This document shows positions 1-57,697 of a DNA stretch of 57,697 bases, piece after piece. Source of the stretch: Cyanobium sp. ATX 6A2 (GTDB lineage: Bacteria; Cyanobacteriota; Cyanobacteriia; PCC-6307; Cyanobiaceae). A program made the position numbers and the translations under genes. Where the stretch lies: positions 1-57,697 of the forward strand of contig NZ_JAGQCU010000019.1 of NCBI RefSeq assembly GCF_024346355.1, given 5' to 3'. The notes beneath the pieces were generated by a model, which saw nothing but the letters and a program-made list of their open reading frames with translations, made no database searches and was not told where the DNA came from. Within the stretch, counting starts at the first letter, position 1. The number at the start of each line of letters is the position of its first letter.

Positions 1-126
1 GTAGGCGCAGGGGAACAGGAGCAGCCCGGACCAGCCGACAAAAACGAAACGGTCGCGCTTGAGCCAGTCGTCGAGGACGTCGAACCATCCCCGGCCCGCT
101 GGCGCGCGCCCTACTGCGATCGTCAT
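1..126 (-). CDS. psbD: Photosystem II D2 protein, N-terminal part
   Basis: D2 is one of the two reaction-centre core proteins of photosystem II and sits in the thylakoid membrane. Only the first 42 codons are in the window; the gene runs off the left edge. The translation begins MTIAVGRAP and continues through [18 protein letters not shown] to [12 protein letters not shown], which is the invariant D2 N-terminus up to the start of the first membrane helix. The ATG at 124-126 is the family start. No Shine-Dalgarno is seen just upstream. A direct repeat resembling the RpaB-binding HLR1 element lies 13 bases upstream of the start. Identification is firm; completeness cannot be judged from this window. 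Confidence 0.96.
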
Positions 127-138
127 GAAGAGGCGGTC

Positions 139-156
139 TTTACGAAGCGTTACAAC
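139..156. promoter_or_regulatory. HLR1-like RpaB site upstream of psbD
   Basis: Two 8-base direct repeats, TTTACGAA and GTTACAAC, are separated by two bases. The known HLR1 consensus is two (G/T)TTACA(T/A)(T/A) boxes with a 2-base spacer, bound by RpaB at high-light-regulated photosynthesis genes. Each box here has one mismatch. The site lies 13 bases from the psbD start codon, so it would be in the core promoter or the leader. That RpaB binds it is inference from the motif. Confidence 0.45.
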
Positions 157-260
157 CAAATCCTATGGGGTGGAGACCCGAACCGTGCGCCCCAGCTCGG
201 CTGTTGAGTAAAAGCGCCTATGGATCAGCAGGCACACCTCGCAGCGGCGGCCGGTGGACG

Positions 261-290
261 GGCCGTTGACCGCCGTTGACCGCCGTTCGC
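261..290. repeat. Short tandem repeat in psbD-UPF0367 intergenic region
   Basis: A 10-base unit containing CCGTTGAC occurs two and a half times in a row just ahead of the UPF0367 gene. The rest of the 195-base interval 127-321 holds the HLR1-like site and presumably the divergent promoters; nothing else is recognisable in it. Confidence 0.6.
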
Positions 291-321
291 CAGAGTGACT
301 TGCACGTTTCCCCTGGCCCCG

Positions 322-585
322 ATGTACCTCGTCGAGCTCTCGATCAAGCTCAGCCCCATGCCGATCGTGGTGCAGCGCAAGGAGCTGGGCGATGCCCAGG
401 CCCTCTACGACATGGTGCGCTCAGCCATGGAGAGCGGCAGCCCGCGGCTGCTTGAGCTCAGCTGCGACAAGGAGCCGGAGAAGAAGGTCAGCCTGCTGAG
501 CAGCGAGGTGGTGGCGGTGCAGCTCTATGAGAAGTCGGCCGGCGGGGCCGGCGGCAAACGGCCCGGCTTCAGCTTCGACAGCTGA
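322..585 (+). CDS. UPF0367 family protein, conserved in cyanobacteria
   Basis: An 87-residue soluble protein of unknown function. From the ATG at 322 it reads [20 protein letters not shown], then a block with [13 protein letters not shown] and a [13 protein letters not shown] stretch. This matches the cyanobacterial UPF0367 pattern of a short beta-rich protein with a conserved VQRK and PEKK. An in-frame GTG at 295 would add nine residues unlike the family, so I prefer the ATG. It ends 23 bases before the ABC ATPase and may be cotranscribed with it. No function is proposed. Confidence 0.8.
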
Positions 586-608
586 GACCTTCACTCGCCC
601 GCTGACCC

Positions 609-1298
609 TTGCCCGCACCCAGCTCCGGCCCCGCCCCCAGCCCAGCTCTCGTGGCTGAAGCGCTCAGTCACACCTGGCCGGGAACGGAGACAGCGGCCCT
701 GCGCGACTGCGGGCTGCAACTGCCCCACCACGGGCTGTGGATGCTGGTGGGCAGCAACGGCAGCGGCAAGAGCACCCTGCTGCGGTTGATCGCCGGGCTG
801 CTGCCGCTCCAGCGGGGCCACATCCGCTGCAACCTTCGCTGTGCTCTGGTGTTTCAGAACCCCGACCACCAGTTGCTGCTGCCCAGCTGCAGCAGTGAGC
901 TGCTGCTGGCCATCGACCCCTGCCTGGATCACTCCAGCCGGGAAGAGCGGTTGGAGCAGGCCCTGGAGCAGGTGGGGCTGAAAGGGATGGCGGATCGGCC
1001 CATCCATGCCCTCAGTGGCGGCCAGAAACAGCGCCTGGCCATCGCCGCCGCCCTGGCCAGCGAGGCTGAGCTGCTGCTGCTCGATGAACCCACCGCCCTG
1101 CTCGACCCCGACAGCCAGCGGGAGGTGCTGGCCCTGATCCGCCGGCTCACCAGCCGGGCCGCCCAGCCGCTCACGGCCCTGTGGATCACCCATCGGCTTG
1201 AGGAGTTGGCCAGCTGCGACGGGGCCGCCCTGATGCGGGAGGGACGCCTGGGCCCCTGGCAGCCGGGGGCAGCCCTGGCCCGCCAGCTGGCGGGCTGA
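609..1298 (+). CDS. ABC transporter ATP-binding protein
   Basis: A 229-residue nucleotide-binding subunit, expected to drive a membrane transporter from the cytoplasmic face. Visible motifs in order: Walker A GSNGSGKST near residue 53, Q-loop VFQNPDHQ, ABC signature LSGGQKQR near 137, Walker B LLLLDEP near 156 and a switch histidine in WITHRLEE. The QNPDHQ form of the Q-loop is common in ECF/cobalt-type ATPases (CbiO/EcfA-like), so an ECF-type importer is possible, but no partner membrane subunit is present here and the substrate is unknown. The TTG at 609 is the first in-frame start after the UPF0367 stop; a start further in is possible. Confidence 0.85.
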   Translation: MPAPSSGPAPSPALVAEALSHTWPGTETAALRDCGLQLPHHGLWMLVGSNGSGKSTLLRLIAGLLPLQRGHIRCNLRCALVFQNPDHQLLLPSCSSELLLAIDPCLDHSSREERLEQALEQVGLKGMADRPIHALSGGQKQRLAIAAALASEAELLLLDEPTALLDPDSQREVLALIRRLTSRAAQPLTALWITHRLEELASCDGAALMREGRLGPWQPGAALARQLAG

Positions 1299-1321
1299 TC
1301 CCAGGGCGCTGATCCCAGAGC
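1294..1321. repeat. 14-base tandem duplication at the ABC gene 3' end
   Basis: GCTGATCCCAGGGC is followed directly by GCTGATCCCAGAGC, one mismatch apart. The first copy contains the stop codon of the ABC ATPase gene. It looks like a small tandem duplication with no evident function. Confidence 0.75.
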
Positions 1322-1435
1322 ATCGCTTGCCCAGGGGGGCAGCCGACCGGTATGGTCTGAAATCGCTGGCACCGCTGGTGCTGGCTGATTCAGTTCAGGG
1401 GCGACCCCCATCAGGGTCGATCTCCGGACTGCCAT

Positions 1436-1507
1436 TCCTCGGTAGCTCAGTGGTAGAGCGGTCGGCTGTTAACCGATTGGTCGCAGGTTCGAATCCCGCC
1501 CGGGGAG
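1436..1507 (+). tRNA. trnN: tRNA-Asn (anticodon GUU)
   Basis: A complete cloverleaf can be drawn: acceptor stem TCCTCGG with CCGGGGA (one T-G pair), D-arm AGCTCAGTGGTAGAGC, anticodon arm with loop centred on GTT, and T-arm GCAGGTTCGAATCCCGC. The discriminator base is G, as usual for tRNA-Asn. CCA is not encoded. It stands alone between an ABC ATPase gene and rpaA. Confidence 0.96.
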
Positions 1508-1520
1508 TTTCAGCTCACGT

Positions 1521-1580
1521 CACGGTCAGGGACAAGGTCAGGATCAGGGACACGGTCAAGGACAGGGTCTCGCTCAGGGC
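1521..1580. repeat. Degenerate short tandem repeats between tRNA-Asn and rpaA
   Basis: The stretch is built from variants of GGTCAGGGACA / GGTCAAGGACA repeated about every 12 bases, five or so times. It lies between the tRNA and the rpaA start and so forms part of the rpaA upstream region. Copies differ from each other, suggesting old slippage. No coding function is supported. Confidence 0.65.
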
Positions 1581-1667
1581 CGTGCCGGAGAGAATGGGCA
1601 TGGTTCAGTGGCCGCAAGGGCCCACCGCCGTCTTCGATCCGTCCACCAGTCCGAGGTTTGCTCTGCG

Positions 1668-2423
1668 ATGAAGCCCTGCATCCTGCTGATCGAGGACGAC
1701 GGCGACATGCTCGATCTGGTGGCCGGTCACCTGGCCCACAATGGCTTCGACGTGCACAGGGCCGAAGACGGCATCCGCGGCCAGGCCCTAGCCCTGCAGG
1801 TGGTGCCGGATCTGATCCTGCTGGATCTGATGCTGCCCAAGGTGGATGGCCTCACCCTCTGCCAGCGCCTGCGCCGCGATGAGCGCACGGCACGCATCCC
1901 GATCCTGATGCTCACGGCCCTGGGCGATACCAAGGACAAGGTGAGCGGCTTCAACTCCGGCGCCGATGACTACCTCACCAAACCCTTTGACCTCGAGGAG
2001 CTCACCGTGCGCGTCAAGGCCCTGCTGCGCCGCTGCGACCATGCCCCCCTGGCCAGCCAGCACAGCGAAATCCTCAGTTTCGGGCCCCTCACCCTGGTGC
2101 CGGAACGCTTCGAGGCCATCTGGTTCGATCAACCCGTGCGGCTCACCCACCTGGAGTTCGAGCTGCTGCACTGCCTGCTGCAGCGCCATGGACAGACCGT
2201 GGCGCCGGCCCTGATCCTCAAGGAGGTGTGGGGCTACGAACCCGACGACGACATCGAAACGATCCGGGTGCACGTGCGCCACCTGCGCACCAAGCTGGAA
2301 CCGGATCCGCGCAAACCGCGCTTCATCAAGACGGTGTACGGGGCCGGCTACTGCCTGGAACTGCCAAGCCCAGTGCCCAGCTCCAGCAGTGCCACCTCCC
2401 AGGCCAGCCGCGGCTGCACGTAG
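1668..2423 (+). CDS. rpaA: Response regulator RpaA, OmpR family
   Basis: RpaA is the DNA-binding output regulator of the cyanobacterial circadian clock, phosphorylated through SasA, and controls global day-night transcription. The 251-residue product starts [14 protein letters not shown]. The receiver domain carries the acidic pair in IEDD, the phosphoacceptor Asp in [13 protein letters not shown] near residue 53, and the Lys in YLTKPF. The C-terminal winged helix has [18 protein letters not shown] and the block from [16 protein letters not shown] to [12 protein letters not shown], which are diagnostic of RpaA rather than RpaB. The ATG at 1668 gives the family N-terminus. The last 25 codons overlap the 3' end of holB on the other strand by 76 bases; that tail lies beyond the conserved domain. 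Confidence 0.93.
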
Positions 2424-3331
2424 GCGCGCAGCTGGCGGCGCAGGCGCTCCAGGCGCAGCAGCGTCGCCGGGTTGGCCTGGCGGCGCCAGAGCCAGAGCTG
2501 CCACCAGCCCAGCAACCAGAGCTGCTGCTCGCCGTCGAGCGCTTCGCTGAGGTCGCGGGCCAGGGCCAGGGCCACCAGGGGATCAGCGCTCGCCGGCAGG
2601 TCCTGCAGGCGGCCGCTGAGCTCCGGCGGCAGGGCCTGCCACTGACGACGGTGATGGAGCAGGGCACCGGGGGAGCCGGCCGCCAGCTCCAGCAGCTCGG
2701 GGCTGTCCGCCGGCAGCGCAGCCTCCGTGGCGGCCGACCCCGACAGACGCTCGAGCACGCGGGCCACCTCCTCGGGCGCCAGGCGGCGGAAGGGGATCAA
2801 CTGACAGCGCGAGCGGATCGTGCTCAGCAACTGCTCCGGGGCCGCCGTGATCAGCAGCAGCAGACCTTCGCCGGGCTCTTCCAGGGTCTTGAGCAGGGCA
2901 TTGGCGGCAGCCTCGGCCATCGCCTCGACCTGCTCCAGCACCACCACGCAGCCCGGCGCCTCCACCGGCCGGCGGGCCAGGAAGCGGGACACCTGGCGGA
3001 TCTGCTCGAGGCGCAACTGGGGCGGGCTGCGCCGGTTCACCCCCTCCTCCTCGGCCCGGGAGAGGGGCACCAGCTCACCGCGATGCAGGTAGGAGGGCTC
3101 CACCCAGAGCAGATCGGGATGGTTGCCCTCGGCCACACGACGGCGCAGCGACGGTGCTCCCTGCGGGCCGGCCATCACCCCTTCGAGGAAGCGCAGCGCC
3201 GCCAGGCGTCGCCCCACCCCCTCCGGTCCGGCGAACAGATAGGCGGGGGAGATCCGCCGCGCCTCGAGCGCGGCCAGCAGCAGGGCGCGGGCCGGGCGCT
3301 GGCCCACCAGATCGGCGAACAGCTCACTCAC
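2348..3331 (-). CDS. holB: DNA polymerase III delta-prime subunit
   Basis: A clamp-loader subunit (327 residues) that helps load the sliding clamp at the replication fork. The N-terminal AAA-type region shows [24 protein letters not shown] (the Walker A-like segment) and [14 protein letters not shown], followed by [14 protein letters not shown], the SRC motif of gamma/delta-prime subunits. GPEGVGRR lacks the usual GK(S/T), which fits the non-hydrolysing delta-prime rather than gamma/tau. The GTG at 3331 gives [11 protein letters not shown] and shares four bases (GTGA) with the tmk stop, indicating translational coupling. Its 3' end overlaps rpaA convergently. Confidence 0.88.
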
Positions 3332-3967
3332 GGGCGCTGCTGCAACCGGCCGATCAGCCCCTGGCACTCGGCCGCCACCCGGGCCGGATCGGCACCGGCA
3401 TCCACCCGGCACCAGCCGCGGCGCGCAGCCAGTTCGGCGAAGCCGCGGGCCACCGCCTCCAGAAAGGCCTCACCACCAGCCTCGATGCGGTCGGCGGGTC
3501 GATCGCCGCGGCGGCGCCGGCTCTCAGCCAGGGGCAGATCCAGCCAGAGGGTGAGATCGGGCTGCAGACCGCCAGTGGCCATCTGCTCCAGGTGCTCGAT
3601 GAGATCGAGGGGCTGGCCGCGGCCGTAGCCCTGGTAGGCGGCGGTGGAGCCACTGAAGCGATCGCTCAGCACCCAATGTCCCGCCGCCAGGGCCGGTCGG
3701 ATCGTCTGCTCCACGTGTTGGGCCCGGTCGGCGGCGTAGAGCAGCAGTTCGGCTCGGTTCACAGGGGTGGCCTCCCCCGGCGGGTGGAGCAGCAGCTGGC
3801 GCAGGGCCTGCCCCAGGGGCGTGCCGCCGGGCTCGCGCGTGACCACAAGGTCGGAGCCCGCGGGGATCAGGCCGCTGTGGGGCAGCCAGTGGTGGAGCCG
3901 CTCGAGCTGGGTGGACTTGCCGCAGCCATCGATGCCCTCCAGCACCAGGAAGCGGCCCGGGACCGGA

Positions 3968-3993
<26 letters not shown>
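3328..3993 (-). CDS. tmk: Thymidylate kinase
   Basis: Phosphorylates dTMP to dTDP for DNA synthesis, in the cytoplasm. The 221-residue product has the P-loop LEGIDGCGKSTQ, the DR(Y/F)-type motif LSDRFSGSTAAYQGYGRG, TREPGGTPLGQ, and an Arg-rich lid ESRRRRGDR. All are typical of bacterial TMP kinases and the length is normal. Two starts are possible: ATG at 3993, overlapping the upstream ATPase by 26 bases, or GTG at 3975, giving VPDPVPGRFLVLEG with an 8-base overlap; neither has a good ribosome site. The order copper ATPase-tmk-holB with overlaps suggests one transcript. Confidence 0.92.
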
Positions 3994-6388
<2,395 letters not shown>

Positions 6389-6466
6389 GGGGCCGAATCA
6401 GCCGGGCATGGTGCTCACGGTAAGCAGATCGGCCAGACTGGTCACCACGAAGCTCGCCTCCCGCCG

Positions 6467-6988
6467 GTGCCCCGCTCCCAACGCAACGACAACTTCATCG
6501 ACAAGAGCTTCACGGTGATGGCCGACCTGATTCTCAAGGTGCTGCCCACCAACCGTCGGGCCAAGGAGGCCTTCGCCTACTACCGCGACGGCATGAGCGC
6601 CCAGGCCGACGGGGAATACGCCGAAGCTCTGGAGAACTACGACGAGGCCCTCAAGCTCGAGGACGACCCCAACGACCGGGCCTTCATCTACTACAACATG
6701 GCCCTGGTGTTCGCCAGCAACGGTGAGCACGCCAGGGCACTCGACACCTACAGCCAGGCCCTGGAACTGAACAGCAAGATGCCCCAGGTCCTCAACAACA
6801 TGGCCGTGATCCACCACCACCTCGGCTCCCTGGCCGAGGAGCGGGGCGACGCCGACGAGGCCGACCAGCAGTTCGATCAGGCCGCCGACCTGTGGGGCAA
6901 GGCCATCCGCATGGCTCCCAACAACTACATCGAGGCCCAGAACTGGCTCAAGACCAGCGGCCGCGGCAACGTGGACGTGTATTTCTGA
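6467..6988 (+). CDS. ycf3: Photosystem I assembly protein Ycf3
   Basis: A TPR protein that acts as a chaperone for photosystem I core assembly at the thylakoid surface. The GTG at 6467 gives the conserved start (M)[15 protein letters not shown] and a 173-residue protein, the usual length. TPR units are seen in [49 protein letters not shown] and a third repeat ending [13 protein letters not shown]. The C-terminus [10 protein letters not shown] is also typical. The frame is open far upstream of the GTG, but those residues are antisense to the copper ATPase and not real. Confidence 0.95.
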
Positions 6989-7051
6989 TCTGGTCGACCG
7001 GGGGACATCTGGGCCAGTTCTGGCTTAGCTGGAGCAAAGCCAGCCAACGCC

Positions 7052-7303
7052 ATGACCCCGGGCACTGCCTTCAACCTGCGCTGCACCCTCAGCTTCGGCG
7101 ACATTTATGGCCAGATCCTGGCCTGGATGGCTGTGATCTTCGCGAGCCTGGCAGCAGGACTGGCGCTGATGGGCTCGTCCCGCCCACTGTTCGCCCTGGT
7201 GGGCGTTGGGCTGATCCTGGTGCTCAGCCTGCCGTTTCTGCTGTTTGCCTTTGTCACCACCCTGCTGAATCACATCAGGCTGGAGCCCCAGCAAGAGAGC
7301 TGA
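7052..7303 (+). CDS. Small two-helix membrane protein, unknown function
   Basis: An 83-residue hydrophobic protein starting MTPGTAFNLRCTLSFGD. Two membrane segments are evident: ILAWMAVIFASLAAGLALMG and FALVGVGLILVLSLPFLLFAFV, with a short polar tail. I do not recognise a family. It lies between ycf3 and the cytochrome oxidase genes in the same direction, so a thylakoid or plasma-membrane role is plausible, but that is only context. Confidence 0.6.
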   Translation: MTPGTAFNLRCTLSFGDIYGQILAWMAVIFASLAAGLALMGSSRPLFALVGVGLILVLSLPFLLFAFVTTLLNHIRLEPQQES

Positions 7304-7338
7304 TGATGAGCCCCTGGGGCCAAGGTTGAAGCTGGGGG

Positions 7339-7434
7339 TCAGCCGCCTGCCGCAAACGTGCCCAGCAACAGCACTGACAGGAGCATGGCGGGCAAGAGCA
7401 ACACCACGAGCAGCTGCAGGTCGTGAACGGTCAT
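7339..7434 (-). CDS. Possible 31-residue single-span membrane peptide
   Basis: An ATG at 7434 opens a 31-codon frame: MTVHDLQ, then an unbroken hydrophobic stretch LLVVLLLPAMLLSVLLLG, then TFAAGG and a TGA. The composition is that of the one-helix small subunits common in photosynthetic and respiratory complexes. No ribosome site is seen. It lies in the otherwise empty interval before ctaC. It is loosely similar in layout to PsaM but I do not claim homology. It could be chance. Confidence 0.3.
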   Translation of the reverse strand: MTVHDLQLLVVLLLPAMLLSVLLLGTFAAGG

Positions 7435-7657
7435 GACAGGAGGCCTCGCAGCACTCAGGTTTCAGGGCAATCACCAACCTGGACGCCAGCCCGGCGAAGG
7501 GAACAGCAGGGCGTCATTAATTGCAACACTTTGGCGTTGATTGCCACACAGAAAAGAGCCCATTCCCCACAGATCGCAACCGCTGACGTTGAACAGCTGC
7601 GCCACTGGAGCCTGGTTCATAGACTGAGCCCCACTATCCAGGGACGACCCACAGACC
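7435..7657 (+). promoter_or_regulatory. Leader and presumed promoter of ctaCDE
   Basis: No gene is visible here. The stretch contains an AT-richer segment around 7515-7560 unlike its GC-rich surroundings, which is where a promoter for the oxidase operon would be expected. No clear -10/-35 pair or HLR1 site was found. Confidence 0.3.
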
Positions 7658-8509
7658 ATGGGGACGATGCCGATCCCACCCAGAATTCTCACGCTGCTCA
7701 TCGGCACTGCCCTTGTGCTGGTGGGCCTGTGGGTGGGACAGAACGTGAACCTGCTGCCAGTCGATGCCAGCGTCAACGCTCCACTTTACGACGAGCTTTT
7801 CAAGGTGCTGTTCAGCATCGGCACCACCTTGTTCATTGGCATCGTGGGAATGGTCCTCTACAGCCTGACGCGATTCCGTCGCCGCAGCGACACGGCTGGG
7901 GAAGTCCTGGCCGTGGAGGGCAATCTACCGCTGGAGATCCTCTGGACCGCCATTCCGGCCGTGGTGGTGCTGTTTGTGGGGATCTACAGCTTCGACATCT
8001 ATGACCGGATGGGCGGCATGGTGCCGATGCACGATCACAGCATGGCCAGCATGCAAACCGCACAGGAGCCAGAGGAGAAGACCTGGGCTGGCATCAGCCC
8101 GGCGTCCGTGGAAGGCGAGCCCCCTGCAACAGCAGTACCGATTGAGGTCACCGCCATGCAGTTTGCCTTCATTTTTCATTATCCAGAAGCAGATATCATC
8201 AGTGGCGAACTCCATGTTCCTGCAGGCCAGCCCGTATCCCTGCGAATGACGGCCAATGACGTCATTCATGCCTTCTGGGTGCCGGAGTTCAGGCTCAAGC
8301 AGGACATCATTCCCGGCCAGCCCACCCTGCTGAGCTTTACGGCAACCCGTCCGGGCCGCTATCCGATCGTGTGCGCTGAGCTCTGTGGCGCCTACCACGG
8401 CGGCATGCGCTCCACCGTGATCGTTGAAGAACCCGAGGATTTCGCCAACTGGGTTGCCCAGAACAGCCCCGTGAAGGCCACGCCCACCAGCTCAGCGGTG
8501 ATCTCATGA
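7658..8509 (+). CDS. ctaC: Cytochrome c oxidase subunit II
   Basis: Subunit II of the aa3-type terminal oxidase, which takes electrons from cytochrome c or plastocyanin through its CuA centre on the lumenal or periplasmic side. The 283-residue protein has two N-terminal membrane helices (about 8-28 and 48-70, then 88-110 after a linker) and a cupredoxin domain. The CuA ligands are seen in VIHAFWVPEF and CAELCGAYHGGM. A Met/His-rich linker (MGGMVPMHDHSMASM) precedes the cupredoxin fold. Start is ATG 7658, with ATG 7667 as an alternative. The stop overlaps ctaD by four bases (ATGA). Confidence 0.96.
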   Translation: MGTMPIPPRILTLLIGTALVLVGLWVGQNVNLLPVDASVNAPLYDELFKVLFSIGTTLFIGIVGMVLYSLTRFRRRSDTAGEVLAVEGNLPLEILWTAIPAVVVLFVGIYSFDIYDRMGGMVPMHDHSMASMQTAQEPEEKTWAGISPASVEGEPPATAVPIEVTAMQFAFIFHYPEADIISGELHVPAGQPVSLRMTANDVIHAFWVPEFRLKQDIIPGQPTLLSFTATRPGRYPIVCAELCGAYHGGMRSTVIVEEPEDFANWVAQNSPVKATPTSSAVIS

Positions 8510-10125
8510 CCATCAGCCCACCATCCGACTTCGCGAGCACGGCGGAGCAGCCGCGCTGGCAGCGCTACTTCGGCTTCAGCACCGACCACAAGGTGATCGG
8601 GTTGCAATATCTGGTCTGCGGCTTCCTGTTCTATTTCATCGGTGGAGCCCTGGCTGGCGCCCTGCGCACCGAACTGCTGACCCCCATCTCCGATTTCATG
8701 CCCCGGGAGGTCTACAACGAGCTCCTCACCCTGCACGGCACCGTGATGATCTTCCTATGGATCGTCCCTGTGGTGAACGGTGCCTTCGGCAACTACCTGA
8801 TCCCCTTCTACGTGGGGGCCAGAGACATGGCCTACCCCCGGTTGAATGCTGTGGCCTTCTGGATGATTCCGCCGGCTGGTGTGCTGCTGATCAGCAGCTA
8901 CTTCCTCGGCGGGGCATCCCAGTCGGGCTGGACGGCCTACCCGCCCCTCAGCCTGAACACGGCCGCCACCGGTCAAGTCATCTGGATTCTGAGCGTGTTG
9001 CTGCTGGGAGGCAGCTCGATCTTCGGAGCCATCAACTTCGTTGGCACCATCCTCAAAATGCGGCGGCCTGGGCTACAGATGATGCAGTTGCCCATGTACT
9101 GCTGGGCGATGCTCGGAACCAGCATCCTCGTGCTGCTGTCCACCCCGGTGCTGGCCGGCACCTTGGTGCTGCTGAGCTTCGACATCGTCGCCCATACCGG
9201 CTTCTTCAACCCTGCCATGGGGGGCAATGCGGTGGTGTACCAGCACCTCTTCTGGTTCTACTCCCATCCGGCCGTCTACATCATGGTGCTACCGGCCTTC
9301 GGACTGGTGAGCGAGATCCTGCCGGTGCACGCTCGCAAGCCCCTATTCGGCTACACCACCATGGTGTACTCGATTATGGCCATCGTCTTTCTGGGTTTGA
9401 TCGTGTGGGCTCACCACATGTTCACCAGCGGCACCCCTCCGTGGATGCGGCTGTTCTTCACCATCGCCACCTCCTTTATCGCAGTACCCACGGGGATCAA
9501 GTTCTTCAACTGGCTGGCCACCCTTTGGGGAGGCAGCATCAGCCTGAACAGCGCCGTGATGTTCTCCTGTGGCTTCATCGTGAACTTCGTGTTCGGCGGC
9601 ATCACAGGCATTGCCCTGGCCCAGGTGCCATTTGACATCCATGTGCACGACACATACTTTGTGGTGGGACATTTTCACTACATCGTTTACGGGGGCACGG
9701 TGTTTGTGATTTTTGCTTCGATCTACCACTGGTACCCCAAGGTCATGGGACGCCTGCTCAACGAGCCCCTCGGTCAGCTGCACTTCTGGCTCACCTTCAT
9801 CGGCCTCAATCTCTGCTTTGCCCCCCAGCACTGGCTGGGCCTCAACGGCATGCCCAGACGCGTTGCCGAATACGATCCCCAGTTCCAGTTCATCAACCAG
9901 ATCAGCAGCGTTGGCGCTCTGCTGATGGCCGTGAGCACCCTTCCCTTCCTGATCAATGTGATCTGGAGCGCCTACCGGGGCACGGTCGCCGGGGACAACC
10001 CCTGGAATGCCCTGACGCCGGAATGGCTGACCAGCTCACCACCGCCGGAGGAGAACTGGCATGGAGAGGCTCCCCTGGTCCATGAGCCCTACGGCTATGG
10101 CCTCAAGTCTCCAGTTTCGTCATGA
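8506..10125 (+). CDS. ctaD: Cytochrome c oxidase subunit I
   Basis: The catalytic subunit of the haem-copper oxidase, 539 residues and about 12 membrane helices. Haem ligands lie in LLTLHGTVMIFLW and FHYIVYGG; CuB ligands in FWFYSHPAVYIM (with the His-Tyr cross-link pair) and WAHHMFTSG. YSHPAVY and the following conserved segments place it in the A-type oxidases with both proton channels likely. It overlaps ctaC and ctaE by four bases on either side, so the three genes are translationally coupled. Confidence 0.97.
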   Translation: MTISPPSDFASTAEQPRWQRYFGFSTDHKVIGLQYLVCGFLFYFIGGALAGALRTELLTPISDFMPREVYNELLTLHGTVMIFLWIVPVVNGAFGNYLIPFYVGARDMAYPRLNAVAFWMIPPAGVLLISSYFLGGASQSGWTAYPPLSLNTAATGQVIWILSVLLLGGSSIFGAINFVGTILKMRRPGLQMMQLPMYCWAMLGTSILVLLSTPVLAGTLVLLSFDIVAHTGFFNPAMGGNAVVYQHLFWFYSHPAVYIMVLPAFGLVSEILPVHARKPLFGYTTMVYSIMAIVFLGLIVWAHHMFTSGTPPWMRLFFTIATSFIAVPTGIKFFNWLATLWGGSISLNSAVMFSCGFIVNFVFGGITGIALAQVPFDIHVHDTYFVVGHFHYIVYGGTVFVIFASIYHWYPKVMGRLLNEPLGQLHFWLTFIGLNLCFAPQHWLGLNGMPRRVAEYDPQFQFINQISSVGALLMAVSTLPFLINVIWSAYRGTVAGDNPWNALTPEWLTSSPPPEENWHGEAPLVHEPYGYGLKSPVSS

Positions 10126-10736
10126 CAACCAGCCTTCCCGGACCCGCCAGCGGCCAGAACGCCACTGAGCACTCCGCTGCCGAAAGCACCGAGCACCATC
10201 CCGATCACCGCCTGTTCGGCCTGGCCACGTTCCTGGTGGCCGACGGCATGACCTTTGCCGGCTTTTTCGCCGCCTACCTCACCTTCCGCGCGGTCAATCC
10301 CCTCCCGGAAGGGGCCATCTACGAGCTGGAGCTGCTGCTGCCCAGCATCAACACCGTGCTGCTGCTGGTGAGCAGCTTCACCTTCCACAGGGCGGGGTCA
10401 GCCCTGAAGCGCGACGATCGTCAGCTCTGCCGGCGCTGGCTGCTGATCACCGCCACCCTGGGCCTCCTCTTCCTGGCCGCCCAGCTGAAGGAGTACTTCT
10501 CCCTGCCCTTCGGCCTCACCGACAACCTCTACGGCAGCACCTTCTACGCGATCACCGGCTTTCACGGTCTGCATGTGACCCTGGGCTCGCTGATGATCCT
10601 GATCATCTGGTGGCAGAGCCGCGAAGGGGGCCGGGTGAGCAGCCAGAACCGCTTCCCTCTCGAGGCCACGGAGCTCTACTGGCACTTCGTGGATGGGATC
10701 TGGGTGGTGCTCTACGGCATTCTCTACCTGCTGTAG
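10122..10736 (+). CDS. ctaE: Cytochrome c oxidase subunit III
   Basis: A 204-residue membrane subunit with five hydrophobic helices. Family motifs include FGLATFLVADGMTFAGFFAAYL near the first helix and TGFHGLHVTLGS and ELYWHFVDGIWVVLY near the end; the last carries the conserved WHFVD(G/V)VW signature. It is shorter than mitochondrial subunit III and has the cyanobacterial length. It ends 21 bases before the radA stop on the other strand, leaving little room for a terminator. Confidence 0.96.
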   Translation: MTTSLPGPASGQNATEHSAAESTEHHPDHRLFGLATFLVADGMTFAGFFAAYLTFRAVNPLPEGAIYELELLLPSINTVLLLVSSFTFHRAGSALKRDDRQLCRRWLLITATLGLLFLAAQLKEYFSLPFGLTDNLYGSTFYAITGFHGLHVTLGSLMILIIWWQSREGGRVSSQNRFPLEATELYWHFVDGIWVVLYGILYLL

Positions 10737-10757
10737 CCGGAATCCTCTGGCGCTCGA

Positions 10758-12209
10758 TCAGCCCCGGTCGTCGGCCGGATCCACCCCCAGGGCCGCCACC
10801 AGGGCCTCGGCCACCGTGGTGGCCTCGAGCAACTGCACGCCCGCGCCGGCGGCAGCGGGCCCCAGGCCGCTGCCCTTGGGCACCACCGCCCGGTTGAAGC
10901 CCAGCCGCCCCGCCTCCTGCAGGCGCAGCTCCAACTGACCCACCGGCCGCAGCTGGCCACCCAGGCCCAGCTCGGCGATCAGCACGGTGCCCGGCGGCAG
11001 GGTCAAGTCACGAAAACTGGCGACCACGGCGGCAGCCACACCCAGATCAGCGGCCGGCTCCTCCACCTCCAGGCCGCCGGCCACGGCCAGGTAGCAGTCG
11101 AAGCGGGAGAAGGGCAGGCCGAGGTGCTTCTCCAGCACCGCCAGGATCTGGTGCAGCCGGTTCACGGCGATACCGGTGGCGCTGCGGCGGGGGCTGGCAT
11201 AGCTGGTGGTGCTCACCAGAGCCTGCAGTTCCACCAACAGGGGCCGGGTGCCCTCGCAGGCCACGATCGTGGCGGTGCCGCTGCTGGGCTCATTGGCCCC
11301 CAGAAACAGCTCACTGGGGTTGCTCACCTCCACCAGGCCCTGGCCCTGCATCTCGAACACCCCCAGCTCGTGGGTGGCCCCGAAGCGGTTCTTCACCGCC
11401 CGCAGCAGGCGGTGGCTGGCGAAGCGATCGCCCTCGAAGGTGAGCACCGCGTCCACCAGGTGCTCCAGCACCTTCGGCCCGGCGAGCATGCCCTCCTTGG
11501 TCACGTGGCCCACCAGCAGCAGGGCCGTGTCCTGGCGCTTGGCGATGCGGGCCAGGGCGGCGGCACACTCGCGCACCTGGGCCACCGAGCCGGGGGCGCT
11601 GCTGAGCTGATCGTCGTGCAGGGCCTGGATGCTGTCGATGATGGCCACCGCAGGCCGCAGGCTCTCCAGCTCCTGCAGCACCAGCTCCAGGTCGGTTTCC
11701 GCCAGCAGCTGCAGATCGGGATCCGCTGCCCCATCAACGGCAACCCCATCACCGGCGGCCTGTGGCGGCGCCAGCCGGCGCCAGCGCAGCTTCACCTGCT
11801 GGGCTGATTCCTCGGCGCTCACGTAGAGCACCGAGGCCCGATCGGCCATCGCCCGGGCGCTCTGGAGCAGCAGGGTGCTCTTGCCGATGCCGGGATCTCC
11901 CCCGAGCAGCACCAGCGAGCCCGGCACCAGGCCACCGCCGAGCACCCGGTCGAATTCGTCGTAACCGCTGCCGAGGCGCTGCAGCGGCAGCTCCCCCACC
12001 GCCCGGATCGAGGCCGAGCGGCGGGGCCGGGCGGCAGGGCCGGACTCGGGGCTCAGGGGCCGCCGCCGGCGTGCATCGGCTGCCGGCGCGGCCGCCTGCA
12101 GCTGCTCCACCAGAGTGTTCCAGCTGCCGCAACTGCTGCAGCGGCCGAAGAACTGGCGGGTCTGGGCGCCGCAGTGGCTGCAGACGTAGACAGTGACGGG
12201 CTTGGCCAA
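10758..12209 (-). CDS. radA: DNA repair protein RadA (Sms)
   Basis: A RecA-related ATPase/helicase that promotes branch migration in recombinational repair. The 483-residue protein begins MAKPVTVYVCSHCGAQ and has a four-Cys zinc finger (CSHCG...CSSCG), Walker A GGDPGIGKST near residue 104, the RadA-specific KNRFG motif near 268, and a Lon-like C-terminal domain ending near ALGVDPAD. All hallmarks are intact. It is divergent from rpaB across 114 bases. Confidence 0.95.
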   Translation of the reverse strand: MAKPVTVYVCSHCGAQTRQFFGRCSSCGSWNTLVEQLQAAAPAADARRRRPLSPESGPAARPRRSASIRAVGELPLQRLGSGYDEFDRVLGGGLVPGSLVLLGGDPGIGKSTLLLQSARAMADRASVLYVSAEESAQQVKLRWRRLAPPQAAGDGVAVDGAADPDLQLLAETDLELVLQELESLRPAVAIIDSIQALHDDQLSSAPGSVAQVRECAAALARIAKRQDTALLLVGHVTKEGMLAGPKVLEHLVDAVLTFEGDRFASHRLLRAVKNRFGATHELGVFEMQGQGLVEVSNPSELFLGANEPSSGTATIVACEGTRPLLVELQALVSTTSYASPRRSATGIAVNRLHQILAVLEKHLGLPFSRFDCYLAVAGGLEVEEPAADLGVAAAVVASFRDLTLPPGTVLIAELGLGGQLRPVGQLELRLQEAGRLGFNRAVVPKGSGLGPAAAGAGVQLLEATTVAEALVAALGVDPADDRG

Positions 12210-12323
12210 GGGGGTGAGGCGCTGAACGGTGGGGCGCCAACTATGAAGAAAGGTGGCGTTGCATGAATCCTGAGCCCTCGGACCTTTTCAGTAGGGGCCG
12301 TCTGATGTAACGGCCAAGGCGGC

Positions 12324-13082
12324 ATGACGGCCTCCCCCCCAAGCCCCAGCAAAGAGAAGGAGACGATCCTGGTCGTCGATGACGAGGCCAGCATCCGCCG
12401 GATTCTCGAAACACGCCTGTCGATGATCGGCTATCAGGTGGTCACGGCCAGCGATGGCCAGGAAGCCCTGGAAGCCTTCCGCACCAGCCAGCCCGATCTG
12501 GTGGTGCTCGACGTGATGATGCCCAAGCTCGACGGCTACGGGGTCTGTCAGGAGCTGCGCAAGGAATCGGACGTGCCGATCGTGATGCTCACCGCCCTGG
12601 GTGACGTGGCCGACCGCATCACCGGCCTGGAACTCGGGGCCGACGACTACGTGGTGAAGCCCTTCAGCCCCAAGGAGCTGGAGGCCCGCATCCGCTGCGT
12701 GCTGCGGCGGGTGGAGAAGGAATCCGTCGCCGGCATCCCCAACTCCGGGGTGATCGGCGTCGCCGACCTGCGCATCGACACCAACAAGCGTCAGGTGTAC
12801 CGGGGCGACGAGCGCATCCGCCTCACGGGCATGGAATTCAGCCTGCTGGAGCTGCTGGTGAGCCGCAGCGGCGAGCCCTTCAGCCGCGGCGAGATCCTCA
12901 AGGAGGTGTGGGGCTACACCCCTGAACGTCACGTGGACACCCGCGTGGTGGATGTTCACATCTCCCGGCTGCGCTCCAAACTGGAGGATGATCCGGCCAA
13001 CCCCGAGCTGATCCTCACGGCCCGGGGCACCGGCTATCTGTTCCAACGCATCGTCGAGCCCGTTGCCTCCGAAGGAGCCTGA
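12324..13082 (+). CDS. rpaB: Response regulator RpaB (Ycf27), OmpR family
   Basis: An essential cyanobacterial regulator that binds HLR1 sites and represses or activates high-light and photosystem genes; it works with the kinase NblS and opposes RpaA. The 252-residue protein has receiver motifs VDDE, LVVLDVMMPKLDG (phosphoacceptor Asp) and YVVKPF, and a winged helix with [42 protein letters not shown] and ARGTGYLFQRI. These are RpaB/Ycf27 signatures. Start is ATG 12324. A single TGTAAC half-site lies at about 12305. The plsX frame begins inside its last codons. Confidence 0.95.
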   Translation: MTASPPSPSKEKETILVVDDEASIRRILETRLSMIGYQVVTASDGQEALEAFRTSQPDLVVLDVMMPKLDGYGVCQELRKESDVPIVMLTALGDVADRITGLELGADDYVVKPFSPKELEARIRCVLRRVEKESVAGIPNSGVIGVADLRIDTNKRQVYRGDERIRLTGMEFSLLELLVSRSGEPFSRGEILKEVWGYTPERHVDTRVVDVHISRLRSKLEDDPANPELILTARGTGYLFQRIVEPVASEGA

Positions 13083-14394
13083 AAAGCGCACCAAACCCAG
13101 CCGCGCCATCCGGCGGCTGGTGATCTGGTATCGCCGCAACGCCGCCGTCACCAGCCTGGTGGGCACCGCCACCAGCGCCGGCACCATGGCCGGTTCGGTG
13201 GCCGGGGCGGCGGTGTCGGGGGCCGGCTCGGTGGCCGGTGCCGCCACCAGCGCCGCCCACACCGTGCTCACACCGCTGGTGTTCGATCCCCTGCGGCGAC
13301 TGCAGCGAGGCCTCGGCGGGCCGGACGAGAACACCCCGATCAACGAGGCCGACCGCCTCTGGGTGGCGGTGGATGGCATGGGCGGCGACCACGCCCCCGG
13401 ACCGATCCTGGAGGGCTGCCTGCAGGCCGTGGAGCGCCTGCCGCTGCGCGTGCGCTTCGTGGCGGAGACCGGTCCACTGCGGGCCGCTGTGCTGGAGCTG
13501 GGCTTGCAGGAGCAGCTCAACCAGGCCATCTCCCGGGGCTGGATCCAGCTGGTGCCCAGCGGCCCCTCGGTGGGCATGGACGAAGAGGCCACGGTGGTGC
13601 GGCGCAAGCGCGATGCCAGCATCAACCTGGCCATGGACCTGGTGAAGCAGGGCCAGGCCACAGCCGTGTACTCGGCCGGCAACTCCGGAGCCGTGATGGC
13701 CTCGGCGATCTTCCGGCTGGGCCGGCTGCGGGGCATTGACCGTCCTGCCATCGGCGCCCTCTTCCCCACCCGCGACCCGGAGCAACAGGTGCTCGTGCTC
13801 GACGTGGGCGCCAACATGGACTGCAAGCCCGAGTGGCTGCTGCAGTTCGCCCTGCTGGGCAACATCTACAGCCACGACGTGCTGCAGGTGAGCAGGCCGC
13901 GCATCGGCCTGGTGAACATCGGCGAGGAGGCCTGCAAGGGCAACGACCTCTGCCAGCGCACCTACGCGCTGCTGGCAGCTGAGCAGCGCTTCAGCTTCGC
14001 CGGCAACTGTGAGGGACGCGACATCCTCTCCGGCAAGTTCGATGTGGTGGTGTGTGACGGCTACACCGGCAACGTGCTGCTCAAGTTCCTGGAGAGCGTG
14101 GGCAGCGTGCTGCTCGATGTGATCAAGGTGGAGCTGCCCCGGGGACGGCGCGGCAAGGTGGGATCCGCCTTCCTGATCAACAACCTGCGCCGCATCAAGA
14201 AACGGCTTGACCATGCCGAGCACGGCGGCGCCCTGCTGCTCGGGGTCGACGGCGTCTGCGTGATCGGCCACGGCAGCAGCAAGGCGCTCTCGGTGCTGAG
14301 CGCCCTGCGGCTGGCCCATTCAGCCGCCAACCACGGCGTCATGGACGACCTGCACGCGCTCAGCGCCCAGGCCGGCGCCGTGGCCTGTGGTTGA
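13063..14394 (+). CDS. plsX: Phosphate acyltransferase PlsX
   Basis: Converts acyl-ACP to acyl-phosphate, the first step toward phosphatidic acid. The enzyme core starts at LWVAVDGMGGDHAPG and includes VYSAGNSGAVMASA, LLLGVDGVCVIGHGSS and KRLDHAEHGGA, all conserved in PlsX. About 100 residues precede the core: a basic segment RAIRRLVIWYRRNA and a Gly/Ala/Ser-rich stretch. This extension is known from picocyanobacterial PlsX. The TTG at 13063 lies within rpaB (20-base overlap) and is the best candidate, though a GTG just downstream cannot be excluded. It is coupled to fabH. Confidence 0.92.
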   Translation: MPPKEPEKRTKPSRAIRRLVIWYRRNAAVTSLVGTATSAGTMAGSVAGAAVSGAGSVAGAATSAAHTVLTPLVFDPLRRLQRGLGGPDENTPINEADRLWVAVDGMGGDHAPGPILEGCLQAVERLPLRVRFVAETGPLRAAVLELGLQEQLNQAISRGWIQLVPSGPSVGMDEEATVVRRKRDASINLAMDLVKQGQATAVYSAGNSGAVMASAIFRLGRLRGIDRPAIGALFPTRDPEQQVLVLDVGANMDCKPEWLLQFALLGNIYSHDVLQVSRPRIGLVNIGEEACKGNDLCQRTYALLAAEQRFSFAGNCEGRDILSGKFDVVVCDGYTGNVLLKFLESVGSVLLDVIKVELPRGRRGKVGSAFLINNLRRIKKRLDHAEHGGALLLGVDGVCVIGHGSSKALSVLSALRLAHSAANHGVMDDLHALSAQAGAVACG

Positions 14395-15482
14395 CTGACC
14401 CCCGATTCCGGGCCTCCTGCGTGCCGCACGGCGTGTCCCTCAGCCTCACAGGACCCGCGGCTGGGGCCGCCGCCAACCCTCTGCCAGGTCTGGCTCTGGT
14501 GGGCTGCGGCAGTGCCATCCCGGCTGTGAGCATCAGCAACGAGGAGCTCAGCCGCCGCGTTGACACCAGTGACGACTGGATCCGCAGCCGCACCGGCATC
14601 GCAGCCCGGCGGGTGTGCGGGGCCGAGGAACCGCTCACCGTGCTGGCCACCCGGGCCGCCCGCCAGGCCCTCGCCCATGCCGGCTGGCAGCCGGAAGACG
14701 TGGACCTGATCCTGCTGGCCACCTCCAGCCCCGACGACCTGTTCGGCACCGCCCCGCGCATCCAGGCGGCGCTCGGAGCCACGGGCGCGGTGGCCTTCGA
14801 TCTCACCGCTGCCTGCAGCGGCTTTCTGTTCGCCCTGGTCACCGCCGGTCAGTACATCGCCAGCGGCGCGGTGCGACGCGCCCTGGTGATCGGCGCCGAC
14901 CAGCTCAGCCGCTGGGTGGACTGGGACGACCGCAGCACCTGCGTGCTGTTCGGTGATGGCGCCGCGGCGGTGGCGGTGGAGGCCTGCGCTGCGGCCGACA
15001 GCGGCCTGCTGGGCTTTGCGATGCGCTCCGACGGCAGCCGCAACGCCTGCCTCACCCTGGCCCAGACCGACACCCGAGAAGCCCTGCTGGGCGACCTCTC
15101 CACCCAGAAAGGCGGCTTCGCTCCGATCGTCATGAACGGCCAGGAGGTGTACAAGTTCGCCGTGCGGGAGGTGCCGGCGATCCTTGAGCAGCTGCTGCAC
15201 TCCACCGGCACCGAGGCCAGCCAGCTCGACTGGCTGCTGCTGCACCAGGCCAACCAGCGCATCCTCGACGCCGTGGCGGAACGCTTCGCGGTGCCCGCAG
15301 AGCGGGTGCTCAGCAATCTGGCTCGGTACGGCAACACATCGGCGGCCACGATCCCGCTGATGCTCGATGAAGCGGTGCGCGACGGGCGCATCCAGCCCGG
15401 CCACCTGCTGGCCAGCAGCGGCTTCGGGGCCGGGCTGAGCTGGGGTGCGGCCCTGCTGCGCTGGCACGGCCCCCGGGCCTGA
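14391..15482 (+). CDS. fabH: 3-oxoacyl-ACP synthase III
   Basis: Starts fatty-acid elongation by condensing acetyl-CoA with malonyl-ACP. The catalytic triad is visible: Cys in DLTAACSGFLFAL, His in LLHQANQRILDA and Asn in GNTSAATIPLML. The N-terminal segment VDTSDDWIRSRTGI is typical. Up to 363 residues if TTG 14391 is used (4-base overlap with plsX); GTG at 14421 or 14433 would give a length closer to the usual 330. Part of the block plsX-fabH-fabD-plsC. Confidence 0.95.
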   Translation: MTDPRFRASCVPHGVSLSLTGPAAGAAANPLPGLALVGCGSAIPAVSISNEELSRRVDTSDDWIRSRTGIAARRVCGAEEPLTVLATRAARQALAHAGWQPEDVDLILLATSSPDDLFGTAPRIQAALGATGAVAFDLTAACSGFLFALVTAGQYIASGAVRRALVIGADQLSRWVDWDDRSTCVLFGDGAAAVAVEACAAADSGLLGFAMRSDGSRNACLTLAQTDTREALLGDLSTQKGGFAPIVMNGQEVYKFAVREVPAILEQLLHSTGTEASQLDWLLLHQANQRILDAVAERFAVPAERVLSNLARYGNTSAATIPLMLDEAVRDGRIQPGHLLASSGFGAGLSWGAALLRWHGPRA

Positions 15483-15546
15483 GGGCTGCCGGGTCGGCGT
15501 CGGGTCCGAGGCCTAACCTCCTGGCCGATCCGAACTGCAGCGACGC

Positions 15547-16437
15547 ATGGCGATTGCCTGGGTGTTTCCTGGCCAGGGGTCCCAACAGACGGGCATGGCC
15601 GATGGTCTGCTCGACCTGCCGGGAGCCCAGGAGCGTTTCACACGCGCCTCAGCTCTGCTGGGCCGTGATCTGCTGGCGATCTGCAGCGGCGGCGGTGAGG
15701 GCGAGCTGGTGGACCTCAACGACACCCGCAACACCCAGCCGGCCCTGTTCGTGGTGGAGAGTCTGCTGGTGGATGCCCTCCGCGCCCAGGGGCGGCGGGC
15801 CGACCTTCTGGCCGGCCACAGCCTCGGGGAGCTGGTGGCCCTCTATGCCGCGGGGGTGTTCGACGCCGACACCGGCCTGGCCCTGGTGCGGCGCCGCAGC
15901 GAGCTGATGGCGGCGGCCGGCGGCGGGGCGATGACAGCGGTGATGGGCTTCGATCGCGCTGAACTGGAGCGCCTGGTGGCAGACAGCGAAGGCGTGGTGA
16001 TCGCCAACGACAACAGCAGCGCCCAGGTGGTGCTCTCCGGCACGCCGGCGGCGGTGGCGCAGGTGAGCACCAACCTCCAGTGCAAGCGCGCCGTGCCCCT
16101 GGCGGTGAGCGGGGCCTTCCACTCGCCGTTCATGGCCGAGGCCGCCGCGGCCTTCGCCGCCGAGCTCGACGCCCTCCCCTTCGCCGATGCCGAGGTGCCG
16201 GTGCTCAGCAACGCCGACCCCACCCCAAGCACCAGCGGCGCGGCCCTCAAGGAGCGGCTGCGGCGGCAGATGACCAGCGGCGTGCGCTGGCGGGAAACCA
16301 TGGATGCCCTGGCGGCCGCCGGGGTCGACACCGCCGTGGAAATCGGACCAGGACGAGTGCTCAGCGGCCTGTTCAAGCGCGGCGGTGCAGCCATCGCCAC
16401 CGCCCAGATCTCCGGCCCCGCCGACCTGGGAGCATGA
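15547..16437 (+). CDS. fabD: Malonyl-CoA:ACP transacylase
   Basis: Loads malonyl groups onto acyl carrier protein. The 296-residue protein has the oxyanion-hole motif FPGQGSQ at residues 8-14, the nucleophile motif GHSLGE near 88, an Arg in RRRSELM and the catalytic His in GAFHSPFM. The ATG at 15547 is preceded by a 64-base gap after fabH, the only break in the lipid block; a promoter there is possible. Its stop overlaps plsC by four bases. Confidence 0.96.
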   Translation: MAIAWVFPGQGSQQTGMADGLLDLPGAQERFTRASALLGRDLLAICSGGGEGELVDLNDTRNTQPALFVVESLLVDALRAQGRRADLLAGHSLGELVALYAAGVFDADTGLALVRRRSELMAAAGGGAMTAVMGFDRAELERLVADSEGVVIANDNSSAQVVLSGTPAAVAQVSTNLQCKRAVPLAVSGAFHSPFMAEAAAAFAAELDALPFADAEVPVLSNADPTPSTSGAALKERLRRQMTSGVRWRETMDALAAAGVDTAVEIGPGRVLSGLFKRGGAAIATAQISGPADLGA

Positions 16438-17201
16438 ACCGCCCCGTGGCCGCGGTGAAACGGGTCTGGCGGCGGCGGCGGCGCAGCGAGCCGCCGGCCC
16501 TGATCCGCACACCCAGGCCCAGCCTCACCTACGGGCTGATCAGCTATCTGCTGGTGTTCCCGGTGTTCCGGCTGCTGTTGCGCGGGCGCACGCGCGGCGG
16601 CGGCCAGGTGCCGCAGGAGGGGGCGCTGGTGGTGGTGGCCAACCACGGCTCCCATCTCGATCCGCCCCTGCTGGGCCATGCCCTGGGGCGTCCGGTGGCC
16701 TTCATGGCCAAGGCGGAACTGTTTCGCGTGCCCCTGCTGGGGCCGATCATCCGCGCCTGCGGGGCCTACCCCGTGAGCCGCGGCGCCAGCGACCGCGAGG
16801 CCATCCGCACCGCCGGTGACCGGCTCGAGGAGGGCTGGGCGGTGGGGGTGTTCATCGATGGCAGCCGCCAGGACGACGGGCGCGTCAACCATCCCCAGCC
16901 CGGCGCCGCCCTGCTGGCCGCCCGCGCCGGCGTGCCCCTGCTGCCGGTGGCGATCCTCAACAGTCACCGGGCCCTGGGCCGGGGCCAGGGTCTGCCGCGG
17001 GCGGTGCCGGTGCACATCCGCATCGGCACCCCGATCCCGCCACCGGCCTCGCGGCGCCGGGTCGATCTCGACGCCAGCACCGCGGCCTGCCAGGAGCAGA
17101 TCAATGCCCTGCTCGACCTGGGATTGATCGGCGCACCCGCTCTGTCCAGCGCTCCGGTGCCAGGCGCTCTGCCGCCCAGTGGCGCAGATCCCGGCCACTG
17201 A
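16434..17201 (+). CDS. plsC: 1-acyl-glycerol-3-phosphate acyltransferase
   Basis: Makes phosphatidic acid by acylating lysophosphatidic acid at the membrane. The 255-residue product has the HX4D motif in NHGSHLDPP near residue 65, a second block AYPVSRGASDREA, FIDGSRQDDG in place of the usual FPEG(T/S)R, and GVPLLPVAI. A basic N-terminal stretch (KRVWRRRRRS) precedes a hydrophobic segment. It starts at ATGA overlapping fabD. The 3' end overlaps the ydcF-like gene on the opposite strand by 101 bases, the largest overlap in the window. Confidence 0.9.
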   Translation: MNRPVAAVKRVWRRRRRSEPPALIRTPRPSLTYGLISYLLVFPVFRLLLRGRTRGGGQVPQEGALVVVANHGSHLDPPLLGHALGRPVAFMAKAELFRVPLLGPIIRACGAYPVSRGASDREAIRTAGDRLEEGWAVGVFIDGSRQDDGRVNHPQPGAALLAARAGVPLLPVAILNSHRALGRGQGLPRAVPVHIRIGTPIPPPASRRRVDLDASTAACQEQINALLDLGLIGAPALSSAPVPGALPPSGADPGH

Positions 17202-17802
17202 CCACCCACAGGGCCGCTCGCAGGCCATCGCCCCACACCTTGCGGCGCCGTTCGGGCAGGCACTGCTCCGCACAGTCCACCGGCTCGGGCGTGAGGTGGA
17301 TGCCGCGGCTGCCGGCGACGATGCGGCCCACCAACAGGGCCCGGTCCATGTGGTCGCTGCTGGTGACCAGCAGGGCATGGCGCACCCGGGCCTGACGCAG
17401 GTCGTCCACCAGGGAGGTGAAGTTCGAGAGCGTGTCGGTGGCGCGGTAGTCGAGCCGCACCTGCTGGGATGGCAGGCCCTGGTGCTGCTCAAACAGCCAC
17501 TGGGCGTATTCGGGATTGCTGCCGCCGCTCACCACCACCGGCAGGCCCCGCTGGCGGGCAAGCGCAGCGGCGTGCTGCTCGCGGTCCACATCACCGCCGA
17601 GCACGAGGATCACCTGGGCCGGCGGAGGGGTGGGCCACCACCAGCCACGGGACAGCCACACCCAGGATCCGGCCAACACCAGCAGCACGCCCAGCCGCCA
17701 GGGCCGGGGGCGGCGACGGCGTGGGGCCGGGGAGCGCCGCCGGGGCGCACGCGGCGCGGCTGGGGAGGGCCCGGCCCGCCGGCTCCGAGGTCGGGCCTGC
17801 AT
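17101..17802 (-). CDS. YdcF/ElyC-like DUF218 protein
   Basis: A 233-residue protein with a very basic, Arg/Pro-rich N-terminus, one membrane anchor (LGVLLVLAGSWVWLS, about 37-51) and a DUF218 domain: VILVLGGDVDRE, LPVVVSGGSNPEY, DTLSNF and ALLVTSSDHMDRALLV. Relatives (SanA, ElyC, YdcF) influence cell-envelope or peptidoglycan integrity; the biochemical activity is unsettled. Its ATG overlaps the tsaB stop (TGATG), suggesting cotranscription with ycf34 and tsaB. Its last 34 codons are antisense to plsC. Confidence 0.82.
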   Translation of the reverse strand: MQARPRSRRAGPSPAAPRAPRRRSPAPRRRRPRPWRLGVLLVLAGSWVWLSRGWWWPTPPPAQVILVLGGDVDREQHAAALARQRGLPVVVSGGSNPEYAQWLFEQHQGLPSQQVRLDYRATDTLSNFTSLVDDLRQARVRHALLVTSSDHMDRALLVGRIVAGSRGIHLTPEPVDCAEQCLPERRRKVWGDGLRAALWVVSGRDLRHWAAERLAPERWTERVRRSIPGRAGH

Positions 17803-18476
17803 CAGCTCGCCCCCACGGGCGAGGTGGGGTAGTGGGGCAGCACCGGCTGCCAGGGGGCAGGCTGACCGCCCTGATGGGCCCGGTGGGCGATGGCCAGCAA
17901 CGCGGCCACATCGGCGGCCACCGCCACCTCAGCCGGACGCCGGGGGGCCGGGTGAATGGCCGCCAGGCTGGTGGCGTCGGCATGCAGCCGCGGCGCCCGC
18001 CACTCCACCACCTCGCCGCCATCCCCGCCACCGACATCGCCAGCACAACCATCTCCGGCACGACCACCGGCCCTGGGACCGGGGCCGTAGAGCCCCGCCA
18101 CCAGCCCGCGGCGGGGCAGCTCCTGAACCAGCCAGGTGGGCTCGACGAGTCCCAGACGGCGGGCCACCAGCAGAAAGCTGCCCACGCCATCGAGGGGCAG
18201 CTGCAGCTGCTGAGCCAGGGTGCGGGCCATTACCACCGTGAGGCGAGTGCCGGTGAATCCGCCCGGGCCGGTGGCCACCGCCAGTCGGCCGAGCTCTGGC
18301 CAGTGGGCGGCCGGCAGCACCTGCTCCACGCAGCTGAGCAGCTGGTTGGAGAGCCCGCGGCCCAGGGGAAAGGTGACGATGCAATCGGGGCGGGCGCCAT
18401 CGAGCTGGCGCACGCCCACCCCCAGCTCGGCCGTGGAGCTGTGCAGGGCCAGCAGCCAGCGCGGCGACGGAGTCAT
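17802..18476 (-). CDS. tsaB: tRNA t6A-modification protein TsaB
   Basis: Partner of TsaD in making threonylcarbamoyl-adenosine at position 37 of ANN-decoding tRNAs. The 224-residue product starts MTPSPRWLLALHSSTAELG, and has the ASKHA-fold glycine-rich segment VATGPGGFTGTRLTVVMA. The middle contains a low-complexity Gly/Ala/Asp-rich stretch (GGRAGDGCAGDVGGGDGG) that looks like an expansion within a variable loop. ATG 18476 overlaps the ycf34 stop by four bases. Confidence 0.9.
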   Translation of the reverse strand: MTPSPRWLLALHSSTAELGVGVRQLDGARPDCIVTFPLGRGLSNQLLSCVEQVLPAAHWPELGRLAVATGPGGFTGTRLTVVMARTLAQQLQLPLDGVGSFLLVARRLGLVEPTWLVQELPRRGLVAGLYGPGPRAGGRAGDGCAGDVGGGDGGEVVEWRAPRLHADATSLAAIHPAPRRPAEVAVAADVAALLAIAHRAHQGGQPAPWQPVLPHYPTSPVGAS

Positions 18477-18724
18477 GGGGGCAGGACGGCACCCGGGCGC
18501 AGCCGCTGCCAGTGCCCCGGCTCGGCCTGGAAGCTGGTGCAGGCCCGCACATCCCACTCCACGCCCACACCGCCACTGGGCAGATCGAGCACCTGCACGT
18601 GGATGCGGGGGTCCCGGGGCTGGAAGTCGGGCTCGGGGCTGAGGTGCGCAACGCCGTGCTGGCGTTCCACCGCGTGATAGGCCTGACAGCGGTCGACCCA
18701 GTGGCAATCCACGCAGATGCACAT
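18473..18724 (-). CDS. ycf34: Ycf34 family protein
   Basis: An 83-residue protein beginning MCICVDCHWVDRCQAYH, the Cys-rich start typical of Ycf34. In Synechocystis Ycf34 is reported to bind an iron-sulfur cluster and to affect photosynthesis and redox sensing. The four Cys (2, 4, 7, 13) are all present here. It is the first gene of a run ycf34-tsaB-ydcF-like with overlapping starts and stops, and is divergent from cca. Confidence 0.88.
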   Translation of the reverse strand: MCICVDCHWVDRCQAYHAVERQHGVAHLSPEPDFQPRDPRIHVQVLDLPSGGVGVEWDVRACTSFQAEPGHWQRLRPGAVLPP

Positions 18725-18752
18725 CCCAGCCGGCCCCCGCCTGGAGCCCATT

Positions 18753-20003
18753 GTGACGCTGGAGGCAACCGGCGGCGAACTGGAGCGCCGCCTCTGGGAG
18801 CGCCTGGCGCCGGCACACTGGCCGATCGATCCCCACCACCTGCCCGCAGGCACGGCGCTGGTGGGCGGGGCCGTGCGCGATGCCCTGCTGGGCCAGCTGC
18901 GGGAACGCCCTGATCTGGATCTGGTGGTGCCGGCCGGTGCCATCGCCCTCGGCCAGCGCCTGGCACGGCAGTGGGGCGGCAGCTGCGTGGTGCTCGACCG
19001 CCGGCGGGATATCGCACGGCTGGTGCTGGCGGACTGGACGATCGACCTGGCCCGCCAGGAAGGAACGACCCTCAGCGACGATCTGGGCCGGCGGGACTTC
19101 AGCGCCAACGCCATCGCCCTGCCCCTGCCCCCGGGCGCCCCCTTGCTCGATCCCACCGGCGGACTGGCGGCCCTGCGTCGCGGCCAGCTGGTGGCGGTGG
19201 CGGAGGCCAACCTGATCGACGATCCCCTGCGCTTGCTGCGCGGCATCCGGCTGCGCTGGCAGCTGCAGCTGCAGCTCGAGCCCACCACCGCCGGCTGGAT
19301 CGCCGCCCATGCCCACCGGCTGGTGGCGGTGGCCGGGGAGCGGGTGCTGAGCGAACTGCAGCAGCTGGCCGTTGCCGCCCACGGTGAGCAGGGGCTGGCG
19401 CAGGCCCTGGAGCTGGGGCTGCTCACCCCCTGGGCCGTGGATGCCGGCGCCGCGCCCCGGCTGGCTGTGCTGGATGCCGGCGCCCCCGCTCGCCTGGGCC
19501 TGGACGCGGCGGAGAGCGCCGCGGCCCTGCCCCTGGCCCGCCTGGCGGCCTTGCTGCCGGGGCAGGCGGTGCGGGACCTGCGGGGCAGCCGGCGGCTGCA
19601 GCGCCAATGCGGGGAGCTGCGGCACTGGTGGCAGCGCCTGCGGGAGCTGGGCGGTGCAGCTGCGCTGGCGGCGCTGGAGGAGGGCGAGCGCCTGCGGCTG
19701 CAGGGCCAGCTGGAGACCACGCTGCCGGCCCTGTTGCTGGCCCTGCCGGCCCCCCAGGCCCGCAGCGCGCTGGCCCGCTGGCGGGATGGTGACGACCCCC
19801 TGTTCCACCCCCGGCCGCCCCTCAGCGGCGACCGCCTGGGTGAGCTGCTGGCCGTGCCTCCTGGCCCCGAACTCGGGGAACTGCTGCGGCACCTCACCCG
19901 GGAACGGGCCTTCGGCCGACTGCCGGTGAGCGGCGAGCGGGAGGCCCTGGCCGCCGCCCGTCTGTGGCTTGGCCAACGCCGGGGTTACCAGCGCCGTGTT
20001 TAA
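18753..20003 (+). CDS. cca: tRNA nucleotidyltransferase (CCA-adding) family
   Basis: Adds or repairs the 3' CCA end of tRNAs; bacterial class II enzymes of this shape can instead be A-adding or poly(A) polymerases. Head domain motifs: ALVGGAVRDALLG, DLDLVVP (catalytic carboxylates), DDLGRRDFSANAIAL and DDPLRLLRGIRL. The C-terminal half is Leu/Ala-rich and helical. The encoded tRNA-Asn in this window lacks CCA, so the activity is needed. I chose GTG 18753, which has GGAG six bases upstream; an ATG at 18717 would overlap the start of divergent ycf34. Confidence 0.85.
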   Translation: MTLEATGGELERRLWERLAPAHWPIDPHHLPAGTALVGGAVRDALLGQLRERPDLDLVVPAGAIALGQRLARQWGGSCVVLDRRRDIARLVLADWTIDLARQEGTTLSDDLGRRDFSANAIALPLPPGAPLLDPTGGLAALRRGQLVAVAEANLIDDPLRLLRGIRLRWQLQLQLEPTTAGWIAAHAHRLVAVAGERVLSELQQLAVAAHGEQGLAQALELGLLTPWAVDAGAAPRLAVLDAGAPARLGLDAAESAAALPLARLAALLPGQAVRDLRGSRRLQRQCGELRHWWQRLRELGGAAALAALEEGERLRLQGQLETTLPALLLALPAPQARSALARWRDGDDPLFHPRPPLSGDRLGELLAVPPGPELGELLRHLTRERAFGRLPVSGEREALAAARLWLGQRRGYQRRV

Positions 20004-20092
20004 CTTCAGGTAGCGATGACAGCAGAGCAGTGAGTCCTGTCCTCGCCCGCTTCCTCCTCAGCTGAAGTGTTCCGTTTTCCGCCTTCCCACCC

Positions 20093-20515
20093 ATGAGCGT
20101 TCGCCTCTACGTCGGCAACCTGCCGCAGACTTTTGATGCCAAGGAGCTTGAAGCTCTGTTCACCGGCGTCGGAGAAGGCGTCCGCTTCAAAATCGTCAAC
20201 GACCGCGACACCGGCCTCTGCCGTGGCTTCGGCTTCGCCAACGTCGACGACCAGAAACTGGCGGAAGCGGTGATCGCCGAGCTCAACGGCAAGGACTTCG
20301 GCGGCAACACCCTGCGGATCGAGATCTCCGAGCGCCGCGACAGCCGCTCCACCACCCCCGGCGACCGCCGCGGCCAGACCGCCCCCCAGCAGCGTCCGGC
20401 GTCGAACAAGGTGGTGCACGCCGACCAGGTGGACAGCCAGGGACCCGACCCACGCTGGGCCGGCGAACTTGCAAAGCTGAAGCAACTGCTCGACAGCCAG
20501 AAGGCTGCCGTCTGA
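20093..20515 (+). CDS. RRM-type RNA-binding protein
   Basis: A 140-residue protein with one RNA-recognition motif (residues 1-80): RNP2 RLYVGNLP and RNP1 RGFGFANV, then a helix and NTLRIEISERR. The C-terminal 60 residues are polar and Gln/Arg/Pro-rich and end in an amphipathic helix (ELAKLKQLLDSQKAA). Cyanobacterial Rbp proteins of this type bind mRNA and include cold-induced members and ones that localise photosystem mRNAs to thylakoids. The tail is longer than the short Gly-rich tail of cold-shock Rbp. Target unknown. Confidence 0.88.
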   Translation: MSVRLYVGNLPQTFDAKELEALFTGVGEGVRFKIVNDRDTGLCRGFGFANVDDQKLAEAVIAELNGKDFGGNTLRIEISERRDSRSTTPGDRRGQTAPQQRPASNKVVHADQVDSQGPDPRWAGELAKLKQLLDSQKAAV

Positions 20516-20561
20516 TTCCTTCGCCCCCGATCCCCTGATCCAGGCCTCTTCCCAGCTCTGG

Positions 20562-21499
20562 TTGTGGCGGGGCCACACCATCGCCCTGCGGCGAACCGGT
20601 AACCCGGACGCGGCGATCAAGGTGATCCTGATCCATGGCTTCGGGGCCTCCTCGGGCCACTGGCGTCACACCCTGCCGGCCCTGGCTGACGGTGCCGATG
20701 TGATCGCCCTCGACCTGCTGGGATTCGGGGCGAGCAGCAAGCCCCGCTCCCGCCTGGCCGACGAGGCCGATGAGCCCGGAGCGGTGCGCTACTGCTTCGA
20801 TCTCTGGGCCGAGCAGGTGGTTGACGCCGCAGTGGCGTTGTTCGCCATCGAGACGCGCTCCTGCCGGCTGCACCTGGTGGGCAACTCGATCGGGGGCATG
20901 GTGGCCCTCAACGCCGCCCGGCTGCTGCGGGAACGCGGGCTGTCGCCGGCCCAGGTGGTGCTGCTCGACTGCGCCCAGCGGGCCCTCGATGACAAGCGAC
21001 TGGCCCAGCTGCCCGCCTGGCAGCGCCCTTCGCGCCCCCTGCTCAAGGCCCTGGTGCGTCAGCGCGCCGTGATCGCTCCCCTGTTCAGGCTCCTGGCACG
21101 GCCGGCCTTCATCCGCCGGGTGCTGGCCAGGGCCTACCCCAGCACTGCCCATGTGGACGACGAGCTGGTGGAGCTGCTGTTCCGGCCGAGCACCGACCCC
21201 GGCGCACTGGAGAGTTTCCGGGGTTTCGTGAACCTGTTCAACGACCACCTGGCCCCCCAGCTGCTGGACGAGCTCAGCCGAACGTCGGGAGCTGGCGCGA
21301 AGCCGATTCCGGTGCGGCTGATCTGGGGAGAGGCCGATCCCTGGGAGGATCCGGCGGAGGCGCGGCGCTGGGCGGCGCACTACGCCTGCATCGAGGAGCT
21401 TGTGGTACTCCCGGGGGTAGGACACTGCCCCCACGACGAGGCCCCGGAGCTCGTGAACCCGCTGCTGCGCCGCTGGATCGGCTGCAGCCCGGTGAACCC

Positions 21500-21512
<13 letters not shown>
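20562..21512 (+). CDS. Alpha/beta-hydrolase fold protein
   Basis: A 316-residue hydrolase. Oxyanion region VILIHGFGASSGHWR, DLLGFGASSKP, nucleophile elbow LVGNSIGGM (Ser), acid in WGEADPWED and catalytic His in PGVGHCPHDE. The full triad is present. The substrate is unknown; the fold includes pheophytinase and MenH relatives. TTG 20562 is a provisional start: the frame is open upstream to near the RRM stop, and QLWLWRGH would extend naturally past it. The 3' end overlaps crtB by 13 bases convergently. Confidence 0.82.
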
Positions 21513-23940
<2,428 letters not shown>

Positions 23941-23992
23941 CTAAGGTGTGTGGTCAGGACGCCAGCCCGGACCGTCCGCCACCCGATCACCG

Positions 23993-24388
23993 ATGGTCGA
24001 CGCCAGCACCGCCACAACCAGCTCTGCCGCAGCCAGCAGCGAAGAGTCCACCCTGCTGAAGTCCACCACCCGGCATGTGCGCCTGTTCACGGCCCGGGTG
24101 GAGAACGGTGACCTGGTGCCTGATCCGAGCCAGCTGACGCTGGATGTGGACCCGGACAACGAATTCCTCTGGGAGCAGCCGGTGCTCGTCAAGGTGCAGC
24201 AGCGCTTCAGCGAACTGGTGGAGGCCCGGGCCGGCGAACCGCTCAACGAGTACACCCTGCGCAGGATCGGATCGGAGCTGGAGGGATTGATCCGCCAGCT
24301 GCTCCAGGCCGGAGAGCTGCGTTACAACCCCGATTGCCGGGTGCTGAACTACTCCATGGGCCTGCCCCGCACGCCAGAAACCCTGTGA
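23993..24388 (+). CDS. ndhM: NAD(P)H-quinone oxidoreductase subunit M
   Basis: A peripheral, oxygenic-photosynthesis-specific subunit of thylakoid NDH-1, used in respiration and cyclic electron flow. The conserved body [43 protein letters not shown] and [12 protein letters not shown] is complete. The 131-residue protein has an N-terminal Ser/Thr/Ala-rich extension of about 20 residues. ATG 23993 is the start. It overlaps the next gene by four bases (GTGA). Confidence 0.94.
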
Positions 24389-25047
24389 CCCGCTACCGCA
24401 ACCGCTACGACGACGACAGAACGAGCGCAGAGCGTTCCGGCTCCGGGCGCTATGGGTCCGGGCGCTACGGCACCGCCGAGCGTCCGGGCCGGGGCGAACA
24501 GCCGCCCCGTCGGCCCGCTGCCGGGGCGGCAGGTGGCGGCAGCGGACCCGACGGCGGAGGTCCCCTGTTCAACGTTGCCACCATGGCGGTGCTGGCCGGC
24601 GTGCTGGTGCTGGGGATCGGCATCGGCACCGCCCTGTCCAGCACCACGCAAGGCAGCCAGGGCAACATCGCCAGCTCCCAGCAGCTCGACATGGCGGTGC
24701 CGGACCCGGAATTCTGCCGCCAGTGGGGGGCCAGCGCCTTCGTGATGGATGTGGAGATCTACACCACCATGAACCCCAGCAGCAGCTTCGTCACGCAGCC
24801 GGCCCTGCGGCCCGGCTGCGTGATCCGGCGGGAGAACTGGAGCGTGCTCGAGAAGCAGGGCGCCGTGACGGCCGAGCAGATGCGCCAGTGCAAGCAGCGC
24901 ATGAACACCTTTGCCTACGTGGGTTCGGTCAAAGACCAGCCCGTGGTGCGCTGTGTCTACCAGACCGACGCCCGTGAAAACCAGTTCGTCACCCGTGGCG
25001 TGGCTGATGACGCCGCCGGGGTGTCACCGGAGGCAAGCCAGTTCTGA
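24385..25047 (+). CDS. DUF3172 membrane-anchored protein
   Basis: A 220-residue protein. The first 70 residues are disordered-looking, rich in Arg, Gly and Pro with a repeated [11 protein letters not shown]. One membrane helix follows ([21 protein letters not shown], about 66-86), then a domain with four Cys ([31 protein letters not shown]) that fits DUF3172, a family of cyanobacteria and plastids with no known function. The spaced Cys on the side after the helix could form disulfides in the lumen or periplasm. It is translationally coupled to ndhM. Confidence 0.82.
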
Positions 25048-25084
25048 TCAGCTGGCCCCGTGCTGATCAACTGGCGCTTATTGA

Positions 25085-26095
25085 TCAGGTTCCGGCGGCA
25101 GCGGTCTCCGGAGCCGTCGTCTTCGGTGCCGCCGGTTGCGGCGTCGCCGGCTGTGAACGCCTCAAGGGGCTGTCGGCGCTGGCGAACACGGGCAGCACCT
25201 CCCGGCGGAAGGCCTCGGCGGCCCGGGAGCAGTAGCGCGCCGGGTGGGTGATCAACTTGAGCTGCCGGCGCACCATCAGATCTGACACCTGGGGCCGGTG
25301 CACCGAGCCGGACGCCAGTTCACGCTCGATCGACACCAGCGGCAGGAAGGCCGCCCCCAGGCCCGACTGCACGGCGTTCTTGATCGCCTCGAAGGAGTTG
25401 AGCTCCATCTCGATCTTCAGCCGCGACAGCTCAAGCCCGGAGCGGGCCAGCAGCTGGTCCACCATCTTGCGGGTGGTGGACTGGGCATCGAGGCACACGA
25501 AGCCGAGCCGGTAGAGATCCTCCTTGGTGAGCTCCTGCAGCCGCGCCAGGGGGTGCTTGGTGGGCAGCACCAGGGCCAGTTCATCCACGCCGTAGGGCAC
25601 CACCTGCAGCAGCTCATTGAGCTCGCTGGGCAGCTCACCGCCAATGATCGCCAGGTCGATCTGGCCGTTGGCCACGCTCCAGCCGGTGCGGCGGGTGCTG
25701 TGCACCTGCAGCTGCACCGCCACATCGGGATACTTCTGGCGGAACAGGCCGATCATGCGGGGCATCAGGTAGGTGCCCGTGGTCTGGCTGGCACCCACGA
25801 TCAGGGAGCCGCCGCGCAGGTTGTGCAGGTCTTCCAGGGCCCGGCAGGCCTCCTGGCACTGGCTGAGAATGCGATCGCAGTAGCTCAGCAGCAGGTGGCC
25901 AGCCTCGGTGAGCTGGGCCTTGCGGCCACCACGGTCAAACAGCGACACACTCAGCTGCTTCTCCAGGTTCTGGATCTGCAGACTCACCGCCGGTTGGGTC
26001 ACGTAGAGGCTGTCGGCGGCCTTCTTGAAGCTGCCTTCGCTGGCGATCGCCCGCAGGATGCGCAGCTGGTCGAGGGTGAACGGCAGATCGGCCAT
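25085..26095 (-). CDS. rbcR: LysR-type regulator RbcR (Ycf30)
   Basis: Related proteins activate RuBisCO and carbon-fixation genes in cyanobacteria and red-lineage plastids. The 336-residue protein starts [23 protein letters not shown], and has the winged-helix segment [23 protein letters not shown] and an effector domain with [23 protein letters not shown] and [25 protein letters not shown]. These are RbcR signatures. The last 30 residues are an Ala/Pro/Thr-rich tail. It is divergent from the Z-ISO-type gene across about 100 bases; no RuBisCO genes are in the window. Confidence 0.9.
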
Positions 26096-26197
26096 GGTTC
26101 GGCCTGGGCCCGCAGGCCCGCGCCGGCAAGGGGTTCAAACTCTAGGGGGGGCTCCCGGCGGCCAGAATCGCGGCCTTCACAACTCCCCATCCAGCCC

Positions 26198-26950
26198 GTG
26201 ATCGCCAGCTTCAGCCCATCGGGCGGCAGCCACCACAGCAGCTGGGTGATGCTGGCCCTGCTGCTGGCCTTCGCCGTGATCCACAGCGGTGGTGCCTCGC
26301 TGCGCCAGCTGGCGGTGCAACGCATCGGCGAGCGGGCCTGGCGGCTGATCTTCGCCGGGCTGAGCATCCCCTCGGCGGTGGTGGTGGTGGGCTACTTCCT
26401 GGCCCACCGCTACGACGGCATCCGCCTCTGGAACCTCCAGGACCAGCCCTGGGTGGTGCCCCTGGTGTGGACCGGCACGGCCATCAGCTTCCTCTTCCTC
26501 TACCCGGCCACCTACAACCTGCTGGAGATCCCGGCCGTGCTCAAGCCCCGGGTGCGGCTCTACGCCACCGGGATCATCCGCATCAGCCGCCACCCCCAGG
26601 CGGTGGGCCAGATCCTCTGGTGCGCCACACACCTGCTCTGGATCGGCAGCAGCTTCATGGTGGCCACCTGCGCCGGCCTGATCGCCCACCACCTGTTCGC
26701 CGTCTGGAACGGCGACCGGCGGCTGCGCAACCGCTTTGGTGAGGCCTTCGAGGAGCTGCGCGCCAGCACCTCGGTGGTGCCCTTCCGGGCGGTGCTCGAC
26801 GGCCGCCAGCAGCTGGTGGCGAGCGAATTCCTGCGCCCTTCCCAGCTGGGGATCGCCATCACCATCGCCCTGTTCTGGTGGGCTCACCGCTTCATCGGCG
26901 TGGGAGCCACCGCCTTCGCGCGCACCGGCCTGGCCCATTGGCTCAGCTGA
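26198..26950 (+). CDS. 15-cis-zeta-carotene isomerase, Z-ISO/NnrU family
   Basis: A 250-residue membrane protein of the NnrU family. Z-ISO isomerises the 15-cis double bond of the zeta-carotene formed by crtP; in plants it binds haem. The sequence shares the plant Z-ISO landmarks: AVIHSGGASLRQ, FLYPATYNLLEIPAVLKP, TGIIRISRHPQAVGQILWC and AGLIAHHLFAVWNGDRRLRNRFGEAFEEL, with His residues at HSGG, RHPQ and AHHLF. About six membrane helices. GTG 26198 is the likely start. NnrU proteins in denitrifiers have another role, but proximity to crtB-crtP supports the carotenoid function. Confidence 0.85.
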   Translation: MIASFSPSGGSHHSSWVMLALLLAFAVIHSGGASLRQLAVQRIGERAWRLIFAGLSIPSAVVVVGYFLAHRYDGIRLWNLQDQPWVVPLVWTGTAISFLFLYPATYNLLEIPAVLKPRVRLYATGIIRISRHPQAVGQILWCATHLLWIGSSFMVATCAGLIAHHLFAVWNGDRRLRNRFGEAFEELRASTSVVPFRAVLDGRQQLVASEFLRPSQLGIAITIALFWWAHRFIGVGATAFARTGLAHWLS

Positions 26951-27006
26951 GCCCAGCCGCCCTGCCTACACTCCAGCGAGTCCGCCCGCTCGGAGCCCGC
27001 GCCGGA

Positions 27007-29022
27007 ATGCCCTCAGCCGCTGAACTCGCCTGGTTGATTCCGGTGCTACCGCTGGCTGGTGCCTGCCTGGTGGGGCTGGGGCTGATCAGCTTCAACCGCA
27101 CCGTCAACCGGCTGCGCAAACCGGTGGCCGTGCTGCTGATCAGCAGCGTGGGCGCCGCCGCGGTGCTCAGCTACGCCGTGCTGGCCCAGCAGCTCGCCGG
27201 AGCTGGGACCACCGAGGTGCTGTTCAACTGGGCCAGCGCCGGCAGCTTCAACCTGCAGATGGGTTTCCGGGTGGATGCCCTGGCGGCGGTGATGCTGGCC
27301 CTGGTCACCACCATCGCCCTGCTGGTGATGGTGTATTCCGACGGCTACATGGCCCACGACAAGGGCTATGTGCGTTTCTTCACCTATCTGGCCCTGTTCA
27401 GCAGCTCGATGCTTGGGCTGGTGATCAGTCCCAACCTGCTCGAGATCTACGTGTTCTGGGAGCTGGTGGGCATGTGCTCCTACCTGCTGGTGGGCTTCTG
27501 GTACGACCGCGACGGTGCCGCCAACGCCGCCCAGAAGGCCTTCGTGGTGAACCGGGTGGGCGACTTCGGCCTGCTGCTCGGGATCCTCGGCCTGTTCTGG
27601 GCCACCGGCAGCTTCGGCTTCGAGGAGATCGGGGCGCGCCTGCAGGAGGCGGTGGCCGGAGGGAGCCTGAGCAGCGGCGTGGCCGTGCTCCTGTGCCTGC
27701 TGGTGTTCATGGGGCCGATGGCCAAGTCGGCCCAGTTCCCCCTGCACGTGTGGCTGCCCGATGCCATGGAGGGTCCCACCCCGATTTCGGCCCTGATCCA
27801 CGCCGCCACGATGGTGGCCGCCGGGGTTTTCCTGGTGGCCCGGCTGCAACCGGTTTACGAACCCTTCGCGGCGGTGCAGCTGACGATTGCCGTGGTGGGC
27901 ACGATCACCCTCTTTCTGGGGGCCTCGATCGCCCTCACCCAGATGGATCTCAAGAAGGGTCTGGCCTACAGCACCGTGAGCCAGCTTGGCTACATGATGT
28001 TGGCCATGGGCTGCGGCGCCCCGGTGGCCGGCATGTTCCATCTGGTGACCCATGCCTTCTTCAAGGCCATGCTGTTCCTGGGGTCGGGCTCGGTGATCCA
28101 CGCCATGGAGGAGGTGGTGGGCCATGAGCCGGTGCTGGCCCAGGACATGCGTCTGATGGGCGGCCTGCGCAAACACATGCCGATCACTTCGGCCACCTTT
28201 CTGGTGGGCTGTGTGGCGATCGCCGGCATCCCACCCCTGGCGGGCTTCTGGAGCAAGGATGAAATCCTCGGCCAGGCCTTCAACACCTATCCGCTGCTCT
28301 GGGTGATGGGTTTCGTCACGGCCGGCATGACCGCCTTCTACATGTTCCGGCTCTACTTCCTCACCTTCGAGGGTGAGTTCAGGGGCAACGACCAGGCGAT
28401 GGCGGCCCAGCTGCTGGCCGCCGCCGGCAAAGGAGCGGGTGACCACGACGAGGAGGCGGGCCACGGCCACCATGCCGATCACCCCCATGAGTCGGGCTGG
28501 CAGATGGCTGCACCGCTGGCGGTGCTGGCCGTGCCTTCGGTGCTGATCGGCCTGCTCGGCACCCCCTGGAACAGCCGTTTCGCCGGCCTGCTCGATCCCC
28601 ATGAGGCCGCCGAGATGGCCGAGCACTTCAGCTGGGGCGAGTTCCTGCCCCTGGCCGGAGCGTCCGTGGCGATCTCCTCGGCCGGCATCGCCTTGGCGGT
28701 GGCCGCCTACGCCCTGAAGCGCGTGGATCTGGGCCGCGCCGTGGCGGCCCGTTTCCCGGCCGTCAATGCCTTCCTGGCCAACAAGTGGTATCTCGACGAC
28801 CTCAACGACAAGCTGTTCGTGCAGGGCAGCCGCAAGCTGGCCCGTTCCGTGCTCGAGGTGGACTCCAAGGTGGTGGACGGGGTGGTGAACCTCACCGGGC
28901 TGATGACCCTGGGCAGCGGTGAGGGCCTCAAGTATTTCGAGACCGGCCGGGCGCAGTTCTATGCCCTGATCGTGTTCGGGGGGGTGATCGCCCTGGTGGT
29001 GCTGTTCGGCTCGCTGGGCTGA
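27007..29022 (+). CDS. ndhF: NAD(P)H-quinone oxidoreductase subunit 5 (NdhF1)
   Basis: A large proton-pumping membrane subunit of NDH-1, 671 residues and about 15-16 helices. Conserved blocks include NLLEIYVFWELVGMCSYLLVGFWYDR, LPDAMEGPTPISALIHAATMVAAGVFLVAR and LKKGLAYSTVSQLGYMMLAMG. A His-rich hydrophilic loop (HDEEAGHGHHADHPHE) lies near residue 485. The C-terminus is the amphipathic long-arm helix region plus a last span. ATG 27007 matches the family N-terminus. It pairs with ndhD downstream, typical of the respiratory/cyclic NDH-1L form. Confidence 0.95.
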   Translation: MPSAAELAWLIPVLPLAGACLVGLGLISFNRTVNRLRKPVAVLLISSVGAAAVLSYAVLAQQLAGAGTTEVLFNWASAGSFNLQMGFRVDALAAVMLALVTTIALLVMVYSDGYMAHDKGYVRFFTYLALFSSSMLGLVISPNLLEIYVFWELVGMCSYLLVGFWYDRDGAANAAQKAFVVNRVGDFGLLLGILGLFWATGSFGFEEIGARLQEAVAGGSLSSGVAVLLCLLVFMGPMAKSAQFPLHVWLPDAMEGPTPISALIHAATMVAAGVFLVARLQPVYEPFAAVQLTIAVVGTITLFLGASIALTQMDLKKGLAYSTVSQLGYMMLAMGCGAPVAGMFHLVTHAFFKAMLFLGSGSVIHAMEEVVGHEPVLAQDMRLMGGLRKHMPITSATFLVGCVAIAGIPPLAGFWSKDEILGQAFNTYPLLWVMGFVTAGMTAFYMFRLYFLTFEGEFRGNDQAMAAQLLAAAGKGAGDHDEEAGHGHHADHPHESGWQMAAPLAVLAVPSVLIGLLGTPWNSRFAGLLDPHEAAEMAEHFSWGEFLPLAGASVAISSAGIALAVAAYALKRVDLGRAVAARFPAVNAFLANKWYLDDLNDKLFVQGSRKLARSVLEVDSKVVDGVVNLTGLMTLGSGEGLKYFETGRAQFYALIVFGGVIALVVLFGSLG

Positions 29023-29029
29023 GGGCTTC

Positions 29030-29061
29030 GGCCGTGCGCGCGCGTTGCGCGCAACACGGCC
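29030..29061. repeat. GC-rich stem-loop just after ndhF
   Basis: GGCCGTG at 29030-29036 pairs with CACGGCC at 29055-29061; the interior GCGCGCG / GCGCGC can extend the stem. It starts seven bases after the ndhF stop. No T tract follows, so it is not a standard intrinsic terminator; it could stabilise the ndhF mRNA end. Confidence 0.6.
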
Positions 29062-29199
29062 TCAGCGCCTCAGTCCAGCGAGCCTCACGCCGCGGGTGTG
29101 GGGCTGGGGAGGCGAGCTTGGCCGCGCGGTTGCCCTGCGAGCACCGGCACCCAGTCCCAGCCCGGCCCCTGCACAAGCGTCTGCACCGTCGCCCGACCT

Positions 29200-29225
29200 G
29201 GGCTGACTGCCGCGGCAGTCAGCCC
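29200..29225. repeat. Perfect 26-base palindrome between ndhF and ndhD
   Basis: GGGCTGACTGCC-GC-GGCAGTCAGCCC is fully self-complementary. It sits near the middle of the second half of the 295-base ndhF-ndhD interval, 93 bases before the ndhD start. No T tract follows. It could be an operator, a transcript processing hairpin or a repeat-element relic. Apart from this and the stem-loop at 29030 I see nothing else in the interval. Confidence 0.8.
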
Positions 29226-29317
29226 AGCAGCCACTACGGACTGTGTGACTCCCCCCACCGGCGCAGGGGCAACGCGGCAGGTATTTCTACACTCCAGCCA
29301 ACAGACTGCCCGCTTTC

Positions 29318-30895
29318 GTGCCCTTCCCCTGGCTGAGCGCCTCGATCCTGTTCCCGATCGGGTCGGCCCTGCTGATTCCCTTCGTTCCCGACAAGGGCGA
29401 CGGCAAACAGGTGCGCTGGTTCGCCCTGGGGGTGGCCCTGGTCACCTTTCTGATCACCGTGGGGGGCTACCTCAACGGCTATGACCCCTCTGTGGAGGGC
29501 CTGCAGCTGGCCCAGCACATCGACTGGCTGCCCCAGCTCGGTCTGGCCTGGTCTGTGGGGGCCGACGGCCTGTCGATGCCGCTGATCCTGCTCACCAGCT
29601 TCATCACGGCCCTGGCGGCCCTGGCGGCCTGGCCGGTGAGCTTCAAGCCGAAGCTGTTCTATTTCCTGCTGCTGGCCATGGATGGTGGCCAGATCGCGGT
29701 GTTCGCCGTGCAGGACATGCTGCTGTTCTTCCTGGCCTGGGAGCTGGAACTGATCCCGGTGTACCTGCTGCTGGCCATCTGGGGGGGCAAGAAGAGGCAG
29801 TACGCCGCCACCAAGTTCATCCTTTATACCGCCGGCAGCTCGCTGTTCATCCTGCTCGCCGGCCTGGCGATGGCCTTCTACGGCGACAGCATCAGCTTTG
29901 AGTACACGGCCCTGATGGCCAAGGACTTCTCGGCCCAGTTCCAGCTGCTCTGCTACGCCGGCCTGCTGATCGCCTTCGGGGTGAAGCTGCCGATCGTGCC
30001 GCTGCACACCTGGCTGCCGGACGCCCACGGGGAAGCCACGGCCCCGGTGCACATGCTGCTGGCCGGCATCCTGCTGAAGATGGGCGGCTACGCCCTGCTG
30101 CGCTTCAACGTGCAACTGCTGCCGGCAGCCCATGCCCAGTTTGCGCCCCTGCTGGTGGTGCTGGGGGTGGTGAACATCATCTACGCGGCGCTCACTTCCT
30201 TCGCCCAGCGCAACCTCAAGCGCAAGATCGCCTACAGCTCCATCAGCCACATGGGCTTCGTGCTGATCGGCATCGGCAGCTTCAGCGCCCTGGGCACCAG
30301 CGGCGCCATGCTGCAGATGATCAGTCACGGCCTGATCGGTGCCAGCCTCTTCTTCCTGGTGGGCGCCACCTACGACCGCACCCACACCCTGCAGCTCGAT
30401 GAGATGGGCGGCGTGGGCCAGAAGATGCGCAAGATGTTCGCGCTCTGGACGGTGTGTTCCCTGGCCTCCCTGGCCCTGCCTGGGATGAGCGGCTTCGTGA
30501 GCGAGCTGATGGTGTTCGTGGGCTTCGTCACCAGTGAGGTCTACACGCTCAGTTTCCGGGTGGTGATGGCGGTTCTGGCGGCGGTGGGCGTGATCCTCAC
30601 GCCCATCTACCTGCTGTCGATGCTGCGGGAGATCTTCTTCGGCAAGGAGAACGCCGAGCTGGCCTCCCACAGCAACCTGGTGGATGCCGAGCCCCGGGAG
30701 ATCTACGTGATCAGCTGCCTGCTGGTGCCGATCATCGGCATCGGTCTCTACCCCCGGATCATGACCGACAGCTACCGGGCCTCGATCGAAGCGCTGGTGC
30801 GGCGGGAAACCTCGGCGATGGCCCTGGTGATTCCCACCCCCGCCAGCGGTCTGATCCGCCAGGCCAGCGTGCAGGCCCCCTCGCTGACGGGATGA
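29318..30895 (+). CDS. ndhD: NAD(P)H-quinone oxidoreductase subunit 4 (NdhD1)
   Basis: A proton-pumping subunit of NDH-1, 525 residues and about 14 helices. Blocks include [25 protein letters not shown] (with the key Glu), [28 protein letters not shown] and [24 protein letters not shown] 29318 starts the family-typical [13 protein letters not shown]. It is separated from ndhF by an unusually long, hairpin-containing gap for this genome. The D1 label rests on pairing with NdhF1. Confidence 0.95.
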
Positions 30896-30934
30896 TCCGC
30901 TGGACCTACGCTCCAGGGCTGGAGCAATGGCGCC

Positions 30935-31318
30935 ATGAAACAGCTGAACTTTCTGCTGATCTTCAGCTTCGGTCTGGCAATGGTGATGTTCACCCTCGAG
31001 AACACGGCCCCGACCACAGTCCATTTCCTGCCTGGCATGAAAACCACCCTGCCGCTGGCGGCCCTGCTGCTGGTGGTTGGTGGCTTCGGCGCCGCGGCCG
31101 CCTGGGTGTTCGCAGTGTGGAGCGGGGTGACGCGCCGGGTGGAAACCCTGCAGCGCCAGGGGGAGTTCGAGGCCCAGCAGGTGCGCATCGAGGAACTGGA
31201 GCACGATCTGCAGCGTTACCGGGCCACCGTGGATGCCCAGCTCGGCCTGCTGCCGGCCGCCGGCCAGAGTTCCGCCCGGGCCGAAGCGCTGAGCAGCGCT
31301 GAGGGCGATGACGGCTGA
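30935..31318 (+). CDS. LapA-domain (DUF1049) membrane protein
   Basis: A 127-residue protein with two N-terminal membrane helices (FLLIFSFGLAMVMFTLE and LPLAALLLVVGGFGAAAAWVFAVW) and a charged coiled-coil-like tail from about residue 65 (VETLQRQGEFEAQQVRIEELEHDLQRY). The helix pair with ENTAPTTVHFLPG between fits DUF1049/LapA, whose E. coli member helps regulate lipopolysaccharide assembly. A role in this organism is unknown. It follows ndhD by 39 bases. Confidence 0.78.
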   Translation: MKQLNFLLIFSFGLAMVMFTLENTAPTTVHFLPGMKTTLPLAALLLVVGGFGAAAAWVFAVWSGVTRRVETLQRQGEFEAQQVRIEELEHDLQRYRATVDAQLGLLPAAGQSSARAEALSSAEGDDG

Positions 31319-31444
31319 GGCCGGCAACACCTTGGCGAGCGCTGTGTGGGGTGGTGGTGGGAGCCGCCCGTGATCGGTACCGTGAGCACAATTTCGGCAG
31401 CGACCACCCCGGTGGAGTGCAGCCACCAGCGCGAGGGGTGAGGA

Positions 31445-32347
31445 GTGACGCAAGCAGGCGCCAGGATGGCCATCCGACTCCTCCAGGACGCGGCCGAACG
31501 GGGGGAGATCGACCCCTGGGATGTGGATGTGATCGCCGTGGTGGATGGCTTCCTCGATCAGCTGCGACAGCGCATCGCGGCGCCCCGGCTGGTGACGGCG
31601 GCCCGCCCCGGCCAGGGGGGAAGCTACGAGCAGGATCTGGCGGACAGCAGCGAAGCCTTTCTGGCCGCTTCGGTGCTGGTGAGCCTCAAGGCCCAGCTGC
31701 TCGAGGCCAGCACCCTGCCACCCGAGCCGCTGCCCGTGGACGACTGGGCCGCGGACGCTGAGTTCTGTGGGGACGCTGATGCCGCTCTGGCCCTGCCGCG
31801 GCGGCCGGAGCGCCACCTCTGGCGGCGGCCCGTGGCGCCGCCACCGCTGCAGCGGCCGGTGACCCTCGGGGAGCTGATCCGCCAGCTGGAGGACATCGCC
31901 GCGCAACTCGAACAGAACGAGGGCCAGGGGAGGACGCCCCGGCGGCGGCGGCGCTTCAGCGATCGAGAGGCGATCGAGCAGGTGGCCACCCTGGCCCACC
32001 GGGAAAAACTGCCGGAAACCACCGCCGCCCTCAGCCGCTTCCTGCAGCACTGGAGTCCGGCCCAGGCCTGGGTGGGCTTCGACTGCCTGGTCAGCGCCTG
32101 GAGCGAGGCCGTGGTGAGCGGGCCTGGGGAGACGGAACTGGACTGCGACCGGGTGGGGGTGTTCTGGGCGCTGCTGTTCCTCTGTCACCAGGGCTGCCTG
32201 GAGCTCCACCAGCGCGATGGCCTGTTCGGTCCCCTGGCGCTGAGGCGGCTCACCCCGAGCGCGCTGACAGAGCAGCAGCAGCCGGCGGCCCTGGCGGCGC
32301 CGGTGCAGCCGGATCAGCTGGCAATCACACAACGGCTCGCCGCCTAG
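31445..32347 (+). CDS. scpA: Segregation and condensation protein A
   Basis: The kleisin partner of SMC and ScpB in chromosome compaction. The 300-residue product begins with ARMAIRLLQDAAERGEIDPWDVDVIAVVDGFL, the ScpA N-terminal motif, followed by SEAFLAASVLVSLKAQLLE. The centre is a charged, Arg-rich linker; the C-terminal winged helix has VGVFWALLFLCHQGCLELHQ. GTG 31445 follows a GAGGGG-like ribosome site. No smc or scpB gene is nearby. Confidence 0.88.
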   Translation: MTQAGARMAIRLLQDAAERGEIDPWDVDVIAVVDGFLDQLRQRIAAPRLVTAARPGQGGSYEQDLADSSEAFLAASVLVSLKAQLLEASTLPPEPLPVDDWAADAEFCGDADAALALPRRPERHLWRRPVAPPPLQRPVTLGELIRQLEDIAAQLEQNEGQGRTPRRRRRFSDREAIEQVATLAHREKLPETTAALSRFLQHWSPAQAWVGFDCLVSAWSEAVVSGPGETELDCDRVGVFWALLFLCHQGCLELHQRDGLFGPLALRRLTPSALTEQQQPAALAAPVQPDQLAITQRLAA

Positions 32348-32392
32348 AACACCACTTAGGCTTGATCGTCTGACAGAAGTGAGTGCCCGCCG

Positions 32393-33574
32393 ATGAAGGC
32401 GATGATCCTGGCGGCTGGCAAGGGAACCCGGGTGCAACCCATCACGCACACCATTCCCAAGCCGATGATCCCCATCCTGCAGAAACCCGTGATGGAGTTC
32501 CTGCTGGAATTGCTGCGGCAGCACGGCTTCACCGAGGTGATGGTGAACGTATCGCACCTGGCTGAGGAGATCGAAAACTATTTCCGCGACGGCCAGCGCT
32601 TCGGGGTGGAGATCGCCTACAGCTTCGAGGGCCGCATCGAGGATGGCGAGCTGATCGGTGACGCTCTGGGCTCGGCCGGTGGGCTGAAGAAGATCCAGAA
32701 CTTCCAGCGTTTCTTCGATGACACCTTCGTGGTGCTCTGCGGGGATGCCCTGATCGATCTCGACCTCAGCGAGGCCGTGCGCCGCCACCGGGAGAAGGGA
32801 GCGTTGGCCAGCCTGGTCACCAAGCGGGTGCCCCGCGATCAGGTGAGCAGTTATGGCGTCGTCGTGACCGACGACAACGGCCAGGTGCTCTCCTTCCAGG
32901 AGAAACCCGCCGTGGGCGAGGCCGCCAGCGACATGATCAACACGGGCATCTACATCTTCGAGCCCGAAGTGATCGACTTCATCCCCAGCGGGGTGCCCTT
33001 CGACATCGGTTCAGACCTCTTCCCCCTGCTGGTGAAGAGTGGGGCACCCTTTTTTGCCCTGCCGATGGAATTTGAATGGGTGGACATCGGCCGGGTGCCC
33101 GACTATTGGCAGGCTATCCGCAGTGTGCTGATGGGGGAGGTTCGCCAGGTGCAGATCCCTGGCAAGGAGGTGATACCCGGCGTGTTCACCGGTTTGAACG
33201 TTGCTGCCAACTGGGAGAAGATCAACGTTCAGGGGCCGGTGTATGTGGGCGGGATGACCCGAATCGAAGATGGCGTTACCATCATCGGCCCGGCGATGAT
33301 CGGCCCCAGCTGCCAGATCTGCGAGGGCGCCACGATCGACAACTCAATCATCTTTGACTACTCGCGCATCGGCGCCGGTGTGCGCCTGGCTGAGAAACTG
33401 GTGTTCGGCCGCTACTGCGTGGACCGCAACGGCGACCACTTCGACCTGCAGGATGCCGCCCTTGACTGGCTGATCACCGATGCCCGGCGGCAGGACGTGC
33501 TGGAGCCCTCACCCCACCAGAAGGCCCTGGCTGATCTGCTCGGGAGCGACCTCAGCCTCAGCAAGGCGAGCTGA
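32393..33574 (+). CDS. NDP-sugar pyrophosphorylase (nucleotidyltransferase)
   Basis: Predicted to make a nucleotide sugar from a sugar 1-phosphate and NTP. The 393-residue protein has the signature MKAMILAAGKGTRVQPITHTIPKPMIPI, then LCGDALIDLDL (metal-binding Asp), FQEKP and NTGIYIFEPEV. The C-terminal third is a left-handed beta-helix-like region (VYVGGMTRIEDGVTIIGPAMIGPSC). It resembles mannose-1-phosphate guanylyltransferase and glucose-1-phosphate transferases; the substrate cannot be fixed by eye. The 3' end overlaps metF by 17 bases convergently. Confidence 0.85.
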   Translation: MKAMILAAGKGTRVQPITHTIPKPMIPILQKPVMEFLLELLRQHGFTEVMVNVSHLAEEIENYFRDGQRFGVEIAYSFEGRIEDGELIGDALGSAGGLKKIQNFQRFFDDTFVVLCGDALIDLDLSEAVRRHREKGALASLVTKRVPRDQVSSYGVVVTDDNGQVLSFQEKPAVGEAASDMINTGIYIFEPEVIDFIPSGVPFDIGSDLFPLLVKSGAPFFALPMEFEWVDIGRVPDYWQAIRSVLMGEVRQVQIPGKEVIPGVFTGLNVAANWEKINVQGPVYVGGMTRIEDGVTIIGPAMIGPSCQICEGATIDNSIIFDYSRIGAGVRLAEKLVFGRYCVDRNGDHFDLQDAALDWLITDARRQDVLEPSPHQKALADLLGSDLSLSKAS

Positions 33575-34508
33575 GCATCGGCTCAGGCTGCGTCGCTTCC
33601 GCCCGCAGCCCGGCCTGCTCAAGAATCAGGGGGATGCGCTCCTCGGCCTTGATCGCCATCAGATGCACCCCCTGGGCGATGGCCACACAGCTGGCCACCT
33701 GCTCGGCGGCGATGCGGATCCCCTCCGCAGCCGGATCGCGGGCCTCCGCCAGCCGGTCGATCAGCGCCTGGGGGATGTTGGCGCCCGGCACCACGCGGTT
33801 GATGAAGGCCGCGTTGCGAGCGGATTTGAGCAGGAACACCCCGGCCAGCACGGGCAGACCCAGGGGGGCGGCGATCTCCTCCACAAAGCGCCGCAGCGCA
33901 TCCGCATCGGTCACCATCTGGGTCTGCAGAAAGCGGGCCCCCGCGTCCCGTTTGCGCCGCACCCGGGCCCGCAGGCCGCTCCAGCTGGGGCACTGGGGGT
34001 CGGCGGCGGCGCCGGCGAAGAAGGCGGTGCCGCCATCGGGCAGGCTGCCACTCACCGGATCCGCTCCCTGGTTGAGCTGATCCACCAGGCGCAGCAGCCG
34101 CACCGACTCCAGCTCATTCACCGCCCGGGCCGTGGGTTGATCGCCGGCCCGCACCGGATCGCCGGTGAGGCAGAGCAGGTTGCGCAGGCCGAGGGCGTGG
34201 GCGCCGAGCAGGTCGGCCTGGAGAGCGATGCGATTGCGATCGCGGCAGGCCATCTGCAGCACCGACTCGAGCCCCTCCTCCTGCAGCAACCGACACACCG
34301 CCAGGCTGCTCATGCGCATCACGGCACGGCTGCCGTCGGTGACGTTGATGGCATGCACCCAGCCGCGCAACTGGCGGGCTGCAGCGAGGGTGCGGGAGGG
34401 ATCGCCTCCCCGCGGCGGTGTGACTTCTGCGGTGATCGCCGTGCGGCCACTGGCCAGAGCCTGTTGGAGCAGCAAGCCGGGCCTCAGGTCGCAGAGACCA
34501 TCATGCAA
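33558..34508 (-). CDS. metF: Methylenetetrahydrofolate reductase
   Basis: Reduces 5,10-methylene-THF to 5-methyl-THF for methionine synthesis. The 316-residue TIM-barrel protein has TAITAEVTPPRGGDP (with the catalytic Glu), LLCLTGDPV, and the FAD/folate-contact region RKRDAGARFLQTQMV. The 300-residue scale fits the bacterial catalytic domain without the eukaryotic regulatory half. The start is uncertain: TTG 34508 is the first in-frame start, and GTG/CTG codons just inside are alternatives. Confidence 0.9.
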   Translation of the reverse strand: MHDGLCDLRPGLLLQQALASGRTAITAEVTPPRGGDPSRTLAAARQLRGWVHAINVTDGSRAVMRMSSLAVCRLLQEEGLESVLQMACRDRNRIALQADLLGAHALGLRNLLCLTGDPVRAGDQPTARAVNELESVRLLRLVDQLNQGADPVSGSLPDGGTAFFAGAAADPQCPSWSGLRARVRRKRDAGARFLQTQMVTDADALRRFVEEIAAPLGLPVLAGVFLLKSARNAAFINRVVPGANIPQALIDRLAEARDPAAEGIRIAAEQVASCVAIAQGVHLMAIKAEERIPLILEQAGLRAEATQPEPMLSSPC

Positions 34509-34552
34509 CGGTCCGTTCGCTGCCTAGAGTGACATCAAAGGGCAGTGGCGGC

Positions 34553-34876
34553 ATGGGTCGAGATCCTCTCCATGGCCAAAGGCAGGATGGCCCAGAGAAG
34601 GGTCTCCCCGCCCGGGCTGGCCACCTCTCGGAGCGGGAGCTGGAGATCATCGCCCTGGTGGCAGAGGGTTTAACCAATCAGGAGATCGCCGGCCAGCTCA
34701 CGATCAGCAAGCGCACGGTGGACAACCACGTGAGCAACATCTTCACCAAGACCGGCTCCAAGAACCGCGTGGCGCTGCTGAACTGGGCCATGGACCACGG
34801 CAAGATCTGCCGTGACGGCGTGAACTGCTGCGCCCTGGAGACCGGCGAAACGGACATCGCAACCCGGCTGCGCTGA
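34553..34876 (+). CDS. LuxR-type small regulator, PedR-like
   Basis: A 107-residue protein that is almost only a LuxR-type helix-turn-helix: LSERELEIIALVAEGLTNQEIAGQLTISKRTVDNHVSNIFTKTGSKNR, followed by VALLNWAMDHGKICRDGVNCCALE. The Cys-containing tail (KICRDG-NCC) matches PedR, a cyanobacterial regulator switched by thioredoxin in response to photosynthetic electron transport. Retained Cys residues make redox control plausible here. ATG 34553 is chosen; a GTG at 34529 would add eight residues. Confidence 0.82.
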   Translation: MGRDPLHGQRQDGPEKGLPARAGHLSERELEIIALVAEGLTNQEIAGQLTISKRTVDNHVSNIFTKTGSKNRVALLNWAMDHGKICRDGVNCCALETGETDIATRLR

Positions 34877-34886
34877 GGGCCGAGCC

Positions 34887-35066
34887 TCAGAGCGGCTGAA
34901 GGGCATCGGCGCCGGCCGAGGCGGCCGGATCCGTCACCCGCACCGCCAGCGGTTCGAGGGTGAAGGCGGCGTCCTCAAGGTCAAACAGCTCGGCATAGGC
35001 GAGGCAGTCGTCGCGGTCGCGCCCGGCGTAACGCAGGACCCCATGGCTGTCGTAGAGACCCAGCAA
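34887..35066 (-). CDS. Small 59-residue protein, unknown function
   Basis: Begins at TTG 35066, with GAAGG seven bases upstream, and reads LLGLYDSHGVLRYAGRDR, then CLAYAELFDLEDAAFTLEPL, then an Ala/Asp-rich tail. The amphipathic pattern and acidic composition look coding, not random. It lies 21 bases after the CYTH gene stop and in the same frame as it, ending 10 bases before the PedR-like stop. It fills an otherwise empty slot in the nadK-CYTH direction. Family not recognised. Confidence 0.5.
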   Translation of the reverse strand: MLGLYDSHGVLRYAGRDRDDCLAYAELFDLEDAAFTLEPLAVRVTDPAASAGADALQPL

Positions 35067-35087
35067 GGCGAAACCTTCAGGAAATCT

Positions 35088-35693
35088 TTAGCGCGATCCT
35101 AGGGCCAGCAGCAGCCCCTCACGCCGCTGCGCCGGCCAGCTGGCAAAGGGTTCGTGGGCCAGGGCAGCATTGCTGAGCTCATGGCGGCCGGTGAGCTCAA
35201 GGCCGCACCAGGGCGGCACCGCCACCGGCTGATCCGGCCTCTCCAGTTCCACCTCCGCCACCACCAGCGGCGCATTGGCCCCCTCGAACACGTCCACCAC
35301 CCAGTCGCCACCGGCCAGATCCAGGCCATGACGGCGCTTGCGCAGCTGCCGCTCCGTGAGCGCGAGCAGCGACCCGGCATCGGCGGGGGGAATGGGGTAT
35401 TCGAACTCCTGCCGCACCAGCCCCTCGGCGGACTGGGGCTCACCCGCCGGCGCCGGGGCCTTGAGGGTGAGCCAGGCCCGTTCTCCCTCCACTGGCGTTG
35501 CCCCAGAGGCGCCGGCCTCGTGGCTGAGACGCACCCGCAGGGTGATGCTGCCCGGCGAGCTGGTGAGGTAGCCCTGCTGCAGCTCGTGCTGCCAGCGCAC
35601 ATGGGGCCGCCAGCCATCGCCGATCACCAGGAAGCGGCGTTCGATCTCCACACCCACGGCCGGCGCAGCGTCTGCCCCATTGTGCGACGGCAC
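35088..35693 (-). CDS. CYTH-domain (triphosphate tunnel) phosphatase
   Basis: CYTH proteins hydrolyse inorganic triphosphate or related tri/diphosphates in a beta-barrel tunnel. The 201-residue product has VGVEIERRFLV at the N-terminus, SITLRVRLS, AWLTLKAP, RQEFEYPIP, DWVVDVFEG and VVAEVELE, which are the alternating charged strands of the family. The signature ExExK reads E16-I-E18-R-R20: the Lys is replaced by Arg. GTG 35693 gives the listed start, but the first five codons lie in a 24-base tandem repeat shared with the nadK end, so GTG 35657 may be the true start. Confidence 0.82.
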   Translation of the reverse strand: MPSHNGADAAPAVGVEIERRFLVIGDGWRPHVRWQHELQQGYLTSSPGSITLRVRLSHEAGASGATPVEGERAWLTLKAPAPAGEPQSAEGLVRQEFEYPIPPADAGSLLALTERQLRKRRHGLDLAGGDWVVDVFEGANAPLVVAEVELERPDQPVAVPPWCGLELTGRHELSNAALAHEPFASWPAQRREGLLLALGSR

Positions 35694-35723
35694 TGCGGCC
35701 TAATTGTGCGAGGGCACAGCGGC
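35679..35723. repeat. 24-base tandem duplication at the nadK-CYTH junction
   Basis: ATTGTGCGACGGCACTGCGGC (35679 on) recurs 24 bases later with two mismatches. One copy encodes the nadK C-terminus ending VPSHN and its stop; the other encodes the annotated CYTH start MPSHN. The likeness of the two peptides is thus a duplication product. Confidence 0.8.
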
Positions 35724-36686
35724 AACCAGGCTGCCGGCCCAGTGCAGCTTGTGGGTGAGGGTGCGGTAGTAGGAGGGACTCTGCTCCAGCTGCACCATCA
35801 GCGCCGGGTGGTCGGCACGGCGCACCTCGGCCCGATCGCCCGGTTCGAGCGTGGCGGCATGGGCGCCGTCCTTCCACAGCCGCACCCGCCGGCTGCTCTC
35901 CCCGAGGGGCCAGAGGCTGAGCTCGGCGCGCGGCGGCACCACCAGGGCACGGCTGGAGAGGCTGATCGGACAGATCGGATTGACCACGATGGCCTCGATC
36001 CCGGGGTGCAGGATCGGCCCCCCCGCCGCCATGGCATAGCCGGTGGAGCCGGTGGGGGTGGCAATGATCAGCCCGTCGCCGCGGTACTGGTCCACCACCT
36101 CGCCGTCGATCTCAAGCTCCAGCACGCAGGTGGGCGGCAGCTCATCGGCTCCTGGCCGCACGTAGAAATCGTTGAGGGCCACGTGATGGTCGTGCAGCTC
36201 GGCCTCCACCCCATCGCCGCGGTGGATGCGGGCCTGCAGCATCATGCGGCTCTCGAGGGCAAAGCGATCGTGGCGCAGGCGCTGCCACAGGCTCACCCCG
36301 GCATCGCCGGGGGGAATGGCGGCGGGGTTGGCGCCCGGGCGGCCATTGGCCCGCCGGGTGGGCCCGTTCTCCAGCCGCAGCAGGGCGCGATCGTGGGTGA
36401 GGAAGCCCAGGTTGCCGCCCACGTTGAAGCAGAGGATCGGCACCGCCAGTGGAGCCAGATGGCGGGCGGCGCCGAGCACGGTGCCGTCGCCTCCCAGCAC
36501 CACGGCCAGATCGGGCAGGGTGTCTTCAGTGGCCAGCAGCCCCGGGAAGGGATCGACTGCGGCGCCGGAGTTGGCACTCACCACAACCACTCCCTGGCTG
36601 CGCAGATCGTCGGCGCAGCGGCGGCTCTGGCGCTGGGCAGCCTGGCTGCCGGAGCGCGCGATCAGCCAGACCCGCTCCAGGCGCAT
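35700..36686 (-). CDS. nadK: NAD kinase
   Basis: Phosphorylates NAD to NADP. The 328-residue protein has the catalytic GGDG in [17 protein letters not shown], the NE/D motif region in [12 protein letters not shown], and the Gly-rich [19 protein letters not shown]. Length and motifs are those of cyanobacterial NadK group proteins; two isoforms are usual in cyanobacteria and I cannot assign which. It starts seven bases beyond the ndhE stop and may be part of the ndhA-I-G-E transcript. Confidence 0.94.
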
Positions 36687-36693
36687 GGACGGG

Positions 36694-37023
36694 CTACCAG
36701 CGCAGCAGGTTGAAGCGCTCCATGTCCACCGTGTCGCGGTTGCGGTAGAGGGAGAGCAGGATCGCCAGGCCCACGGCAGCCTCCGCTGCGGCCACGGTGA
36801 TCACGAAGATGGCGAACACCTGGCCGCGGATCAGCTGGCCGTCGAGATAGCTGGAGAAAGCCATCAGGTTGATGTTCACGGCATTGAGCATCAGCTCGAT
36901 GCTCATCAGCACCCGCACCGCGTTACGGCTGTTGATCAGTCCCCACACCCCGGTGCAGAACAGCACCGCCGCCACCACCAGGAAGGCCTGCAGGGGAATG
37001 CCGGAGTAGAGCGAGAGGTCCAT
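36694..37023 (-). CDS. ndhE: NAD(P)H-quinone oxidoreductase subunit 4L
   Basis: A 109-residue three-helix subunit (NuoK-like) of the NDH-1 membrane arm. It starts [22 protein letters not shown] and contains [16 protein letters not shown] with the conserved membrane Glu, and [24 protein letters not shown] with the second Glu. An in-frame ATG 42 bases upstream (37065) would add residues unlike the family. Last ndh gene of the ndhA-I-G-E operon. Confidence 0.95.
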
Positions 37024-37074
37024 TGAAGGCGAGAGGCGGGAGAGCGGGCCGCAGGCAGGGGGCAAGGCAGGAGA

Positions 37075-37674
37075 TCAGCGGGGGCTGCGGTCGAGCAGCA
37101 GGGGGGTGCGGGCCTTCTCGATCAGGCCCTGATCGACACCCTCACCGGTGGCGATGTCCTGGCTGAAGACATCGCGGCGGGCCAGCACGATGGCGCCGAT
37201 CATGGCCATCAGCAGCAGCACCGAGGCCAGCTCGAAGGGCAGCAGGTAGTCGGAGAACAGGTGCTCCCCGATGCGGATGGTGGCCTCCTCACCCACGGGC
37301 TCGGGGCCGCTGCCCCAGGGGGTGGTGAAGGCCACCCGGATCAGCAGCACGAACAGGCCGCCGCAGACCAGGCCGGAGACCAGGCGACGCAAAGCCAGGC
37401 CGGGGATCGCCGCCAGGTCCTCGCGCTTGTTCACGAGCATGATCGCGAACAGGATCAACACGTTCACAGCTCCCACGTAGACCAGCACCTGGGCGGCGGC
37501 CACGAAGCTGGCGTTGAGCATCAGGTAGAGGCCGGCCACCGAGAGAAACACGCCGGCCAGCAGGAAGGCGGCGTAGACCACATTGGGCAGCAGCACCACC
37601 CCCAGAGCCCCCGCCACCACAGTGGTGGCCAGGACGGCGAAGCAGATCAGCTGGGTGGTGGACGCAATGGTCAT
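37075..37674 (-). CDS. ndhG: NAD(P)H-quinone oxidoreductase subunit 6
   Basis: A 199-residue subunit (NuoJ-like) with five helices. Features: QLICFAVLATTVVAGALGVVLLPNVVYAAFLL, VYVGAVNVLILFAIMLVNK (conserved in NuoJ) and LPFELASVLLLMAMIGAIVLARR. Its ATG shares one base with the ndhI stop (TGATG). The polar C-terminal tail is typical. Confidence 0.95.
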   Translation of the reverse strand: MTIASTTQLICFAVLATTVVAGALGVVLLPNVVYAAFLLAGVFLSVAGLYLMLNASFVAAAQVLVYVGAVNVLILFAIMLVNKREDLAAIPGLALRRLVSGLVCGGLFVLLIRVAFTTPWGSGPEPVGEEATIRIGEHLFSDYLLPFELASVLLLMAMIGAIVLARRDVFSQDIATGEGVDQGLIEKARTPLLLDRSPR

Positions 37675-38306
37675 CAGCCCTTCTCCTCGGGTGTGGGTGC
37701 GGGTGTGGCTGCGGGGGGGTCGATCTTGGGCAGGGTCTCAAGCACCTGCTCGGGCAGTCTGCCCGCCCGCGGCTCGCTGTCGGGCACACCGTGGGGATCC
37801 ACGGCCCCCTTCGGCAGATACACCAGCTCCCGCAGGGGCTGGACCGCCGGATCGCTGGTGACGCTGGTGGGCAGCCGGCCGAGGGCCACGTTGTCGTAGT
37901 TGAGGCTGTGGCGGTCGAAGGCGGCCAGCTCGTACTCCTCAGTCATCGACAGACAGTTTGTAGGGCAGTATTCCACGCAATTGCCGCAGAAGATACACAC
38001 CCCGAAGTCGATCGAATAGTTGCGCAGTTCCTTTTTCTTGGTGGCCTTGTTCATCACCCAGTCCACCACCGGCAGGTTGATCGGGCAAACCCGCACGCAC
38101 ACCTCACAGGAGATGCACTTGTCGAGCTCGTAGTGAATGCGGCCGCGATAGCGCTCCGACGGAATCAGCTTCTCGTAGGGATACTGCACCGTGACCGGGC
38201 GGCGGCGCAGGTGATCGAAGGTCACCGCCAGACCCTGGGTCATGTACTGGGCCGCACCCGCCGCATCACGGGTGTAGTCGCCGACTTTCTTGAGGAATCC
38301 GAACAT
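37674..38306 (-). CDS. ndhI: NAD(P)H-quinone oxidoreductase subunit I
   Basis: The 210-residue ferredoxin-like subunit carrying two [4Fe-4S] clusters that pass electrons toward plastoquinone. Both motifs are complete: [12 protein letters not shown] and [12 protein letters not shown]. The N-terminal [26 protein letters not shown] is the amphipathic membrane-contact helix. The C-terminal 35 residues are Pro/Ala-rich and variable. Confidence 0.96.
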
Positions 38307-38403
38307 GGAACTCAGGCGGTGATGGGGTCATGATGGCGCCCCCGGCGGCAAGCTGACCGGGAGGTGGGGCCAGGGGGCTGCCCGCATGCTGGCGGGCGCT
38401 GGC

Positions 38404-39564
38404 TCATCCCCCGAAGAAGGCGGGGAAGGCGAGCTTGAGGCCGGCGGTGACGAGCAGATTCACCAGGGCGATGGGGAGCAGAAACTTCCAGCCCAGGTCG
38501 AGCAGCTGATCGATGCGCACCCGCGGGGTGGTCCAGCGCAGCAGGATCGCCAGGAACACCAGCAGGTAGGCCTTGAGCACGGTCATCACCACGCCCACCG
38601 AGGCGGTGATCACCTGCACCGCCGGGGCATCGATGGGCTGCCCCAGCCAGCCCGCCAGCCACTCCACCGGTATGGGAAAGCCCCAGCCGCCCAGGTAGAG
38701 CACCGACACCAGCAGGGCCGAGAGCACCAGGTTGATGTAGCTGCCCAGGTAGAAGAGGGCGAATTTCATGCCGGCGTATTCGGTTTGATAGCCGGCCACC
38801 AGCTCCTCCTCGGCCTCGGGAAGGTCGAAGGGCAGGCGCTCACACTCGGCCAGGGCGCAGATCCAGAAGATCACAAAGCCCACCGGCTGGCGCCAGATGT
38901 TCCAGCTGAGGATGCCGGCGCCGCTTTGCTGATTAACGATGTCGACGGTGCTGAGCGAGTTGCTCATCATCACCACCGCCAGCACGGCCAGGGCCAGGGG
39001 GATCTCGTAGCTGATCGACTGGGCCGCCGCCCGCAGGCCGCCCAGCAGGGAATATTTGTTGTTGGAGGCATAGCCGCTCATCAGCAGGCCGATCGGCTGG
39101 ATGCTGCTGAGGGAGATCCACAGAAAGATCCCCACGCCCACGTTGCTGATCAGCAGGTTCTGGCCGAAGGGCACCACCAGCCAGCTGAGGATCACCGGGA
39201 TCAGCACCAGCACCGGCCCGAGGGTGAACAGCAGGCCGTCGGCCCGGGCCGGGATGATGTCTTCCTTGAACAGCAGCTTGAGGCCATCGGCCAGGGGCTG
39301 GAGCACCCCCAGGGCACCGGCGTATTCCGGGCCGATGCGCTGCTGCACGGCGGCGGAGATCTTGCGCTCCAGCCACACGTTCACCAGCACGCCGATCACG
39401 GCCGCCACCAGCACCAGCAGCATCGGCAGCGGCAGCCACAGCAGGTGGGCGGTGCCGGCGCTGAGGCCGGCACCCTGCAGAAGGGTTTCAAAGCTGGCCT
39501 GCAGATCGAGGCCTGCGGCTGCGTCGAGCCCCGGTGCGCTGCCGGGGGCCGAGGTGCTCACCAT
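38404..39564 (-). CDS. ndhA: NAD(P)H-quinone oxidoreductase subunit 1
   Basis: The 386-residue subunit (NuoH-like) that forms the quinone-access site at the junction of the two arms. Conserved blocks: [54 protein letters not shown] and [27 protein letters not shown]. First gene of the operon; the 97-base gap to ndhI is the largest within it. The first 20 residues are variable. Confidence 0.96.
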
Positions 39565-39588
39565 GGGGGCTGCTCAGGTAGGGGCAAC

Positions 39589-40785
39589 TTAGCGGGCGTC
39601 CAGGGGCTGCCACTGGCGGGGTAGCGAGCCGGTGTAGATCTGCGAGGGCCGGAAGATACGGTTGGCCCCCAGCTGCTCCTTCCAGTGGGCCAGCCAGCCG
39701 GCGGTGCGGGCGATGGCAAAGATCGGCGTGAACAGATCCCTGGGGATGCCGAGCTTGCGGTACACCAGCCCGGAATAGAAGTCGACGTTGGGATAGATGC
39801 CCTTGGGCCCCAGGCGCTCGGCGGCCGCCCGCTCGAGGGCGCAGGCCAGGTCGTAGAGGGGGTCGTGGCCGAAGCGGTCGAACAGCTGCTCGGCCAGGCT
39901 CTGCAGGATCACCGCCCGGGGATCCTTCACCTTGTATTCCCGGTGGCCGAAACCCATGATCTTCTGACGCTCGGCGATGGCCCGATCCAGCCAGGGCTCC
40001 ACCTGGTCAGGGCTGCCGATCGCTTCGAGCATGGCCAGCACGTCCTCGTTGGCACCGCCGTGCAGGGGGCCCGCCAGGGTGCCCACCGCCGAGGCCACCA
40101 CGGCGTAGGGATCGGTGAGGGTGCTGGCGGTGACGCGGGCGCTGAAGGTGCTGGCGTTGAGGCTGTGCTCGGAATGGATGATCAGGCAGGCATCGAAGAT
40201 GCGGGCCGCCAGCGGATCGGGCTCCCGCTCGGTGAGCATGTAGAGGAAGTTGGCCGCGTAGGGCAGGTCGTCGCGGGGCTGGATCGGATCCTGGCCTTTG
40301 CGGATCAGCTGGAATGCCGCCACCATCGTGGGGATCTTGGCCAGCAGGCGCACCACCGCCCCGTAGATGTATTCGGGATTGTCGAGGGCGCGGCGGGAAT
40401 AGAAGAGCCCCAGGGAGGCGGCGCTGGCCTGGAGGGCATCCATCGGATGGCCCTGGGCGGGGAAGCTCTTCATCATGTCGCGGATGCGGAAGCTCACCCG
40501 CCGGTGCATCTGCACCTCGTGCTCGAACTCCCGCAGCTGCACCGCGGTGGGCAGATCACCCCAGATCAGCAGGTAGGCGGTTTCCAGAAACGTGCTCTGG
40601 GCCGCCAGGATCGCCGTGTCGAAGCCGCGATAGGTGAGCTGCCCCTGACGGCCGTCGATGTCGCAGATGGCCGACTGGGTGGCCGGCACCCCCTCGAGTC
40701 CGGGGCGGAACGGCGGCGGCGTGGCCGGAGCCGGAGCTGGAGCCGGGGGGACATCACTGGCGGTGTGCGACGCAGTGTCACTCAC
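39589..40785 (-). CDS. gltA: Citrate synthase
   Basis: Condenses oxaloacetate with acetyl-CoA. The catalytic residues are seen in IIHSEHSLNAS, GPLHGGANEDV and MGFGHREYKVKDPRA (His/His/Asp arrangement) and the conserved FRPGLEGVPATQSAICDIDG leads the mature domain. GTG 40785 gives 398 residues with a short Pro/Ala-rich lead; an ATG at 40833 would add 16 basic residues. It sits upstream of the ndh operon, 24 bases before ndhA, and downstream of sixA. Confidence 0.94.
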   Translation of the reverse strand: MSDTASHTASDVPPAPAPAPATPPPFRPGLEGVPATQSAICDIDGRQGQLTYRGFDTAILAAQSTFLETAYLLIWGDLPTAVQLREFEHEVQMHRRVSFRIRDMMKSFPAQGHPMDALQASAASLGLFYSRRALDNPEYIYGAVVRLLAKIPTMVAAFQLIRKGQDPIQPRDDLPYAANFLYMLTEREPDPLAARIFDACLIIHSEHSLNASTFSARVTASTLTDPYAVVASAVGTLAGPLHGGANEDVLAMLEAIGSPDQVEPWLDRAIAERQKIMGFGHREYKVKDPRAVILQSLAEQLFDRFGHDPLYDLACALERAAAERLGPKGIYPNVDFYSGLVYRKLGIPRDLFTPIFAIARTAGWLAHWKEQLGANRIFRPSQIYTGSLPRQWQPLDAR

Positions 40786-40847
40786 GGGCAGACGGGCAGG
40801 CAGGGCTTCGGCGACCCTACGGCCAGCCGCCATCCGGCGCCGTAGCG

Positions 40848-41336
40848 CTAGCTGCCGCCCAGCAGCTGCCGGGGGCCCATCAGCAGCCGCAGCTGGCCCC
40901 GGGGCCGGGCCGAACCCGGGGGGAAATCGAGGTGCAGCAGCGCCACGCCGGCCTTCTTGAGCGGCACCCGGCCGGGCTCCGCGCCGATCAGGGCCGCCGC
41001 CAGCAGGCCGAGATCGGGCTCATGGCCCACCAGCGCCAGGCGCTGCCCGGCCGCCACAGCGCGCAGCAGGGGCCAGGGGTCACCGCCCGGCGCGAGGCCC
41101 TCGGCCAGCTGCACGGCCGGTGCCAGGCCGGCGGCGCAGGCCAGCTCGGCCGTCTGGCGAGCCCGCCGGAGCGGACTGCTGAACAGGGCGGTGCAGCCCA
41201 GATCGAGGCGCAGCAGCTGGGCCAGCACCGCCTGGGTGCGGACGCGGCCCTCGGGGGTCAGAGACCGCTCAGCATCATGGCGCTCGGGGCTGCGCTCCTC
41301 GGCGATGCCATGGCGCAGCAGCAGCAGTTCAGCCAT
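40848..41336 (-). CDS. sixA: Phosphohistidine phosphatase SixA-like
   Basis: A 162-residue member of the histidine phosphatase family, starting MAELLLLRHGIAEE with the catalytic RHG. Further conserved are LFSSPLRRARQTAEL and LVGHEPDLGLL (second His). SixA proteins remove phosphate from histidine of signalling or PTS proteins; the cyanobacterial target is not established. ATG 41336 overlaps the DUF3352 stop by eight bases. Confidence 0.86.
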   Translation of the reverse strand: MAELLLLRHGIAEERSPERHDAERSLTPEGRVRTQAVLAQLLRLDLGCTALFSSPLRRARQTAELACAAGLAPAVQLAEGLAPGGDPWPLLRAVAAGQRLALVGHEPDLGLLAAALIGAEPGRVPLKKAGVALLHLDFPPGSARPRGQLRLLMGPRQLLGGS

Positions 41337-42930
41337 AGCTGAGGCGGGCCCGCAGGTGCAGGGCGCCATCCTCGCTCTGCAGAGCCAGGCCAAGGCCCTG
41401 CACCGGCTCGGCCAGGGGCTCTCCCGCCAGGGCCGAGAGCAGCCGCCAGGGCGTCCAGCCCGGGAGCAGCTCCTGGGCCGGCCCGGCGGCCAGGGCCCAG
41501 CGCAGCGGCGCCGCGGGCAGATCGAGGGCCGCCAGGCCTGCCAGCAGCGGCCGGGGGCCCTGGCGCGACTGGCGCTGCTGGCTGAGGGTGTCCAGGGAAT
41601 CAGACCACCAGGCGCGGCCATCCTGCTCGCGGCGGGCCGCCGCCAGGGTGGCCTGGAGCTGTTCGCTGGGGGCGCCGCGGCGTCCGCTGGCGGCCTGCAA
41701 CCGGGTCCACACCTGGACCCGCTCGCCGTCCAGCTCGAGCGGAGCGGCGATCAGGCCGTCCCGGGCCAGGTCGGCCTCCAGGGCCGCCGGATCGGGGGAG
41801 CCCTCCGGACTGCCCAGCAGCCAGCCGCCAGCCGAGCGCAGCACCAGCAGCGGCCCCTCGGCCGCTGCGGCCACCCGGGCCGGCAGGGGCTCGAGCGGTC
41901 GGCCCGGGCCGGCGATCAGCCAGGGCTGCAGCCGGGCTTGCCAGGCCTGGGGCCAGTGGGCCGGGTTCTGGAGCAGGGCCAGGCTGGCGGCCTCGCCGCG
42001 CACGTCGGCCAGCAGGGCCTCGGCAGCGCTGGTGGCGGCGGCGGTGGTGGCGCCGGCCGCCGGGAAGCCCGCCAAACTCTCGTCGTCCCCGCCCGGCGCC
42101 GGCGCCAGCCAGCCATCGACCAGGAGATGGGCTCCCTGGGGCCTGAGGGCCGCCACCAGGGAGCCGGCCCCGGGCCAGCCCCCCCCCAGCCAGTCGTCCA
42201 GGGCCGGAGGACGGGCGGTGACCAGCAGCGCCCCCTCGCCCAGCCGCTCGAGGGACCGCTGGAAGTCTGGATCGGCGCCCTGGTTGAGCTCGTCGATCTG
42301 GGACACGTCGAGGGCCTGCTCCAGCGGTCCCCGGCCCGAGGCCAGCAACACCAGGTCGTCGTTGATCAGGGCGGTGGCGATCGGCACCGGCTGGCTGCCC
42401 AGCAGGGCGCCGCGGCCGCTGATCAGGCCCATGCCCCGGTAGCTGCTCACCTGCAGGGAGGTGCCGGCGAGGCTGCGGGTCTGCCAGAAGCGCTGCAGGA
42501 AGCGGCGGGCCCCGTCGCCGTCACGGCTGCTCAGGGCCAGCACCCAGCCAGCGGGGGTGCGGTCGTCGCCCGCCAGCAGCCAGAGGCCGGTTTCGGGGCC
42601 CAGCCAGCCAGCCAGTTCGCCAGGGTAGTCGAGACCGGCGGCGGCGAAGGCCCCATCGCGCAGGCGGGCCAGGGCATCGCGGGCCTCGGCGCGCCGCCGC
42701 GGCGGTGCCACCGCCCGGGCATAGGCCAGGGGCTGCTCGGCGTCGCTGAGCAGGTAGAGGCTGAGATCCACATCGCGGGGCACGAAACGGGCCGCCCGGG
42801 GGGTCGTGAGGACCCGGTGCTGCAGCTGCAGGGGGGAGCGCTGCCACACCAGCCACGAGGCGGCCCCGCCCAGGGCCAGCAGCACCAGGATCACCGCCAG
42901 CACCACCGCCAGAAATCGGCGGGCCTTCAT
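41329..42930 (-). CDS. DUF3352 membrane-anchored protein
   Basis: A 533-residue protein with an N-terminal anchor (FLAVVLAVILVLLALGGAASWLVW) and a large exported or lumenal-facing domain. The early motif AARFVPRDVDLSLYLLSD and the LLAGDDRTPAGWVLALSSRD block fit the DUF3352 family, widespread in cyanobacteria and of unknown function. The rest is rich in Leu, Ala and Gly. Possible signal-anchor, no lipobox seen. It is divergent from the rhodanese gene and overlaps sixA by eight bases. Confidence 0.8.
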   Translation of the reverse strand: MKARRFLAVVLAVILVLLALGGAASWLVWQRSPLQLQHRVLTTPRAARFVPRDVDLSLYLLSDAEQPLAYARAVAPPRRRAEARDALARLRDGAFAAAGLDYPGELAGWLGPETGLWLLAGDDRTPAGWVLALSSRDGDGARRFLQRFWQTRSLAGTSLQVSSYRGMGLISGRGALLGSQPVPIATALINDDLVLLASGRGPLEQALDVSQIDELNQGADPDFQRSLERLGEGALLVTARPPALDDWLGGGWPGAGSLVAALRPQGAHLLVDGWLAPAPGGDDESLAGFPAAGATTAAATSAAEALLADVRGEAASLALLQNPAHWPQAWQARLQPWLIAGPGRPLEPLPARVAAAAEGPLLVLRSAGGWLLGSPEGSPDPAALEADLARDGLIAAPLELDGERVQVWTRLQAASGRRGAPSEQLQATLAAARREQDGRAWWSDSLDTLSQQRQSRQGPRPLLAGLAALDLPAAPLRWALAAGPAQELLPGWTPWRLLSALAGEPLAEPVQGLGLALQSEDGALHLRARLSYG

Positions 42931-42974
42931 GCATCCACAGCAGGATGGACCCATCCTGCACCGGAGCCAGACCT

Positions 42975-43319
42975 GTGAACACACCGCTCAGCATCCCCGC
43001 CCGCGAGCTGCAGGAGCGGTTGCAGCGGGGCGAGGCGATCCAGCTGGTGGATGTGCGCGAAGACCAGGAGCTGAGCTGGGCGCGGCTGCCCCATCCCGTG
43101 CTGCACCTGCCCCTGAGCCGTTCCCAGGAGTGGCTGGCGGAGCTGGACCAGCGACTGCAGCGCGACCGGCCGGTGGCCGTGCTCTGCCACGCCGGCGTGC
43201 GCAGCTGGCAGTTCGCCTGCTGGCTGATGGAGCAGCAGGGCTACGGCGAGGTGTGGAACCTGCACGGCGGCATCGACGCCTGGAGCGTGGAGGTGGATCC
43301 GGGGGTGCCCCGCTACTGA
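42975..43319 (+). CDS. Rhodanese-domain protein
   Basis: A 114-residue single-domain sulfurtransferase. The fold is marked by AIQLVDVREDQELSWARLPH and the active loop VLCHAGVRSWQFACWL with the catalytic Cys, then VWNLHGGIDAWS. Such proteins shuttle sulfane sulfur or act in cyanide detoxification and signalling; the partner is unknown. GTG 42975 (NTPLSIPAREL) is preferred over ATG 42945, which would add ten unlike residues. Confidence 0.87.
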   Translation: MNTPLSIPARELQERLQRGEAIQLVDVREDQELSWARLPHPVLHLPLSRSQEWLAELDQRLQRDRPVAVLCHAGVRSWQFACWLMEQQGYGEVWNLHGGIDAWSVEVDPGVPRY

Positions 43320-43389
43320 TGACCCTGGGGCCGCGCCAGATCCGGGTGCTGTCTTTACCATCAACGTTCCCACCTCGCCACAGCATCCG

Positions 43390-44382
43390 GTGCAGGTCCT
43401 CTCCCCTCGACAGCAGGAGGTGCTGAGCCTGGCCGTGCGCCACTACGTGGACACGATGGAACCGGTGGGCAGCAAAACGCTGGTGCGGCGCTTCGGGCTG
43501 CCCACCAGTGCGGCCACCGTGCGCTCGGCCATGGGGGCCCTGGAGCAGCAGGGGTTGCTCACCCAGCCCCACACCTCCGCCGGCCGCGTGCCCAGCCAGC
43601 AGGGCTACCGGCTGTATGTGGACCAGCTGCTGCCCGCCCCCGGCGCCGCCGCCCTGCAACTGGAGCGCGACCTGGCCAACCTCAGCCTGCAATGGCCGGC
43701 CTTCGACGACCTGCTGCTGCATCTGGGCCGGCGGCTGACCGACCTCACCGGCCTGCTGAGCCTGATCACCCGGCCGCGGCGGCCGCTGCGCCAACCCCAG
43801 CTCCAGGCCCTGCGGCTGGTGCCGAGCGGTGAGCGGCTGCTGGTGTTCCTGGTGCACGGACCCACCCACACCAGCAGCCACAACCTGCGCCTGCCCGCCG
43901 GCAGCGAACCGGAACTGGCGGTGCTGGAGCGCTGGGCCAACGACCAGCTGCGCACCGACGACGGCGCCATCGCCTGGCAGCAACTGCCCCGGGAACTGGC
44001 CACCAGCGGGCGGCTGCTGCGCCAGCTGGTGGACGCGCAGGCGATGTGCTGCCCCGGCCCCAGCCGCGACGCGGTGGCCAGCGGCCTGGGCAAGCTGCTG
44101 GGCCAGCCCGACTTCAGCCACACCGCCAGCCTGCGGGCGCTGGTGCAGCTGGTGGAGGAGGAGCCCGAGCAGGTGCTGGGACCCCGGCCCAATGCTGTGT
44201 GGATCGGTGACGAACACCCCCATGCCGCGTTGGCCGGCTGCGCGGTGGTGCAGGCCGCCTACCGCAGTGGTGACGGCGGTGTGGGCCACGTGGCGCTGAT
44301 CGGGCCCATGCGCATGGCCTACGCCACCGCCACGGCGGCCGTGCGCTCGGTGGCATCTAGCCTGCAGCGATTGCTGACCTGA
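43390..44382 (+). CDS. hrcA: Heat-inducible transcription repressor HrcA
   Basis: Represses groESL and other chaperone genes by binding CIRCE. The 330-residue protein has the N-terminal winged helix LSPRQQEVLSLAVRHYVDTMEPVGSKTLVRRFGLPTSAATVRSAM with LEQQGLLTQPHTSAGRVPS, and the C-terminal GHVALIGPMRMAYATATAAVRSV. Start GTG 43390. No CIRCE (TTAGCACTC-type) was seen in the window. It is followed after 12 bases by the proteasome-like peptidase gene, suggesting a shared stress-response transcript. Confidence 0.93.
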   Translation: MQVLSPRQQEVLSLAVRHYVDTMEPVGSKTLVRRFGLPTSAATVRSAMGALEQQGLLTQPHTSAGRVPSQQGYRLYVDQLLPAPGAAALQLERDLANLSLQWPAFDDLLLHLGRRLTDLTGLLSLITRPRRPLRQPQLQALRLVPSGERLLVFLVHGPTHTSSHNLRLPAGSEPELAVLERWANDQLRTDDGAIAWQQLPRELATSGRLLRQLVDAQAMCCPGPSRDAVASGLGKLLGQPDFSHTASLRALVQLVEEEPEQVLGPRPNAVWIGDEHPHAALAGCAVVQAAYRSGDGGVGHVALIGPMRMAYATATAAVRSVASSLQRLLT

Positions 44383-44394
44383 GGCAACGAGCCG

Positions 44395-45264
44395 ATGACC
44401 TATTGCCTGGGCTTCCTGCTGGAAGCAGGGCTGGTGATGGCCTCGGACTGCCGCACCAACGCCGGAGTGGACTACATCTCCAGCTACCGGAAGATGCACA
44501 TCTTCCGGCCCTCCGACGACCGTCTGATCGTGCTGCTGGCGGCGGGCAATCTGGCCACCACCCAGGCGGTGCTGAACCGGATCCAGCGGGATCTGGACCG
44601 GGCCCAGCGGGGCCGGGGCGACTCCGGGGAGAAGGGCGACAAGGGCCACAAGGGCGACAGCGCCGCGGAGCAGAGGCGGCTGAACTCGCTGCTCGATGCC
44701 GACTACCTGTTCGAGGTGGCCGACTACGTGGGCCGGATCAGCCGCGAGGTGCAGGCGGAGATCAAGCCAGCGCTCTCCCAGGCGGGCGCCAGCGGCTCGG
44801 CCTCGTTCATCCTCGGCGGCCAGATCGCCGGCCAGCACCATGGGCTGTTCATGATCTACCCCCAGGGCAACGCGGTGATGGCCACCACCGAAACCCCGTT
44901 CCTGCAGATCGGCGAGAGCAAATACGGCAAGCCGCCGCTCGATGGCCTGGCCAACACCCGCATGTCGCTGGAGGATGCGGCCCGGCTGTGCCTGGTGTCG
45001 CAGGTGATCACGCGGCGCTCCAACCTCACCGTGGGGCCGCCCTTCGACCTGGTGATCCTGCGCCGCGACGAACTGCGCATCGCCCAGCAACTGCGCCTGG
45101 GTGCGGATTCAGACGCCCTTGAGGCGTTTCTCAACACCTGGATGGAGGTTCAGCGCGAAGCCCTGGAGCGGCTGCCACGCTTTCCCTGGGAGCCCCAGGC
45201 CAGCGCCGAGGCGGCCAAGCCGGCTCCCTCGGTGAGCACCTCCGCCGATCCGGTGCTGGGCTGA
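44395..45264 (+). CDS. Proteasome-like peptidase Anbu
   Basis: A 289-residue Ntn-hydrolase of the bacterial Anbu (proteasome-related) family. It begins MTYCLGFLLEAGLVMASDCRTNAGVDYISSYRKMH; removal of Met would expose Thr as the nucleophile, as in HslV and the proteasome. ASFILGGQIAG and the later blocks also match. Between about residues 77 and 92 it carries GDS-GEK-GDK-GHK-GDS, five Gly-X-Y triplets like collagen, in a surface loop. Anbu is often found with an alpha-E protein, an ATP-grasp protein and a transglutaminase; none is here. Its substrates are unknown. Neighbour hrcA hints at a stress role. Confidence 0.86.
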   Translation: MTYCLGFLLEAGLVMASDCRTNAGVDYISSYRKMHIFRPSDDRLIVLLAAGNLATTQAVLNRIQRDLDRAQRGRGDSGEKGDKGHKGDSAAEQRRLNSLLDADYLFEVADYVGRISREVQAEIKPALSQAGASGSASFILGGQIAGQHHGLFMIYPQGNAVMATTETPFLQIGESKYGKPPLDGLANTRMSLEDAARLCLVSQVITRRSNLTVGPPFDLVILRRDELRIAQQLRLGADSDALEAFLNTWMEVQREALERLPRFPWEPQASAEAAKPAPSVSTSADPVLG

Positions 45265-45282
45265 GCGTGGGCGCAGGCCCGA

Positions 45283-46548
<1,266 letters not shown>

Positions 46549-46694
46549 CAGAGGCGGTGTCAAGTGTGAAGACCCTAAGAAGCCAGCGCCCGGCAGCAAC
46601 GCTTCTGGCACACAAGCCTTGGTGGACGACAGTGCTGGCTGGATGCTTCTGCGCTGCAGAAAGCCCCAGACTGGGATGACTGCGCTCAACACCG

Positions 46695-46913
46695 ATGAGC
46701 ACCGCCACCCCTCAACGACTCACGGCGATCCTTCACCGCGAAGACGAGGTTTATGTGGCTGAGTGTCCGGAGGTCGGCACGGTGAGCCAGGGAGACACGG
46801 TGGAAGAAGCCCTGACCAACTTGCGAGAGGCCACCGAGCTGTTCCTGGAGGAGTGTCCTCAGCCCGCTCCGGTGCCGCGGCTGCTCACCACCTTTGAGGT
46901 GAGCATTGCCTAA
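46695..46913 (+). CDS. hicB: HicB-type antitoxin
   Basis: A 72-residue protein. [45 protein letters not shown] is the HicB partial RNase-H-like fold that wraps the toxin. No DNA-binding C-terminal domain is evident (the short HicB type), so autoregulation would need other parts. It precedes hicA with an eight-base overlap. Confidence 0.9.
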
Positions 46914-47151
46914 GCTTCCGCGCCTTCCTGCCGCCGCGGTGGTGGCAGCCCTGAAGCGACTTGGGTTTGAGGAGGTGCGCCAGAAAGGCAGCCACCTGGT
47001 GCTCCGCAGAACCACGACCAACGCCGACGGCACTCCAGCGGCGGACATCTGCGTCGTTCCCCTCCACCGCCGTGACCTCGCCGTCGGCACGCTGGCCAGC
47101 GTCCTGCGCCAGGCCGGGGTTGATGCCGACACCTTGCTCAAGGCCCTATGA
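46906..47151 (+). CDS. hicA: HicA-type mRNA interferase toxin
   Basis: An 81-residue toxin of the double-stranded RNA-binding-like fold. The active-site segment RQKGSHLVLRR with the catalytic His, and GFEEVRQKGSH, are characteristic. TTG 46906 is the start, eight bases before the hicB stop. HicA toxins cleave mRNAs and tmRNA. The order hicB-hicA is the reverse of the E. coli arrangement but common in cyanobacteria. The 151 bases between hicA and the next gene hold no recognisable gene. Confidence 0.88.
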   Translation: MPKLPRLPAAAVVAALKRLGFEEVRQKGSHLVLRRTTTNADGTPAADICVVPLHRRDLAVGTLASVLRQAGVDADTLLKAL

Positions 47152-47302
47152 AACCCTGCCCCGACTCCAAAAAGAGCCAAGGCCTTCAGCGGCGTCGACA
47201 CCACCGTGCTGGCCTATCTGCAGACCGCGCCGTTCTCGCGGCCTTCCCAGATAGTGCACTGGCACCAGCCGAAGCGCGGAAACCATCCAGTAAGTTCGCG
47301 CC

Positions 47303-47635
47303 ATGGCCAAGGGCGGCTGGCAAGAATTCAGCAGACCGGAGAGCCTGCAGCGCTCCGCGGCAAGCAATGCCGATGGTGGGGAAACAACACGTGCCCAGCA
47401 GCGCGTGCGGGTGCAGCGCACCAAAGCCGGCAAGGGCGGCAAGCTTGTGACCGCCATCACCGGGCTGGAGGCCCCCGAGGCCGAGCTCAAGGCCCTGCTC
47501 AAGCAGCTCAAGGCCACCTGCGGCACCGGCGGCACCCTCAAGGACGGCCTGATTGAACTGCAGGGCGACCAGGTGGCCACCGCCCTGGCGGCGCTGGAGG
47601 CGGCGGGCTACCGGCCGAAGCAGGCGGGGGGCTGA
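47303..47635 (+). CDS. SUI1/eIF1-family translation factor
   Basis: A 110-residue protein with the SUI1 fold: RVRVQRTKAGKGGKLVTAITGLEAPEAELKALLKQLKATCGTGGTLKDGLIELQGDQ. Bacterial relatives such as YciH affect start-codon selection. The N-terminus (MAKGGWQEFSR) is conserved in cyanobacterial members. In picocyanobacteria this gene normally lies between trpB and cysC, which supports the call and shows where the toxin-antitoxin genes were inserted. Confidence 0.88.
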   Translation: MAKGGWQEFSRPESLQRSAASNADGGETTRAQQRVRVQRTKAGKGGKLVTAITGLEAPEAELKALLKQLKATCGTGGTLKDGLIELQGDQVATALAALEAAGYRPKQAGG

Positions 47636-47654
47636 AGGCCAAGCCGCTCGGCAC

Positions 47655-48053
47655 TCACCAGAGCGTCTGACAAGGGAAGGCAGCCAGGGCCGGATCGGCG
47701 GTGAGCAGCACCAGCCGCTCCAGTTCGGCCTGCGCCGCCAGCATGCGATCGAAGGGGTCGCGGAGGGGCTGGCGATAAGCGCCGGCCCGCAGCCCATGGG
47801 CCAGGGCAATCGGCAGGGACTGGAAGCCATCGGCCTGCAGCAGGCCCGGCAGGTCGGCGATGGCGGTGTCCAGCTCCGGCAGCTTGCCTTGATGGTGCTT
47901 GAGGCTCAGTTCCCACACCGATGCAGCACTCACCAGGATCGCGGTGCCGGGGTCGATGAGCAGGGCCTGCACCGGAGCTGAGAGGCGCTCGGGATCGAAC
48001 CACCACCACAGCAGCACGTGACTGTCGAGCAGGTAGGCGGGTGGAGCACTCAA
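47655..48053 (-). CDS. PIN-domain toxin (VapC-like)
   Basis: A 132-residue PIN-domain ribonuclease. Acidic residues that should bind metal are seen in YLLDSHVLLWW (Asp9-Ser-His form), ASVWELSLK (Glu) and LRDPFDRMLAAQA (Asp), with ALTADP-like LLTADPAL at the end. The SHVLLWW variant is typical of the PIN family paired with Phd/YefM antitoxins. TTG 48053 overlaps the antitoxin stop by four bases (TTGA). Confidence 0.88.
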   Translation of the reverse strand: MSAPPAYLLDSHVLLWWWFDPERLSAPVQALLIDPGTAILVSAASVWELSLKHHQGKLPELDTAIADLPGLLQADGFQSLPIALAHGLRAGAYRQPLRDPFDRMLAAQAELERLVLLTADPALAAFPCQTLW

Positions 48054-48379
48054 GGCTGGGGCATCCAGGGCGTCAGCGGGCCGTTCTCCCAGGCGGCGAG
48101 CTCCTCGGGCTCCAGGGGCTCGAGCAGGCCATCGGGCTGGCGGAGGGGACCCCGGCTACGCAGGCGGCCGGGAATGCGCTGGGGGGATGGCGGCGCGAGG
48201 GGCATCAGCCGGGCCCAGGGTTTGCCGGCCTTGGCGAGCAGGATGGTCTCGCCGGCGTGGGCGTCGTCGATCAGGCGCGAGAGGTGGGTTTTCGCCTGGT
48301 GCACATTCACCGTTCGCAGGGGAACAGCGGTGCTCCGGACGTCCGGATCTGGAACAGAGGCAGGCGGGTCGGTTTTCAT
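48050..48379 (-). CDS. Phd/YefM-type antitoxin
   Basis: A 109-residue protein partner of the PIN toxin. The conserved core is TVNVHQAKTHLSRLIDDAHAGETILLAKAGKPWARLMPL, the Phd fold; the C-terminal tail binds the toxin. I chose ATG 48379. The next in-frame ATG upstream (48415) would place the start codon within the palindrome pair at 48407-48429, which is more likely the operator. The variable stretch between the start and TVNVHQ is unusually long. Confidence 0.82.
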   Translation of the reverse strand: MKTDPPASVPDPDVRSTAVPLRTVNVHQAKTHLSRLIDDAHAGETILLAKAGKPWARLMPLAPPSPQRIPGRLRSRGPLRQPDGLLEPLEPEELAAWENGPLTPWMPQP

Positions 48380-48406
48380 GGCCCGAGAGCCAGACAGGCG
48401 ATAGAG

Positions 48407-48429
48407 CTTAGTCATGGACTAAGTCCATG
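48407..48429. promoter_or_regulatory. Overlapping palindromes, candidate operator of Phd/PIN operon
   Basis: CTTAGTC-ATG-GACTAAG (48407-48423) is a perfect inverted repeat. Shifted by six bases, CATGGACT-A-AGTCCATG (48413-48429) is a second perfect one, sharing GACT. This is the arrangement expected for cooperative binding by an autorepressing antitoxin. It lies 28 bases upstream of the preferred antitoxin start. Binding is inference. Confidence 0.6.
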
Positions 48430-48437
48430 GGTGGAAC

Positions 48438-48809
48438 TCAAAAGCCCGCCTTGGCGAAATCGTCGCCGATGTAGGCCAGGGGCAACTGATCACGCTCAGC
48501 CAGGGCCGCCGCAAAGCAATCCCCAAAGTTGAGCTGGGCCGGATGGCCCTGGCCCTTGCCGAAACGCTGGAAGATCCCCAGCGCGCGCTTTGCCAGATCC
48601 GCATCCACCGGCACCACATCGGGGTCAATCAGATCCAGCAACGTCTGCATCGGTGCGAGCACACCACGGCAGTGAGCCACCAGCAGCAGCTCCTGCAGGG
48701 TGCCTGCCGACAGACGCAGCACTTCAGCCTGCTCCAGGGACTGCTGGTGTTGCTCCCACCCCGGTTCCCGCTGCAGGATCGCCAGCAGCAGCGACGTATC
48801 CAGAATCAC
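48438..48809 (-). CDS. vapC: PIN-domain toxin VapC
   Basis: A 123-residue PIN ribonuclease starting at GTG 48809: ILDTSLLLAILQREPGW (first Asp), ELLLVAHCRG (Glu), and LNFGDCFAAALAERDQLPLAYIGDDFAKAGF (later Asp residues; the LxxGDxFxAALA pattern). This is the VapC subfamily paired with short Rv0623-type VapB. Its start overlaps the vapB stop (GTGA). VapC toxins cleave tRNA or rRNA; target unknown. Confidence 0.9.
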   Translation of the reverse strand: MILDTSLLLAILQREPGWEQHQQSLEQAEVLRLSAGTLQELLLVAHCRGVLAPMQTLLDLIDPDVVPVDADLAKRALGIFQRFGKGQGHPAQLNFGDCFAAALAERDQLPLAYIGDDFAKAGF

Positions 48810-49048
48810 GCCGGCAGGCCCTGCTCGTCATAGAGCGAAGCGGGATTGAAGGGCCTGGCCGTTTCCGTGGCTTGCTCCTGCAGCAGGGGCAACTCGGCAC
48901 TGAGCCGCCTCCGCCGGCTGAGGCGCCGCTGCCGCTGAAGCTCCAGCTCCAGCGCCTCCCGCACGATCTCCGTGGCGCCCCGGCCCGTGAGCTGGCGCAG
49001 CTGCTCAAGCAGGGCGTCCACTCGAGGGCTCTTGATGCTGACAGCCAT
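48806..49048 (-). CDS. vapB: VapB antitoxin (Rv0623/PSK type)
   Basis: An 80-residue antitoxin. MAVSIKSPRVDALLEQLRQLTGRGATEIVREALELELQRQRR is the N-terminal ribbon-helix-helix-like DNA-binding part with PRVDxLxxxLxxLTGxxxTExVxxAL; the C-terminal region (FNPASLYDEQGLP) is the toxin-neutralising tail. ATG 49048 is preceded by TAGGA. A 12-base palindrome 25 bases upstream is a candidate operator. Next to cysC, divergent across about 120 bases. Confidence 0.88.
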   Translation of the reverse strand: MAVSIKSPRVDALLEQLRQLTGRGATEIVREALELELQRQRRLSRRRRLSAELPLLQEQATETARPFNPASLYDEQGLPA

Positions 49049-49072
49049 TCCTACAGGAGCTAGGTAGACTGA

Positions 49073-49084
49073 GATTCTAGAATC
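49073..49084. promoter_or_regulatory. Palindrome GATTCTAGAATC, candidate vapBC operator
   Basis: GATTCTAGAATC is perfectly self-complementary. It lies 25 bases upstream of the vapB ATG in the vapB-cysC divergent interval, the expected place for the binding site of an autorepressing VapB. It also sits in the cysC upstream region, so it could influence cysC. Function is inferred. Confidence 0.55.
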
Positions 49085-49169
49085 AAGTTCAGACGACAGG
49101 GCAACCCTGCAGGTCCTGAAGAGGGGCGCAGGGGAGAATGGCCCGATCGCCCCCACCGCCCAAGCCCGC

Positions 49170-49829
49170 ATGACCGCCAGCCCCGCCAGCAACCCCGCCT
49201 ACGGGGCGCTCACCACCCAGGGCAACAGCACCAACATCGTGTGGCACCACAGCACGGTGAGCCGCGAGGCGCGGGCCCACCAGCGCGGCCACCGCAGCGC
49301 CATCCTCTGGTTCACGGGCCTGAGCGGGGCTGGCAAGAGCACCCTGGCCAACGCGGTGAATTCGGCCCTGTTCGAGCAGGGCCTGGCCTGCTACGTGCTC
49401 GACGGCGACAACATCCGCCACGGCCTCTGCAACGACCTGGGCTTCTCCGACGCCGACCGGGAGGAGAACATCCGCCGCATCGGCGAGGTGGCCAAGCTGT
49501 TCCTCGATGCCGGCGTGGTGGTGCTCACCGCCTTCGTGTCGCCGTTCAAGGCCGACCGTGACAAGGTGCGCGCCCTGGTGCCGGACGGCGACTTCATCGA
49601 GATCTTCTGCGACGCCGGCCTGGCGGTGTGCGAAGAGCGCGACACCAAGGGACTCTACGCCAAGGCCCGGGCCGGTGAGATCAAGGAATTCACGGGGATC
49701 TCCAGCCCCTACGAGGCGCCCGAGACCCCGGAGCTGCGGGTGGAGACCGGTGCCCAAAGCCTGGAGAACTGCGTGAGCGCGGTGCTGGCTCTGCTAGAGG
49801 GCAGGGGCGTCATTCCCCAGACGAACTGA
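49170..49829 (+). CDS. cysC: Adenylylsulfate (APS) kinase
   Basis: Phosphorylates APS to PAPS, the sulfate donor for sulfotransferases and an intermediate in assimilation. The 219-residue protein has the P-loop GLSGAGKST at 50-58, the APS-binding VLDGDNIRHGLCNDLGFS, and the lid EENIRRIGEVAKLF, and ends GISSPYEAPETPEL. All catalytic blocks are intact. Its 3' end overlaps the AI-2E-type permease by 20 bases. A truncated second copy lies 1.8 kb downstream. Confidence 0.95.
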   Translation: MTASPASNPAYGALTTQGNSTNIVWHHSTVSREARAHQRGHRSAILWFTGLSGAGKSTLANAVNSALFEQGLACYVLDGDNIRHGLCNDLGFSDADREENIRRIGEVAKLFLDAGVVVLTAFVSPFKADRDKVRALVPDGDFIEIFCDAGLAVCEERDTKGLYAKARAGEIKEFTGISSPYEAPETPELRVETGAQSLENCVSAVLALLEGRGVIPQTN

Positions 49830-50880
49830 GCCGCAGCCGGCTTCCCCAGGCATCAAGGAAGGTTTTCCCGCAGCTGGCCACCGGCACCGCCAGCAGCAGC
49901 CCCAGCAGCTCACCCAGCCCCAGCAGCGCCCCGAGGCGAGCGCCCAGGGGAAGACACACCAGCAACCAGGCGGGCTGCAGACCCACGATCTTGCCCATCA
50001 GGCGCGGCTGGATCACCTGATCCACCACCTGGCCCACGGCGATGGCGGCCACCAGCACCTCCAGGCCGGTGCTGGGATCGTTGAGGGCCAGCAGGGCACT
50101 CACCAACAGGATCGTGAGTGAGCTGGCGAAGGGAATCAGGGTGGTGAAGCCGATCAGCACCGCAAACAGCACGCCATAGGGAATCGCCAGCACGGTGAAC
50201 ACCACCGTCTGCAGGCTGCTGAGGATCAGGGCCAGCAGCACCTGGCCGGCGAAGTAGCCGCGGAAAGTGCGGCCCACGGTGTCCACCACCAGGGAGCGCA
50301 CGCCGGGAGGCAACCAGAGCGCCAGGCCGGCGGCGATGCTCTCACCGCCCAGCAGCAGGAACACCGCCAGCACCAGCACGATCACCGTATTGATGGTGAG
50401 ACCCACCGTGGCGCCCAGCACACCCAGCAGCCGTTGGCTGAACTGACTGGCCAACCGGCTGAGGCGTGTGAGCAGATCACTGCTGAGGCTGCCGAAATCG
50501 GTAGGTAGCCCCTGCTGTGCCGCCCAGGCTTCGAGGGCATCCAGCCACACCTGGCCCTTGGAGATCCAGCGGGGCAGCACCACGATCAAATCGCCCAGCT
50601 GCTCCACCAGGCGCGGCACGAGCCCCAGCAGCGCCAGTGCCAGTGCCCCCAGGGCCACCGCCAGCACCAGGGCCATGGCCGCCGGGCGGGGAACCCCCCG
50701 CTGCCGCAGCCAGCGGCTGGGGATGTCGAGCAGGAAGGCGATCAGCGCGGCGGTGACGATCAGGGCCGGAAACGGCGCCAGCGGCAGCAGCAGCTGGCGC
50801 AGCACCCAGAGGTTGAGCACCAGCAGCGGCAGCGCCAGGCCGGCCTTCAGCCAGGGGGGGAGTTCCAGGCGTTCGAGCAT
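49810..50880 (-). CDS. AI-2E transporter family permease
   Basis: A 356-residue membrane protein with about seven to eight helices of the AI-2E (TqsA/PerM) family. It starts [25 protein letters not shown] and includes LVPRLVEQLGDL, PYGVLFAVLIGFTTLIPF and ALLALNDPSTGLEV, VGQVVDQVIQPRLMGKIVGL. The family name is historical; most members do not handle autoinducer-2 and some are ion/proton exporters. Substrate unknown. The 5' half is nearly duplicated in the next feature. Confidence 0.85.
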   Translation of the reverse strand: MLERLELPPWLKAGLALPLLVLNLWVLRQLLLPLAPFPALIVTAALIAFLLDIPSRWLRQRGVPRPAAMALVLAVALGALALALLGLVPRLVEQLGDLIVVLPRWISKGQVWLDALEAWAAQQGLPTDFGSLSSDLLTRLSRLASQFSQRLLGVLGATVGLTINTVIVLVLAVFLLLGGESIAAGLALWLPPGVRSLVVDTVGRTFRGYFAGQVLLALILSSLQTVVFTVLAIPYGVLFAVLIGFTTLIPFASSLTILLVSALLALNDPSTGLEVLVAAIAVGQVVDQVIQPRLMGKIVGLQPAWLLVCLPLGARLGALLGLGELLGLLLAVPVASCGKTFLDAWGSRLRLSSSGE

Positions 50881-50967
50881 GGGGGTGATCTGCGCTGATG
50901 GGGATAGTGGCAGGGCTGGCTGCCATCAGCTCCTGCAGGCCAGCGAATAGCCGCAGGGGGGGGTGCG

Positions 50968-51461
50968 GTGTTGACCGTGAGGCCCAGCGTGGCCCCCAAC
51001 AGGCCCAGGAGTTGCTGGCTGAGCTGGCTGGCGAGCTTGCTGAGGCGGGTGAGCAGATCACTGCTGAGATTGCCGAAATCGGTGGGGATGCCCTGCTGGC
51101 TCGCCCAGGCTTCCAGGCGATCAAGCCACACCTCACCCTGGGCCAGCCAACCGGGCATGGCAGCCACCAGGTCGCCCAGCTGCTCGATCAGCCGCGGCAC
51201 CAGCCAGATCAGCGCCAGGGCCACCAGCCCCAGACTCCCCCCCAGCACCAGGGCGATCGCCAATCCCCGCGGCAAGCCGCGCTGCCAGAGCCAACGGGCC
51301 GGGATGTCGAGCAGAAACGCGATCAACGCCGCCGCCACAAACAGGGCCGGGAAAGGCGCCAACGGCAGCAGCAGCTGACGCAACACCCAGAGGTTCAGCA
51401 CCAGCAGCGGCAACGCCAGGCCGGCCTTGAGCCAGGGGGGCAGAACCAGGCGTTCGAGCAT
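50968..51461 (-). pseudogene. Truncated duplicate of the AI-2E-type permease
   Basis: From ATG 51461 the frame reads [20 protein letters not shown] and stays closely similar to the intact permease to its left for about 165 residues (through [10 protein letters not shown]). It then breaks off into unrelated residues after a run of eight G at 50956-50963. The missing part is the C-terminal half, including the QVIQPRLMG region. The two copies are alike at DNA level, so the duplication is not very old. Confidence 0.85.
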
Positions 51462-51609
51462 GAAGGGATCTCCACTGTCACATCTTGCCGCGCTCGACGA
51501 CGACCTCGCCGAAGCCGTCAATCGGCCCGCACGCCTGCCGGACAGAGCTCCTATCGGGCCATTCTTCCTCTAGGAACGAGTCGGCTCAGGATCGAGCTGT
51601 GCTGTTCAG

Positions 51610-51779
51610 CGCTTAAGCACAAGGGCAACAACACCAACATCATGTGGCACCACAGCGCCATCCTTTGGTTCACAGGGCTGAGCGGGGCCGGCAAGAGCAC
51701 CCTGGCCAATGCCGTGAACTCGGCCCTGTTCAAGCAGGGGCTGGCCTGCTACGCGCTCGGTGGCGACAACATCCGCTGG
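51610..51779 (+). pseudogene. Truncated duplicate of cysC
   Basis: Matches cysC from [13 protein letters not shown] through the P-loop GLSGAGKST to [10 protein letters not shown], then stops. Relative to cysC it lacks 42 bases (14 codons) between HHS and AILWF, an in-frame deletion bounded by AGC in both flanks. The P-loop is intact but the APS-binding region after DNIR is gone, so the fragment cannot make a whole enzyme. Beyond DNIR it runs directly into the IS66 remnant. Confidence 0.85.
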
Positions 51780-52474
51780 CCAGCCTCATTATAGGCGGAC
51801 AGCCGCCGCCATCGAGCTGCTGGGCAGCACCTTTGGCGGGATTGTGGTGAGCGATCGCTTCTCGGCCTACAAGCACCTGCCCACCCAGCAACGCCAGCTG
51901 TGCTGGGCGCATCTGATCCTCGACCTGGTCGCCATCGCCGAACTGCCGGGCTCCATCGCCGAGTTCGGCGCGGAACTCTTGGACCTGCAGCGACAGCTGT
52001 TTGATCACTGGCACCGCTACAAGAGCAGAACGATCGACTGGTCCGCCTTGCAACAGAGCTGCCGGCCGACCCGACAGGCCTTTGAGGCAATGCTGCAAAG
52101 GGTGGTGGAGCTTGGCTACCAGCGGGGCGAGCAAACACCTTGGGCCAAGACGGTCCGCACCTGCCTGCAAATCCTGCAGCTGGCCGATGGCCTTTGGACC
52201 TTCCTGGAGACCGAGGGAATCGAGCCCACCAACAACGCGGCTGAGCGTGCCCTGCGCCAGTCGGTGATTCAGCGCAAGATTCAGTCATGGCTTCCAGTCC
52301 CGCCAGGGAGCGATCTGCCGCAGCCGCCTGCTCACCGTCACGACCAGCCTCAGGAAACAGGGCCGCTATGTCTGGGAGTTCCTGGAGCAAGCCTGGATTG
52401 CCCATCACCGTGGCGGGATGTGCCGTCACTACTGCCCGATCCCTGAATCAGCAGCAGAGAGCACTGCTTCTTGA
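51780..52474 (+). pseudogene. IS66-family transposase remnant
   Basis: The C-terminal two thirds of an IS66 (TnpC) transposase. SDRFSAYKHLPTQQRQLCWAHL carries an Asp of the DDE triad and EPTNNAAERALRQSVIQRKI its Glu. The N-terminus is missing; homology starts directly at the cysC fragment. After QRKI one extra base shifts the frame; the correct reading continues in another frame as SHGFQSRQGAICRS and later WEFLEQAWIAHHRGG to the TGA at 52472-52474. No inverted repeat found. Non-functional. Confidence 0.85.
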
Positions 52475-52918
52475 TCACTCAGCGATGAGCTTTGAGGCAT
52501 GGAGTCCTGCAGCGGGGGGTCCTGAGCCCTGAACGCAAACTGGAAAACTTTGGAAGGCTTTTCGGCGGAAATGAGCCGATCTGCGCAGATTCTATCACAC
52601 AACTGCCGCAGATCCACTGAAGTGCAGGTGATCTGGCCTTTCTCAGGAGGCGACATTTTGGGAATCTTGAACAAGCCAGATCGACAGCGGTGCATTATAT
52701 TTCAGCGATCGATACCCAATAACCTGGCCTCTATTAGGGCAATTGATGATTGCCGAAAATGCTGAACATTTTAATTGAGATGAAGTCTCTTGAATGGGTG
52801 ACACAGACAGAGTTCTTCTGCCCTGGCGCCTGACCGGCGGCGTCTATGAGCACTATGTAACCAAAGGGATACTGTTTCTCAAGGTGCCTTTTCTACAAAT
52901 TTGCATTCTGATCTCCAA
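52475..52918. other. Intergenic, no gene recognised
   Basis: The 444 bases between the IS66 remnant and the glycosyltransferase fragment hold no frame I can support. Composition changes here from GC-rich to distinctly AT-rich, about 52650 onward, so a junction of the island lies inside. Confidence 0.6.
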
Positions 52919-53601
52919 TCAATGTAAGTTGTCTTTCGGGATATCCGTACCTAGATCCTCGATCGTCGCGCCGAAGCTGCCATGGTAAACGTTCATTATA
53001 TTAGTTGAATAAGCCGCATCTATTGCAATTAGATGATCAGATCGCAAATACCTAACTAGCTTTCGCGTGCTTCTCCCCCTGAATATCGAGAAGTGAGCGC
53101 CACCAAAGATATTATGCGAATTGCCAGGGGACGAATAACGTGACTCATGGTGTGGCGAAGTGAATTTGCAAACCTCATTAGTGCTATGCCAACAGTCTCT
53201 GATAATATCCCAGTCTCTGCTTATGTATTTAGATGCGACTGCTTGCTGAATTCTACTAAAGACATCGTCGGCCAGGCGACAGTCATCTTCAAGAATGACG
53301 TAATTTCCACAACCTTCACGGAGTGCTTATGATGAATGTTCCAATGTGATATATAAACTCCAAATACACCACATGCTCTTGCGTGCGTTCTTTCGCTGTT
53401 GGCATAATCGCGGAACCTCGCCGTTGCTCGGAGATAGGACATATGGTGCTCACCAGACGCATTGACTAAGGATGATATTGCTGGCCTGATTCCTTCGACC
53501 CTTTCAAACGCTATATCGAAGCGGCTTAGCTGTGAACGCATGAAACTGAGACGATCTTTACGATCTGCTAGATTAATAAAATATATTTTGTCAATTTTCA
53601 T
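52919..53601 (-). pseudogene. Family-25 glycosyltransferase, frameshifted
   Basis: GT25 enzymes transfer sugars (often galactose) to lipopolysaccharide or other glycans. From ATG 53601 the frame reads MKIDKIYFINLADRKDRLSFM, the GT25 start, then VYISHWNIHHKHS. Near 53313-53321 the frame shifts; the next frame continues EGCGNYVILEDDCRLADDV (LEDD is the metal-binding motif) and on to NIFGGAHFSIFRG, YHGSFGATIEDLG and a TGA at 52919-52921. Total size about 228 residues. Either a real frameshift or a sequencing error. AT-rich and unlike its core neighbours. Confidence 0.8.
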
Positions 53602-53853
53602 ATGATCTATTAATTTTGAAGAGAGGTCCTTAGCATCCTGGCCAATCTTTTGAGGGGCAATCAAGACACGGAGAAGGCTTTGAGGGTCGCGGAGGCTTAT
53701 CTGTAATCCAATTCTACTACGTGCCTTCGATGGGATCTGGCAACTGAAGCGGTGTCCTTTGGTAGTCCCTCGGCTCTTAGCCTCAGAGAAACTTTGCGTT
53801 TGCCAGTGGAGCGCCACTTGATGGAAAGCAAGCTCCTGGTCACTTTTTCGTGC

Positions 53854-54603
53854 TCAAGCTGAAGACCTTGGCCAGCTATCTTGGCTATAGTTGAAGACTT
53901 GAAAGTCACTTTTGCAGTATTCGTATATAAGGTTTGCGACATGCTCGTCAAACGCCAATTCAGGGGGTGGCCCAATTCTTTGATTTACTTTTGTCCCAAC
54001 GGTGGCAAGCACTTCTTCGGAAGCACCTAAAGCGGTAAGAATATATACAAAGTCGGTAGCGAAGAATTCATACTTACCAATAAAGGTGTACTTTATTTGG
54101 TCTATGCCGAGTAACCTGTGCTGTAATTCCCAATGGGGGTCGCGGGTGTCTTGAGGCGCTTGTGAGATATATTCTATGAAGTTCCTAAACGTAATGCCGC
54201 CTCTTCTATTCAGTTCTTTTCTAACTGCATTGTACTCTGGGTAGGAAAAGTTGTGTAATTGATTTTCGAATGCTGAATACATTCTGTAATAGGGATTCCG
54301 AACAAAAGAAAATCGGTACCAGCGATTTGAATTGATTATCTGGTGCTGCTTTTCGCTGCTAAAGTCCAGCAAGTTTCTGGGGTATCGAAGAGCGGAATCC
54401 GCTCTGTCGTGGATATCAAGAATGCGGTCTGGAAGTCGATACCCTTCCATCTTCTGAAGCGAAAGCTTTACTCTTGTGCAGGCTGTCTTTGGCGTTCCGA
54501 AGTAAAGGTATCTATTTTTTTCCGAGACCCATGTATGGTATGCTATATTTTTGCTGAAAAGCCAACCTTTGCTTTTCAGGGGGAGATCTCTTCGGTTGTT
54601 CAT
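53854..54603 (-). CDS. Carbohydrate sulfotransferase family 2
   Basis: A 249-residue sulfotransferase, using PAPS to sulfate a carbohydrate. The 5'-phosphosulfate loop is RYLYFGTPKTACTRVKLSLQ and the 3'-phosphate site is RWYRFSFVRNPYYRMYSAFEN, as in family 2 (HNK-1/chondroitin type). The ends look intact, with ATG 54603. Composition is AT-rich, pointing to transfer from elsewhere. It shares direction with the GT25 remnant, 252 bases upstream of it. PAPS would come from cysC. The acceptor, probably a surface polysaccharide, is inferred. Confidence 0.85.
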   Translation of the reverse strand: MNNRRDLPLKSKGWLFSKNIAYHTWVSEKNRYLYFGTPKTACTRVKLSLQKMEGYRLPDRILDIHDRADSALRYPRNLLDFSSEKQHQIINSNRWYRFSFVRNPYYRMYSAFENQLHNFSYPEYNAVRKELNRRGGITFRNFIEYISQAPQDTRDPHWELQHRLLGIDQIKYTFIGKYEFFATDFVYILTALGASEEVLATVGTKVNQRIGPPPELAFDEHVANLIYEYCKSDFQVFNYSQDSWPRSSA

Positions 54604-54997
54604 GGCACTGGCTAGTGAAAGAAATTGGCTGGGAAGAAGTAGTTCATTCTCTCGTCATGGCAAGAAGGGTCTGTTCACTAGCTGCCTGAAAGCTCTGGGC
54701 CTCGAAGCCAGCCGATGGACTTATCTACTGCCGTCCTTAGAAAGGATCATGAATTTACCTTAGGATTATATCATTCACTTTCATGCTGCTCTGACTGTGG
54801 ATGGGCATCTTTTGACACCCCATGCTGTGGGGTCCTCCCAACTCAGGGCCTATGAGAGGGCATTCAGAGTGCCTCGCTGCCGTCGCGGGTCAGGGCTGAT
54901 TAAAAGTCATATCATTCCGTCTCACCCAGGCGGCCGCGTCCCTTCGTGTGGTGTAAATCCCGAGGCCCGATTGCCCTGATCTGAGGGTGAAAAGGGT
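54604..54997. other. AT-rich intergenic region, no gene recognised
   Basis: I find no supported gene. The only structure is a hairpin, ACCCCA (54817-54822) with TGGGGT (54828-54833). A promoter for the sulfotransferase is likely near its left end but not identifiable. Confidence 0.5.
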
Positions 54998-55090
54998 GGA
55001 ATGACGGGCTGTCATTCCGGAGGTGCATATACACCTCATTCTTTCATGATGAATCCAGACGATTGACTTGTCAAGTCTTTCGTCTGGATT
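54998..55090. repeat. Cluster of three stem-loops next to the IS256 remnant
   Basis: Three perfect or near-perfect inverted repeats follow one another: GGAATGAC-GGGCT-GTCATTCC (54998-55018), GAGGTG-CATATA-CACCTC (55020-55037), and a two-level hairpin at 55052-55090 with outer arms AATCCAGACGA / TCGTCTGGATT, mismatched TT-TT, and inner arms GACTTG / CAAGTC around one T. No T tract follows any of them. They may be mobile-element ends or structured RNA. Bases 55091-55215 hold nothing else recognisable. Confidence 0.75.
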
Positions 55091-55215
55091 GCCGATCGGT
55101 TGTGGGCTACGCCTGCAATCTTGATCGTGACGTCTTGTGCACCGGCCCCCGGGCGGTGACCCCCCGCCGCTGCGCCCTGTGGGGGCGCTACGGCGCGATC
55201 ACCTGGGGCCTGAGC

Positions 55216-56424
55216 TCAGGCCGCTGCTTCCTGCAGGGAGGGCTGCGCAGGCACCTCCAGCGAGGGGATGGCGACCATGCTCTCGGCGGAGAACATGCGC
55301 CGGCCCTCGAGCTGCCAGTGCTCGTCCTGCTCCAACAGCACAGCCCCCACCAGGCGAGTGATCGAGGCGTCGTTCGGGAAGATCACGACGACGCGGGTGC
55401 GGCGTTTGACCTCCTCGTTGAGGCGTTCCAGCAGATTGGTGCTCCACACTTTTTTCCAGTGGGGTTACGGGAAGTGGCGGAAGGCGAGGACGTCTTCCTT
55501 GGCTTCCAGCATCAACCCCGTAGCTCTCGGAAAGCGCTCAGCCAGCGAGTTGGCCAAATCATCCCAGCGGCTCGCGATCTCGCTGGCGTCTTCTTGGGCA
55601 AACACCGAGCGCAGGGCAGCGGTGACCATGCCCTGGTGGGCTTTTGGCACGCGCTGAAGCAGGTTCCTGGCAAAATGCACCCGACAGCGCTGCCAGGCGC
55701 AGCCTTGCAGCTGCCGGCGGATTGCCTTGGTGAGGCCCACGTGGGCGTCGCTGATCACCAGCTTGACGCCAGTGAGGCCGCGCTCCTTGAGCGAGCCAAT
55801 GAACTCGCTCCAGAAGCTCTCGCTTTCGCTGTCGCCCACCTGCAGGCCGAGCAGCTCACGTCGGCCGTCGGCGTTGACGCCCATGGCGACGACCACGGCT
55901 CTGGAGCAGACCTGCAGGGCCTTGCCCAGGCGGCCGTGGAGGTAGGTGGCATCGAGGTAAACGTAGGCGTAGCCGGTCTCCTCAAGGGGACGGTTCAGGA
56001 AGGCCTGCACCTGCACGTCGATGTCGGCGCAGATGCGGCTGACCTTGGATTTCGAGATGCCGCTCTGAACCCCAAGGGCTGCCACCAGGGCATCGACCTT
56101 CCTGGTGGAGATGCCGCCAACGTAGGCCTCCATCACCACGCCATAGAACGCTTGATCAACCCGGCGGCGGGGCTCGAAGATCGAGGGCAGGAAGCCGCTG
56201 TTGCGCAGTTTGGGGATCTGCAGGTCGATGTCGCCCGCCTGGGTGGCGAGGCTGCGAGGCCGGTAGCCGTTGCGGTAGCCGAGCCGATCGCCGGTGCGTT
56301 CGTGGCGGTCGGCGCCGATGAAGGCAGCGACCTCGAGCTCGATCAGGTCCTGCAGGCCTTGTCGCGCGATCTCAGGCATCAGCTCACCGGCGCTGCTGCC
56401 TTGCAGTAGCGGTGCCACCCCCAA
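55216..56424 (-). pseudogene. IS256 (Mutator-like) transposase with internal stop
   Basis: A 402-codon frame of the IS256 family. The first part has FIGADRHERTGDRLGYRNGYR, YVYLDATYLHG (first Asp), VKLVISDAHVGLTKAI (second Asp) and WQRCRVHFARNLLQRVPK. In-frame after AFRHFP comes TAA (55465-55467), where relatives have CAA (Gln); reading then continues PHWKKVWSTNLLERLNEEVKRRT, carrying the third catalytic residue Glu. A single C-to-T change thus removes the Glu domain. TTG 56424 is the first start. No clear terminal repeats were found. Confidence 0.88.
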
Positions 56425-56436
56425 GAAAGGAAGCTT

Positions 56437-56728
56437 TCACGATTGGGCAGGTCAGGTAGAGCTACCAGTCTGGAAAGCCTCCCAAGCTACTGCCCCTCCC
56501 CAAAAAGCTTGTGATTATGAGCTTGAACATATGTTTGCAATCACATGGGACGGCCGTATCGCAGCCTGCTGCTATGACATTGAGGCTCAAACCACCCTTT
56601 CTATTGATGATATAATCGCTGATGGCTTTACCTTCTCACCTGTCAAGCTTTGCGCAACATGCACCCTTGGGCGTGGTGATAGCAGTTGGCTAGTTCGGCC
56701 TTCAATCAGTCCACAGGCAGTCACTTGA
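56437..56728 (+). pseudogene. C-terminal remnant of a radical SAM/SPASM protein
   Basis: About 96 codons open directly beyond the IS256 remnant: HDWAGQVELPVWKAS, then CDYELEHMFAITWDGRIAACCYDIE, and CATCTLGRG near the end. The spacing of Cys (C, CC-D, C-x2-C) is the SPASM auxiliary-cluster pattern found at the end of radical SAM enzymes of glycan loci. The radical SAM core (CxxxCxxC) is absent and not found to the left of the IS, so the gene is truncated. It overlaps the next gene by eight bases convergently. Confidence 0.78.
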
Positions 56729-57596
56729 CTGCTCGGCCTAGCACGGTTTGAGGGTAGTGAGGATCGTCAGGTGCGGCAGGAAAGCATTTTAGATCCTCTA
56801 AACTGAGACCCTGTAGAAAGGATATCGAAGTAAATATATTCCCTTTGCTGCTCACTTCGATCTTCTCTTTGCTGAAGTTAAGCAGCAGCAGTTGCCTTAG
56901 TGAGTTGGGAGTGAAGCTCCACATCCAGTTGTCGTGCCATTCCCCCTTGTCAATATTTGAGATGCCCGGCACGGTTATCAGCGCAACGCCCCCTGGCTTA
57001 AGAATGCGGTGGATCGTGGCAACCGTGGCTTGCAGGTCGAAAATCACCACCAGCACCTGCGTCAGGATGAGGCAGTCGAAGCTGTTGTCAGCAATATGAG
57101 GAGCATTACTTAGATCTCCAATGATTGTTGCCCCAGGAGATCCTTCTTTGACATGAAGTACATCACTTTCGGTCACCCGATTGTCTCCATACTGTTTTGT
57201 ATAGCTGTTGTCCCCGATCTCCAGCACTCGGCCGCAGATATCCCACCTGTGTTTTTCGAGGAATTCCTCGATGAAGGGTCGGTCAATTGGCGTCCCCCGA
57301 TCGTAGCCGAAGATACGGCTGATCGGTTCGATACGTGCTAGGTCGCCAAAATCTACTTTTCCAACTTCAGGCCTTTCAGTTCTCCACTGCAATTTCTGAC
57401 ATGAGACCCCAATTTTGATTTTCATGCTTGCCTCTCGACATAGTTTAAGCCATTGTTCTGATTTAATTCCAAGATCATACTGATCGTATAGAATTTCAGG
57501 TACTTCTGGTTTTTGGGTAAAGTCGTAGCGAGGGGCAAGTCGAAACCTCTCCACTTCAAGAGGAAATGTTTTAAGGGTACCTCGAAAAATCAGCAA
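56721..57596 (-). CDS. SAM-dependent methyltransferase with PIG-L-like head
   Basis: A 291-residue frame. Residues about 1-50 (FPLEVERFRLAPRYDFTQKPEV...) resemble the C-terminal end of PIG-L sugar deacetylases; residues about 100-290 are a class I methyltransferase: GRVLEIGDNSYTKQYG (motif I, EIG instead of the usual GxGxG), NAPHIADNSFDCLILTQVL and HRILKPGGVALITVPG. The TTG start at 57596 is provisional. To its right, VINQLADFSRYP in another frame would continue the PIG-L match, so the gene may be a frameshifted fusion. AT-rich. Probable role in surface-glycan modification. Confidence 0.7.
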   Translation of the reverse strand: MLIFRGTLKTFPLEVERFRLAPRYDFTQKPEVPEILYDQYDLGIKSEQWLKLCREASMKIKIGVSCQKLQWRTERPEVGKVDFGDLARIEPISRIFGYDRGTPIDRPFIEEFLEKHRWDICGRVLEIGDNSYTKQYGDNRVTESDVLHVKEGSPGATIIGDLSNAPHIADNSFDCLILTQVLVVIFDLQATVATIHRILKPGGVALITVPGISNIDKGEWHDNWMWSFTPNSLRQLLLLNFSKEKIEVSSKGNIFTSISFLQGLSLEDLKCFPAAPDDPHYPQTVLGRAVK

Positions 57597-57697
57597 GCTG
57601 GTTGATTACGCTGGAATAGCGATAGAATCAGGAGATCAGACTGCATGCCAGCGGTGGGCCAAAGAGGTTTTTGGGACGAACAGCAAAGGGTCGCAAA
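57597..57697 (-). pseudogene. Possible disrupted PIG-L deacetylase end
   Basis: On the minus strand one frame reads YRYSSVINQLADFSRYP, which leads sensibly into LEVERFRLAPRYDF of the next feature after a one-base shift at the TTTTT at about 57585-57589. A TGA lies just ahead in that frame. The remaining bases to the window edge are not recognised. Only weakly supported. Confidence 0.35.

Follow-up and report, generated by a model that had tools for sequence, protein, structure and literature searches.

A decaying surface-glycan island, probably acquired horizontally, with an intact sulfotransferase gene at the purE-perM-cysC locus of Cyanobium sp. ATX 6A2

The xss (synechan) cluster of Synechocystis sp. 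PCC 6803 brings together glycosyltransferase and sulfotransferase genes for a sulfated extracellular polysaccharide and, according to the available text of the same report, sulfotransferases of families PF00685, PF03567 and PF13469 occur in various cyanobacterial genomes, mostly within polysaccharide clusters (PMC8205485). The locus described here resembles xss in that glycosyltransferase genes lie together with a sulfotransferase gene in a cyanobacterial host. As far as that text goes, however, xss is carried by a megaplasmid and includes Wzx/Wzy genes and regulators, whereas the present island is chromosomal and broken, with no export or polymerase gene seen in its assembled part (PMC8205485). 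Species-variable, gained genes are also a property of picocyanobacterial genomic islands (PMC7522525) and of the SAR11 hypervariable regions for surface genes; the available parts of the SAR11 paper describe HVR2 as holding mainly surface (LPS) genes and list a sulfotransferase in HVR4 (PMC2217521). Unlike the regions presented in the accessible portions of these papers (PMC7522525, PMC2217521), the copy studied here is decaying. A literature search, most subscription journals being outside its coverage, returned no description of the Cyanobium purE-perM-cysC site.

The window, as we call the whole stretch of 57,697 nucleotides that was analysed, ends in what we take, with a probability of about 0.76, to be a portion of a surface-glycan island that was acquired horizontally, is now decaying and lies between perM and purE. 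Foreign composition, gene content, broken genes and a left border were all observed, as were AT-rich DNA on the purE side, an empty site in six relatives and, in two other genomes of the genus, a different set of glycan genes at this locus. Variable islands of this kind are ordinary, and this one can now be assigned to an exact site. The features of the right end of the window are these:

49170..49829, plus strand: cysC, APS kinase, backbone gene adjoining the island (Pfam APS_kinase, E 1e-69; syntenic in relatives)
49810..50880, minus strand: perM, AI-2E family transporter, backbone gene (Pfam AI-2E_transport, E 7e-55; syntenic in relatives)
50968..51461, minus strand: scrap of a second perM, 5' half (78.9% identity with the window's intact perM, 86.1% with that of genome G008)
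51622..51781, plus strand: scrap of an additional cysC that has lost an internal stretch
51798..52536, plus strand: IS66 transposase remnant (Pfam DDE_Tnp_IS66, E 1e-17; similar elements in relatives up to 52536)
52541..52651, strand not given: end piece of an IS5-type element (two further copies on contig C15)
52919..53601, minus strand: GT25-like glycosyltransferase gene with one frameshift (three-frame translation)
53854..54603, minus strand: sulfotransferase (Sulfotransfer_2), intact, 249 aa (Pfam, E 4e-22)
54930..56417, minus strand: IS256-family element with its right end cut off (NF033543, E 4e-86 over 2-290 of 338)
56418..56728, plus strand: 3' end left over from a radical-SAM/SPASM gene (DNA 73% identical to contig C31)
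56721..57574, minus strand: 3' portion of a gene for a PIG-L-methyltransferase fusion (corresponding to residues 222-506 of the relative on C31)
57575..57697, strand not given: end of a presumed insertion element, inside which the contig stops (20-base end pattern)

The left border is marked by a sharp change in composition. GC content in 1-kb steps stays between 0.59 and 0.78 across positions 1-52,000, and takes the values 0.549, 0.450 and 0.469 over 52,001-55,000; the IS256 stretch has 0.641 and the step at 56-57 kb has 0.569. A uniform composition was tested for and not obtained; the drop that the first-pass annotation had placed after about 52.6 kb was recovered as a best single change point at 52,536, where GC passes from 0.666 to 0.456 (range tested, 49,000-54,900). 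The same position is the right edge of the IS66 remnant and the end of similarity to the IS66 elements of relatives. Third-position GC tells the same story: it is 0.46 in the sulfotransferase gene (z -8.9), 0.37 in the GT25-like 5' piece, 0.50 in the methyltransferase part and 0.41 in the SPASM piece, a range of 0.37-0.50 for the four non-IS gene pieces against 0.87 in 26 core genes (z -8.0 to -10.9). Composition and codon use thus differ from the core in the way by which genomic islands are recognized. The IS256 transposase gene has a core-like value of 0.84. A promoter scan found 6 promoters against 3.0 expected.

To the left of this boundary lie two backbone genes and scraps of both. CysC, an APS kinase, makes PAPS, the sulfate donor; perM is the name that we presume for the gene of the AI-2E_transport family. 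The names purE and trpB, those of the ribosomal protein genes on C15 and the GT4-style class names are likewise presumed or assigned by eye. The second perM scrap is probably imported. Parts of 51491-51611, ahead of the cysC scrap, resemble cysC-adjacent DNA in genome G011, and one of the C15 copies of the IS5-type end piece directly adjoins an IS5 family transposase reading frame.

To the right of the boundary, the first-pass annotation had read an AT-rich, foreign, decaying set of glycan genes mixed with IS remnants, and GC and third-position GC, Pfam matches and broken frames all bear this out. The sulfotransferase, IS256, IS66, SPASM, methyltransferase and GT25 assignments were found again, those of SPASM (E 0.005) and GT25 (E 0.0013) as Pfam matches below the cut-off. 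What had been listed as GT25 pieces is indeed GT25-like, although it is one gene read in two frames through a single frameshift near 53,327-53,345. The name comes from the 5' piece (91 aa), which matches PF01755 below the cut-off (E 3e-4); the 3' piece (135 aa) has no Pfam match. The IS256 element lacks about 32 bp at its right end, copies in G035 and G056 extending further right, and the frame of its transposase (Mutator/IS256-type) is broken near 55450-55465, the frame 55216-55449 being assigned by eye to the C-terminal part. At the IS256 junction the 5' part of the radical-SAM/SPASM gene is absent; what is left corresponds to the last ~100 codons of a gene that on C31 is intact and encodes a 246-aa radical-SAM protein (L058:4152-4892).

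The methyltransferase gene had provisionally been called intact. It is part of a gene, since its product aligns with residues 222-506 of a PIG-L-methyltransferase fusion of 506 aa, and its reading frame starts from an inverted-repeat end at 57,575. As for the PIG-L-like piece proposed earlier, no PIG-L domain occurs in the window reading frames scanned with Pfam, and the methyltransferase frame belongs to a fusion that has one. The missing half lies on contig C35, which covers residues 14-225 of the same reference; both halves run into TTAA and a repeat end, and the TTAA at 57571-57574 recurs on C35. The 20-base end pattern has two occurrences in the genome, here and reversed on C35, and none in the 12 other genomes of the genus. 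No transposase family was matched by the element at 57,575, and an IS4-like name for it was dropped when no support was found. A reading of the radical-SAM and methyltransferase genes as a defence system was likewise set aside: the PADLOC matches are weak (pVip, E 2.6e-7; mad2, E 5.5e-5) and the NCBIfam matches of the same proteins fall far below the cut-offs.

The assembly does not yield the island as a single piece, and the C11-C35 join is the one with base-level support. No polymerase or export gene (polymerase/flippase, ABC) was seen in 52.5-57.7 kb of this incompletely assembled island. On contig C45, purE has beside it a galactosyltransferase-like gene and AT-rich DNA (GC 0.41-0.58 over the first 5 kb); this DNA is likely the right border. 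We infer that C45 carries the border of the same island, and the places of C31 and C36 are inferred as well. C31 holds an intact PIG-L-methyltransferase gene (506 aa), the intact radical-SAM gene, an 801-aa reading frame containing GT2 and an FkbM-type methyltransferase gene. A 510-aa PIG-L-methyltransferase gene and a GT2 gene are found on C36, together with a radical-SAM gene whose start is missing and which passes into unrelated sequence where the contig stops.

Comparison across the genus shows how variable the site is. In six of the 13 genomes (six of the 12 others) purE-perM-cysC gives one uninterrupted match, namely in G005 (the source of the query), G009, G006, G001, G003 and G007, so that half of the other genomes have the empty, conserved site by which genomic islands are also known. 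An identical gene order in all relatives was looked for and not obtained; the variation among relatives that had been anticipated was found, and matches to the sulfotransferase in 10 of the 12 other genomes are only 23-30% identical. Among the seven genomes without an uninterrupted match, inserts on a single contig were found only in G004 (20.35 kb between purE and perM), G002 (9.0 kb between perM and cysC) and G008 (0.92 kb between purE and perM). The locus is split over contigs in G000, G010 and G012, and only cysC was found in G011; these interruptions could in part be assembly breaks. The G004 insert has glycosyltransferase genes of group-1, GT25, GT61, GT2 and GT-D type, a DegT aminotransferase gene and a Sulfotransfer_3 gene. 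In G002, four scanned reading frames include GT2-type genes, a polysaccharide deacetylase gene and a GT2-methyltransferase gene, the methyltransferase part of which shares 38% identity with its counterpart in the C31 fusion. A search of the window's own genome with 8.4 kb of the G004 insert (perM side) found nothing. In a DNA search of 99 genomes three candidates were scored per genome, and absences there count for little.

An abrupt change in composition near a contig end is what a chimeric assembly, or contaminating DNA of a different organism, would produce. This origin is nonetheless very improbable, for the core gene purE is joined to AT-rich DNA on another contig of this genome, an AT-rich insert of glycan genes occupies the locus in G004 within a 541-kb contig, similar IS256 and IS66 copies are known from genomes belonging to this bacterial family, and related modules are present on other contigs of this genome. 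Hardly more credible is a prophage or phage-borne cassette. The sulfotransferase does match a PHROG of auxiliary genes weakly (E 5.5e-8); against this, 50,697 phage records contain no relative of it at E <= 1e-5, a pattern scan of viral contigs gave no match, and no phage structural or integrase gene is among the Pfam-scanned reading frames of 52-57.7 kb. RNA gene scans of the window returned nothing beyond tRNA-Asn at 1435, the sole tRNA of the window, and thus none near the island site, where several IS remnants lie.

The sulfotransferase gene is the only full-length glycan-related gene found in 52.5-57.7 kb, in agreement with its earlier description as the only clearly intact one. Its product matches Sulfotransfer_2 (PF03567) at 79.9 bits (cut-off 22) over profile positions 2-252 of 252. 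P38-K39, V101-R102-N103-P104 and S110 are present and show little or no variation when 14 and 21 rows are aligned; the same holds for K39, R102, S110 and H157 individually. The conserved stretches would correspond to PAPS binding, presumably through what we take to be the 5'-phosphosulfate and 3'-phosphate motifs. A first, single-sequence fold model was poor (pLDDT 38.6) and was set aside; the model retained predicts a sulfotransferase fold at pLDDT 86. Compared with 998 solved chains it gave Z >= 2 with 271, the top two being heparan sulfate 6-O-sulfotransferase entries (Z 9.8 and 9.4), and the best 50 are all sulfotransferases, by title or, in the case of Teg12, by our own presumption. Since the best Foldseek match had E 7.8e-3, short of the 0.001 threshold, the fold assignment draws on Pfam and the VIA second look; a sequence search of solved structures gave one match, at E 0.69. 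The protein thus resembles carbohydrate sulfotransferases of the Sulfotransfer_2 family, such as the heparan sulfate 2-O- and 6-O-enzymes, in its full-length Pfam match, presumed PAPS-binding stretches and predicted fold. Unlike the heparan sulfate enzymes it is bacterial, its identity to the best 50 solved neighbours is 9-16%, and carbohydrate sulfation is a prediction.

It is rather unlikely that the substrate is a small molecule, a lipid or a peptide. SULT1A1 (Z 8.4) and StaL (Z 8.1) score about as well as heparan sulfate 2-O-sulfotransferase (Z 8.5), differences of less than 1 being ties; however, the top two entries are carbohydrate enzymes, the Pfam family is Sulfotransfer_2, the PHROG matched is named galactose-3-O-sulfotransferase, and the neighbours are glycan genes. 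The enzyme would most likely use PAPS, which CysC, encoded 4 kb away, makes, and place sulfate on a sugar hydroxyl of the island's glycan.

The evidence suggests the following history for the decaying island. It would have entered by recombination, bringing along a perM piece of another species, and once have helped to build and decorate a cell-surface polysaccharide or LPS side chain. IS elements would then have cut it up, with most of the radical-SAM gene lost beside IS256 and an element inserted into the PIG-L-methyltransferase gene, and a frameshift would have struck the GT25-like gene. Because its partner genes are broken in cis, the sulfotransferase is either a relic still unmutated or active on glycans of the related modules elsewhere (C31, C36). 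A stronger form of the second view, in which intact relatives on these contigs supply the missing steps, the sulfotransferase decorates the product and the broken copies are spare duplicates, strikes us as doubtful though worth considering. The sulfotransferase frame is intact when those of its neighbours are not, and C31 and C36 do hold PIG-L-methyltransferase and GT2 genes, the PIG-L-methyltransferase and radical-SAM genes of C31 being intact. Yet the C36 radical-SAM gene itself has no start, neither contig has a sulfotransferase match that would tie the enzyme to these modules, and an intact frame of 249 codons can outlast neutral decay for some time.

It is tempting, if speculative, to view purE-perM-cysC as a genus-wide exchange site of Cyanobium, where recombination within the housekeeping genes on either side lets species swap whole surface-glycan cassettes, some with a sulfotransferase of their own. 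Such swaps would have left the scraps of perM and cysC as scars, and an adjoining gene for making PAPS may favour the landing of sulfating enzymes. Were this so, the site would let the exchange of coats exposed to phages and grazers be followed. In any event the decaying island provides one concrete Cyanobium site of surface-coat turnover, where the empty form, two different inserts of glycan genes and a decaying one can be set side by side in a single genus.

Carbohydrate sulfotransferases had been thought uncommon in picocyanobacteria. This idea needs correcting: PF03567 occurs in 12 of 13 genomes of the genus and in 103 of 300 of the family (91 above the cut-off), and the genome studied has four matches (on C2, C44, C11 and, weakly, C22). 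The window enzyme itself is divergent, nearest by sequence (34-37%) to two Chloroflexi proteins. A single-sequence search of genome_contigs gave no close homologues, and an alignment-based one gave 124 relatives; among the best 80 of these, two Chloroflexi MAG contigs rank first (36-37%) and a Gammaproteobacteria MAG next (36%). The tree comprised 32 of the best 80 loci, 9 other genome rows and the window protein, the other 48 loci being left out. Four of 386 genomes of the phylum match at E <= 1e-8, one of them the window's own; the best match among the remaining three, at 31% identity, comes from a different family of the same class, and an origin inside the cyanobacteria is therefore possible. 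Relatives were present in 7 of 72,556 plasmid records (best, 29.5% identity), and the genus, genome_contigs, phylum and plasmid searches returned none above 37% identity. At one Chloroflexi locus, L157, the larger reading frames around the sulfotransferase gene appear, by eye, to be glycan-related.

The window spans contig C11 entirely, one of the 46 contigs of a 3.0-Mb genome, and its right end is a real, foreign and decaying glycan island lying at a variable site. The genus is probably Cyanobium, since the related genome G004 of the same genus has a sulfotransferase identical to one recorded for Cyanobium sp. CH-040. The best GC change point is at 52,536, where the GC fraction falls from about 0.67 to 0.46. 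GC3 is 0.871 +- 0.046 in the core set (26 script-chosen genes before 51 kb, each of at least 100 aa), and is lower for the sulfotransferase (0.462), the GT25 5' piece (0.368), the methyltransferase part (0.502) and the SPASM piece (0.412). Codon-use log-odds agree, with z values of -7.7 to -11.2 for these four pieces. The IS256 transposase is core-like by GC3 (0.837), and its log-odds z is -1.1.

The backbone includes cysC (APS kinase) and perM (AI-2E transporter), both conserved in relatives. Beyond the intact perM lies a second perM 5' half, 78.9% similar to the intact copy and 86.1% to the perM of the related genome G008, followed by a scrap of cysC; we read these two fragments as probable imported DNA. 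An IS66 remnant stops at 52,536 and is succeeded by an IS5-type end piece. The IS256 has its right end cut off and its transposase frame broken, and adjoins a radical-SAM/SPASM gene remnant, its final ~100 codons; an intact 246-aa relative of that gene is on contig C31 of this genome. The GT25-like gene carries one frameshift; it is named after a weak PF01755 match of its 5' part, because the 3' part gives no such match in the family scan. This IS load fits the excess reported in PMC9361551, where transposases are about ten times more numerous in freshwater/brackish than in marine picocyanobacteria. Just upstream of cysC, a PIN-domain gene (48438-48809) and a second ORF that is PIN-like by eye, together with small partner ORFs, all within 47655-48809, resemble two VapBC-type toxin-antitoxin pairs; the segment 47,644-49,122 gave no alignment to the DNA of five relatives.

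The methyltransferase ORF corresponds to residues 222-506 of a PIG-L-methyltransferase fusion and begins at an inverted-repeat end. The same end, reversed, adjoins fusion residues 14-225 at the terminus of contig C35. Searched with zero mismatches (control 0), the 13 genus genomes contain no further copy of the 20-base end pattern. Since the repeat end is confined to these two sites and has TTAA on both sides, a single element probably lies within a single gene, and C11 and C35 probably adjoin each other. Family matching recognised no transposase for this element. The fusion is rare: at E <= 1e-20 among 98 relatives, it is matched over its whole length only in G003 besides its own genome, and by its methyltransferase part only in G002, G075, G093 and G095. 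An intact convergent pair of fusion and 246-aa radical-SAM gene occurs on C31 (L058, 2639-4892), and damaged forms on C36 and on C11/C35; the pair is rare in relatives.

Probing the 13 genus genomes with purE-perM-cysC of G005 gave an uninterrupted match in six, the source included. Between purE and perM, G004 holds 20.35 kb and G008 0.92 kb; G002 holds 9.0 kb between perM and cysC. The match is split over contigs in G000 (the present genome), G010 and G012, and limited to cysC in G011, four cases that the probe alone cannot separate from assembly breaks. For G000 an insertion is likely, because AT-rich DNA adjoins purE on contig C45. Seven of the 10 larger ORFs scanned in the G004 insert belong to glycan-related families and three to none. 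The families are:

group-1 GT
DegT aminotransferase
GT25
Sulfotransfer_3
GT61
GT2
GT-D

Four ORFs scanned in the G002 insert comprise three that match GT2-type families, one of them also carrying a methyltransferase domain, and a polysaccharide deacetylase; the single ORF of the G008 insert has only a weak, below-cut-off family match. No relationship between the window GT25 pieces and the G004 GT25 was detectable by sequence comparison, and the cassettes therefore differ. We found no prior description of this site in the literature searched. Near purE on C45 (L119), a 581-aa AT-rich ORF (2684-4429) had no match in Pfam, NCBIfam or PHROG scans. A second, divergent cysC copy, 79-82% similar to that of the window, is present in G011 (L143, C142, 1056-5643), where it adjoins ORFs resembling ATP sulfurylase and a transporter by eye, and in G012 (L141, C35).

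The sulfotransferase is intact (249 aa) and belongs to PF03567, a family found in 12 of the 13 genus genomes and, at E <= 0.001, in 103 of 300 family genomes (91 above cut-off). According to Maeda et al. (PMC8205485), the genomes of various cyanobacteria encode such enzymes, for the most part within polysaccharide clusters. A 42-row tree places the window protein beside two from Chloroflexi (99/94), separately from a picocyanobacterial clade of 14 rows (99/98); its terminal branch is long (1.49), as are several others flagged, and the tree therefore does not identify the donor. The predicted model (pLDDT 86.3, alignment of 21 rows) has heparan sulfate 6-O-sulfotransferase as its nearest structure (Z 9.8, rmsd 4.0, 181 aligned), followed by many sulfotransferases with scores within ties; the best Foldseek match has an E of 7.8e-3. 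As family and setting suggest, the enzyme would transfer the sulfate of PAPS, made by CysC, to a sugar in a surface glycan. Its in vivo activity is uncertain, since three glycan-related genes located in cis have been disrupted, and we put the chance that the enzyme still modifies the surface at about one in three. Another AT-rich, IS-laden stretch covers positions 1-13000 of contig C15 (L061), which also carries ribosomal protein-like genes; two ORFs of this contig without a match in the Pfam scan (7862-8983 and 13107-13889) have starts that resemble sulfotransferase P-loops by eye.
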